A DNA stretch of 64,000 nucleotides from Antedon mediterranea (lineage: Eukaryota > Echinodermata > Crinoidea > Comatulida > Antedonidae), in contig NC_092680.1 in NCBI RefSeq assembly GCF_964355755.1, positions 16,531,001 to 16,595,000 on the forward strand, read 5' to 3'. Below are positions 1 to 64,000 of this stretch, piece after piece. Below the pieces are notes generated by a model, which saw nothing but the letters and a program-made list of their open reading frames with translations, had not been told where the DNA came from and did no database searches. A program made the translations under genes and the position numbers. Position 1 is the first letter of the stretch; each line of letters opens with the position of its first letter.

Positions 1-3000
1 ATGTCCTGTTTTTTGTTTTGGGATGGGGTAAGTTACTTTACTCAGTTTATCTTTATTTTAAAACAGATTTAAACTATTGTATAATTTTAGTGTAATACAG
101 CCAACTCTCCCAATACCAGACACCTTTAGGATTGCCTAATATGTCTAGTTATCTAGAAATTCGAGTATTTTGTGTTTTTAATGCGGAAAAAGAATTTGCG
201 ACCCCCTGGACCTCAAGAAGTCAGAGTTTCTTGTTATTAGAAGAGGACTTTTCTATAATATTTTATTACAAATTGATTTCATTGATTGAATGCATTATTT
301 TTAAACAATTATTTTTTTCAAAGGTACACCAGCGGTTGCAATCGTTGCTTACATCATTATTACTTACTCCATATTTGACTGGCCGTTCCATCAAGATAGC
401 TTACTCATTAATTTGACCAACCCAGAGGTTATTTATGGGGATGTTCACGGCAATGGTGACATGTAAGTATTTTCCATTGATGTGATAACATTTACACCTC
501 ATCTTGCATTAGCCAATCAACACTCGGATTCAAGTCTACCCTGTTCATGGAGTGATATTATTCTTTACAGCTGTTTTATGCCCAGTGTAAATGCAATGCT
601 TGCCAGTGTTGTTGGACCAGTCGTATTATGTATCATGGCTGTTATGACGGTGTTTATTCAAGCATATCTTGTGAAACCACAATGGAAGCGTTACGATGAT
701 GTCTACATGGGTAGCTACAATACAACAGGTTAGTTATTATATGTAATGTTAGTTTTTATATGTAATGTTAGTTTAGGTATAGCAATATGTATTCTACAAT
801 TAGTTATTGCCAAAACTAATTTTATTTATGTATACTACTGTATACGTATATAAATATGAAAGACATCAATCTCCTAATCTTTAGAGCAAACTTCGGAAGG
901 GTCTAGACCCATGCTTAAGCCTATCAATCTCCTAATCTTTAGAGCAAACTTCGGAAGGGCCTAGACCCATGCTTAAGCCTATCAATCTCCTAATCTTTAG
1001 AGCAAACTTCGGAAGGGCCTAGACCCATGCTTAAGCCTATCAATCTCCTAGTCTTTAGAGCAAACTTTGGAAGGGCCTAGACCCATGCTTAAGCCTATCA
1101 ATCTCCTAATCTTTAGAGCAAACTTTGGAAGGGCCTAGACCCATGCTTAAGCCTATCAATCTCCTAATCTTTAGAGCAAACTTTGGAAGGGCCTAGACCC
1201 ATGCTTAAGCCTATCAATCTCCTAATCTTTAGAGCAAACTTCGGAAGGGCCTAGACCCATGCTTAAGCCTATCAATCTCCTAATCTTTAGAGCAAACTTT
1301 GGAAGGGCCTAGACCCATGCTTAAGCCTATCAATCTCCTAATCTTTAGAGCAAACTTTGGAAGGGCCTAGACCCATGCTTAAGCCTATCAATCTCCTAAT
1401 CTTTAGAGCAAACTTCGGAAGGGCCTAGACCCATGCTTAAGCCTATCAATCTCCTAATCTTTAGAGCAAACTTCGGAAGGGTCTAGACCCATGCTTAAGC
1501 CTATCAATCTCCTAATCTTTAGAGCAAACTTTGGAAGGGCCTAGACCCATGCTTAAGCCTATCAATCTCCTAATCTTTAGAGCAAACTTTGGAAGGGCCT
1601 AGACCCATGCTTAAGCCTATCAATCTCCTAATCTTTAGAGCAAACTTCGGAAGGGCCTAGACCCATGCTTAAGCCTATCAATCTCCTAATCTTTAGAGCA
1701 AACTTCGGAAGGGTCTAGACCCATGCTTAAGCCTATCAATCTCCTAATCTTTAGAGCAAACTTTGGAAGGGCCTAGACCCATGCTTAAGCCTATCAATCT
1801 CCTAATCTTTAGAGCAAACTTTGGAAGGGCCTAGACCCATGCTTAAGCCTATCAATCTCCTAATCTTTAGAGCAAACTTCGGAAGGGCCTAGACCCATGC
1901 TTAAGCCTATCAATCTCATAATCTTTAGAGCAAACTTCGGAAGGGCCTAGACCCATGCTTAAGCCTATCAATCTCCTAATCTTTAGAGCAAACTTCGGAA
2001 GGGTCTAGACCCATGCTTAAGCCTATTTCAATTTTTATTGTAATACATTTGTAAGAATATAATTTGTGTGAAACAACTTCAATACATTTTAGCCAGTCCA
2101 GGTGGTCATGTATCAGAGTCAATTGCAAAGACACCGGTGAGGTGTAAAACCAGTAAGTTAGTGGTTCAAGTCCTGTCCCACTCACTCCTACCGGCTTCTT
2201 TCTCTTACCCTCCCTCCCTAACTTTGGACATGTATGGTATGATTTCGAGCTATTGGACTCTTACTTTCATTCATTTCATTTTTTATATGTATGAATATTT
2301 GAACATAATTTAAATCTGGTGTACAGGTACTTTACTTTAATTCTACTAAATAATATTGCGCTACAGTTTATTGGCGTGTAAGCATAGAAGATGAGTGTGC
2401 CTACCACAAACAGATAATCATTAATTTATTTTTTGTGTTGTATCAGGTGACTGAAATCTCAACCTTTACTTTCTAACTTATTTTGAATTATTTTTTGGTT
2501 AAGATTAGTATTATGTAAACGTAAATTGAGGAATAACCTGCCTTTGAACTAGGCAGAATTGCACACAGGTGTGGACGACACATACCACAACTGTCTTCTC
2601 TCCTAAGGGTTCCTTCGTGTCGACTGCTGCCACCAAACGGCACCCATTCGTCTGTCCACAGCAACCTTGGTAACGTCCTACCCTTCTGAAAGATGTACTG
2701 AGTTCTTTAAAGTGCACAGAAGCTGATGTGTACACTGGACTCCCAGTTTTAATCTTTATCCAAGAACAATCTACCACCAGAACAATGGTCGAGGAGTGCC
2801 TTGAACCTGTGCCGATTCTATTTCTATGATTGTGGTGACCTGCCTTAACTGCTCGGCCACTCAAATCGACGATATATATTTTGTTAATGCTAATTTGTTT
2901 TTTCTACAGAGGTTCGGTTATTGCTGATTTTCTGGATGCTGTTAATTCTTACATGGTTGTTTGGAGGCTTACACATGTATTACAGTAAACAATGGATGCT

Positions 3001-6000
3001 TGTATTATTAGTCCTCTTCAATTTGATTATGGTATGCATTTTTATAATGGCATTGTGTTAAGTTACATGGTTATAAACTAGTCATTCTGTGCCTTAATAA
3101 TTTGAATACACCAATTCAAGTTAGGGATACTGTATAAGGGCGTGTAAGGGCGTGTGGCGCAGTGTGTTGGACGTTGGACTACCGATCGTCAGACCTAGGT
3201 TCGAATCCAACTCTCGCCGCATTGCTTGTATCCGTAGGCAAGATACTTTACTTACGTTGCCTCTCTCCACCCAGGTGTATAAATGGGTACCCAGTTAGAT
3301 CTAGACGCAACTTTGCGCTGGTTACCGGCTGCATTATGGGAGTATGTTTCCATACGTGTTTGATCCCAAAAAAATACTGGGGTAATAATGCTTGTAAAGC
3401 GCCTTTGAGCATGATTACTCATGAAAAGGGCGCTATATAAATGTGGTATTAATATTATTATTATATAAAACAATTGTAATACCTGGTTGATTCATCTTTT
3501 AAACCACCTTTATTTAAAGACCTAAAGGCTTTCTCTATAAGTTTTCCCCATACCAATGTCATTGCTACCGCCTATTGTTAAACCTCAATCTATTAACTCA
3601 TGCAATCTATTCATCATTTATTACAGGGTTTGTTTGTGTTTCTGATTTACACAATTCTACGCAACCAACTCTGCCGTCCTTCTAAAGGCAACTACTCACC
3701 TAACTACGTCTACGACAACACTGTTATGCTACTTGAGAGCAGCCAGTTTGACAGAGCAGGTAATGCTGTGAGTGTCAATAAAACATCACGTCCACCATCA
3801 TTGTCAAAGGCAGACCAAGCTAGGTTAGCTATGCTAGCCACTGAAGATGTAAGTTTTTTTAATACCAATATACTTATGCCATACATTAATTCGAACTTTG
3901 ACCTTTGGCCATGAGAATTATTCTATGCTTGAAATTGAATGGAACATCAAGTTTTTTTTTCTGTTTTTTTTTCCTTAAACATTAGAAATGTTTTGAAGAA
4001 TGAATAATCATTGTTAGTATTATTTATTAATAGAATTTTTAATTAATTGATCATTAATATGAATAATTTATACTAATGCTAGGTAAGTCATTGTACATGC
4101 ATTGGGGTTTTTGCATATTATTACTTCATTCTCATTGAGTTACCTAAAGCTTTTTGAATTTTCATAAGAAATTGGTTAGACTTATACCAAAATGCTTTGG
4201 ATCAATATCCACATTTTGTTATTTATTTACAATTTTATTATTCATGGTATTTTAATCATGTATATTAATTACCACTGTCAATTTGAGAGAGGAGTTTTCA
4301 TGCAGTTTTTGCAATAGTTCACCGTTATCACATCATTATTGCTGTACTTTCCCATCATACATACCAGATTCATATTAGTAATAATTATTGTGTTAGTATA
4401 CAATTGTATCATTGTTGTTATATAAAGTATAATAAATCATTAAGCGCACTGATCTTCAGGAATTAGCGAAATACAAATCTCTGATATTATTATCATTGTA
4501 AATATACTGTTTTAATGTTTTATTACCCAAATTTGTTTTATATTAATTCACTTTTATTAATTAAATGCACCAACAATTATAATTTTTCAATTCCTTTAAA
4601 TGAATTGCTGGTTCTGTCAACAGGTTCGGCCGTCTTCTTCTGTTTCTCAAATTCCCCATCCACCACCACCACCCCTACAAAAGGTGATGTTTCTAAGTTG
4701 CTTTCATATATGTTCCTGTATGTGTTTGCTTTTATTCCGCTTGCACATGCATTTTTCATTATTTTATTATTCTTACTTTACTCTGTTAATGTAATGTTAA
4801 TTGGTTTATTAATGTGTAATTGTTTTCGAAACTACTGATTATGATGTATGTATGTTTTCATGTAGTTATATATTTTGTTTAATGTTTTGAGTAGTTGGGT
4901 TACTATTCTTAGTTACAATAGGGAGGTTTCGCAACCTTACGAATACGATAACGAAAACAGATACGTCACACATTTGTTAAACTTTTGAGCTGATCCCCAT
5001 TTCATATTCGTAAAGCGTATTCGTGTTGACGAATATCACCAGTCATATTCGTAACTACAAAACGAGTATAGTTTTTGATCTATTTTGCACATTTTGCATT
5101 TGAATTAGGAATGAAAATATAATTATAGATTTATTGAACGTAATTTACTAAAGTAATTTACTAAAATGCCAAGTCAATTTTGATAAATAGCAGTTTTTAA
5201 AGTCCTCACTCGCTTTGATGTTACGCTAGGCCTAGGCAGCCAAGCACCAAGCAACACGTACCTGCGCTTCGCTCAAATTTACCGCAGTCATATTTTGGAC
5301 GCGCCTCAATATTTCGATGCCATGCGAAACAGATTTTTTTATGGCTTACAAAAACGAATACGTGTGCGTGACGTATCCGTTTTCGTTATCGTATTCGTAA
5401 GATTGCGAAACCTCTCGAATAACTCTTTTAACTATAATATTATGTGTAAATTTCAATCGTAGTATTTTGTACACTGTTTGTAATAGATTTATCATTACAT
5501 TTTTTTGTTGTTTTATATTATCTAGTTTTAGTAATAGTCAGTTTCTGTATATTTATTTTTTTCTATTGTTCTTAACTATATATGTTTTTAATTTGTATAT
5601 ATTAATATTGGTAATTGTAAATTAATAAGTATATTATATATTGTTATTAATTGTATTTGTCATTAAAAAAAAATGATAAGATAATAATAATGTCCAAAAT
5701 GCTGATAGTAAAAAAAATCTAAATAAAATTATTATAATGGTACAGTATTAATAATTATAGTATTTGTATTTATAGTTGGAATGGGATGCCCAGTCTGTTG
5801 GTAACCAGAGCCATCACAGTGTCAGAAGTCGGCAAAGCCAGCGAAGCAAGCGTTCATCCCTCCAGAATGGCAACATGTATGCACCAGCACCATTTCATCA
5901 GAATCCAGTAGTGTCACCTGTTGAACCAAACCCGACACCATCAGTCCATCAAAACCAGACACAATCGTTCCATCAGAATCCGGCACAATCATTCCATCAG

Positions 6001-6318
6001 AATCCGACACAATCATTCCATCAAAATCCGGCACAATCATTCCATCAGAACCCGACACCATCATTCCATCAGAACCCGGTATTTCCGCCAGAAATCGATG
6101 ACAAAGATGAAACCGATTCGCAAGATTTTGATGATTTGATATTTGCACTTAAAACCGGGGGTGCATATAGCCCAGCAAAGGACGATACGTATTCAGACCA
6201 ACGGTCAACTTCACGCCTTAGTGATTGGCACAATGTGTCACGTGACACTGGATCCCAAAATGACCCTGATGACCCCTATGGTTTCCAAAGGATTTCAATC
6301 GCTGATACCCACCTTTGA
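1..6318 (+). CDS. ADGRV1: ADGRV1 (very large adhesion GPCR), 3' end, partial
   Basis: Six exons in consistent phase: 1-27 (partial), 324-462, 571-728, 2910-3031, 3627-3848, 5776-6318, about 402 residues. They encode TM4 (GWGTPAVAIVAYIII), TM5 (GPVVLCIMAVMTVFIQAYL), TM6 (LLIFWMLLILTWLFGGLHMY), TM7 (WMLVLLVLFNLIMGLFVFLI) and the cytoplasmic tail. Tail blocks DDLIFALKTG and the final IADTHL match the C-terminus I know for vertebrate ADGRV1/VLGR1. That C-terminus binds PDZ proteins of the Usher complex (whirlin, harmonin) in hair cells and photoreceptors. The huge Calx-beta ectodomain and TM1-3 lie upstream of the window. Between TM7 and the conserved block the tail contains a run of imperfect 8-residue repeats (FHQNPxxS). 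Last stop is the TGA ending at 6318. The family call is strong; expression and function in this animal are inferred. Confidence 0.93.
98..235 (+). mobile_element. MITE family D, left-end fragment
   Basis: Starts with a near copy of the terminal motif AACTCTCCCAATACCAGAC. Homology to the complete copy at 58133-58291 continues for about 100 bases (shared blocks CAGACACCTTT, ATGTCTAGTT, GTGTTTTTAAT). The right end is unrecognisable. It lies in an ADGRV1 intron. Confidence 0.6.
865..2026. repeat. 58-bp tandem satellite, 20 copies
   Basis: Twenty head-to-tail copies of a 58-bp unit (ATCAATCTCCTAATCTTTAG...) in ADGRV1 intron 729-2909. Copy starts are exactly 58 bases apart from 865 to 1967. Copies differ almost only at two C/T sites (TTCGG/TTTGG and GGGCC/GGGTC), plus one G at copy 4 and one A at copy 19. 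There are no spacers, so this is a minisatellite and not a CRISPR array. Confidence 0.97.
2070..2215 (+). repeat. Possible tRNA-like SINE head
   Basis: Contains GGTTCAAGTCC, a good Pol III B box, about 70 bases downstream of a weak A-box-like stretch (AGGTGGTCATGT), followed by a pyrimidine-rich segment. It lies just after the satellite in the ADGRV1 intron. No second copy of the head was found in the window, so the call is tentative. Confidence 0.3.
2525..2868 (-). repeat. tRNA(Ser/Leu)-derived SINE
   Basis: Read on the minus strand it begins GAGTGGCCGAGCAGTTAAGG (A box of tRNA-Ser/Leu type), followed by a B box GGTTCAAGGC about 50 bases on. The body contains GAACTCAGTACATC and a GTACACATC block. 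Similar blocks (GTTCTTTAAAGTGCA, TGTACACTG, CCACCA) recur at 61215-61490, which shows a dispersed family. It ends about 40 bases before the acceptor of the ADGRV1 exon at 2910. Confidence 0.7.
3146..3467 (+). repeat. tRNA-derived SINE with (ATT)n tail
   Basis: Head TGGCGCAGTGTGTTGG matches a Pol III A box and GGTTCGAATCC a B box, 45 bases apart, followed by a CGCCGCATTG junction and a ~230-base unrelated body. The 3' part holds GGGCGCTATATAAATG and ends in an ATT-rich microsatellite, as in LINE-mobilised SINEs. The head is too diverged outside the boxes, and has no closing acceptor stem, to be a working tRNA gene. It lies in ADGRV1 intron 3032-3626. Confidence 0.8.
4624..4683 (+). CDS. ADGRV1: Candidate proline-rich cassette exon of ADGRV1
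   Basis: A 60-nt open block flanked by an AG acceptor (tgtcaacag) and a GT donor (aaggtgatg). It is phase 0 on both sides, so it fits between the exons ending at 3848 and starting at 5776 without shifting frame. It encodes VRPSSSVSQIPHPPPPPLQK. The intron on either side is otherwise non-coding. Proline-rich cytoplasmic segments are plausible SH3 or EVH1 ligands. The alternative is chance: a short open block with weak splice sites. Confidence 0.45.
4921..5419. mobile_element. MITE family A, complete ~0.5-kb copy
   Basis: Terminal inverted repeats of about 48 bp begin GAGGTTTCGCAACCTTACGA at 4923 and close with the reverse complement at 5417. Two mismatches are visible in the outer 45 bases. 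No coding capacity was seen inside. It sits in the last ADGRV1 intron. Its left 75 bases recur at 61836-61913. Confidence 0.9.
5899..6090 (+). repeat. ADGRV1: 24-bp coding minisatellite (FHQNPxxS repeats)
   Basis: Within the last ADGRV1 exon. About seven imperfect 24-bp units (CCATCAGAA core) encode FHQNPTQS/FHQNPAQS variants. It codes for a low-complexity spacer in the cytoplasmic tail, between TM7 and the conserved DDLIFALKTG block. Confidence 0.9.
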
Positions 6319-9149
6319 TCTTAATACCAACTTTTCTAATTTCAAGAAAATATATATTATATGTAAATATGTATTTTTTTAAACAAATGTATTAATTTTT
6401 GCTTGTTTGGTTTTTTTTTTTTATTAAATAATAATTTTAACCTGCTTGGTTTTTGTGTTTATTATTATTAATAACTTTTTTATTTATTGCTTCGTTTTGT
6501 ACAATGATTTTGTATTCATTTATTACTAATAATTATGTCTATTATTATACACTATTATCATCAACATTATAATTTATGGTGTCTCTTTGAAATTAAGATT
6601 TGATATAAAGTGTTTACATTAATTTGGGATACGTTAAGAATCATTGTTGATCAATGAGTCATTTAAAGTTGTGGTGTTTTTTATATAATATAGTTGGAAT
6701 TTGTGGTCAATATATAGGGTGACTATGGCTGTCCAGCTATGTCTTTCAGATACAGTAATGTATATTAGAGGAATGAGCATGTTTGGGTGAAGCAGCCAGG
6801 GACTCTCTGGCCCTTCTAGTCATATATGTCTTGTGCAGCTCCAGACTTTTAGAGGCACGACTACAGCATAGGATAATTTGTCTAACATACATTCCTATTT
6901 GTAATAGATTATAACTTAGCCAAATTTTATTATAATGTAGGTGTGTGTTTGTGCGTGTATATTAAGAATATATTATAGTAGTTATTTTTTATAGGTTTCA
7001 AGGTAATGCAGCAAATAATATTTTATTACATAATAGGTCAAGGGTTAATGTATTTATATTCTGGTATAACAGAAGAATTGTATAATTATGAATGACAATC
7101 ATGTGGACTTTAGTAATTTAATATACAAATCTTTAATTTACATTAATAATATTAGAATTAATTTGCATAACAATGTTATGTTGTATATAAATTATTTAAA
7201 CAAAATTTAAATTATTTTACAACATGTCACAATCAACTGAATTTAAAAACATATTTATAATGTAATTTATCTAATATTCTTCTTTACATTACTCGTATGC
7301 ATGAACATGAGGCTGTTATATATATATGGTAGACCATGAATAGTTTTTAAAAACCATACCTCTCTTTATAAAACCGTCCACTATTGCTTAATGCTCGAGA
7401 AATAAAACGTATTTATAGTTAATACCGTCCAAAAGGAACGTCAAAATAAATTCTAATCCGTCCGTTTAGAAGTATGTACCGTATTATATTTGACTTTAAA
7501 CTGTACTTTCATCTAACTCAAAATTGTCTCCTTAAGCCGTCCATTTTTTATATTGTCCATAAAGACTTGATGAAATGAAATGACATTTATTTCATTCATT
7601 TATTAATTTTAATTATTTCAACATATATTGTTCATAGTGTAAGTGACGATTTTAAAACTTACGCCATATTCATAATGTAAAGTATTAGTTGATTTCAGTA
7701 CATTAAACATTCCAGCAACAAATCAAATCGTATTATTCTATGAATACGATATACGTTGGAAAAATATATCTTAAACCAAATATTATGTGTTCCTACTTCA
7801 TAGCCTACTTTATAGTATTAATTTACGTTCTTGAAATTGTAATAATGTTTTATAGATTCTTTCATTCTGTAACCCACATTCCATCCATTTAATCACCTTG
7901 AGTCTCTTTTAACTTTTATCCTAATGGTTTTATAATATTAGCTTATCAGATTTTGTAATTAAATTGTACTTAATAGTTTCTTATGAATGCCGATGTGCTG
8001 TCCGCAATATGTATCTGCTTTGAAATGATTTTGAATTTGAAACATTTTATCTAATATTGTTTTGTATGGTGTATTTTTTTTGGTTTTTTTATATATACGT
8101 GTTGTAACGGGTTGGTGTTTTCGCGTTCCATAGTGTCTTATTTCTGCGTTTTATATTTACAGAGACAAATGTATTCAATGCCTGCTATTACGTCAGAAAG
8201 CGGATTATTTACACAAGGCATACTGTACTATGGCTTGAATTGTTCAATATCTGTTTGAAAGGCAAACAATTGGTAACAAAATGCTGTACACCACAAGGTT
8301 GTAGCCTACGTAAATCTCCCGTTTTAGCGCGTTGCGCATGTCTCATCATGTTTCAGCAATACAATACAACTTATGACTAACCCGGAGCTTAATTATTGAT
8401 TAACAATTACGTTTCTAAACCCACAATCCGGTTGTTGTGGTTTAATGTATATATTCATAAATTTGATAACTTTATTTCGTCCACATAGGAAAATATTTTG
8501 AGTGCTTTTCACAAAATTGTACAAAAATTTATAAAAACGTTTCATATAAAAAAAATTAATTACAATATTTAAAAACACTATATATTATTTAACAATGTAC
8601 AAGTATGAACATAAGACTACAATTAACTAAATAAAAAATAAAAAGCTGCAATACATCAAAAATTATGCAAAATCATTTAACAGTCTAATAGAATACGGAA
8701 CAAAAGAATTAAAATATCGCATAACCCTACTATTGCACGATCTCAGCACATTTAGTCATTTAATCCGGTTATAAACAAAAACAAGCGTTGAATTTGTGGA
8801 ATTAAATTTAGACAGTTGCTGTTAGACTTCGGCCTAGCCTAGCAGTGTCCGATACAAGAAAGAGTTTTAATTTTTATTGATTAAAAGGTAAGAATGAATA
8901 ATAATATTGTTATAATTAACCATAATCATAGTATAGTAGCCCTATCTACCATACATGTGTACATAGAGATATTATATAATATCTCTATGATGTGTAGTAA
9001 TATAGGTCTAAAGACCAAACCCATATTTCAATAGACCGCACTGAATTTTAACTGGATCATCTATTTGGATCATAATTCACTATCTCATCCAGTGTTGTTT
9101 TTGTAAAATGAATTGTTATTGTTGTTAACTTGCTATAGATACTATCGTA
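6319..9149. other. Intergenic: ADGRV1 3' UTR region to gene B
   Basis: AT-rich, without convincing coding exons. The first few hundred bases are presumably ADGRV1 3' UTR. Around 7370-7560 the word CCGTCC recurs five times in 200 bases (undetermined repeat). A 28-bp perfect palindrome lies at 8962-8989. A possible untranslated first exon of gene B may end at a GTAAGA donor near 8887, with an acceptor at 9139 (gctatag), 10 bases before its ATG. Confidence 0.5.
8962..8989. repeat. 28-bp perfect palindrome
   Basis: CATAGAGATATTAT followed directly by its exact reverse complement. It can form a spacer-less cruciform. It lies 160 bases upstream of the gene B ATG. Confidence 0.9.
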
Positions 9150-12100
9150 ATGATACGAAGGTACGTTGCTGTCTTGATTGTTCTGATCTGCTGTTTCTAC
9201 ATATGCCTACCATTGTCTGCAGCGCAGCAAACATGTTGTGACAAATTAGAAGGTGAATACATAGTTAAATTATCTTTGTGACATTTTATATACATGCGTT
9301 CGTTATCTTTTGACGTGTTATGGGTGACATAAAAGTGCACGTTGATGCGTTATTGTTAAATAAATACCGATAGTTTATTATCAATAATCAATTTCACAAA
9401 TAAAAACAAAAGTGTACCAAAAAATTTCCATTGTAGTCGTACAACATTGTAATAATAATAAATATTAAATGTACTGAATAGTGTAATGAAATATATTTAA
9501 CAAACGTTTTTGTTAAACATACTATTTTAAGTTACTATCTAAATATTTAAGTATCCATATCATGTTCCAATAATATGCATAATCATGCATTGTTAGTATG
9601 CACTAGAATGGATTTAAGCTTATCCGGATCGGTAAGTGCTCGAGGTAATTCTTATACCTCCGTGTCGTTACCTCCGATAACATTACAAAATAGGCCTACC
9701 TCTGGTATAACCGACAGGTTTCACCGTTTCAGAGATACATCCGGCCTAAGAAAGATTACAAAATGACTTAGCGCTTCAGATAATTAAATCATACTGAGTA
9801 CATAATCCGTAACATAAGTAAATCAAGAAGTAAAGTTGTAACAGATTTAAAGATGTATTGTCCCTAAAAACATGAACAAATTAAGATTAATACATCAGAC
9901 TTGAATATGTTATTTTGTAGGTTTAATAAAGTTAATAGAAAAATAAATAATGTTTCACTTATAAAACGACAAAATAAATGGTTAAATTCAACCAAAAACC
10001 CATTGACTGGCCGCGCAGCCAATTTGACCATTTGTTGGTTTAAATTACAGTTTTTTCAGGTAAATACATTTTTTTTTTTCTATCCAATTTTTGGTCAAAG
10101 TGGATAACTAATATGTTGCATTTAAAATGGCATATTCAACAAGAATTATTTTTTCAGGGGAACAATACATCTTTTTTTTTTGTATTAAAATTGTACAAGA
10201 TACTGTAATCATTATTTTTACTACAGATTATGACGACATAGGCTATCGTATTTACATAAACGTGCATGCGGTTAAACTGAACGATTCGTTTTGGGACTTA
10301 CGAGCCAATATATCCTGGAAAGCCGTAGATGGTTAGTCGCAATGATTTATTCATTAAATTATATTGTGTAAAACTTACCGAATGCAGTGATCTCCAACAA
10401 TGTATATAGGCCTACCAGAAACAGATAAAGACCACTAGTGTCATGCTCATGTACCTCATCGTAATTGGAGACAGTTAGTGTTTTTTAGCTGAACATCTTT
10501 CTAAGAGTAAATTCTGTTTGATAAGAAGAAGGATATTTTCTTCAAATCTTACATCACTCCATGTGTTTTCCCTTATGTGTATGTACTGTATCAGAGAATG
10601 TTATTAACTTGTTTTCATTACACTAAAACATGCATAGTAATTACTTTATGTTACCAATATCAACTAATATTCAATCGGCAAGATGTAGGCCTATGGTTAA
10701 AAGTAATGTTGATTATAAAATCAATTTGTTATTATAAATGAATTAGTGTACCATAATAAATATCCTATTATCAAACAGGTTATGATAGATATGAATATGA
10801 GTTTGAGCCTTACAGTGCGTCGACGGGTAACAACTCAGATTGTAATTCATCTTCGTGCACATTACAAGGAAATACTACCGTAAGTTGTTTATTTTTCTCA
10901 TAATGTAATATATTCCTTGTAGTTTTTTATAATTATGCTTGTGTACCAGAGTCTGTCTCATTATTTTATAATTTACATTTGATTTGTGTGTACGTTTTAT
11001 CAACGCAAAATAAATGTTATAATCATTCTTTATAACAAATGGCATCATGCATAAGAGCTGTCGTAGACTGAAAGACGTGTATCGGAAGCTGAATATTGGA
11101 GTGATATAAAAAAAATGCATTCATATACACATTTATTCAGTTATTTGACAACAACTGTTCCTCGCAATAGAAGCAGTTTTCACGGCTCAACAGGGCCCTT
11201 ACAAATATGCAGCAATACATAAAAAGAAATACTGTATAAAACAATAAACAATAAAAAAAGTATAAAAAAAACGAAAAAGATAAAATATTAAGCATAACAA
11301 AAGTAAGCTAATAGCAAACGTTTTACAGATTTTTTTGAAAGTAATTAAAGATACAGAAACTTTTATTTTAATAGGGAGATAGTTCCAATGTTTAGGTCTA
11401 GCTATTGAAATAAGCTGTTCCCTATCTATGTCTTAATCGTTTAATGATAAAAGCTATGATATATTTTTCTGGATGCTAACTGTGTGCCTATTTTTCATAG
11501 GGGCCTACACATTATGTAAACTGGGAAATCCACATCAATTTGATTTTCAATTTTATATTCTCCCCAGGATGAAAACGAGATAGCTGTTTACGGATTACAG
11601 TTTGGTTCCTTATACAGATTTAAGGTAATTTCCTTCTGCAGTTTTAATTCAACTTGTAGCATATAGTTCGTTATTATAGTTCTCAGACTTGCTGTATAGT
11701 TGTATTTTATGGTAATCATAGCCCTAGTGGTTATAAATGATTTTTATTCTCTGTACATAAATGATGCCATATTCATTTTTCAAGTAGGTCCTAATTACGT
11801 GTGTATTTATTTCTTTTGTAGGTTTATTTTATAAAACCTGGAGAAGTACAAAGAGGACCATACGCTACGCGTTCCCGTAATACTCCAGGTAAAGCGTGGT
11901 TCCCACTAGCGACGCAACACAAGGACGTAACGCAACGCAAGTGAATTGACCAATCACAAGCGATGGCTTATTCGCTTGTGATTGCTAAAGCTTGGTTCCC
12001 ACTAGGACGTAACGCAAGGACGTAGACGCAACGCAAGTGAATTGACCAATAACAAGCGATGGCTTATTCGCTTGTGATTGCTAACTGTCCATAACTTTGC

Positions 12101-15100
12101 TTGTCATTGGTTAAAACGCTTGCGTTGCGTTTACGTCCTTGCGTTACGTTCTAGTGGAAACCAAGCTTTATTGTCTATAACTTCGCTTGCTATTGGTTAA
12201 AACGCTTGCGTTGCGTTTACGTCCTTGCGTTACGTTCTAGTGGGAACCAAGCTTAAGTAATAATTGGACATAAGTCTAAACTATTCACCGATATGCAGAT
12301 GTCCTAACCATTAGACCATTGGGGCTTTCATTGTATTGTTCAAATCCGATTGGATAGTGACTCTTTAAAACACTCGGTTGGTACGGCGTAACAGCACTAT
12401 AATGATATATTGTCTGTTCATTCATACATTCTCTGATGTTTCCTGTAAACAATGGCATAACATAAGTAAATGTTACTTGAAATCATAATGAAAATATATT
12501 TTAACCAGTTTTTGTAATGTATAATACCATCTCTTTTACATTGTGTTTACATATTAATTTCAGATTGTATTTACAGGACAGGCAGTGTAGCTTTCTGTCA
12601 AGAACAAGGTAGGTAAAATCTACAAATGGGAATAATGAGTTATCTTAAAGCATATACATTACATATAGCAACTTATACAATCGAAAATGAACACAACACA
12701 TCTCTTTAAATGTGAAAACAATTTCATCTAGTTTATAATTTATGAAATATTTCTTGTTAACATTTCTCTGAACGTAGTTTGTAATACAGTCATTTGCAAA
12801 CAGTTTTTCCCCTTTTTTTTTTATTTACCACACCTATTTTGGTTTTTAGCCGTACAATATGTAGGACAGCCATTTGAAATTGGAGTTTCCACTACCGGTA
12901 CGCCGTTGGACGACGACATGGAAGTCCCGAATTATTTTATAAGATGGCGTCAACCAGTACACATCAACCCAGAAACACCCCTTAAGTATTATGAATTAAT
13001 TTATTTTGAAGACGGTTCAGTGGTAAACGAAATAAAGCTGGTAAGTTTTTTTATCCTATTCTTTGTTTAGGAACTGTTGAAAGCCTTTATTTGTGCTAAA
13101 AAAACATCTACGATTATTTTATATTCTTACTAATTGAAACGAGATGTGAAAACGAGATTAAGAGCAGGAATAAATGTTACGGTTATGTTAATGAAGAAAA
13201 TAAAAAAAAGCAATTGAAGAGTCCAGTAGACCTATATCTAAAGTAATAGACTTAATGGAAAAGTGGAAAGGGATTTTTTTTACTTTATTTTTTTGGATAA
13301 AAGATATGTTGATGAGTTTGAGGTTGGTAATTTATCATCAATTATGTCCGGATTACCTTATGCAAGAATGTAATCAAGTTCATTGGAGATATAGTCTTAG
13401 AACAACCAAGCATTACTTTGTCATCCGTAAAAACTGTTTGCAATTCTCCTTTTTTATATAATTGTATTTCTAATTGAAATGTTCTACCGATATTCATAAA
13501 TAGTGTTACTCTTTTCTACCTGTAAAATAAAACTTAGAAATCACTTCAGAAACTCCGTTCCATAATAGTCACAAATAAAAGTCATGCTTGTTCTTCGACC
13601 GTGTTTTTCTACTTTTTTTTGTATTCTGATTTTTTATTCAACTGTAGGAACCCCAATGCACAAACTAATCCTTCTTATAAAAATAATTGGGTTGTCCTGA
13701 ATCTATTGTTTTTGGTATTTTTTCTCTTGTATTGTACAAAACAGATCTGAAATAAAACCAAACAAATAAAATGTTTTTCTCTGGAGAAACCCAAACGTTC
13801 GGTTCAAACTTGGTGTAATTTGTTGTATTTCCACTATGTATTGCTTATTTAAACATTTAAAATTATATTGTTTTTTTTAATTCCTAATCTTCTGCATAGA
13901 ATATTTCATATGAATCGGGAGGACGCGTTGATACAGAATTCAACAATCTGCGTTTTTATACATATTACAAATTAGAGGTAAGTAAAACCGAGTCGATTCC
14001 ACCCATCATTCCACCCATCATTCTACCCGATTCTTAGTGCTGTATCTCCACATACACGTACTAAAATATTTGCTATATATAGTATAACATCTCATTTTTA
14101 TCACATGTAATGCCTGTAAGTTTAGATTAAAGGTAGGTTATGGTACAGTATATGATACTAGGAGGTAGACCTGTGAAACAGTAGACATGTGAAACGTAAC
14201 ACTTCTGATGTTGTATTTCCACTTAATATCCATATGATACAGGAGAATCGGATGAACACAAAAGGTACTATTGTCTGAAGACAATATGCAGTTATCTACA
14301 ATTTATAGTCTGTGACTATAACATATTCCCTTCTCTACTATACTGTGCGAGAATCGGCTGTCGATTCTTGGTTATCTGAAAGAGGACGTACGAAACCTAG
14401 GTTACTATACTACATGGTTACTGGTCATTTGATTAAAAAAACTATTTGTTTCTAAATTCTCAATAAAAGATATTATTATGTGTGGCTTGTAAGAGGTTAT
14501 TGGAGTTGGCAACTCAGTAGTGAAACTACATTATGGTTTTATAGTGTTCAGGCCTGACATAATGTTTGAATCAAACGTGACATGATGATAATTTAGTACG
14601 TAATTCGTACTGAAATACTAAAACACTGCGAATGATCAGTAATTTCTGACCATTGTTGTTTATAATGTAACAGAAAACTATATTTTTTAGATTACTCCTA
14701 TTGTAATTGGTCAAGATGGATCTAATATTCGGGGGCCAACCGTTAGTAGGGGATTCGATACAAGTGGTAGGTCTTTCATAATCTTTTATAACACACCAAA
14801 TTAATTTGTAAGTAGTATCTTATCAGGTGGCACGCGTTATTTTCATTGCACGTCCATCTGTTTAGATGCACGATGGAAAGTTTTACCACCACGGCCAAAT
14901 TTCGAGCAAATCTTTCTTAATGGGCCTATACTGACATATTTGATTCAAGCGACGGATTAAATGTTCAATCAGTAAAATATGATTAATGATTATTTGTTAA
15001 ATTTATATCATAGGACTATTTATAAAAAAAGAAATACACTCTTAATTATGTATTAACCATTCACTGATTTGCATTTTGTAGGCCCAACTATTTTCACGAA

Positions 15101-15221
15101 TGAACAGGACCCGGACCCAGTTGCATTAGCTCTTATCATTTCTGCTGCCGTAATCTTTGCAGTGGCTTCAATTTTGGTGTTTGCATGGTTAATGTATAAG
15201 GAATCTCACAATTCAACTTGA
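9150..15221 (+). CDS. Gene B: single-pass membrane protein with FN3-like ectodomain, no kinase
   Basis: Ten exons keep one open frame: 9150-9252, 10227-10331, 10779-10879, 11568-11624, 11822-11888, 12564-12608, 12850-13040, 13900-13977, 14691-14766, 15082-15221; 963 nt, 320 aa. Signal peptide MIRRYVAVLIVLICCFYICL..., then QQTCCDKLE. Two FN3-like segments follow ([33 protein letters not shown]) with paired Cys. Last exon gives a TM helix (VALALIISAAVIFAVASILV) and a short cytoplasmic end, WLMYKESHNST. Exon order, all phases and three exon lengths (57, 67, 45) equal those of gene C exons 1-10, so the two are tandem paralogues. No kinase exons are seen downstream before 21 kb. Ligand and partner are unknown; a decoy or co-receptor role is inference. 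FN3 assignment is by pattern only. Confidence 0.85.
11889..12255. mobile_element. MITE family C, nested palindromic copy
   Basis: Two left ends (11893 and 11985, motif AAGCTTGGTTCCCACTAG and variant) are followed by two right ends (closing near 12170 and 12254, CTAGTGGGAACCAAGCTT). Inner arms carry GACGTAACGCAAGGACGT and TTGACCAATCACAAGCG with their complements. The order L-L-R-R suggests one copy inserted in another or a partial duplication. It starts at the donor of gene B exon 5 (11888). Other family members: 30128-30240, 36498-36797, 36846-36980 and 52989-53122. Confidence 0.85.
12270..12345 (-). repeat. tRNA-like fragment (A-box end only)
   Basis: On the minus strand CCAATGGTCTAATGGTTAGG resembles the 5' half of a Glu/Gly-type tRNA with an A box. 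No B box follows, so this is a truncated SINE or tRNA relic next to the MITE. Confidence 0.4.
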
Positions 15222-16142
15222 TTACAGTTACTAGTAGTGTCAATTTGCCCACAAACAAGTTATTTTATTTTACTTTTCCCAGTGTAATATACGGGGTTTA
15301 ATATACGGGGCGCAGATTAGAACACTAACTATCCTACTACAAAATTGGTTTTGTAAAACACATGGTTTCTTTTTTATTATTTAAAGACAAACTATGGGTT
15401 TATTTGTTGTAGTATAGAATAGATAATGTCCCAAATTTTCTCGCAAAGCAATCTTTCATTTCAAGAAGCGACTGCAAGCCAGTTGAAAAATCCAAAGCGA
15501 TGGGTTTTTCGAACTGTCGCTTGTGATTGGTTAATTCGCTTTATATTAAGGTTCAATCTAGATAGTTTGCAGTAAGTATTTTTATTTTGTATTTTATTAT
15601 TAAAATGTATATTTGTTAGGTATTTGTTTGTGTTTGTACATATGTTTATACATATAGGTAGATTATTTCATTCCATTCAATTCAATTCAATTCAAAATTC
15701 ATAAATATATTTCTATTTCAACAAATGATTCTTACTGAAACTGTTTGTTGTGTATCATTGTGTCAACAAATGGATGTACCTTATCAACAAAACACAATGT
15801 TAAAATGTGAAATTTATAATTAAATAAGTGTCTAGTATATTACGAATTATTGAATAAATAATATGACAAACTATTTAAATAAAACCAAACTAATAATAGA
15901 AATGTAAGTACCATTTTAAAAATAAAAATAAATACATAAATAAAATTTAAAATGAAACATGTTACGGGCAGTAGGTACAATACTGTATTCTTGCTCATGT
16001 TTCTACCTCATTGCGATACAGTAATAAGAAACGTGTTTTTTTTTTTGCCTAAATACGACGACGTCATTTCTACCGAATATCCAGTAGATTTGTTAGCTCA
16101 AAAATTATATGCACTATAGTGTCTTAAGATACGGTATCTTTA

Positions 16143-16213
16143 GCCTATGTAATTGGCGAAGATGGATCTAACATTCAAGGGCGAACTGGTTTAGCGGGAA
16201 TCAGAACATATTG
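16143..16213 (+). pseudogene. Decayed copy of gene B exon 9
   Basis: About 70 bases resemble exon 9 of gene B (14691-14766). They share GTAATTGG-GAAGATGGATC and TAACATTC...GGGGCGA-like blocks and encode VIGEDGSNIQGRT versus VIGQDGSNIRGPT in gene B. Similarity continues past the donor (GTAGG...TACATAATCTTTT versus GTAGG...TTCATAATCTTTT). Flanking exons were not found; a LINE fragment follows. It looks like the remnant of a third tandem copy. Confidence 0.75.
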
Positions 16214-16279
16214 TAGGCCTGGATTTTACATAATCTTTTTTTAAATGTATAAAGCATTGTTATAACGAGTATTCCTGTT

Positions 16280-16676
16280 ATCACATGGCTCATGTGACCT
16301 TTTTTTACAATGCTATTAAGGAATGGAATAATTTACCAATTAACATTAAGGAATCACAAACTGTTTGTTGTTTTAAAAGTAAAGTTAAAAAGTATCTACA
16401 GGAACGTTCACTAGCTCTAGAAACTATTTAATAAGCGCTTCTTTTTTCGATTGTCCTTTTTTGCTGTTTTTTGTAATTTTTATATGTTGCATTGTTTGTC
16501 TTTTTTGCTGTTCTTTCAAAGGACCTCATTGGAAACAAGTCCGTAGAGGACTTTTATGAGTTATCCTTGGCATACTTGTTTTATTTTGGTATTTTTATAT
16601 TTGCCAATTTTAATTGTATCTCTGTGATTTTATGTACTGATGCCGAAATAAATCAAATCAAATCAAACATGTCATG
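16280..16676 (+). mobile_element. LINE 3' end fragment
   Basis: An open stretch at 16296-16431 encodes FYNAIKEWNNLPINIKESQT followed by FKSKVKKYLQERS, the usual C-terminal end of CR1/L2-type LINE ORF2. A 3' UTR then closes in an (AATCA)n tail at 16648-16667. It is strongly 5'-truncated. Confidence 0.75.
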
Positions 16677-17333
16677 ATAACAGAAACAATACGTTTTCAG
16701 TAATACCTTTAGGATTATATCCAGAATATTATTTATTTCCAAGCAACTACCAAACATAACTTTGTCATACCTATATTTTACAACTTATAATCAAATAATT
16801 GATATTCATTATTCACATTTCACACCTGAAAAGTAACCAATACGTATTTAACTACACAAGTTAATGAGAAAGAAACTTAATTTTGTTTTGGTTGCACACG
16901 TATTTGACATGCTATTAACTTAAATGGAAGTTTGAGATATGTGACTACAATCCTAAGGTAAACTTTTTGACGGCAGGTCTTCCATTAGGTAGAGTTCTCG
17001 CAAGGCGAGCACGGATTTCGTCTTTTATAAGTAGTAAAACAAATCACAAGGTACAAGGCACTTAAACTTCTTTAACATTTGGAGGCAAGTTGTTAAACAG
17101 GCGTGGAAATCATTTTGCCAAAAACTGAACCAGAGTTATTTAGTTAGATGTTCGTGAGGTGTGGTGAATCCACGGAAAACCTCTTAATATGGGCACTATC
17201 AAAAAGCAATTGAATTACCATTCATGTTGTTTGCCTCTTCCTTGTTCCTCATCTATTGAGGCGGCAGTGTGTTATCGTAGAAAGCGTTTAAGCTTTTTAT
17301 AAAATGTATACATACACAATACCCGAATATTTA

Positions 17334-17864
17334 TTAATAATGTCCGTTTCTTTCTTTTATTCTTTCAATAATATTTAGTATCTCCAAAAGTTTATCATTT
17401 TCTCCTGTTGGTTGATTTTTCTTGCTAAACCATTCTTTATTTTGATCTTCTTTAAGTTTTATTCTCTCAAAAATATCATTCATATTTCTCGCTCTCTCGT
17501 TTGGGCTCTTAACTTCGTTTTTTGCCTCTAACCTTTTCTCTACTGTGTCTATCTCCAAAAATGTATCATTTTCTCCTGTTGGTTGATTTCTCTTGTCAAA
17601 CCATTCTTTATTTTGATCTTCTTTAAGTTTTGTTCTCTCAAAAATATCATTTATATTTCTCACTCTCTCATTTGGGCTCTTAACTTCGTTTTTTGCCTCT
17701 AACCTTTTCTCTACTGTGTCATTCATCCTTGAACGATATGTGATCTTTGATTGGTTGGTGTATCCCACAGTTAGTGTTATCTTGAAATGTGGGACGTAAG
17801 TTGATAGTATACCACCACACACAAAAGCAAGAAGGATGCACAAAATTAAACGATATTTCATGTC
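17334..17864 (-). CDS. Possible small type II membrane protein with duplicated stem
   Basis: Open frame on the minus strand. The likely start is the ATG at 17861-17859 (175 aa), just after an acceptor-like TTCACAG; an ATG 18 codons upstream gives 193 aa. MKYRLILCILLAFVCGGIL is an uncleaved-signal or type II anchor. It is followed by a charged, probably helical segment with two nearly identical 57-residue repeats (DTVEKRLEAKNEVKSPNER...NQPTGEND). The architecture resembles the anchor plus stem of Golgi glycosyl- or sulfotransferases, but no catalytic domain follows: the frame stops at HY and nothing coding is seen down to 16.7 kb. It may be an isolated exon, a truncated gene or a novel protein. 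Confidence 0.45.
   Translation of the reverse strand, partial: DMKYRLILCILLAFVCGGILSTYVPHFKITLTVGYTNQSKITYRSRMNDTVEKRLEAKNEVKSPNERVRNINDIFERTKLKEDQNKEWFDKRNQPTGENDTFLEIDTVEKRLEAKNEVKSPNERARNMNDIFERIKLKEDQNKEWFSKKNQPTGENDKLLEILNIIERIKERNGHY
17381..17722. repeat. 171-bp tandem duplication inside the 17.3-kb ORF
   Basis: Two adjacent copies with a 171-bp period (57 codons). Only a handful of substitutions separate them, and the reading frame is kept. Most differences change the amino acid conservatively (V/A, I/M, T/I, D/S). Confidence 0.93.
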
Positions 17865-20800
17865 CTGTGAACACAAATTATATAATGTAGTATAATCTAT
17901 AAAAATAAGCACCATAAACGTACAGTGTATATACCTAATTTACTTGATTATTTCGACAGTCATTTTGAAATAAATGTCATCTGTAAATACAATGGGGTTT
18001 TTTTTAAGTTATTAGAATGTTTTCAAATTTTTCAAGTGTTAAATTTGTTCAAACCGATTATGAAACTAAATATTATCGTATGTTCCTAGAAAACAATATA
18101 ACATTTGTGAGAAAATAATGAAGATAATAATCTTTCATAACAAAAGAATTTTCATTATCACACGTGTAAATCTCAGTATACACTATCAAACTAGTTTGTC
18201 AAAAAATATGTGATGTGCCCAATTATGGTAGTGATATGCCCAATATGATAGTGATATGATGTTATAGTGTCCAATTATATGGGTGCATCATAATATTATG
18301 TTGTCACATGAAGTGTGATAATGGAGAACCCGGCAATAATGAACCTCTTCCCTGGGAAAACTTAAGATCTATTTTTCTTATAGTTATTCACCAACGAAGG
18401 AGAAGGATGATAAGCATATTAGTTCAGGCCTGCTATAGTGTGTACTATCCAGTCAACCACATGAAAATACCAATAATTGCATACAATTGTTACTAGCGAT
18501 CGAATACAAATATACAATTTGGCTAAACTTACCGTTACGGTTCCTCCGCCATAAAAGGATAGTATGTTGTATTTACAGTGTTCCTGAGAGGTTCTACTGT
18601 TTACGATATAACGAAATCATAATCGCATTGTATACACCATTATTAATATGACCAGGGCAGAGTGATGCACAATATATGACAATGGTGGCATATTAAAAAT
18701 CAATCAACTTAACGGATTCAATACAATTGATTCAATTACGATTTTCTCAACTTCTCAATTGAACGTTGATGATGGAGTGATAATGGTGAAAGTGCAGCTG
18801 TGATAGTGTTTAAAAGGTGGATAATGCAGGGAGTTCTATAACTTATTTACTTTACTTATTTACAACTCCCTGGATAATGGGAGGCATAATGGCGGAGATG
18901 TTGATAATAATGCATGAGAACGATAGACTTATCTGTTGATGATGATTGTGTAATGATTTCTTTTTAATTGTTGTTGTCTTTTTTTCTGCTGTTGTGTGGT
19001 ACTTTATTTAAACCATGCATAGGTTGGCAGTAAAGGTTCTGTTTCACGAAGAGAGAACATAATGTGTTTCAATTCATTCACCCACCGATGAGAAATTTCC
19101 ATAGCACTTAATTGTTGGAGTAAATTAATGACATGACGGATAGACCTGACGGATAGACCTTTTAACTGAGAAATTATCAGACAAAATTAGCTATTACCCA
19201 AAAATCAAATTTTCAGTAGGCCTAAGTGACATAATAAATAGTTCAAAATCTTCGATTAAAGAATTTATAAATAAAAACTTGAAAAATGTTTTCAAAGTTT
19301 AATATGATGTGTGATGTGCCAAGCCTACAGTACTCTATTTCTCTTTCTAAAATACAAAAATACGTTAGAAAAAAAGTTTAAAAAATGTGTTTTTGCTAGA
19401 AGTAGTTCAACGGACTGATGCTAATTTTAATATATTTACACTCAATATGAATCTTCATTATTTTTAAATTCGTAGGCATGGAACTCTGACATTTCCAAAG
19501 CATAAACATGCTTATAATCGCCACTACATCCTACATATAAACTTCCGGTTATTATAATATCATTCCAAATCAATGGAAACAATATTTTAGACTATAAGAT
19601 CCGGTTGTGAAGTGGTGTACTAGATCTATGTAATCCTCTCTAGTTTAGTGTGGAATTCATTAAGACGTTTTCACTGTATTACACGCATTGACCAGTTAGT
19701 AGTGACATATGATTGTTTTATTCATTGTATCTATAACTTATATTATTATTCGTTATTAAAAACACTGAACCGACGTCAATAGAGAATTGGAATATAGAGC
19801 CAGTACAAGGTAGGTAAGAATAAAATTAACTATTTCTTCATTTGATAGTATATTACTGAATATGTAGCCTGATATGGCCTATTTAGTGGACAGTAAGATA
19901 CAGTAACAGAAACGTGTTTTTTTGCCCACGTATAGCGAACATTCATTATATTTGTTAGCGTACAATTATCTGCATATAATTTCTTAAGATACCCGTTTCT
20001 TTTTATTTGTAAAGTGGCGTATCTACGATTTTGAAAAGCTTTGATAGTCATAATAACATCAGAATAATAGTCAGGTTTTGTAAATATTCTTTGGTAGATG
20101 AGTTCTTTCTACACTAATTATAAATCAATAATAAAAATAATCAGTACAGTAGCGTGGTGTCAAAATAAAATAATAAGCCACGTGCTTTGTAACATCACAT
20201 GTGAAACACATGAGATGCTGTATTTCGGAATTTGCCTATGAGTTAAGACATTTTCATTATGTTGGGATACAGCAGAGTCTGGTGTTGTATGAAGACCTAC
20301 CAAATGAGCTAGTTGTTTTATTTTATTATTATTCGGTTATTTTCATTTTTCAATAAACGCTCGGCTAGGCAAATACATTATAACTTCAATATCAGTAATC
20401 AGTAATCATTTCCCTGTTATAGTTAATAATGAAATATTGATTATAAATTAATTTCATGGAATTATTTGTGGTATGAGTAATGTAAGCTATCATAATCCAT
20501 ATAATCACAACCTAAGACTATAACAACAATTATTCTGACGGAAGAATAAATAACAAGGTCAAATGTTTTAGACAATATCATATCACAGTGTAGACTTTAA
20601 TCAAATTTGCAATGAAAACTGTTATATATATAATTATATACTGGGAGAATACTATGTCGGTTATCGAAAACGCATTAATTAAGCATTTATAAGCCTACTG
20701 TTTGAATGGAAATATATTCTAGAACTGTTTGTTAACGTTACTCTATTTTCCAGTGAATCAAATAATGTTCAATTCGTTTGTGACGAAAACGCAGATTGGT

Positions 20801-21056
20801 CGCATCTGTTATTTTGGAAAACCAGGAAAATCAGAAAATCGGTGCGGTTAATAAAAACGAAGAAAGATAATTACAATTTTATGTAGCCTAAGTTCGAAGA
20901 ATAAACTTCGTTAATGTTTATCAGAATGTTTTTAAACGTAAAATGTTGTTAAATTTAAAATAAAAAGATTATTTAGTTTTGTGATTTATCTATGAAATCT
21001 ATGTGTATATATTTTAGTGGCACCTCTGGCACAAAACTGTTCCTTTGATTTTCAGA
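17865..21056. other. Intergenic upstream of gene C
   Basis: AT-rich, no supported exons. It contains the MITE B relic (18178-18320), a hAT-like terminal fragment near 20005-20035 (GTGGCGTATCTACGATTTTG) and the block shared with 16.0 kb. The gene C coding start follows an acceptor-like TTTTCAG at 21055, so an untranslated first exon probably lies in this interval. Confidence 0.5.
18178..18320. mobile_element. MITE family B, degenerate copy
   Basis: Has ACACTATCAAACTAGTTTG, TATGGTAGTGATATG and the closing TGTCACATGAAGT-GTGATA in the order seen in the copies at 21238 and 57123. The outer ends have decayed. Confidence 0.7.
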
Positions 21057-24000
21057 ATGTCATGGAGAGGTTGGTTTATTACTTATATTATCATCACATT
21101 ATTTTCACCATTGTCTCTTGCGGAACAGACGTGTTGCAGTGAAGAACTCCAAGGTAATCAGATTTAAACGTTTAAAACTTTATTTTATTTCTGTTACGAC
21201 CAATGTTGGTCTAGGCCGAATAGGAGTACTTGAAATAAAGCTCTGTCTACACTATCAAACTAGTTTGACCAAAAGTGATGTGACCAAATATGGCAGTGAT
21301 ATTCTTCAATATGGCAGTGATATGACATCACAGTTTTTGTCACATAAAGTTTGATAGTGTAGACAGAGCTTTGGACAAAGAGGTTTTTGGAACCGTAAAC
21401 AAACATAATCAGGTTGACAAATATGGACTATATTTAACAATCTTCTTTATAATTCAATGCAAGCTTGACTCTATTATTTAGCAGTCGTTCTAATCAATCT
21501 CTGGTAGCCGAATATACACTGTACTGATTCCTCTTCATAGACCTATAGCCTATCTCTGATTTCAACACATAGTGTGTGCGCAGAAAAGCTTTCAAATACC
21601 GCGCATAACAATGCTGAATTTTTATTCGTCCACTTGAGGGCGATTGATTTGCATGACATCTGCACAAAAAAAAACCACTTTGCTTTTGTATTATTGTCTG
21701 TGGATGGTTATACACGTGAGAGTCGCTTTTTGACGACAAAACCTCAAGCTCTCACGGCGTAAATCTAAATTGTGTCTATCATAGCGTTGATCCTAGGCCA
21801 CAGCAAGCAAAAACCGTAAAAACAACTTAGCAATGAATCGCCCTGAGAAGACATTTCGACCCGGTAGGCCGGAAAGTTGCAGCCAACTTGTTCAGGTGTT
21901 GAGGTTTATGAGACATGCTACTAATATGTAATTGATCATTATCATTTGGAAGTATGTTGATGTATCTTAATAGATGATGAACTTGTTGCTGGATTTAACC
22001 TACAGACAGAGTTTTCAACTATACAACTATCGGAAGTTGACAACTTAACTCAATGGGAATTGCAGGTCAACATATCTTGGTCAAGGGTGGAAGGTTAGTG
22101 TTAATTAGCATAAAATCCTTCAAAATTATTGCATTTTTTTTTAATATTGCGAATACTTTATTGTAATTAATCCCTATTCAATTGCTTCTTTTTTTACATT
22201 GTATACATAATGTTTCAGCCTTTGGTGGCTGCCTTCTGTTTGTGAAGTTTTATATAAATGAATAACTATAAACCTGAAATATAAATATAATGGAATAAAA
22301 AAAATATCCTGTATACAAAATGGCGGTCGTATTATATTGGTCTACTAGTGGTAAATTGTTATTAAAAAGTACTATTTATTTCGTGCCATTTTAGGTTACG
22401 ATAGGTACATTGTTGAAATTGAGGCAGTTAACAACTCCGTGGATGACGGATTATGTAATTTCTTTCTGACATGTCCATTTGATGGTCTGTGGGTGAGTGG
22501 CATTTTTCATATAACTAGTATTTCAGCGACACTTTATGTACAATTTAGGAAAACGTTCGATACAAAAAACTAGTAAATAAATGATTTTACATTTAACAGG
22601 TAATATGTAGACCATTTTTGGAAAAATAATTATCTTAAAGACGCTGGGCCGGTAAAAACTTGTTTATGTTGCAAGTATTATAGACACGCCTGAAAGTGTT
22701 CTAAAACGTGTTGATAACATAATTTTTGACTTTTTGTGGGATGGAAAAAGAGAAAAGGTTAAAAGAGTAGTTCTTATAAACGAATATGAAAGTGGTGGTG
22801 TTAAAGCGCCTGATTTCAGGTCACAGGTTAAATCTTTAAAAATATCTTGGCTTAAAAGATTGTATAACAATGAGGATTCAAAGTGGAAATGTCTGCCAAA
22901 CACATATTTTAATAGAATAGGCCCAAAAGACATTATTGATAACATATCATATATTGATAAGAAAAATGCTATTTTTAAAGCCATACCCGATTTCTATAAA
23001 TCTATACTATGTATTTTAGTCAAACTTAATAGTGGTATGACTAAACGTCAATTATGTTATGATGATATATTGCATCAACAACTCTGGTATAACAAAATGA
23101 TTTTATACAATGACATGTCAATATTTTTTAGAAACTGGATAAGGTCAGGTGTGCGAAATATTAAGGATATTGTAATTGAGAATAGGTTCATTAACGCAAA
23201 TGAATTACTTGATATGCTTAGGTATAAATCAAACTGGATTGCTGAATGGCAAATTGTATTAAACGCAATTCCAAAAGAATGGAAAGAGAAAATCTTTTTA
23301 AGGGATAAAAACCAAAAGCACTCAAAAACAACACACGTTCGATGTTTGAATATGAGTAGCAAACAAATATGTTCTTTCTTTATTAAGGAAAAATGTCTAG
23401 AACCATCCAAAAGTAAAACAAAATGGGAAACATATTTTAACATGGAGAACGATTGGTCTGTAACATGGAAAAGAAAAATTAAAGATATTAAAGATAATAA
23501 ACTTAAACAGTTGAACATCAAACTATTGCATTGTATAACACCTACCAAAAGAAGGCTGTTAAAATGGAAAATAAGCAACACAGATACTTGCCTACAATGC
23601 AACGTAGTAGAGGATGATGCCCATTTCTTTTATGAATGCACTGAAGTAAAACCCTTATGGGAATATATTAACGTTTACACCATGCACAAATTTGGGATTG
23701 AGGCAAATTATCGAAACATTGTACTAGGTACAGGAAACAAATATGTAGACCACATGTTCTCTATTGGATGCTTCAGCGTTTACAAGGCACATACTTTGAA
23801 AAATGTAAACAAATGGACCGGATCATTGTCTCGTCTTTTTATGGCGGAAAAAAACAAAAGATCTTACCTTAACCACCTATTATAATTTATATTGATGTGA
23901 ATCTGATTATTTAAAATATATTACATAATAATGTTGTATAATACACATAGGCAGTTTCATTTTATCTTATATGAAATATAAATAAAAAAAAAAAAAAAAT

Positions 24001-24403
24001 TGTATAAATTAATATTGAAAACAAAAAAGAAACGTAACGCAACATAAGTAACGCACGAGAAGATAAGCAAACAAATATAACCATGAGACATAAAACTAGA
24101 CACAGGAGTAAGAAAAGCATTTTTAATATTTTTGTTTTTGTTTTTTTTATTCGTATTTTAAAATAATGTATATAATCTGTATATAGGGTATAAATGAATT
24201 GTATGTCAAAAATACTACCGAAAATAACTATACAACATTAGTAAATGTATCTCCTACAGTACATTTATTAGTTAAGTGTTCACAATGTTAGATGTTGAGA
24301 ATTATAGAACAAAAAAAATACTAGAAAATTATGAAAAAAGGTGGATAACAGAAAAGAAATAATGCTCTGATTCCAAGAACAGTAACGTTGATAAAATAAA
24401 AAA

Positions 24404-24437
<34 letters not shown>

Positions 24438-27400
24438 TAAATACACCAAACCAAACAAAAGTAAGAATAACAATGAATAGTTATTATTATTATTAGAAAT
24501 AATTGTATTAATCTGTTGATGAAATGAAATGAATAAATAGTGGTTAACGCCACAAAAGAGAAAAAAACAAAAAAAAAGGTAATATGTAGATAACGTTGTA
24601 TTTCTTTGCTTCAACTCCATGACAATTTAATAAATAAAAACTGAAACAAACGTCTATAGAATATAGATAGATAGAACATTTAATATTCCAATAATTTTAA
24701 CAATAAAGATGTGTATAATATTTTAATATTGTAACATTAGTAAATCATTTTTATAGGAAAATAATTGGAGAATATTCAGCGGTATTCAGTTTGGATCTGT
24801 TCAAAGAGTGACGGTAAATAAAGGATCAATATAGTATGGTTCTTATTATATTTTAAATAAGATACAGGCCTACCGTATATATGCTTTGTAAATTATAAAC
24901 TTTAGCTGGCTAGTAAGTATTTCAAGAGTAAAACAACATTTAAAACACATTTCTTTCTTCATAATGTTAGATATTGACATTGTATTTAATTTAATTTAAT
25001 TGTCGTAATATATGCATCGTGACAAATTATACACTTTCTTTGCAATTAAAATCTTGTAGTAAGAAGAATATGACAAAATAATCATATTCGGAAAATACTA
25101 AAGAAAGAAAAAATGTAGGCCGAATGAAAATGTTAATAGATTAGGCCTAAGGTTTGCGGAATAACGTCTTTCCCAAAAGTAAACAGAGTGAAGTAAAGTT
25201 GAGTTTTCTTGATGTAACTTTAGTTTACGCAAACCTTATTTTACTACTGTTTATTCGACATGCAATATTTAAACAGTTTGTATTTTCTACTGTTTATAGA
25301 TGTTTGTTACAGAAGTATTAGAAACAAAGAGAGGACCTTATATCAGAAATTATCCAGACTCTCCAGGTAATAACAAATTATAAAATTATCAAAACAAATA
25401 AAAGGTATTTATTATTATTATTTAACTTTATTGATATTTATTGATATTAATATTGACGCTTTGGTTTTTTTTTTCAGATTGTTATGATGAAACAGGGAGT
25501 ATTGACTTCTGTAAAACACAACGTAAGACGAGCATACTTTCATTTTAATATTTTACTAAATTGATTATTTAATACTATAATTAATAGATTTTAATCGAAA
25601 CAAACTTTATAAAACATACCAGTTTGTTTTTATGACATTTGCTGCTTTGTCTAAGTTTTACTTCTGTAAAAAAAATGAATTTGAATATTGTTATTTTTAG
25701 CCGTACAATATGCAGGCAAACCAATTAAGGTTGAGGTAGCAAATATGACGATTAATGATGAAGACCGTGTGATAGTTACTATTGGCTGGCGACAACCAGT
25801 TCACATCAATGCAATTACACCTCTAAGCTATTACCAAATATTCTGGTTCGGTGAAGAGACGGCGACGAATAACATAAAACTTACGGTAAATATTGAAATG
25901 TCTCAATTAAAAGAAAATATCTTTAACAACTGATTTTCAATTAATATAATAAGTAATTTAATATGGAAATGTTAAGATGTTAAGATGTGAGGCAATAAAC
26001 ACTAACGAATTAAAAAATAAGTAATATAATATATTGAGATCAAGTTTAAAATGAAGAATACGGGCTATAATCTCAGGTGCTTATAATGTTTTATCAGAAC
26101 TGTAATCATCATCCGAGTCTGAAAATCTCCTCGCGATCAGTAAAAGTTTACGCTTGGTTTGTTAATGTTGCACGTTTGCTACTCTTTCTAAGTCCAAACT
26201 AATTCCCAGAAGAAAATCAAATATCTATAATTCTCAAACCCTATTTTATTTGATTTGTAGGATGTTGAATTTAATCCTGGTGAATATGTTATAACGGTGT
26301 TTGAAGAACCTTTGTTTTTGAATACATCCTACACATTGCAGGTAAAAGTAACATTTCTAAATTATTTTCTCATTTTAAAGAAATAAATGAATTGTTTCAA
26401 ATCATTTGTGTCGTATTAATATTGGTCCCCAAAACGAACATGCCTGTTCAAAGTATATTGTTCCTCCTCAGAATGTATTACTACTAAATAGACCTAGATA
26501 CAGTACAGAAAGGAATGAATTAAGATAATTATATATTTAAGAGAAAGTAAAAAAAAATTGTTTTATGTTTATTAAATTTAGAAAGGCTGCCCTTATTTAT
26601 TTAATAACTATTTATTCTTCAACGTTTAGGGACTGAAATTGATTATTTATGAATATTTTGCCCATCCCTTGATATATAATGTTTTATTTATGTTTATAAC
26701 TTATTTTTGTGTAAATAAAAGAATAATATTGTCTATCTGAATCATTACATTTCTTAGGTTGGTGCAGTTGTTAATGAAAATGGATTGAACCAGCGAGGTT
26801 TATTTCGAGAATTCGTATTCATCACATTGCCACCAACAGGTAACGAATGATTATGATATTAACAATTATAGCCGCATCATCATCACCAACACCATCATCA
26901 TCACCAACACCATCATCATCACTAACACCATCATCATCGTCATATTGAACGTGTACGTAAAATGTTGTGTTTTTACCGGAACATGGCTTTCAAAGTACGC
27001 ATGAAATCAAATTTTATTTTATGGTTTACATTTAGTTATCACATTACTGCCAGTGGTGAATGGATCAAACGCCCTGCTCATAGCTCTAGTCGTTTCTGGC
27101 AGCGTTGTTCTGATAGTTACTGTAATACTAATACTTCTCAGGAAGTCGTTTTCTGAACGGTTTGATCGTCTTCGGAAAGAGGACGAAGATGATATCTTAG
27201 ATTTGGGTAAGTATATCTGAAGAAACATTATTATACAGACGATTCTCATATGCAGGTGGTGACATAACACTTTAAAATAGGCAATGTTTGAGGAGAACGA
27301 TTGCCACTTATCAGCAAAATAATATTATAGGCCGCGTATTATTTGCTTAATATGGTACAGTATAATTATTATATTATAATTATAAGAATGTAATGCATTT

Positions 27401-30400
27401 GGCCTAAAATGTACCATATGACTATTTAAACTGAAGATAATAATCATTATCATCATCATCGCTCTGCAGTAGTTCTGTGGCTGTCATTATTTCAAACTGT
27501 TCTACTAATACGTATAAAGTTTAAATGATGCTTCATGTATACCTTGGGTTTTATTACCTGGTATATACTTTACAACTGGGCTAATTTGATAATTTAAGAA
27601 TCGGTGCTCGTTTGTAATAATACCCATACACATAACTGTTGAATTTATTGTCTGTGATATTTATAACACAACGTAACAAAATTCACAATTTTGAATTTTC
27701 AGATGTAATTATTCCGAAACACAGTAAGCGTAGACCGACTCTGATCGCCTATCCGGCTTACGAATTAGCCCGAAGTGACATATTCTGGATGGAAAGAAAG
27801 GAGCTGGGACGTGGTTATTACGGCGAGGTTTACAAATGTAGTGCTACAATTGATGGGATGCCAACAGAAGCAGCGGTAAAAGTACCAAAACGTAATGTAT
27901 AGAATGCCATTATTAGAATGCAATATAAATAGTGATTAGGCTATCGAAACTATTGTCAAACGGTTTTGACAATCATAATGCATTTCTATCACCAAACGGT
28001 ACCGTGAACAATGCTATATTTCGAGTCGTGAGAAAGTCTCATTTTACCAATGTCAATGAGATTCATCAACCCTTTCCTTTAATCACCTTATACTGTTATA
28101 AAAATAGTGCCTTGAACAGGCCATGTATGTTAAAAAAGAAAAAACGCTTTCACTAAAATATTGTCTAACCAATTTAACGTTGATTTAATCAACAGAATTT
28201 GCTACGTCCACGGAAATTGAGGACTTTGTTCACGAGATCAGCTTAGTAATAAAGTTGGGAAACCATCCAAATTTGGTCAAATTTCTTGGATGTTGTACAA
28301 CCAGCGATCCACTCATGATGGTCAATGAATTTGTTCGATACGGGGATCTCTTTTCGTTTATGCAAAAGATAAAAAATAAGGTAGCCAATCTTTCAGTTTG
28401 ATATATGTAATCAACGAAACCTGGTACGAGTATTGCCAACAACAAGAAACACTAGTTCAACTTGAACTTAGCAGAGTAGTATTCCAAATTAACTTCACAT
28501 CATTTAAATTTTAGAAAGCACCGAAAGAGAAAATATACGATATTCAACCACTAGACCAGCTGAACATGGCAAGGCAGATTGCACGAGGAATGGTAAGGAG
28601 GTATCTAAAATTACCGTATAAACAAAATACAATACCTAATAATAATCCTAATAGTTTGTACCTGTGATATTCTACTGTAGGCCTATTTTCCAGAGATCCA
28701 ACTCCGCTTCAATATACCTTTATAGAGTATACCATACAGGCTTAATAGATTAATCATTCATAACCTTACAATTATTTTTGGCAATTGGCAATGTAAACGC
28801 TCATCTTTCAGGAGTACATTGCGTCACAGAGATGTGTTCACGGCGATCTTGCGGCTCGAAATATACTAGTTGACGAAGATTTAGTTGTGAAAATAACCGA
28901 CTTTGGGCTGTCACGTGATGTGTATGCGAGCAACTACGTCAGATTAACTAAAGAAGCTAAGTTGCCATGGAAATGGTATAGTATAGAGGCTATGACAGGA
29001 GAACGAAAACTGACCACAAAGGGTGATGTGTACGTTAAATAATTACATAAGTTTTTAAAACCTTTACTAGAAACAACCTATAGTACGGTATACTACAGAC
29101 CACCTGTTTCAAACAACAAAAAACTATACTACGCCGTGCATAAGGATTATTCGATAGTAATTTACATAAAGGTGTTCAGAAAATACACACTGTATAAAAA
29201 AACTCCAGCAGTGAGAGTTGACAATTAAAAAGTGTGTTTTTTTTTATTCCACAGATGGTCGTATGGTATAGTTTTGTTTGAATTATTTACATTTTGTGAT
29301 CCACCATACCCTTTGATTCCATCGTTGTCAGCTCTGGTTGAGTTCCTGGAATCAGGACGACGAATGAAGCAACCAGTAGGATGTCCAGACTCGGTGTAAG
29401 TAGCAATAAGTTTTAGCTGTTGGGTGCTTCACACTCTGATACGTTGTTATTTGATTTTTGTATGAGACCAACAAAGGCAGAACTAAGTTTATCGATTGTT
29501 CTAAATTCTACAATCAATACAGCCTAAAAGGAAATTCTTAAACTAATATGATTTCCATTATTTTCTTCGACAGTTATTCAATTATGATGAAGTGTTGGAA
29601 TACAAATCCAAATAAAAGACCAACATTCACACAACTTGTCGCTGAGTTCGAGAAGCTCATTGGTGCTGAGAGTGTATCTGATTATCTCCCGATATTTGAG
29701 GTGTTCTCTCCGTTCAATTTACCTAATATTTTTTAATCGAAACCAACAGAGATACTTACCGCCACTAACAGGTTTGATACAAAAAAAGCCAGGACTGTTT
29801 AAGGTACCTTGATTGGTCCAAACATCTCTAGATTCAGGGGCTGCCATAAGAGTTAGCAATGAACGGGACCCCAGCTCCATAACAGCACCCGATATTCTCA
29901 GATGGTCTGCCATCAAAGCTCTAACCAACGTTGTTTAACTTCGGTGATCTGACGAGAACCGGTGTTTCAACGTGGTAAAGCCGTTTATTATATAAAAATC
30001 TATGTTAAAACTACATTACTTTAATATCTATCATTTACTAAATTAGTCATGCGGAGTTTGTTATAATCAAAAATCAATCAATTGTAGAATCAGAGAAACA
30101 TCTAAGTTTGATTCGCACGTAACATCGACGCGCAAGTAATATGGCCAGTCGTGGCAGATGGCAGATCAGATGATTTGCCAATTGTGATTGGTCGAACTAC
30201 CTGGACTCTTTGTCTTGTGTCCTAGTGGGAACCAGCTTTTTTAACTACAGTATGATCTTTGTGTAATATTTGTTATTTAATTATCAAAGTCAGGTAATGT
30301 GACGTTGACCAACCCTAAAATGGAACAGTTATCAAGAAGTAATATATCATTGGTTGACAAATCACTTGCGTCAGAAACTTCTTCGATCAGCACACAGGTA

Positions 30401-33400
30401 TGTATTGTTGAAACAGTCAATCGTTATTGCGGTAAACAAATGGTCACATGGGTCCAATTTGTATCTGTAACAATCAATCAATATTTATTTCCATCATAAT
30501 CATAAAAAAAAAAAATTAAAATGGAGGACGTAAAACAAGGGCAATCCCTGAAAAAACGTTGTACAACTTTACAAAGAAAAAAGCAACGAACAAAAAAGAT
30601 ACTGTTTGGGCTCCAATACAAGCATTTCATTCTCGGTACCGTAAATCTACTATATACATAAAGGAGAGATAGAAAAAAACAAACAAAGAAAGCGAATATC
30701 ATCTATACGTCGTCAAATTAATGTGTTGCGAGACCCTTCATATGTATACATGCCGACTACAGTAGTTTAGAAAAAACATTAAAACAATTAAATATTATTT
30801 ACGTAATTTTTAGAATGAGAATCATACTTTAGATGCTAGAAGTGATATGTCACAAGAAGATGCAGGATATGAGAACATATTAATATCACAGTCAGCCACA
30901 TACACTACAGATATTAATGGTGATATTGTACTGAACGACGGTGTTTGGGTGCAACCAGAAGAGGGATATATAGAACCAATGAAGAATGATGAAAAGGAGG
31001 TATTTTGAAAAGAATTATGAACTTGTAATTAATAAGTTATATCTATAGAAATAAGAGAATTTCGAAAATAATATTATAGTAACATTTTAATTAATTAAAC
31101 CACCCGATTCGTGTATATGATGCCATATGCCCTTTTTTCAAAAGCGTTATGTCAAAAATGTTTTCACAAGCAATAGACAAAGTTCCACGATTCTGCTTAA
31201 CTATTGTTAAGACGGAGTGCATTGCATCTTGCAATAATACTATCAACTGAATGTTTTGTGTGACTGGCTTTAATCTAAGCTAATATTACATAGTTCGTCC
31301 TAATTTTGTTTTATTTATCATTTATTATAGGACGATAAGTATAAAGCAAGAAAGATTAATTCATTAAAAGATACAAAATATGACGTTTTACCGCCACTAC
31401 AGTCTAAGGGAGACACTCCATATATGAGAGAAGATAGTAATGGGTATATGGCACCAACTGATGTAGAAACAGCCAAGGTAACGTATCAATTTCCTTCTCT
31501 GTTTGCTTTTTCTTTCTACCCAAATTAGTAGAACCTGTCAAACATATCACCGCACAAAACAACCAAACAGTTTTTGTTGAAGTTCTGGAAGCCACCGTGC
31601 TCACATTGTATAGCCTATTCTAAATTCTGAATTGTGACGTTAAGTTTCAGTGACCTTAAGTTTGGTTTGTTATCATGTTATTTATATTGAGCAATCTAAA
31701 GAGCGCCATGTTTTTAGAAAATAAACATATGACGCCATTATTATGTGGAATTGTATGCAATGTAATTTTCACAAACCTGAATAATATTCGTAAAATTCGT
31801 ATTATTTAAAGATCTCTATTTCTATCAATATTGTTGTTTGTGTAACTAATAACAATCGCATATTGTGAAATATGACCTTATCATTAGAAATCGTATTATT
31901 TTCAACAGATGGATTTAAAAAACGATAAAAATAATGAACATGATAAAAAATACGATGTTTTTATCAAGAATAATGATGATATCCAGTTTGAAAATGAACT
32001 TATTCAGCAAGATAATGAGGGATATACAGAAATAGACGAAGATGAGAATAAAGGTGACGTATTGTTTGAAAACCAACCATCGACAACAGACAATGATGGA
32101 TACACTGAAATAGATGAAGCAGAAGATGGCGCTCTAAAAAATAATCGTTCACCAAATTATGGGGATATAATATTTGAAAATGAAATGAATCTGGACAAAG
32201 ATGGTTATACGGAAATAGATGATGATAATGAAGATAATAAAGTTCACACTAAAGAAAGACCGGTAAGAATTTTTGGAATGAAAAATTGTCTTTGATAGTA
32301 AAATCGTAAACCATATAATAAAAATTATATTCAAAAACATTGCTTGGATAATTAAATATCTACTGATATTTCTTATAGATGATTCTATAGAGTTTAAAAA
32401 GGTAATATACAATGTCGAATATCGAATAAAAATAATAATCTTTCTAAATAAACAGATTGTTGCGTTATAGATTGTCAAATCAGTGTTAGATACTCTTCCC
32501 TGGTTAGATTGTATTTAGTTGAAATGACCACTTATGTTAACATAGTTTTAATACATAAGATGAGTGATATCACTAAATGTGCATATCTATCTACAACTTT
32601 CAGAACTATGCTTGTATGTCCCTCATGATCATTCTTGAGAACTCTTCATGTGTATAAGGGCGAAATTTCAAATGGTTATCGGACCAGTTTTTTTGTAACC
32701 TAGATTTAAATCTATTTATGAAAAAACGCAAACAACATCTTGTGGAAAGGTTTTCCAATCCTCAACTGCTCTTGATTTAAAAAAAAGTCTCCTTATTTCC
32801 AGTCTTTTTGAGCATTGACAACTTTAAAAAATGACCTCGTGTTCTTGTAAAAAAATTCCGAAATAGACTATCGCTTTTAATAAAAATATATGTTGTTTAT
32901 TATATTGTATATTTTAATAATATCTGCCCTTTTTCTTCTGTATGCCAACGTTAGTAGTTTCAGAATGTTGAGCCTATCAACATCTCCAGTGCCTTTTAAA
33001 TCAGATACTAATCAAGTGGTTCGCTGCTGCACACGTTCATGCAAATTTAAAAATCTTGTGGAACCTTGGAATCCAAGCACTTCCACCATATTCCATAATA
33101 TTCCTAATCATAGATTGATAGAGATCTTGAACATTTGATCTAATTCACAGAGTAAGTTTTCTAAAATTGGGAACGACATTCAAGGATATTGGAGCACAGT
33201 ATCTCAGAATGAGACCAATGAAAAACAAAAGCCTAAGCAAGTGGATCGAGATGACATCTATTTCGGAAAAGAAACAAAAGAAAAGAAGCGATCAATAAAA
33301 AACATTGACAACAAATATTCTAGTGTATTTGTCAAAAATAATCAAAGAGAAGTTGATGAAAAACAACATGTAATGTCTTCAAATGGTAATGACAAGAATG

Positions 33401-35398
33401 TGCTTGGCGATCCCGAAGACATATACTTTGGAAAAGAAGCGGTTTACAGACAGGACAGTAAAGGTTATGCACTTCCAGATGACGTCGAAGACCAGGATGG
33501 AAAACAGGTTTATTCTGATGACACTCGGAATGTACGTATTCCTAATCTTCAAGCTGAGGATCTCAATGATATATACTTCGGAAAAGAAGACATTTACCGA
33601 CAAGATAGCAAAGGATACACACTTCCAGACGATGAAGATGGTGAAAAACTTGTGAGTTACTAGAATAATAATAAGTCACAAATATTCGATTTTGAAGATA
33701 AAATGGTACCCAGAAGTTCAAGCGTAATGCAAGCCAATGTTATGAATAATGGCTACAGTATATTTTTTCTTTAAAATACTAGATTCTCCTCTAAAATACT
33801 TGATTCTCCTGTTTGAATGAATAAATGCGCTGCATTTATTGTCAAATATATACACATATTTAAAACTTGTTGTTTGTACACAGACAAAGCTCTTATTATA
33901 TATAAGATTAAGGAGTTGTGTGTTGTGCTATAATTTAATGTTCTCGTTTGGAGATCATTAGCTTTATGACAAGTGGAGAATCGGTATTATAATGTTATAC
34001 AAAAAAAAAAGCCATTATGAGCTTTATACTATATAATTTCTTAAACATAAATAATTACGATCCATATTCATTTAAGATTTCTACAAAGCATACAACGAAA
34101 GATAATGCCATAGACGTATTATTTGACAACGATACATCAAAACTAGAAGAGAATAAAGAAGGTTATCTGCTACCGACAGGAAATGAAGAAACCGAACAAG
34201 TAAGTCAACATTCTTTGTTTTATGTTAATTTTATAAAACTATTTTTGTACATAATCCTGTTGGAATGCTCTTCAATCTGAAGTAGGCTCGACTCCTTTTC
34301 TGGAATATTTCAAAATAAGAATGAAATCTCTTATGTATGGTGGTCAAGTTGTCAAGTAGGCCTAAGTATTTCTTAAATCCCTAGCAATGATACTACAATC
34401 TCTACGTGGTTTGTTAGCAGCCTATAAAGCTACTTTAATATTATAAAGTCAATTGGATTGTTGCCAATATATAAACTTTAATAATATGTGTCCAATTGTG
34501 GAAAACTGGTGGAATATTATATTTTCTTGTAGGTTAAACATAAACACATGGAACGAGAATTAAAGAAATATGAAATTGTGGAGTATGAGAATGTCACCTC
34601 CATTAATGTCATGAAGTTAGCAACAGAAGATAAAACAACAAAGGTGAGGGAAAGAGTTAGGATATGAAGGCTACAATTTGTCAGAAAATGGGGATAAACG
34701 TAAACTAAATTGTGTATACTTTTGAAACCTTTTCCTACAAATAAAAGCATGGTATTATTTAAAGCTTTAAAAATGCTAACTTCACTTCAGTAAAGCCCGA
34801 GGAATTGATAAATTTGGTAAAAGTATGCCAATGGAAATCATAAGCCCGAGATTTAATTGAATGAACCCCAGTGCAAGATAGAACAACTAGATTGTCATCA
34901 GTTTATCCAAGACAATCTAAGCTCACCATGCTAAGATAGGACTCGTAAAAGTCCTTTAATCTTCTGTCTGGCTGCGAGAAAATACTAACAGTACTGTACT
35001 ATGAACATAATTTCTTCGCGGAGCGCGGTGTCTGTCAAATGGCGTAAAATCGATTGTGTCACAGCCACAGATAAACCCTTAGATCTCCGAATCCTGTTGT
35101 TAGGATTTCCTTGGTTTATCATGCTCTATGATTACTATAGAAATACCAGTCATAATTGATTACCAGATGTTGATCTTTGTTTACAAGAACATAATATCTG
35201 TATGTCTTGTGACATATCTTGTGAATCAAAAGACTAGGACGTTGTTGTTGAATTCCCTTTTTCTTATTAAACATAACACCATTCATTTTCTTCTATTAGG
35301 AGGTTGAGGCAAAGAATCCTGTAGAAGAAGAGGCGCTATATGTGAACAGTAAAGTTGACCCAGACTTATGGAGACCAACAGCTCATAAATACTTCTAA
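21057..35398 (+). CDS. Gene C: receptor tyrosine kinase with multi-docking tail
   Basis: Predicted 24 coding exons, 3558 nt, 1185 aa: 21057-21153, 21974-22093, 22395-22492, 24757-24813, 25300-25366, 25478-25522, 25701-25885, 26261-26341, 26758-26839, 27036-27206, 27703-27891, 28196-28380, 28515-28592, 28812-29029, 29255-29395, 29574-29700, 30290-30397, 30814-30999, 31331-31477, 31909-32262, 33151-33651, 34089-34199, 34533-34643, 35300-35398. Signal peptide, TCC motif and FN3-like ectodomain (exons 1-9) parallel gene B. Exon 10 gives the TM helix ([20 protein letters not shown]) and a basic stop-transfer. Exons 11-16 encode the kinase and 17-24 the Tyr-rich tail ending HKYF. The weakest join is exon 16 to 17: donor GAG|GTGTTC at 29700 and the acceptor before 30290. 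If unspliced, exon 16 stops at 29736 and yields a tail-less receptor. No one-to-one vertebrate orthologue was recognised. Confidence 0.85.
21238..21373. mobile_element. MITE family B, complete copy
   Basis: Inverted termini AAAGCTCTGTCTACACTATC and its complement (GATAGTGTAGACAGAGCTTT) enclose about 90 bases with repeats of the word ATATGGCAGTGATAT. It lies in gene C intron 1, less than 100 bases after exon 1. Confidence 0.92.
22599..24591 (+). mobile_element. 5'-truncated L1/Tx1-like LINE with target-site duplication
   Basis: The insertion is bracketed by a 13-bp direct repeat GGTAATATGTAGA (22599-22611 and 24579-24591), the second copy directly after an A-rich tail. Inside, an open frame from about 22680 to 23885 encodes the C-terminal part of a LINE ORF2: [22 protein letters not shown], and a Cys-rich knuckle CLQCN...HFFYEC. 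Endonuclease and RT core are absent. Two more A/AT tracts (23985-23999, 24396-24440) lie inside, so an extra segment may have been added 3' of the LINE. It sits in gene C intron 3, sense orientation. Confidence 0.85.
26875..26942. repeat. 18-bp CATCATCATCACCAACAC minisatellite
   Basis: Nearly four copies of an 18-bp unit in gene C intron 9, merging into a CAT-rich end. Confidence 0.9.
27703..29700 (+). other. Tyrosine kinase domain of gene C
   Basis: Six exons. P-loop [15 protein letters not shown]-type lysine in AAVKVPK, helix-C Glu in [18 protein letters not shown], hinge [12 protein letters not shown]. The catalytic loop is HGDLAARN (HRD arginine replaced by glycine, catalytic Asp and Asn kept), then [16 protein letters not shown] and [11 protein letters not shown] in place of the common [19 protein letters not shown] and NPNKRPTF complete the C-lobe. 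AARN and WSYG identify a tyrosine-specific, receptor-type kinase. All catalytic residues are present, so it should be active. Loss of the HRD Arg suggests less dependence on activation-loop phosphorylation (inference). Confidence 0.92.
30128..30240. mobile_element. MITE family C, right-end fragment
   Basis: Ends TCCTAGTGGGAACCAGCTTTT and contains TTGTGATTGGTCGAACTA, as in the family C arms. It lies 50 bases before gene C exon 17. Confidence 0.7.
30290..35398 (+). other. Tyrosine-rich docking tail of gene C (eight exons)
   Basis: About 538 residues, acidic, low in hydrophobics, with close to 28 Tyr. Motifs in order: GYENI, GYIEPM (exon 18); KYDVL, GYMAPT (19); three GYTEID (20); DIYFGKE three times with GYALPDD and GYTLPDD (21); GYLLPT (22); [10 protein letters not shown] (23); ALYVNS (24). 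YxxP is the known Crk/CrkL-type SH2 consensus, YxN the Grb2 type, and YTEI is close to the Src-type pYEEI. All eight exons are phase 0 at both ends as predicted. Actual phosphorylation and partners are unknown. Confidence 0.85.
32640..33120 (-). mobile_element. Decayed LINE fragment (CR1/L2-like C-terminus)
   Basis: On the minus strand, interrupted frames read [43 protein letters not shown] and [13 protein letters not shown]. These are recognisable blocks of the C-terminal part of CR1/L2-type ORF2 (…RTRGHS…, VWNSLP-like) with stops and frameshifts. It lies in gene C intron 20, ending 30 bases before exon 21, antisense to the gene. Confidence 0.7.
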
Positions 35399-36316
35399 AC
35401 ACTCAAACAAACATTCATTTAAACACAATCAGAAATGTTTATTTATTTTACATTTTTTTGAAAATGATTATAAAAGAATTATTTTATTATCAATTAATAT
35501 ATATAACGTAATCTCATTTTTGTGGACATACAATTTATACTAAAATGTACATTAAGATAAAATTGTTATATTAAATAATTTATACTATAAATGAATAATA
35601 AATTATATTTAAGTAATTTGTAAAGTAATTATATAATACTGTTTTAACTTTAAACATTGCTAACAGTTTGAATTAACACAAATTTTAATATATTTTATTT
35701 ATATGCTTTAACTTTTCGTTTTCTATAATTTTTAACCATGAATAATTAAAATATTTAAATTTGAAGTCCATGATCATACAACAAATATTAAAATAAAACA
35801 CGTTTTTCAACTATGAATGTAACTATGTATCTTCATCTTCAAATCTTGCTTTTATTCTTTGTCGCTTTTGAGTATATGCTGCAAACAAGAAAAGAAATCG
35901 TTAGTAAATCTAATTTTTATTTGTCATGCAATAGTTTAAACTATAAATTTATTATTTATATTTTGAACTCATCAATTGTGGTACAATCAGAAGTTGATAT
36001 TTGATGTCTTGTTCATGTTTTTTTTAAATTTATGATCAATTAGTAAAAAGATTACTTTTTACTCTGTTTTAGAGAATGGCAACCAGTATGATATAAAGTA
36101 AGCCGAAAAGATTTCATACAATCTACAAAGGCAATCCGCAAGTATAAGCCTAAATACAAACTCATTTTCATACAAAATAATTCATTTCATTTATTTCATT
36201 TTCATTTATTTATTTCACTTTACAAATATTTAAATATAAAGTTATATGCCAATTGTATCTAAATATGACCCAATATGAAATGCATATTAATATTTAAAAT
36301 TTATTTATACAAAGTG
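35399..36316. other. Convergent 3' regions of gene C and FAN1
   Basis: Very AT-rich. A canonical AATAAA at 35597-35602 may end gene C transcripts. TTTATT words near 36180-36305 offer minus-strand polyadenylation signals for FAN1. No exon supported. Confidence 0.6.
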
Positions 36317-39300
36317 TTAATATACTGTACCTTCAACATGACAGACTTCAACATCAGCGCCATGTTTTAGAAAAAAATCGAGCCAAATAATTTGCTTGTG
36401 AGACAATGTGTCACCAGGTCCCTTAACTTCAACAAGCTTCAGATAGAAAAAAAAAAGTTGTGATTAGTAATTGCGTTTATATTATAACCAGCCATTAGGC
36501 ATGGTCCACTAGCAACGCAACATAATGCAACCCATGGAACATAAGAAAATGGCCTTCCAATAAATGTATTTGCCCCCATCTGCATAGTTTAGTTGGCGTC
36601 CCGCGTACTTTTGAGTACGCACTGTTGTATGTTTTCCAGTTTTCTTTTGCCTTGCGTTGTTGCGTGAAATCAAACTGATTTGATCTCCCGAAGCAATGTC
36701 GCAGCACTGTTGCGTCGTCAGTTCCCATTTGTGATTACACAATACAACACTTTGCATTGATTTGTCACTGCACTGCATCCTAGTGGGAACTAAGCTTTAT
36801 TCCAAGAATGGTGACCTCACAATATGAATGGATTTAGTTCTCTTTTAGATGCAACACAAGGTCATAGACCCACCTTAAGTAATTTGACCAATCACGACAC
36901 AATAGGCCATCCAACTGGCACTTGTGATTGGTCAACTCACTTTTCACTCACTGTTGTGTTCAAGTTGGAACCAAGCTTTTTTGCATAAATCAGTATCATG
37001 AAGTTTAAAGTAAACACAACAACAACAATTTTATTTTGACCACCATCTAAATTACATTCCATCATTTTAATCGAAAGAAATATGAAGAAAGAATGTGTTG
37101 ATATTAAGTTTGCGGTACACCACATTATACATTTTGATCAATATACTTTGATCAATCTCAGGATAACATATTGATTTCGCCATGCAAACTTTCAAACAAA
37201 AAAGCATGTACCTTAAAAGTATTGTCACTTGTGTTCCAGACCGTCAAATCTGGTATGCCGGCTCTAAAGTGGCCATGATCTTTCAGTATTCTCTCTCCAA
37301 CAGAGCTTAGGAATTCACCTCCAAAACACACCAGCAAACTCTACATAACAAATATATTACAGTACTGTATGTGATGTTGAGTTAGTACGGTACAAACAAT
37401 GTTTTTATTCTTTACACTTATTCATTTATTTTCAACGCAACAAACAATACCTTTGCATGATCCAGGTTTTGAAATGTATACCAACTGACGCCAGCACACA
37501 GCTCTTCATAAACAGCCTCCCATTTTTGTTCTAGCATACCAACTAGCATAGACGAGTCTGCTTCCTTAATTTCCTTCAGCAGCGCATCAATAGCCTCCTG
37601 CCTGCTCAAATAGAAATCCTGTGTACGCAAATCCAATGGGGCAGTCTAAAATCAAAGATGACAAATTTCAGGACTACTGAGTAGCGTTTAATGCTTGAAA
37701 TAATTAATAATAGGACACTATTTTTGTTGAGTAATTTTAAAAACAAACCTGAAAAATATTCCTAAAAACGTCTGGCACACCCTCTGCGAACACAATATCC
37801 CAAAACAGAAGGAAAAGCAAAGTACATATAGCAGAACCTTCTGCATGTACACCTACACAAATAAAAGAAATCTTAACATTTATATTTTACTGGAAAAAAA
37901 AGAAATATAACTGTATCATGGAACTATAATATAATTATATTATAGTTCCATGCTTGTATAAAACGTGCAGGAAGCAGTTACCACTTGACAGTACTCTAAG
38001 CTTTTCCAAAAGTTTATTAAAAAGAACATAAAAACAACAGGCTAAACAATCTATCAAAACAAATTCACTTATAGCACCAATGTAGGTTTAATTTACCTTC
38101 ATTGTAGCCACATTGTCTGTAGTGAGCCAAAGCAATTTCCTCAACACCACACACTACATCTACTTTTTCTCCATCAGCCTCTGTTACACTTCGTACAAAT
38201 ACATTATTCCTGCCTTTTTGGGCATGGGGAAGTATTCGTCCCTTGATGGTCACCTGAAAAATCGTAAGACAAAACTTATTTTTGTCAATGCAATCAAAAT
38301 ATCTTTTAGCTTAATCAAACTTTTAGTAAAACCCACACTTTTGAGACCCAACAACATTAGGTTTCTGTTGAATAGGGGTTGGCCATAGTTATAAAATATA
38401 TAGTTTTTCTTGATAGGCTTAAACCACTAAGAATATGTTTTTTAGTGTTGGATATATGTGGGTACAAATTCCACATGTGGATGGCCTTCTTTAGATATTC
38501 TATCCATACCTTGGGTGCGTCTTGGTAATGTGTGAAAACTACAGACTCAAGTTCACTCCTCAATGTGTTTCCTGAAGGTGACGAACATATTTTTTCAGCT
38601 CTTTGCTGAAGAGCATAGCAGTAAGCAGGCTTGACATGTTTATCAGCTAGGCCTTGTTTAATGTCATATAAAGCCTTAAAAAAATGATATTTTATATCAG
38701 CTAGGCCTTGTTTAATTAAATGTATAAAGTCTCAAAAAAGGTGTTATTTTATATCAGTTAGGCCTTGTTTAACGTCATAGCCTGAAAAAAGTTATATCTT
38801 ATATAAGCTAGGCCTTGTTTAAGCTTGAAAAAAGAGATATTTTATATCAGCTAAACCTTGTTAATTACATATAAAGCCAACAAAAAAAGTGATATTTAAT
38901 TACTGTACTGGTCAGCCATGTCAAAATATTGTTTATTGATAAATTGTGACTTTTGTAATTAAATGCTTGGGATCCGCACCTGTTTTGGTTTTTTCAGATG
39001 GAAACTTAGGTTTAAAGCAAGACGATCCCACCAGCGTCCTCTATGATGCCTGCAGTACACAGTTTGCACTAACAACTTTCTGAGCAGTTTCACAGCGTCC
39101 TCGTAACAACCTTTCTTTTGCAAAATTTCAACACCAAGGTAGGTAATACGAGTGTATACGCATAGAGCTGTGTGTCTTCGTAGAAATTCTGGCAGTTTTG
39201 AATCGAGTCTGGAAAAAAACACTTTATTATTATTATTATTCAAGTTTAATTCCAAAACTTACTGTATGACATTTTATTTATTTTATGACATTTTCGAGGC

Positions 39301-42300
39301 GCGACAAGGTCTATAAACAAGTTTTATAAAAAACGTTTTTGTCTCTTCTGTGTTTCAGTGCTTATAACACTGTACCTGATTATTCTCAGAATTCTTTGTA
39401 ACACTACAGAAGAGTTTAAATGAAGTTTTTATTTAAAACAATTTTTTTAAATCTAAAATTGGGAAACAAATGAAATAAATGGATTACTTGATTGGATTGT
39501 AATTGCTGTTTATTATCAATTTATGTTCTTCTTCAGCTTTTTCAAATAATGAAAACGAAGTGTCGTAATTCTTCTTCTCCATTGCAGCGGTGATATCTGC
39601 TTCATATTTGTGAGCTGTTTCATATCTATTATAAAACAATTTTAAAGTGAAAGTTTAAAAAAATATAAAAGAAGCACTCAAATGTATACTTGGTAAATTG
39701 CACGACCCCAGGGGAGGACAACCCTGCGTCAGTCTCAGTGGCGGATCCACGATTTTGAAATAGGTAAAATGAAGGGCTGAGCTTAATTTGATGTTCTATT
39801 TTTTTTCATTACAACCTGCAAAATTTGGTGGGGTGGCTAGGGCCACCTGGGCCTCTGAAGATAAATACAGTTGAAGTGTTTTTTATTTTTAAAATTGATA
39901 AACTAACCTTATCAATTCGTCTCGAGATTGAAATACTTTACGTTGCCGCTCAACTTTGTACTTGGTAAATTTCATATGACCCATATCTGCCAATAGTAAT
40001 GTTTGCCTAAACAAAAGTAAATAAATAACATTGCATTTTGTCTTGATTACATGACTACATATTTCAGTAAGTACAGTAAATATCAGACACTGTTGGGCTG
40101 GCCAAATATGTCTGGTTTTCCGGAATGTCTGGGTTTCGAAATGTGTTTTTAATGGTAAAAATGAATTTGGGACTTGTATTGGGAGAGAGTCTGGAATTGG
40201 TAGAGTTGACTGAGACAAGAGAATTATTGTACAAGTAATGAATTGTTATGAGTTGAATTTGGAGAATACTTATTATTTGTTTTATAACACATCTATGATT
40301 TAAGATGAAATCAGTTGTTTAATTTAAAAAAGTTAACATTAGCAGTAGTTGTGTTATATTTTGTGTTTGTTGAATTGAGAGAAGATATTTATTCGTTTAA
40401 CGCCTGTCATCCAATCTTTAAATTAATATAAATACACTCCCAATTTAACAAATATTCATTTTTGTATACTGTACTTAAGTCCTAAAGTTTAAAAAAAGTT
40501 GCCATAATAAATTTGAGTCAAACATTTGAAAAAAGACATTTAAGTATGCAAATATTGTTATTTTAAAGTGAAAAAAAAAATCATTAAAACCTACATTGGT
40601 GTTTGTTTGTTGTTTGATCTATCCTCCTCCTCATGGCTACTAGTTATGCTAAAGAGAATCATGAGCCTTGAAAATAAGATCTTTGTTTCTGGGTTCAACT
40701 TGATGCACTGTGCTAAGGTCTTTTTTGCTCTATAAGAACACAAAATGTTCAAGATAGTTTTATGAATACAGCAGAATCACTCTTTAAGGACACCCTACAG
40801 GGCTTGCAAAACAAGGAAGACCAGCACTTGCATATTGGTGTACTAGATACGAATACTGGTATGCAGAGAGAAGAACAAACAATTGCAGAAAGGAAATTAT
40901 GGAGGAATCTATAAGTTTGTCCCAGACTAAGCAAGTAAGTATTCAGGGAGAACACCTATTAAATTGACACTTCTGTAAAATTAAATTAGGAACAATAAAT
41001 GTTAAAACTACAGCCAATCCCCTATTCATGGGACACTTTTAGGGGGATAATTTGTTGCGGTTTTGAATGTTCCCCTAAATAGGAGTTCTACTAGACTGTA
41101 TATACAATGTACAAACAAATATGTCCAGGTCCTTATCAATGGCGTTTATCACAAACCATATTCACAGGGTCACTTTATTTATTTAAGCATGTTCTTATTT
41201 CAAGGTTCAATGATATATATATCATTCATAATTAAACATTTACACCCATCCAGTTGAAATAAATTGTTTTCTAAAAATGGTGATTTCTTCCTTAAAAACA
41301 TACTTAATCTGTATCAACACTTTTCAGAAAACATCTTTTTGTAGGTACAGGTACACAACAATTGAAAATATGAACCAACACAAACTACAAAATGTAGTTT
41401 TAAGCAAAAATAAATGTAAACCTTTGACATATTTTGTTCATCAATCCTTTTCCTAAGACAGACTTCTGCTTTTTGCCATGTGTTAGTAAGGTCTGCACTA
41501 GATTTGCTTTCTGTGACACGTTAACCTTAAAACTCTTTGCAAGATCTCGTAATTCAGAAGACATAAGCAATTTCAAAATTTCTTCTGGGTCTTGCAGATC
41601 ATTTTCTAAAAATGAAAAATACCAACCAATTTATATACTGTATATAGCTAGGTTCTAGACCAAAATTAGTAAAAAGATATATATTTTGACACACATGGCA
41701 TTTCATATGTATAACACATGAGTTGGTATTTTCAGAAAAAAATTGAAAAGCTGAATGGTGGACTATCATAAAAAAGACATTCAATTCAAGTCTGGTATAG
41801 AGCTATAGTAGTGTACTTCTTTAATCCAGAGGCTGGAAATGATGCCATTTTGATTGGGGTCCCTTCTAAATCGCCCATAGTACAGTATTGTGCTTTCTTT
41901 TAATGTGTTTTTATATGCGTTTTTTATATATAAAAAGTGTTAAATTAAGGATTATATTGGAAACCTAATCCAATTGGCAAATATCAAATCTGCAGCTCAC
42001 CATTTATAAATAATGCAGCATCAGTCAGCTCTTTGATAGCAGGACCAAGGTCTGAAGAAATCTGTGGATAATCTACTTTATTTGCTCTTAACCAGGCATG
42101 CTTCCTTTGGTACAGCCTTACATACAGTTGTTGTGAGGGTACTAAACAAAGAGGAATAATACTAGTAAAAGGAATAACGGCAGTGGTGAATCTAGGATTT
42201 TGAAATAGGGGTGGAATTAAAACAAAGCAGTGTTTAATGTTATGTTTAAATACAAACAAACTATTAAAACACTACTTAAATTTAAGACTCTTTGGTGAAG

Positions 42301-44173
42301 TGTGTGTGTGTGTGGGGTTGGTTTTGTTCATATGATTATGCTATTGGGATTTATTATCTTCGCTCTATATTACCTGACAAGTTTTTGAATCCCTCAATAA
42401 CTGTTAATTCTGTGTCACTGAAAAGACTCCTGTCGTCTGCATTACCTAGCACAGTGTCCATTATTAGTTTGAAGTTTGCCAGATAATATGGCACACCATG
42501 TTTGTATGGCGACTTTCTTGGAGAACTTCTTTTTCTTTTATTGTTTTTAAACCTGTAGGGTGATTTAATATTGTCTGTAGTGTTTGTCTTTATTAATGAT
42601 GAAGGTTCATTTGTAGAATCGGCTGTCATGGAGAAAGTTGAGCTGTTACTAGATTGTGATTCTTGTGTGCTAAACAGAGATTTTTGAGAGCATGAATCTT
42701 GAGATTCCAGTTGGCTTAGATATGAAAGTTCTTCATCATAAAGAGACAAGGGTGTCAAATCAACATTGCTAGACTGGGAAGAGTTGTCAAGTTTTTCTTC
42801 CATATTAGACTTTGTGTCTTCTAACACTTGTGACTTTGGTGGAGTTGCAAGTGGTCTTGAAAATGTCTTAACCGTTGCTGGTTTTTGTGGTGAAATAGTA
42901 AAATTCTGCATTTTATTTGAAAAATTAAAATCTCTCTGGAAGACTTTATTATTAGTAGTACTACTTAGCTGGCTTGATAGGCTATCTTTCTGATAGGTGG
43001 GGCTTTTTGAAGAATTATGTGATGTGCTGTTACAAGAAGACTGTTGGTTGCTTTGAAGACATGTTTCATATGCATTCATCTGTTGACTAGTTGATGGAAT
43101 ATCAGATGGAAATAAAGCTTTAGAAACCTTTCTAAATTTAAACTTATGTTCACTTTTGGCAGTATAGTCAATGGTGGGATTCTGTGTTTGTGATCTTGGT
43201 GGTGACCAAAGTGGATTTGAGAAGACTTTAACTTTGGCAGATTTTGCAGGAGATATTCGAGAAAATTTCACCTGAGACAAAGCAAAGTCATCTGTTTCTC
43301 GTTTAAGATGAGCATTGACATTAGCTTTGGTTAGAGAAGAAGAAAGTGAAGTAGAAGCTTCTGATGGTAATGAAGATGCATAGCCAACCGTTGATTGGGA
43401 TAACATAGTTACATCTTTCTCTAAACTGTTGGTACTTCTACTCCTAGTGGTTGGTCTCCGAGTTAAGCTGGATGACACATAGAGTTTATCTTCTGGTTTT
43501 TCAGGATTTTCTGTTTGGCATCTAAACCTTGTTGATTTTAATGATGAAGATGGTCTGGTGGTTTCAGTTTGTGATGACAATTTTACATCAAAATATTTAG
43601 AAGTTGATGTCTGATCCATTACAGAATTCTCAAATTCAGAATTTATCTGGCACTCAATTTTAAAGAGGGGATTGTCGTTATTGGGGTATGAGATTGTTAT
43701 TGAATTACTTTGTAGTTCTATTTCATCACCTGACTTCTTAGTTGACCTTTTTGATGACTGTTGGGAAATATTACGAGTTCTTTGATTGTCTTGATATGCT
43801 CTATTATTACATTTTCGATTATATGTTTTCCTGAATTCTACTTTATCAAAAGTATTTCCTGAGGTATGTTCTGTATCCTTAGCATCACAACCAGTAATAT
43901 TTTCGACATCTTCTTTACATACGTCAATCACTAAGCATTGTTTATCTAAATGGTCATTAATCATAGAAATTGACAACTTAGTTGAACACACTGGACATGA
44001 TACTTTCTGAATTGGTTTCTGTGAAGAGAACATTGTAGGAATAGTAGGCTGGGTGTTCTTCCGTCCATCTGCAGTAGAATCACCATTACTGCTATCCAGT
44101 CGTAGCCTTTTGCTGCAGAGATCACTTGATGAATTTATTATCTTCTTTCTTGTATCCATCTTAAGGAAAGATT
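36317..44173 (-). CDS. FAN1: FAN1, Fanconi-associated nuclease 1
   Basis: Thirteen exons on the minus strand, in transcript order: 44173-42374 (ATG at 44159), 42141-42001, 41605-41422, 40729-40595, 40006-39908, 39625-39488, 39208-38980, 38674-38510, 38253-38097, 37852-37749, 37645-37451, 37340-37212, 36436-36317; 3582 nt, 1193 aa. UBZ4-type ubiquitin-binding zinc finger CPVC...H...C near residues 55-75. A long Ser/Thr-rich disordered region follows, then [14 protein letters not shown], a SAP-like segment (LRDLAKSF), a TPR-rich middle ([25 protein letters not shown]) and the VRR-NUC domain with GIPDLTVWN and [18 protein letters not shown]. Asp of PDL and Glu/Lys of EVK are the PD-(D/E)XK catalytic residues. 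It is a 5' flap endo/exonuclease for interstrand crosslink repair recruited by ubiquitinated FANCD2. The longer first exon explains the length over the human protein (1017 aa). Confidence 0.95.
36498..36797. mobile_element. MITE family C copy
   Basis: Left end GCATGGTCCACTAGCAACGC, right end TCCTAGTGGGAACTAAGCTT, with CCCATTTGTGATTACAC inside. It lies in the last FAN1 intron, 60 bases from the final exon. Confidence 0.75.
36846..36980. mobile_element. MITE family C copy, left end decayed
   Basis: Contains ATTTGACCAATCACGACAC, its complement-like CACTTGTGATTGGTCAAC, and the right end GTTGGAACCAAGCTTTT. It lies in the same FAN1 intron as the previous copy, 50 bases away. Confidence 0.75.
37917..37952. 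repeat. 36-bp perfect palindrome in a FAN1 intron
   Basis: CATGGAACTATAATATAA followed directly by its exact reverse complement, with no spacer. It lies between FAN1 exons 9 and 10. Confidence 0.95.
38640..38908. repeat. FAN1: Tandem repeat derived from a FAN1 splice acceptor and exon start
   Basis: About five units of 42-57 bp sharing TATCAGCTAGGCCTTGTTTA and an A-rich block. The first unit includes the true 5' end of FAN1 exon 8 (38674), encoding IKQGLADK, with its TTTTTTTAAG acceptor. The others lie upstream in transcript sense, inside the intron, and have diverged. Confidence 0.85.
39733..39850. mobile_element. hAT-like terminal fragment
   Basis: Starts CAGTGGCGGATCCACGATTT, a terminal sequence common on hAT-type elements. 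Related starts occur at about 42179 (CAGTGGTGAATCTAGGATTT) and 20005. Only the end is recognisable. It lies in a FAN1 intron. Confidence 0.5.
40066..40213. mobile_element. MITE family D copy, left end decayed
   Basis: Shares ATATGTCTGGTTTTCC, ATGTGTTTTTAAT and the right end (GTATTGGGAGAGAGTCTGG...GAGTTGACTG) with 58133-58291. It lies in FAN1 intron 4, just upstream of exon 5 (40006). Confidence 0.75.
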
Positions 44174-45482
44174 CTGAAATATTTGTAAACATGATTAGGA
44201 ATAGGATATACTATGCACAAAATGATGTACTCTGGAAAATATCTTTTTAAAACATGTTAGGACATTTCTAGGTGGTAGCAACAAGGCCAAGAGCAATGAC
44301 AAGCATAACAACTTAATTGAAGACTTAACTACCCTAGGTGGGAGTGATACTGCTGTGATAGCTATACTAGGCCTAGACCCTAGAGTTAGTATAGCAGTTA
44401 AAATTACTCATTATACAGGCAGTATAAGTATCCTGGCTATACAGTGTAGTAGAGTGTAAAGTACTAGTTGTAGTGTAGGCCTCTACTAGCCTTAGGGCCT
44501 AGACCTAACTAGGCTTAGTTAGGCCTACTAAACTAAGGCGAGACAGTAGGTAGTACTACTACTACTATAGTACTACTAGTACTAGTACTACTTACTAGGC
44601 TAGGCCTAGCTAGTAGCTAGTAGGGGACCGCTAGTAGGACCTTATTTATCAATTATCAACTGACTGACTGTTCTGAACGTTCGGTCTCTAATATAATATT
44701 TTTAGGACCAACACTATCAATTATCGTTACATTTCCATTAGTTATACACATCTAGGCTAATTAGCAGCTTGTCATATTTTGTCCAGTCCAGCCAAGAAAA
44801 CATTCAGACTGACCTCAAAAACAACAAAAAGCCCTCTCCAGGTACGGTCACCAGAGCCTGGCGAATCCATTTTTGTATTATTTCTTCTGACATGAGGTAG
44901 GTGCGCGTGTAAATATTACACCTATAGTTTATACCTACATACATAATTGAGCATTTTCATATTCATATGAATTTAATAAAACGTTTCTACTTAGATAAAA
45001 CCGAAAACTATTATTTCCAATTGCATTTACATTGTTTTACCTCATATTGCCTCCCCTAAACTTAAAATGGAATCGTCAACAAAGGGGATTTCCCGGAAGC
45101 GGCATTCGCATAGCTGCACACACACACGCTGCAATCTTTGTAAACAACCACACCACCAACACCAGGAAAGCGATATTTTAACACAAATTACGCACAGTAG
45201 GCTACTTCCGACTAAGGATTCCTGGTTGTAATAATGTTTGTCCAATCAAACGATTAACCTGCAGTGAAATAAATCAGGATCTAGAATAAAGCAATAGTTG
45301 TAATAAAGTGTATACAGTCAGCAGAGTTACGTAGGCCTAGTTTTAAAATGATCAGCCACTGATGTAATACTAACTATATCCTATCTATCCCGGAAGGATG
45401 ACCTAGTGAACTCAGCTGTGGGGAGCTAAATAAAGCACTAAATAACTGGAAGGAGGCTAGCTCAACATTATTCGCTTAGAAT
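44174..45482. promoter_or_regulatory. Divergent promoter region of FAN1 and LRRK
   Basis: About 1.3 kb separates the FAN1 first coding exon (acceptor at 44174-44176, so an untranslated exon lies upstream) from the LRRK ATG. The centre (44330-44640) is unusually rich in CTAG and AGGCCTA words. No TATA box is evident. Untranslated exons of both genes and a shared bidirectional promoter should lie here; exact start sites cannot be placed from sequence. Confidence 0.6.
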
Positions 45483-48400
45483 ATGGCATCTAAAGAAGAC
45501 CTCATTGAAGCTGAAGTAGAAGGTACTGTATTTTTCTTTTCTTTTTTTATTTGAAACAAAGTTACCTTGCTTCTCCATTCTCTCTCTTTCCTTCCTACTC
45601 CATTACAGGCAATATAAATCTCACTAAATGATAAATTCAGAACATAAATAATCTTGAATGTAAATGGGTAAAATGGGGTTCATACCGAACATCTAAGCAT
45701 CTAATTTAAATATTTTGTTTATTTTATAATGTAGAGGTGACGTCAAAGTTGGAAGAGTTTATTGACAACGGTGATAATATTTCAGCACATCGGCTTCTCA
45801 AAAAATTGGAGAATGAAAATAAATTTCATGTCCTTCGTTGTACATTCCCAAATTATTCACGGGTAAAAGATGAAAATGTTGGCGATCTTTCAATCCAGCA
45901 ACCTACAGAAAGATCTTTGGAGTTGCTTCATAAAGCATGTGAAAAGGGCAATCAAGAATTTGTTTTGTTTCTTTATGAGTATGGAATGCCATTGGACCAT
46001 GAAGGAAAAATGGTATGTTACCTAGTTTAAGTTTCAGTTCTCATCATATTGTCTCAAAAGTTTGTTGCAGGATTTTAGTAAATTTTCATTTTGTGAACAC
46101 ATGTTGCTTAATTAGCTTGACATTTCATAAATACTGTACAACCGAACTACATTTGAATTCTACATGTCAGACTGTCATTGTAAGAATTTAAGAAATAGAA
46201 ATAAAATAACCCAACTAGTTACTAAAGCAACAGTCCATTACCATTCTACATAAAATTATTAGTTTCATAATTTTCCTCCCTGCTGACTTTCGACTGCTAT
46301 TGCCTTTTTTGATGTTTTTATGCCTGTATCTTGATGTTAATTTTACTTTTTATAAATATAAGTTGTTTACATTTGTAATGCTGTGTAGATTTTATACATA
46401 CATATTTTATGCAATTATTGTTTTTTTACATTCAATTTTTTGGCCATTTTGAGTTGTAACTGTAAAGAATAATAATAATACAATATTTGATGTAGTTTAT
46501 ATCAGCTGCGTTTTTAAATAACATTACAATATTTGAGAAAAACATGATGAAAGAGAAACGTTTTGTTACAGGGCAGAATGTCACACTCAGGTGGCTGGAA
46601 AGAACTAAAGTATATTTCTTTTGTCCTTTAATCTCCTTTCAATTTGGCACTTAATACATAGATCACATAAAAATTACTTGTTGTTGTTTCCACTTATGAT
46701 TAAACATTGAAAAAAGTGAAGATTTTTCAATCGTTTTTGCAGGAAAAAATTCAGATAAACATAATAATAAAATAATAATAATAGTTAATACAATTGAACT
46801 ATTATTAAAATCACTATCAATTACATGCAACATGCAATTACAATTTATAATACATACAATAATAAAATACATGATCATTAAAATGTATAGTACCTGTAAT
46901 TACAAAATAAGGAAATATAAAAAGTAAAAGTCTTGAGACTTCCTGTCACTGGAGTGGGTTAGGTGATCTACTTAAATCAACAGAAAAAAGGAACAAAAAC
47001 AAAATTGTAATTGCAAATAGATTTTCTCCATTTCCCTGTTGACTCAATGGTGACATGACAATAAACATTAAATACAGATAGATAGTGTTATTATTAACAA
47101 GCTGTCTATTTGTCTATGAGAACCAAATGTAGCCATCAATAATCAACCAAGTAGTTGTTTCAAATTACTCTACTTACCTACTAAAACAAATAATGGTTTG
47201 CCTTTAATATAAAAATACAAAATAAACAGTTAAATTTAAACTAAAAACTTCAAGATAATGCCTGACTATGTTTTGCCTTCAAATTATCGATTTATCAGTA
47301 CTGTATATACATTTGTACAACAGTACTGTAGATATAATTTTTTGGTGAAAGTGAATTACTTGTGTAATATAAAAATGGCCTATTCAACAATAACAACATT
47401 TTAAAGGAAGTTCATTCCTTAGCTTTGATATCAATGCCTGCCTAAACAAGAAGTTTATTCAACAATGACAACATTTTAAAGGAAGTTTATTCCTTAGCTT
47501 TGATATCAATGCCTGTCTAAACAAGAAGTTTATTCGTGGGAATTTTTCACTACAATTCTTTGTAATATTAGAAGTAGTCTGTTTCATTTTACACACACAA
47601 TGAGATCTATTTATTTTCAAAAGGTATTCATAATACAGTAGTAACAATTTACATAGCTAGGCACTTGATTCAAACATATTGACTGTGTGTTATCACAACC
47701 TAAACATTGTGCACACATTCAACGTCATGGTCTGCAAGCTTACTCTTTTAATCATTTATACCCAACAGTTTAAAGGAATTCCCCCATTAAAATGCATGAG
47801 TGCTTTTACTTATCAAACTTTTATTTTCAAATTACAATGTTTATTATGGTATTATCAAGTAATTTTACAATTTCACTATCTCATTTTGATTATAATTTAT
47901 GTTTTCTTTGCATTTTATTCTGAGTGACATCAAGATAGTTGTAATCTGAGTGACATGTACATTAAGTTTGCTTCCTATACTAAGTTGTAAAGTCGGTCAA
48001 GGTTCATAACTTGAAATGAATTCCATAATCTTATTAATTGATTTATATCTCAGAATTTCATAATTAATTAAATTTAATCAAACAAATTATGTTTGGAATC
48101 CTTGTGAAAGTAATAGACTTTTAAATTTTAAAGGAAACTTTTCACAAAATGTGCTATAGTTCTAAACCAAAAGGTATGTTTGAGCTGCCAAAGTTAACTT
48201 TTGGATTTTTAAATTGTCAACATATTTTTTATTATCTATTGTATTATGTTAAGTGTGCAAATGAAATGCTACTGTATCAGTGTTTATGAGTTACCTCTTT
48301 GTGATTTCATATACAGTACAGTAGTTTTTACCAAATGTATACTGTTATGTTATATATTATATAAAACGTTCAGGTCATTATGAAGCATAATTAAAGTGGT

Positions 48401-51400
48401 AAAAAGGCTTTTTTAAATAACAAGTATCTTGGGGTATATATGATTTCTTCATTGACCATGCACTGATTTAATATAATTCTTTATGTTAAACCATTCATGA
48501 ATACGTATGTATGTGACGTTTCGACTTGTTTTCAACAAGTCTTCATCTGGCAACGACTAGATGTTATTGGTAGAGATGAAGACTTTGGTGAAAAAAATTG
48601 AAACATCACACATGTATATACTCATTCATTCATACATTAATGGTTTAACATAACAAATTATATACAGATAGTTAATATAAGTGCCAGATGAAAACATTTT
48701 TCAAAGATTTAAATGGTATTTATAGTAAAGACAGATATAAAATGACATTTATTTGAATCTATTTTCATATGGTTGGTGTTTGCAGAAGAAACGGATCAAC
48801 TGTCACTACAAACACATCTTGATTCTTTGTTTTTTTTTCTATTTAAACTAAAGGGAACACCAATTGAAATTGCTTCTTACCATGGTCATCAACCAATTGT
48901 GAATGACCTATTGAAACTAGCATCGCTACAAGATAAAGGTTTGTTTCAATTTTAACTATAGAAATAAAATATAGTTACTTTGTTTTTTTTATCATGAAAA
49001 TTAATATAAAATAAATGCAGTTTCTGGTTTTTTAAAGTATAAAAGAGAAGTTTTTATACTTACTAAGCTTCAATAAAAAGGACAATTGGAATTGACTCTA
49101 TATAAATTAAACTATTGTATTTGTTTAATATTTTATTTTTAAATTTATTATTTACAGTATAGGCAAAAACATGTCATTTTAAAAATTATCTATCATTTGC
49201 AATGTTGACTGTTTCTTTTGTTGAACTAAGTTGTTTTTTTTTCCATTCAAATTGTGTGCAAAACAGACAATTGTCTGTTTTCAAACTCTTTCTATTTCTT
49301 TCTTATTTTTGGTGTTTTAATCCCACACTCATATTTATTCTACACCATTCACCTTTTCATTTGATTGGACAATTTGATAAATGCTCAATTGAACTCATAT
49401 GACATTTTTCGTATTTTGCATGTTCAATCTTATATTTCATCATAACTTTCAAATAAGCAAGGATCTACTTTAGATACAGTAAAAAATAAATTAATGTTTT
49501 TACAGGTATATTCTCTATTTTTACCTTATGAAATTATTTGTTCAATTCCACAAAATATAATTTATTATTTGTATAATATTGTCTGCTCTTCATCTCCTAA
49601 CTAATAGAATACAAAAATAACCTGCATAATACTAGCATAACCACAGGTATATTTAAATAGTATAATATCATTTTTTGCTCTATTTTCTTCAAAGATCTTG
49701 TGTCAACAGAGTCAGATATTGTTCATGTAATGTTTATATCGGTTCTTGGCAATCAATATGAAATGGTCACTTTTTGGACAGAATATGCAAAAGACAGAAA
49801 AAATATCATTATTAATATTCCAGATTCTGGCAAAGGTGAGTGGAAATAAAGTAAAGAAATAAGTAAATAATATACATGATTATTTGTTTTAATACAGTAT
49901 TACAATGCAAGAAAAAGAATGGTATTTCTAGTAGTCATACAAAAGCCATAGAGTAAGTGCAAAGCCTAAAGTGCAAAGTTTAATCAAGTGCAAAACCTGT
50001 AAAGTTAAAGCATGGACCTAGTATAAATTAAATTTAAATCTAATTTAAAGGTCCATGGTTAAAGTAAGCACAAATCCTGTAAATTAAGCACAAAGGCTAG
50101 AAAGTAGTGCGCAGTTTTCAAGATAAGCGCAAAGCCCACAAAGTATGTGAAACGCCTACAAAGTAAGAGCTACGGATGGAAAGCAAAGGAGAAAGCCTAC
50201 AATTGTTTTTCACTGGGATACTTGGTTTCATTATTTCTCCATGGTTTTATGAAAGATAACTACAAAAATAAGCAATTCTTCACATGATGCTATAAGCTCT
50301 TACATGTTTAATAAAGCTAATAAATGTTGAATTGTCTCAAAAGGTAAAGTTCGTAATCTTCAACAAGGAGTTATATATATGCTATAAATAGATTTTCGAA
50401 AATTTACTGAAAGGTACTGTAGCTGTTATGTTAATCAACTCTATGCTGGAAGACCTTGGAATATTTTTGAGTGGTTTGAAAATAGAGACCTGAGTACCTA
50501 CAACAATACAGAAAGGGAGACCCTACAATCTGAAAACCATAAACTTTTTTTTCTACTTTTTCGCGCCGCTGCTCTAGCCAGCTATGTCCCATGAGGACAT
50601 ATTCATTAATAAGCTGTTTCATAGCGGTAGCTTTAGTATCTTGTAAGGCAGACAGTTTTGCGAATTTGCAAACTTGACTATAATTTATAGGTCCCAGCTG
50701 TTGGACCCAAAAAACGTCTGGGAAAAGAGTCTATGAGGGCTTGCGTTTGAACGATTTTGGATTCTTGCCCTTTGATTGGTTGACGCGAATCAACAGATTG
50801 TTTAAGAATTTTCCCTTGTAAAGTCACGTTGTCTCTAGAGGGTATTCAGTTGCATGCCTATAGTTCAGGTTGAGGTCACAGACAAACAGGCTACAGCACA
50901 TTAAAGTAAAAAATTGATCATTTTTAAATGCCATTTTTTAATTAGTAGATTATTATTTGTTGGCAAATAATACATTGGAAAGGTACACGTTGTCTTCTTT
51001 CAAATGCTGTGTATACAATTAACTAGTGAAAAAATGGGCATGTGATTCATAATTTATATAGAACTATCTTTGATTTGTATGTATCTTTGCAATTAAAAAG
51101 GACATCTTTTTATTAATTAATCATAAATTAATCAAAAGAACAATGATTAATTTTAAAACGTCGAGCGGCGTTTTTTGTAAGAAATATTTCTTGTATAACT
51201 TATAATATCATTTTTGAGAATATCTACTCTTGCTGCTGTATTTATGTGGTTTTCATATTGTAATCATTCAAACTTCTGCTTTTTTTTTAATACAGACAAT
51301 TTGTATGCATTAAAAAAGTATATCTTTGAAATGGTTACTATCAATGAAAAGGATGTTGAACATTATGGCAGCGAAATTGCAACAATTCTTGACTATTTTG

Positions 51401-54400
51401 TGAACAAAATGGAAGAGTCAGATGTGAGTATTATTAATATGAATTTTTCCAATAGAAAGAATACAATACCATTTCAAATGCACAAGTTAGTGTTTATCTA
51501 GCTTCCATAACTCCCTGATTTTGAGCTTGGCATGGGAGCATGTTTCATTGATAAATTCAAACCCTTTATTCTACTAAATCGTTGATGAATCCAAGCATTC
51601 ATCATGCAAAATAACGGATACATACATCACTCTTTCTTATAAAAATAGTGTGAAAATCAAACAGGTGGAAGCTATTTCTTAAGCAAGATCAACTTTAGTA
51701 TTGTTTATGACAAATCAGTGATTTGTCACGTTTGAGTGCTGGAAATGACTTATTTCCTTTCACCTAGTAATAATACTATGAAAACACTGAAGGAATTTTC
51801 CCTTTACAGCCTGTGGTAATTGTCATTACCAATGTACATTCAGAAAAAAAGTATCTAGATAAAAACTATGTCGTCTGAGCATTGTTTTTTTTTTTAAAAC
51901 AAAAACAAAATGTTTATTACATGTGGTCAAATTTTACCGTAAATTTTAATTGTCATTAACTAATTATTTAACTCAACTGATTTTAATTTTGTAAGATCAA
52001 TACCAAAAATATGTTACCCACTGTCTAAACTATTGAACATGTTCGTTCTTGTTGCAATCGTGACCTTTGACATCTACTTTATATCTGTTATATAAAACAA
52101 ATAATTAATGTTTTATATTCATGCAGTGGGACAAATATTTTTTCATCAGTGAAAAATAAAATGTTTGCATCTCAAGAAAATATTTCTCACATTGCACACA
52201 TTTGTTATACTAATCCTCTAAGTTTTTAGTTTTTTTTTTAGTTTCTTTTGTTTTGTTTTGTGAAGTTGTATATTTTAAAGTTTTTTTATTATAATTTTGA
52301 TGTTTGCATTTTTATATTTAGTGAAGAAAAATGTTTCTTTATTAATTCTTGCAAAACAAACCTTCTAATAATATTTTCTGAGTCACATTGATTGCAAATA
52401 CTTGGATAGATATTTGCATGTTTAAAGTACCATCAATTGAAGAACTGTTGTACAGTAGCTTGAAACAACCAAATTACTGTTATGCTTTATATTACATAAT
52501 TCTAATATATATGTATTGATGAAAATGTGAAAGTAAGAAAAACCACTAAACAAGAAATTCATTTTTCCTTTTCTTGGAAATCCAAGAAATATTTATTATA
52601 TATGGCCTTTGGCCCAAATAATATACAATGTAATAGTTAAATAAATATCATTTAAGTGCGTTTAAAAATTCTGTTCTACGTTTAAATGAAAACAGTTTAC
52701 ATCAAAAGAAAATGGAAACTGAGAATGTTCTGTGTTTATATATACTGAACAGTTATGTTTAGATTAAAATACAAAGGTATTGTGCTCATTCTTTCATCAC
52801 AACGTATTAGTTTGACTTGACAGCGATTGTTATATAACTTACACGCTGTTTCCTCTATCGGAGTCAGTTTATAGCTTTGTTATTATGTATTAACATAAGA
52901 GGGAGTTATTTCAGAGTTCTATCAGTATTATGACACAGATTTAAGTACATTGCTTTGTTTGTAACTCGGGTATGATTCGGATCAACTTAAAGCTTGGTTC
53001 CCACCATGACGGAATGCAATAACAAGTGCAACAAGAGTAATCACTGCGCGATTATGAACGATCCATCACATTGTAAAATGAATTTCCTTATGCTTACGTA
53101 CTCGTGTCGTCCTAGTAGTCTATTTTAACATGCAAGAACACAATTTAGCAAGAACACAGTTCGTGAACATTTCGTTTTTAATTTTGATAGAAAATAGCTC
53201 TGTCAATATAGAGAAATAATTACTGAACTTAATTTGATGTACTATATTTTGCATTACAATTTGTGATTGTATCTGCCCCTGAATTGTTGATTTTGTTGAC
53301 AGTATCATAAGCAATGTGATGATGATTTTTTATGGAATTACCCTTAATAATACCAAAGGCAATAACCATATCTAAAAGTAGGTAGTATACGTGCGCAACT
53401 GATAGAACAATTATTGTACGTCATTTAAATTAACTTTGAGTAGACCACCTGACTTAAGAACAAGACCAATATTGTTTTAAATTTTACCACATGATCTTAA
53501 GAAACTTATTGATAGAATAATAAGAAATTTGTTTTTAAGCCAAAGCAATTGGGATAGCTACCTGAAGTATATGCTAATATGCAAAAGCATTAAGTACGTC
53601 ATCAGTCAATATGCAAATCCTGAATAATTCTTTCTAATTAGATTAAAACAATCTTAACTATTGTCTTAAATTTTATCACATGTTCTTAGATTAACAATAA
53701 AACAATAATGTGACTTGAAACAACGTCATAGAATCAATCTGCCATGACTCACACTTGGTTTGACCAATTGACTGTATGAACCAGTAGGAAGTTCATTTAG
53801 TTTTGATTGTCAATACAACGTGATTTGTTTAATGTACATGGGTAAAATAGGTTTACCATTCTTCCTTCCTATACACACGTTTTACAGCCTTTTCAGTTGC
53901 TGTATAATGCATTATTGTATGTTTGATTTGATAATCTATCATCTATCACATTTTTGTGTACCTATGTACAGAGTGCTATTAAAGATTGTGTAGCATCAGT
54001 GTGTTATTATCCACAACCTTTGTATACTACACTACTGTATCTCCTATTAAAACATCACACCGTTTGCAGTTATTAACAGCCACTTATCAACCATCTTGAC
54101 TAATAAACAACATGTTTATTCTGGTTTTTCTGTGCTTCCATAGTATTTTATTATTATTAATTTGTCGTTGTCTTGCTTTACATGTTTGTTTGTCTTGTTT
54201 TGTTTCTGTTTGTTTAAACTCCAATATGATTACAATTTCTTAACTGGCTACCCGTCACAAGTTTTTTTTGGAGGGAAACCTCCAAATGTTATTACTTTCT
54301 GGGTTTTGCCTCTTAATTATTTATATTTAAATTGTTATTTTGTTTACTTTGAAATGATAAGAAATAAATGTTATTATGAATGAATGAATGAATTTAGGTC

Positions 54401-57400
54401 AAAGACACATGGTCTGTAGGTGCTTATGTTTTCCACTTTTATTCAATGTAATGTGCAAAACAATTTTATTCATTCAATCATATTGTGCACAGCAATTTTA
54501 CCTCTAATCACACTTCATTGCTTGTTGGCTTCGAAATTTCATTGTTTGACTACAAAACATTTGCCCAAAGAGAGTTCATTTAAAAAAATAGAATTTATGT
54601 TTAGGATAATTAAAAGACATGTTCAACAATTGATAATGTTGAATGTTATAATTGAAGTTTTATAAATTAAATTTTTGGTAGCAATCACAAATGAAGGAGC
54701 TGATCATCACAAAAACTTGTCTTGTTTACTGTTATGTTTGATTGCGCTTTTCATATTTAAAATAAATTTTTATCTGATATCTTAATAAATAAATTTTGGG
54801 GGAAACCCCGGTTCTTTTTAAAATTTGAAATTGAATTTCTTCACACCATGGTGCCGGTATCGTATGGAACTTGTGATTCCATAATTTAAACTAAAACCTA
54901 AGGCTAAACCAGATAGGCCAACAAATAATAATTTGTAAATACATTTTGAAGTGTATAACTATGATTCAATTCATTGCAAAGTGATATATTTTTATATCAT
55001 ATCTTAAGAAATAAATTTTGAGGGAAACCCCGGTTCTTTTTGAAATTTGAAATTGAATTTCTTCACACCATGGTGCCGGTATCGTATGGAACTTGTGATT
55101 TCATAATTTAAAGAGCATAAGGCTAAACCAGATAGGCCAACAAATAATAATTTTTAAATACATTTTGAAATGTAAAAATATGATTCAATTCATTGCACAG
55201 GGATTGAGACTCTTCATTTAAATCACTTAGTATATATTTTTAATTAATTGTTGAGAGCTTGTTAACGAAACGAATTTCCTTTTGGACCAATAAATTTCTG
55301 TATTCTGTATTCTGTATTCTGTACCTGTATTACCTGTATTATAAATTTTGATGTTTAACGTCATCTTGTTTTTCTATCTGCTTTAATGAATTATATTTTC
55401 ATCTTAAGTAGTTTTTAGTAGACTCTACACCTCACTATGTCTGGCGGTTGGTCATTCGGTAAACACTAACTCAAATTTGAGCATGCGGCTGCAGCCATGG
55501 CCTTGTTTATATTAAGATTTTAACCAGCCTGTTAGTAGCGATGGTTGCTGTTGGTTTGGGGTGAAATTAATAAATAAACAAGATAATTTCTTTTTTCAGA
55601 AACTCAAAGCGTATTGGAACAGTAAGAACTTACCATTAGTTAGTGTAAAGTTCTTTGATCAACCTGAATACAAAGGCCAGCTTTGTTCCATAGACTTATC
55701 AAAGAATAACCTGCGGAGCATTCCAACTGAGTTGCTTTGGGGTTCCCCATGGATGCAAGAATTGAACTTATCAGATAACTCTATTAGGCAGTTGCCAGAA
55801 CCTGGTCAAAATGTGAATGTTAGTGAGATTGGGTAAGAACATTCTGTCATTCTGATTTCACACACACAAACTTTTTTTTAAAGAGTTGTTAAATATAAGC
55901 CTATTCTGCCCTGAAAAAATAATTGTAGGCCATTTTTTTTTAGTGTTATATATCATTTTCACCGTATTGGGTCAATTTACCTAATAAAATTGTAGTTTAA
56001 AGGAAAAATAGAAGCCCAATGTCAAGAAGACCAACAGATTTCAGGTTAAATGTTACCATATATTTTGTCTGGAATGAACTCATTATTTCTTCCTTTATTA
56101 AAACTACAAAATGTTGATTTATTCATTTTTTACGTTTTGGAGAACAATACATCTTTAAGATTCTTGCATTTGAAAGCATCAATCTAGGTGTCATGAACGT
56201 ACTGTATCTGTTATTTCTGTCCATGCTCTATGCTGCCTTTTCTTGGACATTGAAACACATTGATCAAAATTCTATCTTTGATGTTAAAGGGGGAAATTTA
56301 CGAGAAAGTGGTATGGCATTCAAATGCAGAACCACTAGAATACATTTGTTATTATCTTGTTGTCTTCAATAGAAAGTAGAAGTATAACAATAGAGAAATG
56401 CTTTTCTATATTTTTTGTTTTATGGTTCAATAATTTATTTTTTTCTTTACTTCTGCTTTCAATCAGCATTATCTCTGTGTTAACAAAGACCTCCTTATTA
56501 CGTCAAATGTTTCATTCAATTTAACTTTATTTGTGTTTGTTTCAGGTTCAACACACTTGATTTGTCCAAGAACAAGTTAAGCTGTGTGCCATTTGAAGTG
56601 TTTTGTCTTGAACAATTGACAATACTGAAGTTACATGTCAACAGCATGAAGTCTTTGCTGAAGAAGTTTTCAAGAAAAGAAAATAATGGTATTCGATTTT
56701 AGTTCATTTGAATATATTTTTGTATTTACAAAATGTAAAGCCTAATTGCTATTGGTATTAACATTTGCTTGCAGTACCAAATTTCTTCAATTTTTAAAAA
56801 TAAAAAATAATTGTTCTGAAATGTCCACTCTTTGTATTAACATGCGTTTACTATTTTTGTATTTCTTTTTTATATAGCTTTGTGTAATACAACAACCTCC
56901 ATTTTTTATCCTTTTAATTCTCAAAATGCATTTCAAGCAATTTATATTTTGCTTTATATCATTTTTTTTCAAACACAGTTTGTTAAAACTAAATCTCATA
57001 CATGTTAACCATTAATTCTTGTAGTTTAAAAAATGGACTTAATAAAACAAAAGGCCTAATCAATGTGCTTGTACATGATTAAATTTGATTAGCTTAAATA
57101 CATTGTATTAAAATTGACAATTAAGCTCTGTCTGACACTATAAAACTAGTGTGATGTGTCCAAATATGGTAGTGAAATTCTCAAATATGGTAGTGATATG
57201 ACATCATCATGTCCATATATGGGCAAATCACATTTTTGTGTCACATAAAGTTTGATAGTGTAGACAGAGCTTTAGAACATTCTATTTAAAGATACTAACA
57301 AACTTGAATAATGATAGTTATTGAATTTTCAATGGTACTTGTGGGACTAGTTCCTTATTGCCTATTGAGTAAAAAAAGATTATATATATACAGACAGTTT

Positions 57401-60400
57401 TTACCCTTTTATATTGAATTTCAGATGCCAGACACATATCCTGGAAATGTTCAAAACTTCAAACTTTGAACCTATCCAATAATAACCTATCATCTATTCC
57501 TCGTGGGATATGTGGAGCTACAGCTCTTGAAGTATTGAATGTTTCAGGCAACAATTTGAACAAATTGCCTCGTCCTTGGAAATGTCCACTGGTAAGGGAT
57601 CAAATTATTCCACTACAATAACTACATATTGTTTATACTCTTTAACCTGTTTTTACAATTGATAATTATTAATATTTGTGATAGCCATACACGTTACAGT
57701 AACTGCCTCATAAACTTCTACATTAAAACAAGCTAATCTTATGTTATTGCAAAAACTGTAGTTAGAAGTAAGTTTCTCGCTGTTGGTAGCATACAAAAAA
57801 ATTACTACATAAATACTGTATCATATTTCAGAGAATTTTATTAGCAGGGGCAAACAACATTAAAGAAGAGCAGAGGGATATGCATATATACTGGGAAGGA
57901 ACACTTAAAGAATTAGACTTAAGTAGCAATGCATTGAAAGAGATACCTACAACAGTTACAAAACTTGTATCTCTTAAAACACTGAAACTGGCCTCAAATT
58001 ACATCAAGGAGTTTCCAGAGCCTTGTGAGTGGAATATATTTGGACTTCAGGAGTTGGACTTATCTTATAACAAATTAATTCATCAAGAGGATACCTCAGA
58101 GCTGTTGTAGGTTCTTAATTATACTAATAAATAGCTAACTTCTCCCAATGCCAGACACCTTTGGGCCTACATAAAATGTCTAGTTTTCCACTGAAATCCG
58201 GTTGTGTTTTTAATTTAGACCTTTTTGACACGAAGAAAAGGTTTTGGAAAGTTTCCAATTTTTAGAAAGTCTGGTATTGGGAGAGTCAACTGGAAGATTA
58301 CCACTATACTACTACTTACCACTACTACTATCTGATAGGACAGTGATCAATTAACTATTGGTAATCCTTGGTCACATGTTCCTATATACATAAACATAAA
58401 AAAATAGTATTATTTATACTAACGTTTATGCTTTATGCTTGTAAATTTATTCTTCCTAATCAACTAAAGAAAAGCATAATATAACTTTTAAAAAAGCTGA
58501 AAAATGTTTTCTTGCAATGTTGAAAAAAAAATAAATGCTCAATTAATTTTTTATTGTATTATTTTTTTTACATTTTTTTAAATATTTTTTTTCATCTTCT
58601 TCCAACAGCGACCAAAGTCGCCCATAACAGGATTAAATCAATAAATATAATTTATATAGATAATTAATTAAACGACACAATTAGCTAAAATTACAGGTAT
58701 TTCAATACCAAAGCAAATTATCATAAAGAATTGTATTGTTTATATATACAATTGAATCAATTCATGTTAATTTCATTGAGTGAAGTCACTAGCTGTTATG
58801 ACATTTGACCTTTTAATATCTTTGTTGGTAGGTTACAACCACCAAGATCACCAAGGTCACCACGATGCCGATCGCCATCACCAAGATCCCCTGTATCTCC
58901 AGATTCCTCATCACAGTTCTTCCTTGATTTGCAAACTACAAAAACAAAGTTAGAATTCCCTGTATCATTCCTATCATCACTTCAGCATCTTCGCTTGGCT
59001 GGCTGTCAAATCAACTCTCTACCCATGTGCATATGCAAGATGGAGAACCTTTGGGAGCTTGATCTCCAAGGGTATGTTAATGATGATGATACTGATGCAC
59101 TGATGCGTGACGCTTGTGTAAATCAAGTATATAAACACATGACGAAAAAGTCTACAAAGCTGTTGTTGTGTGATACCATCCTATTTTGTATACTTAATGA
59201 TATAGTATTAAAAACAGGAGAGGCATACTTAGCCTACACAATGATTGGTCCGAACCAAGATCTTTAAAAACCTTTGTCATAATAGCAATACATGTCAAAT
59301 AAACACTAATAAAATCAGGTTATTGTAAAAAAAGATTGAAAAAATGTAGAATGTCTTAAAATTTGGTTGTTATGCTACATTACTCAAGAAGACTGTTTTA
59401 ACAGAACAACTAAAATGTTGAGATATTCTCAACAAAAGTCTTTATCTATAGAACACTGTAAGATCGCGTTTTTTAAAACAACAAAATCAATAGTCTATTA
59501 TAATTATATTTTCCATATGAATCAGAGGTTCATCTGTCCTAAAATCAGCTTTATGAATATGAACAATTTGCACTGACCTTCATTTTTGGATATTCCACTG
59601 ATAAAACTTATAATTTATTCATTTTTTTAATTTAGTTGTAATGCACTAACAAGACTTCCAGAAAAATTAGGAGAACTGCAGTTTCTCTCACGAATAAATT
59701 TGAACGGAGCTCCAATCTGCCAGCCACAAGGTATTCAATCAGTTATTGCAAACCCCAATGGATTGAATACTAAAGATCTGTTAAGGTTTTTAACAAACCG
59801 TCACCGAATGTCCGTTGAATTCAACACCATGAAAATGATGATCATTGGACCAAAGGTAAATATATATTTCTGTTGGAAAACAAACAAAAACAATGATTTA
59901 TTTATAAATTGTATTAATATCGTATTTTATTTAGGCTTAGTAAAAACAGCTCATCCACCTTGAATAATGGCCACCGCACCCCTCATAGAAGATCGTTTGG
60001 AATAAATAACCTAGGCCGCTTATTTGAATAAATATAGTACTATGGGGCTCGCCGTTCCTAACCCTCATTATTACTATATTTTTAGGCTTTTAGTACAATT
60101 TTGTTTGATAAAAATATGTACTGTACAGTATTATACATACTATTATATAACATTTGCATACATGCAAAATACCCGGAAAATGTAACCAGGTCCAGCACAA
60201 CTTTGTGGTTTGTATAAACTACCTACCATTTTTCCATATCATTATTTTCTAGCATGGAGGAAAGACTACTCTCATTTCATCTCTAACAGATATCAAATGG
60301 CAGGAAGACCCAGAATCTGGTGTTGTTGTGAAGGAGTGTGAGTGGGATTTGAATGGAAATGGGTGCTGGGGAAGGGAATTAATTAATAAGGTAAATTACA

Positions 60401-61774
60401 TAAGTTTTAATAGGCTTATAAATAAAGTATAATCACAAAGCCTAATAATAGGTAACAATGCTTGATACCATACCTAGTGTTTAAATATTTGCTTTACATC
60501 ACAAATTCTTTCATTGCAAAAAAGTGACAGTATGTTACATGGTTTTAGGTCTGTTTTTCTAGTGTTTAAACTACATTAAACATACTGCTAGCTTCAAAGG
60601 CAACGTGTGATGTTCAAAACTATGTTAGTGATATGCTTTAAATATGGTAGTCATCATGTCTATATGGGCACATCAAATTGTTTTGTCATATGGTAGTAAA
60701 ATTCCCAAATATGGTAGTGATATGACATTATCATGTCCATATATGGGCAAATCACATTTTTTTGTCACATAAAGTTTGACAGTGTAGACAGAGCTTTAGA
60801 GTACTTTTGTGTAATTTTTAGTTGCAGAATTCAAGAACAACAGTTTCTTTCAATATATTTGATCTGAAGTGCTCTCCGGAGCTGTCTTTGGTTCACCAGA
60901 GCCTTATGACTACTAATACGCTGTTTATCCTTGTATGGGATGTAAGAGACGATGAAGAAGGCATTGATAAGCTAGGACCTTGGTTGCAGAATATTCAGGT
61001 AAATAATTTATGTATTTTTACCAGTGATTGTCCTATTAAAAGAAAGAATTGAACATTAGATTGGATGTGAAAGTTTGTTGTTGTTTTAGCAGTACAAGAT
61101 GGAAAAAGAGAGACAATTTATAAAATAATTATATTGTATATGGTATTGAATCGATATCACCTATTACTACAGTTTTATTTTATGTATTTAGGCACAATTG
61201 TGTCCAATGATTACCAATAATAAATTAATCACTGTCCTATCCGATAGGTGGTAATCACCATGATACAGGGGCTATTTGTGAACCAGGTCAACAGGGTAAC
61301 CTCCTACTCATCTGGAATGATGAACTGGGTTCTTTAAAGTGCAAACGGGTAAACTTTGTACACTGTCCTTTCGATAAGACTTGTTCCACCACAAGAATTA
61401 AGAGCGAGTCAGCCTTCAAACATGCTGATATTGTTGTGTCATTAGGTATAGTAAACGTCGCACATGCCGGCCATTTGACTCCTAATATAGGATTTTAGTC
61501 TCTATTTCTTTCATAGGCAAGATCTGTGAACAACCAAGTGATCATTGTTGGAACTCACATGGACAAACTACCATCAAGTGATGAAAGGAAACTGTACACA
61601 CTAATCAGAGATCGCTACTTCAACAGTTCTGGATTTCCAAAGAACATAATGTTCAGATGCGTTGATGCCTCCAGCCTGCAGGGTATGGGAATGAAAGAGT
61701 TAAAGAAAGACATACTGGATTTTGCAAGCAAATTCAAACTTCCAAAAGGAAAAGGAAACATTATTGGCAGATTG
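45483..61774 (+). CDS. LRRK: LRRK-family protein (ankyrin-LRR-Roc part), 3' end outside window
   Basis: Fourteen exons, 2523 nt, 841 codons: 45483-45522, 45735-46012, 48854-48938, 49695-49835, 51296-51423, 55600-55832, 56546-56688, 57425-57591, 57832-58106, 58832-59071, 59636-59855, 60253-60390, 60822-60998, 61517-61774. Exons 2-4 hold ankyrin-like units (LHKACEKGNQEFVLFLYEYG; TPIEIASYHGHQPIVNDLLK). Exons 6-11 carry leucine-rich repeats (LDLSKNKLSCVP, LNLSNNNLSSIP, LDLSSNALKEIP). Exons 11-14 are the Roc GTPase: P-loop GPKHGGKTT (split by an intron) and G4 THMDK. Ankyrins plus a short N-terminus resemble LRRK1 more than LRRK2. COR and kinase domains should follow beyond 64 kb. Odd points: a Ser-Pro/Arg-rich insert within the LRRs (exon 10) and a non-canonical G3 (FDLKCSPE). 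All phases agree, so the model is solid. Confidence 0.9.
47381..47535. repeat. 75-bp tandem duplication
   Basis: Two adjacent copies of TATTCAACAA...ACAAGAAGTT with about four differences, in LRRK intron 2 (46013-48853). That intron is otherwise AT-rich without recognised exons. A LINE-like 3' end with an (ATA)n tail may lie near 46420-46485. Confidence 0.9.
48470..48665. mobile_element. Foldback element in LRRK intron 2
   Basis: The left arm (TATGTTAAACCATTCATGAA...TGACGTTTCGAC...AGTCTTCATC) and the right arm (GATGAAGACTTTGG...GAAACATCAC...AATGGTTTAACATA) are imperfect reverse complements over about 80 bases, with a short centre. No coding capacity. It ends about 190 bases before LRRK exon 3. 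Confidence 0.8.
49945..50200. repeat. Degenerate short tandem repeat
   Basis: The word AAGTGCAAAGCCTA/AAGCGCAAAGCCCACA recurs roughly every 20-35 bases in LRRK intron 4, diverged and partly interrupted. Confidence 0.6.
52989..53122. mobile_element. MITE family C, left end with decayed right end
   Basis: Begins AAAGCTTGGTTCCCACCATG and ends near GTCGTCCTAGTAG. The interior has decayed. It lies in LRRK intron 5. Confidence 0.55.
54766..55205. repeat. 222-bp tandem duplication
   Basis: Two adjacent copies (anchor GGTGCCGGTATCGTATGG at 54850 and 55072), with few differences and small indels, including GGGGAAACCCCGGTTCTTTT-like and AAACCAGATAGGCCAACAAA blocks. It lies in LRRK intron 5. Confidence 0.93.
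57123..57273. mobile_element. MITE family B copy
   Basis: Left end AAGCTCTGTCTGACACTATA and right end GATAGTGTAGACAGAGCTTT, with ATATGGTAGTGA words inside. It lies in LRRK intron 7, about 150 bases before exon 8. Confidence 0.9.
58133..58291. mobile_element. MITE family D, complete copy
   Basis: Left end AACTTCTCCCAATGCCAGAC and right end GTCTGGTATTGGGAGAGTCA are inverted copies around ~110 bases. It starts only 26 bases after the donor of LRRK exon 9 (58106). Confidence 0.88.
60600..60797. mobile_element. MITE family B copy, left end decayed, right end intact
   Basis: Right end GACAGTGTAGACAGAGCTTT. The internal TATGGTAGT...GTCCATATATGGGCAAATCA block appears twice in part. It ends 24 bases before LRRK exon 13 (60822), so it supplies the region where branch point and pyrimidine tract must lie. 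Confidence 0.85.
61215..61490 (-). repeat. tRNA(Ser/Leu)-derived SINE, diverged
   Basis: On the minus strand a head with AAATGGCCGGCATGTGCGAC and a weak B box (GTTTGAAGGCTGACTC). The body shares GTTCTTTAAAGTGCA, TTTGTACACTGTCC and CCACCACAAG with the SINE at 2525-2868. It ends just upstream of LRRK exon 14. Confidence 0.6.
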
Positions 61775-61835
61775 GTACATTTTTATTTACTTCAGTTCCT
61801 CTTCAGTATTGTTATCTTTGTTTTGTCTCTTAATA

Positions 61836-61913
61836 GGGAGGTTTCGCAACCTTACGAATACGATAACGAAAACGGATACGTCACACATTTGTGAAACTTT
61901 TGAGCTGATCCCC
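61836..61913. mobile_element. MITE family A, left end only
   Basis: Seventy-eight bases nearly identical to the left end of the copy at 4921 (GAGGTTTCGCAACCTTACGA ... TTTTGAGCTGATCCCC). Homology stops abruptly where the LINE begins. It lies in the LRRK intron after exon 14. Confidence 0.9.
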
Positions 61914-63990
61914 CACTTTCTTCCCGGTTAAATCCATTAAGATACATCCAACTGATAAGCCATGGATTTCACAACAAGCAAAGGATCTTATAATGAAACG
62001 TCAACACGCTTTTACTAATCATGTTAAATCGCTGGAATGGAAATTCTATAGGAATAAGGTACAAAAAGTGATCAAGAAAGACAAAATGAACTTTTACAAT
62101 GAACGTTTATTAAACTTAAAAGTCACTAATCCCCATAAATGGCACCAAGGCGTGCAGATGTTAGCTAATAAAACTAAACCCCAACCACTTATTAGTGTTG
62201 AGGATATTCCGCAGGATGACTATCATGGTATAAGTAATTTTGTAAACAACCATTTTGCTATAACTTCCCAAAGCAGACCTAGTATTGATTTATGTAAGCT
62301 CCCTACGTATTTACCTGCTAATAAACCCCCTAATGTAAAAGAATGGGAAATGTACAATCAATTAAGAAAAGTTAAAGTAAATAAGTCCCCGGGCCCTGAT
62401 AATGTGCCTAACAGATTAATAAGAGATTTTGCATGTGAACTAAGCATCCCTATGACTAATATCTTAAATGCCTCCCTCAGTGAGGGTCATGTCCCAACTA
62501 TGTGGAAGGATGCTATTGTTACTCCGGTTCCCAAAGAAAATGGTTGTACTAGGGTTGACAAATTTCGACCAATCTCACTTACATGTATCCTAGCTAAGGT
62601 AGCTGAGGGCTTCATTAAAAAATGGCTCTTAACAGATATCGAGAAAAATCTTGATAACAACCAATATGGTTGCCGTAAACACTTTTCTACAACCCATAAT
62701 TTGGTTGATCTACTAAATGTGTTCTATGAAGGTAGTAACATTCCCAAATCTGTTGGTCAGTTAGTTTTAACTGACTTTAGTAAAGCATTCGATTGTGTTG
62801 ACCACACAATAGCAGTTTCTAAATTAGTAACACTTGGTTGTAGACCTGAAATTGTACCGTGGTTAATTAGCTTTTTATCAAACAGAACCCAACAAGTACG
62901 CTATAAATCCACCTTATCAATGAGTGTTAATCTAACATGTGGCGTCCCTCAAGGTACGCTCCTTGGGCCTATGATCTTTCTTGCTCTAATTAATGATGCC
63001 ATGCAAGACTCGCCATGTAAAACTTGGAAATATGTAGATGATTTGTGCATAGGACAGATAGTAAAAAAGGATGTAATTTCCTCAATTCAGAATGATGTTG
63101 CTTTACTGAATGTATGGTCTAATGAAAACAAACTAAAACTTAACCCAACTAAATGTAAAACTATGTATTTTAACTTTCAAAGAAATCAATATGAACATGA
63201 ACCCCTTTTCATTGGTAATGCTACAATTGAAATCGTTAATGAAACTAAGTTACTAGGTTTATGGATTCAAGCTAACCTCAAATGGGACCGTAATGTTAAA
63301 GAAATTGTATCCAAAGCCAGCAGACGTCTGCATATATTATGTAGATTAAGAAAGTTCAATCTTCCGAAATTTGATCTTGTAGATGTATTTAAGAGTTACA
63401 TAAGACCAAGTGTTGAATATGCTGTCCCAGTATGGCATTCTAGTCTCACTAAGAAACAAAGTGATATGATAGAATCTGTCCAAAAAAGGGCTTGCAGAAT
63501 AATATTGTGTAATGACTACATATGTTATGACCAAGCACTCAATGATCTTTCTTTAGACACTTTATCTGATAGAAGGCGTAATCTATGCTATAAGTTTGCT
63601 CTGAATTGTTCAAAAAGTATTCATTTTGGAAAATGGTTTCCAGTGAAGAATGTAAGTAACATGAAACTAAGACGTGTAAAGTATCAACAACCCAAATGCA
63701 GAGTTGAAAGATATAGAAAAAGTGCAATTCCATACCTTATCTCGCTTCTAAATGAATAATCTGTATATATCACCCAGTACAGCTTTGCGATTTTTATTGA
63801 TGCTTTTAGGTGTTTTTTTTTTCTATTTTAATATTTTAAGCTTAACTTTTTGAATGTTCCTGTATTGTATTTCTTGTGTAAATTTCCTCCTTTTTTATAT
63901 TTTTTTATCATTGGTTTTATACTTTTTTACAAATTTTAATATTGAACAAATGTAAATATCTTTGTAATTCAGCTAAGGCTGCGATAATGA
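61914..63990 (+). mobile_element. 5'-truncated LINE with reverse transcriptase (CR1/Jockey-group)
   Basis: An open frame through 63759 covers the linker (TDKPWISQQAKDLI), RT and C-terminal region: KSPGPDNVPNRL, FRPISLTCILAKVAEG, LVLTDFSKAFDCVDH, CGVPQGTLLGPMIFLALIND, catalytic box KYVDDLC, then YIRPSVEYAVPVWHSSL and VQKRACRIIL. The 588-aa stretch from the Met at 61993 is unbroken, so the copy is young. The endonuclease is missing and the 3' UTR runs to about the window end. The box YVDD replaces the commoner FADD/YADD of this group. It inserted in sense orientation in an LRRK intron, inside MITE A. Confidence 0.88.
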
Positions 63991-64000
63991 TATTGAAATA

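Follow-up and report, generated by a model that had tools for sequence, protein, structure and literature searches.

A crinoid receptor tyrosine kinase gene whose predicted tail appears to have grown by copying a two-part tyrosine-bearing unit

Docking tails built into receptors, repeated docking units and clusters of YxxP motifs in membrane proteins that have no kinase are already known, as judged from the available portions of the reports that describe them. RTKB2 of Monosiga brevicollis carries six RM2 repeats in its C-terminal tail, and these are phosphorylated by the kinase and bind a Src-type SH2 domain whose consensus is fit by the YEAI sequence of RM2 (PMC3584944). Among membrane proteins, DCBLD1 and DCBLD2 carry seven to eight YxxP motifs and are bound by CRKL (PMC6029619). 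A choanoflagellate (Salpingoeca) transmembrane protein carries 10 such motifs and is bound by a choanoflagellate Crk-type SH2 domain, for which the binding peptides have the form YDVP (PMC5043372).

Here we describe a related arrangement in the crinoid Antedon mediterranea, found within a stretch of 64,000 nucleotides (contig NC_092680.1, positions 16,531,001 to 16,595,000; hereafter the window). Our main reading, to which we assign a rough probability of 0.6, is that the locus encodes a receptor kinase of a group marked by the catalytic loop HGDLAARN, and that its tail of 542 amino acids has grown by duplication of a single two-part docking unit.

The gene model, rebuilt from the sequence, comprises 24 exons on the + strand (window positions 21057-35398) that form a single open frame of 1189 amino acids, with GT-AG borders at all 23 introns. 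When read by eye, this model has the layout of a receptor, with a signal peptide, an extracellular part and one membrane span followed by a kinase. The signal peptide and extracellular region occupy exons 1-9 (21057-26839). By eye alone this region looks fibronectin-III-like; a Pfam search of it at E values up to 1 returned no match, and hence neither the Ig domain expected of an FGFR nor a cadherin domain. Exon 10 (27036-27206) encodes the transmembrane segment, a hydrophobic run read directly from the model, together with the juxtamembrane region.

Just upstream of the tail, on the same strand, lies an intact-looking tyrosine kinase (exons 11-16, 27703-29700; residues 366-629), which is evident from PDB searches and from a match to the Pfam family PK_Tyr_Ser-Thr (PF07714; 273.9 bits, E 1.6e-81). 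Four further Pfam matches of the 1189-residue model, at E values up to 1, all fall inside this domain. The Lys, the Glu, the catalytic Asp and the DFG motif are all present, and Gly replaces the Arg of HRD to give HGD within the catalytic loop HGDLAARN. The best 60 PDB matches listed for the kinase are to FGFR1-3, one RET and a tandem EGFR entry.

Several other features were observed in the window. A partial colinear copy of the receptor's extracellular exons lies at 9210-15221 (+), with E1-E7 matched in order. The match to E7 is strong by itself (E 1e-13), the others have E values of 0.001-0.3, and exons 8-9 were not found in this copy. It encodes a membrane span followed by a stop about 8 residues later, with no kinase, and is a possible decoy receptor. 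A frame of 201 amino acids on the opposite strand (17337-17939, -) has a signal-peptide-like stretch and a charged block that begins DTVEKRLEAKNEVKSPNER and occurs twice; no Pfam family matched it over the cut-off. LINE-type fragments are present within receptor intron 3 (22668-23882, +; zf-RVT, E 2e-5, under the cut-off) and at 61909-63756 (+; RVT_1, E 2e-24). Finally, the region at 45710-61891 (+) holds an ankyrin-like frame (E 0.0018, under the cut-off) and leucine-rich-repeat exons (LRR_8, E 3e-10), followed by a stretch that is Roc-like by eye and has no Pfam match; perhaps this is a Roco/LRRK-type gene.

A search of the genome (354 Mb, nearly all of it in contigs C1-C11, with the window on C11) for the kinase gave 128 exon matches, from which 20 loci were fetched for comparison. 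Fourteen of these (L003-L016) encode HGDLAARN and have common borders for the exons compared; the remaining six (L017-L022) gave no HGD reading. By sequence, then, the receptor kinase and these relatives form a group of at least 15 HGDLAARN loci, which is enlarged in this genome. In a tree of exons 14-16, the locus nearest to the receptor kinase is L003 (support 0.939). HGD stands in place of HRD in 14/14 of L003-L016, and the same letters, HGDLAARN, are printed for decapod PVRs in the available portion of a report on those receptors (PMC11024359). In L005 (C11:103501-113400), positions 64-486 hold five copies, 96 bases apart, of DLFSISRQIAKGM, which is the end of kinase exon 13, and these are located before exon 14.

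Exons 17-24 (30290-35398) add 542 amino acids beyond the last kinase exon, and every one of them starts and ends in phase 0. Whether they are joined to the kinase depends on intron 16 (29701-30289), where the donor (GAGgtgttc, score 2.8) is the second weakest and the acceptor (score 0.1) the weakest among the 23 introns of the model. If the kinase instead stops after exon 16, where reading onward would add 11 residues before a stop at 29734-29736, exons 17-24 could constitute a separate gene or be expressed from an internal promoter, and would yield a soluble Tyr-rich scaffold that begins at the in-frame ATG at 30320 in exon 17. This ATG has an AAAATGG context, and exon 17 pairs its poor acceptor with a good donor (9.0). 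Because of the weak splice signals at the junction and the ATG of exon 17, such a separate gene is the main doubt about our reading.

The weak donor alone is not fatal, since the donor of exon 14, which is fixed by kinase homology, scores lower still (0.1), and since the corresponding donor in L003 has a comparably low score (3.3). Moreover, kinase and tail share a strand and match in phase 0, and the predicted models of L003, L006 and L007 likewise carry phase-0 tail exons after the kinase, in the latter two with good donors (6.6 and 7.0, respectively). Neither AATAAA nor ATTAAA occurs in intron 16, which is weak evidence for an intron of 589 bases, and Pfam detects nothing in the tail that could place a free scaffold at the membrane. 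Splicing of exon 16 directly to exon 18, whose acceptor scores 6.4, would also suit a single gene. We therefore regard the two-gene alternative as unlikely, and the tail exons and kinase as quite probably parts of one gene. An additional short exon at 29750-29803 (RYLPPLTG...) was considered and left out of the model; its donor is good (7.2) and its acceptor weak (2.8). The first AATAAA past exon 24 is at 35597.

The tail begins with a Ser-rich linker (exon 17, 30290-30397), which is the least certain exon. In composition the whole tail is 23% Asp plus Glu, with 70% of residues within the set DEKRNQSTPG and no Cys, and the tail is probably disordered; a Pfam search of the model at E values up to 1 gave no domain in it. 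Of its 27 Tyr residues, 10 directly follow Gly. The original prediction, that the tail holds five YxxP (YIEP, YMAP, YALP, YTLP and YLLP), three YTEI, three DIYFGKE and three YxN (YENI, YENV and YVNS) motifs, and that nine Tyr in the named motifs follow Gly, is borne out by our counts; the tenth Gly-Tyr is GYWS. A motif check of the tail revealed neither YxxM nor NPxY.

To assess chance, the same tail was shuffled 20,000 times. YxxP (five observed, 0.95 expected; P 0.0014), Gly-Tyr (10 observed, 1.28 expected; P 5e-5, the lowest value that the test can give) and Y[TSEDVA][EDNT][ILV] (five observed, 0.74 expected; P 0.0007) are all in excess. When the three recent repeat copies are removed, there are still four YxxP (P 0.006) and six GYxx[PIV] (P 5e-5). 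The number of YxN motifs, which had been presented as a cluster, is explained by chance (3 versus 2.43 expected, P 0.44); after the same removal the count is four (P 0.12), one of which (YDNK) is created by the removal itself. The acidic or polar context proposed as a mark of the Gly-Tyr sites was also dropped, as Asp or Glu stands just upstream of 10/10 Gly-Tyr and likewise of 14/17 other tail Tyr residues.

The amplified repeat is larger than these short motifs. The unit is 24-27 amino acids long and has two halves, D[IV]x[FL] (in fuller form D[IV]x[FL]-x-x-[E/D/Q/G]) and then GYxx[P/I], with the Tyr of the second half located 14-17 residues past the Asp of the first. Seven copies are distributed over exons 18, 20, 21 and 22. 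Exon 18 (30814-30999) carries GYENI and then unit 1 (DIVLNDG..GYIEP), and exon 20 (31909-32262) carries units 2-4, each of the form D[IV]xFEN[EQ]...GYTEID. In exon 21 (33151-33651), a lone DIYFGKE half-unit without a Gly-Tyr half precedes units 5 and 6, in which DIYFGKE leads to GYALP and GYTLP, respectively; unit 7 (DVLFDND...GYLLP) is in exon 22 (34077-34199). A repeat search assigned the DIYFGKE copies of exon 21 and the DIQFENE sequence of exon 20 to a single family. Three exons are outside the pattern: exon 19 (31331-31477; YDVLPP and GYMAP), exon 23 (34533-34643; YEIV and YENV) and exon 24 (35300-35398; YVNS, then the stop).

Asp, Gly and Tyr are the only residues identical in all seven aligned units. 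Among the 20,000 shuffles, 65 contained one match to the unit pattern, one contained two and none contained three or more, a comparison that overstates significance because the pattern was written after the copies had been seen. For a held-out check, a profile made from the exon 20 copies alone was scored against 300 shuffles. It recovers the unit of exon 22 (8.4 bits, 0/300 shuffles equal) and, in exon 21, the Gly-Tyr half (3.7 bits, 3/300), and it misses exon 18 (101/300 shuffles as good) and exon 19 (49/300), so that the support for unit 1 is a pattern defined with the copies already in view. DIYFGKE had been listed as a Tyr docking motif in its own right. However, its Tyr is present in only two of the seven full units, with Gln, Leu, Ile or Val at this position in the other five, which makes it a poor docking motif; DIYFGKE looks instead like the first half of the unit, with an incidental Tyr.

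The copies have diverged in a manner that indicates that their protein sequence has been held. All six core pairs among the three DIYFGKE and the three GYTEID copies show no nonsynonymous and two or three synonymous changes each (P 0.004-0.025, for pairs that are not independent of one another). Between units 5 and 6, both in exon 21, there are 11 synonymous and five nonsynonymous changes over 23 codons (binomial P 2e-5), and the pairs of exon 20 units, placed in register with a one-residue gap for unit 4, give P values of 0.0014, 0.033 and 0.031. Thus, the proposed amplification of one docking-like unit is supported by the seven copies and their synonymous-biased divergence, with a unit that is larger than first described. 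Codon usage trained on exons 1-16 and compared with 400 stop-free intron windows also identifies exons 18-22 and 24 as coding (equalled by 0 to 14 of the 400 windows), with a weak signal for exon 17 (22/400) and one for exon 23 that is not clearly above that of intron windows (61/400).

These data also bear on the idea that the repeats are low-complexity acidic filler, expanded neutrally, with the motifs as by-products. The acidic composition of the tail, its lack of Cys and the chance-level number of YxN motifs are as this idea would have them, but the bias toward synonymous divergence between copies is not, nor is the excess of YxxP and Gly-Tyr over shuffles that persists even without the recent copies. 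We consider neutral filler quite improbable, and return to a duplicated docking unit as the better account of the tail.

The likely readers of the Tyr sites can be considered from known consensus sequences. YTEI fits the consensus of Src-type SH2 domains, and YENI, YENV and YVNS that of Grb2-type domains. YxxP sites, with Pro at +3, are read by RasGAP, Abl and Crk, of which Crk prefers YDxP. The original prediction had likened the YxxP cluster to that of p130Cas, with Crk as a reader. We located the genome's own Cas through a match to CAS_C (E 7.2e-45), away from the receptor gene, and compared the two sets of sites. In the Cas exon, 11 of the 12 YxxP motifs with a preceding residue are YDxP and none follows Gly (a thirteenth, YTKP, lies at the exon edge and is omitted from the count). 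In the tail, by contrast, Gly precedes every one of the five YxxP and Asp never occupies +1 (Fisher P 0.001 for the difference in Asp from Cas). This difference argues against the p130Cas/Crk comparison, and the YxxP sites of the tail may serve a reader of Pro at +3 other than Crk. The genome yielded 58 SH2 exon matches, from which 16 loci were fetched and two compared with PDB. Both of these candidates were set aside, as L030, which by eye resembled a Grb2 SH2 exon, has SHP-2 as its best PDB match, and L039, taken as a Src-like SH2 exon, has p85; neither of the two loci compared thus came out as Crk or Grb2.

A different role for the Tyr residues would be as endocytic YxxPhi signals rather than SH2 sites. 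YTEI, YENI and YENV fit the consensus for such signals, and YDVF and YGDI are further candidates. That consensus does not allow Pro at +3, however, and Pro stands there in four of the seven units (YxLP in three, YIEP in one). Furthermore, the invariant positions of the unit are Asp, Gly and Tyr, whereas the hydrophobic position varies. An endocytic function for these sites is therefore most unlikely.

With SH2 docking as the preferred function, a plausible course of events can be outlined. Ligand-driven dimerisation would permit the kinase to phosphorylate the Gly-Tyr sites in trans. Duplication would have left Asp, Gly and Tyr constant while positions +1 to +3 diverged, such that one receptor could present two or three SH2 codes in multiple copies to its presumed readers. 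A bolder and rather doubtful extension is that this is a new kind of docking unit, in which the constant D-[Ile/Val]-x-Phe half would bind a target that is not an SH2 domain, either a second site on a partner or the receptor's own kinase, and the variable Gly-Tyr half would multiplex several readers along one receptor chain.

Tyr-motif tails appear to recur in the HGDLAARN group, and the receptor described here has the longest among the tails modelled. L003 was modelled to its end and most others over the first 2-3 kb, so misses are not proof of absence; within this scope, four of the 14 relatives carry YxxP in their tails. These are L007 (YETP, YMTP and YEIP, with P 0.014 for three YxxP in its tail exon), L009 (YIEP, together with YENL), L015 (YLLP) and L003 (YQKP). 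L006 and L012 are close copies of L007 in which a stop precedes YEIP in the matching tail exon, perhaps as the result of a shortened tail or a decaying gene.

The L003 tail is a chain of phase-0 exons, two adjacent ones of which constitute an exon duplication with 26/37 residues identical (positions 3028-3474 of the reversed locus, C2:35880501-35890400, both phase 0). A suggested homology between this tail and that of the receptor, based on YANI/YENI and GDFL/GDIV by eye, was rejected when 399/500 shuffles scored as well; for the best-looking exon pair, 1067/2000 shuffles were as good. Searches of the genome with exons 21 and 22 gave self matches only, as did searches with exons 17-20 apart from one match at E 1.8.

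If the tail is indeed part of the receptor, this would be an animal receptor with a multi-site scaffold as part of its own polypeptide, made by duplicating a unit and changing its reader code. Its endings (three YTEI, three YxLP and one YIEP) would then form a natural series in which to follow the evolution of SH2 specificity and valency, and the related loci, of which there are at least 14, with shorter tails where modelled, offer a comparison set. Listings of the open-access literature, a scope that takes in few subscription papers, gave no animal receptor with this unit.

Comparison with described systems places the receptor among several partial likenesses. Its kinase resembles those of the FGFR, RET and PDGFR/VEGFR group, but it has no detectable Ig or cadherin domain. 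The C-terminal tail of the Drosophila insulin receptor is also a long extension with docking sites of its own, although these are NPXY and YXXM, with no repeat unit described in the available text (PMC3895810), and both motifs are absent here. p130Cas/BCAR1 shares with the tail a set of repeated YxxP in one stretch, but is a soluble protein with SH3 and FAT-like ends (PMC5043372), whereas no Pfam match to SH3 or CAS_C (FAT-like) domains was found anywhere in the receptor model. The original prediction that YxxP clusters are unusual in a receptor holds in part, since DCBLD1, DCBLD2 and the Salpingoeca protein show that such clusters (7-10 motifs) occur in the cytoplasmic parts of membrane proteins, but none of these has a kinase of its own in the available descriptions. 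The two Salpingoeca peptides reported as tested there are YDVP, a form absent from the receptor tail. The closest known amplified docking tail is that of Monosiga RTKB2, by analogy with the description of RM2 rather than its letters. Both proteins are receptor tyrosine kinases with a repeated Tyr-bearing tail unit, predicted here from the genomic sequence, in a tail that is disordered in RTKB2 and probably so here, and YTEI would fit the Src-type consensus as the YEAI of RTKB2 does. RM2, however, spans about 80 residues and is, in the available portion of the report (PMC3584944), confined to Monosiga RTKB proteins, whereas the unit described here is 24-27 residues long and ends in YTEI, YIEP or YxLP.
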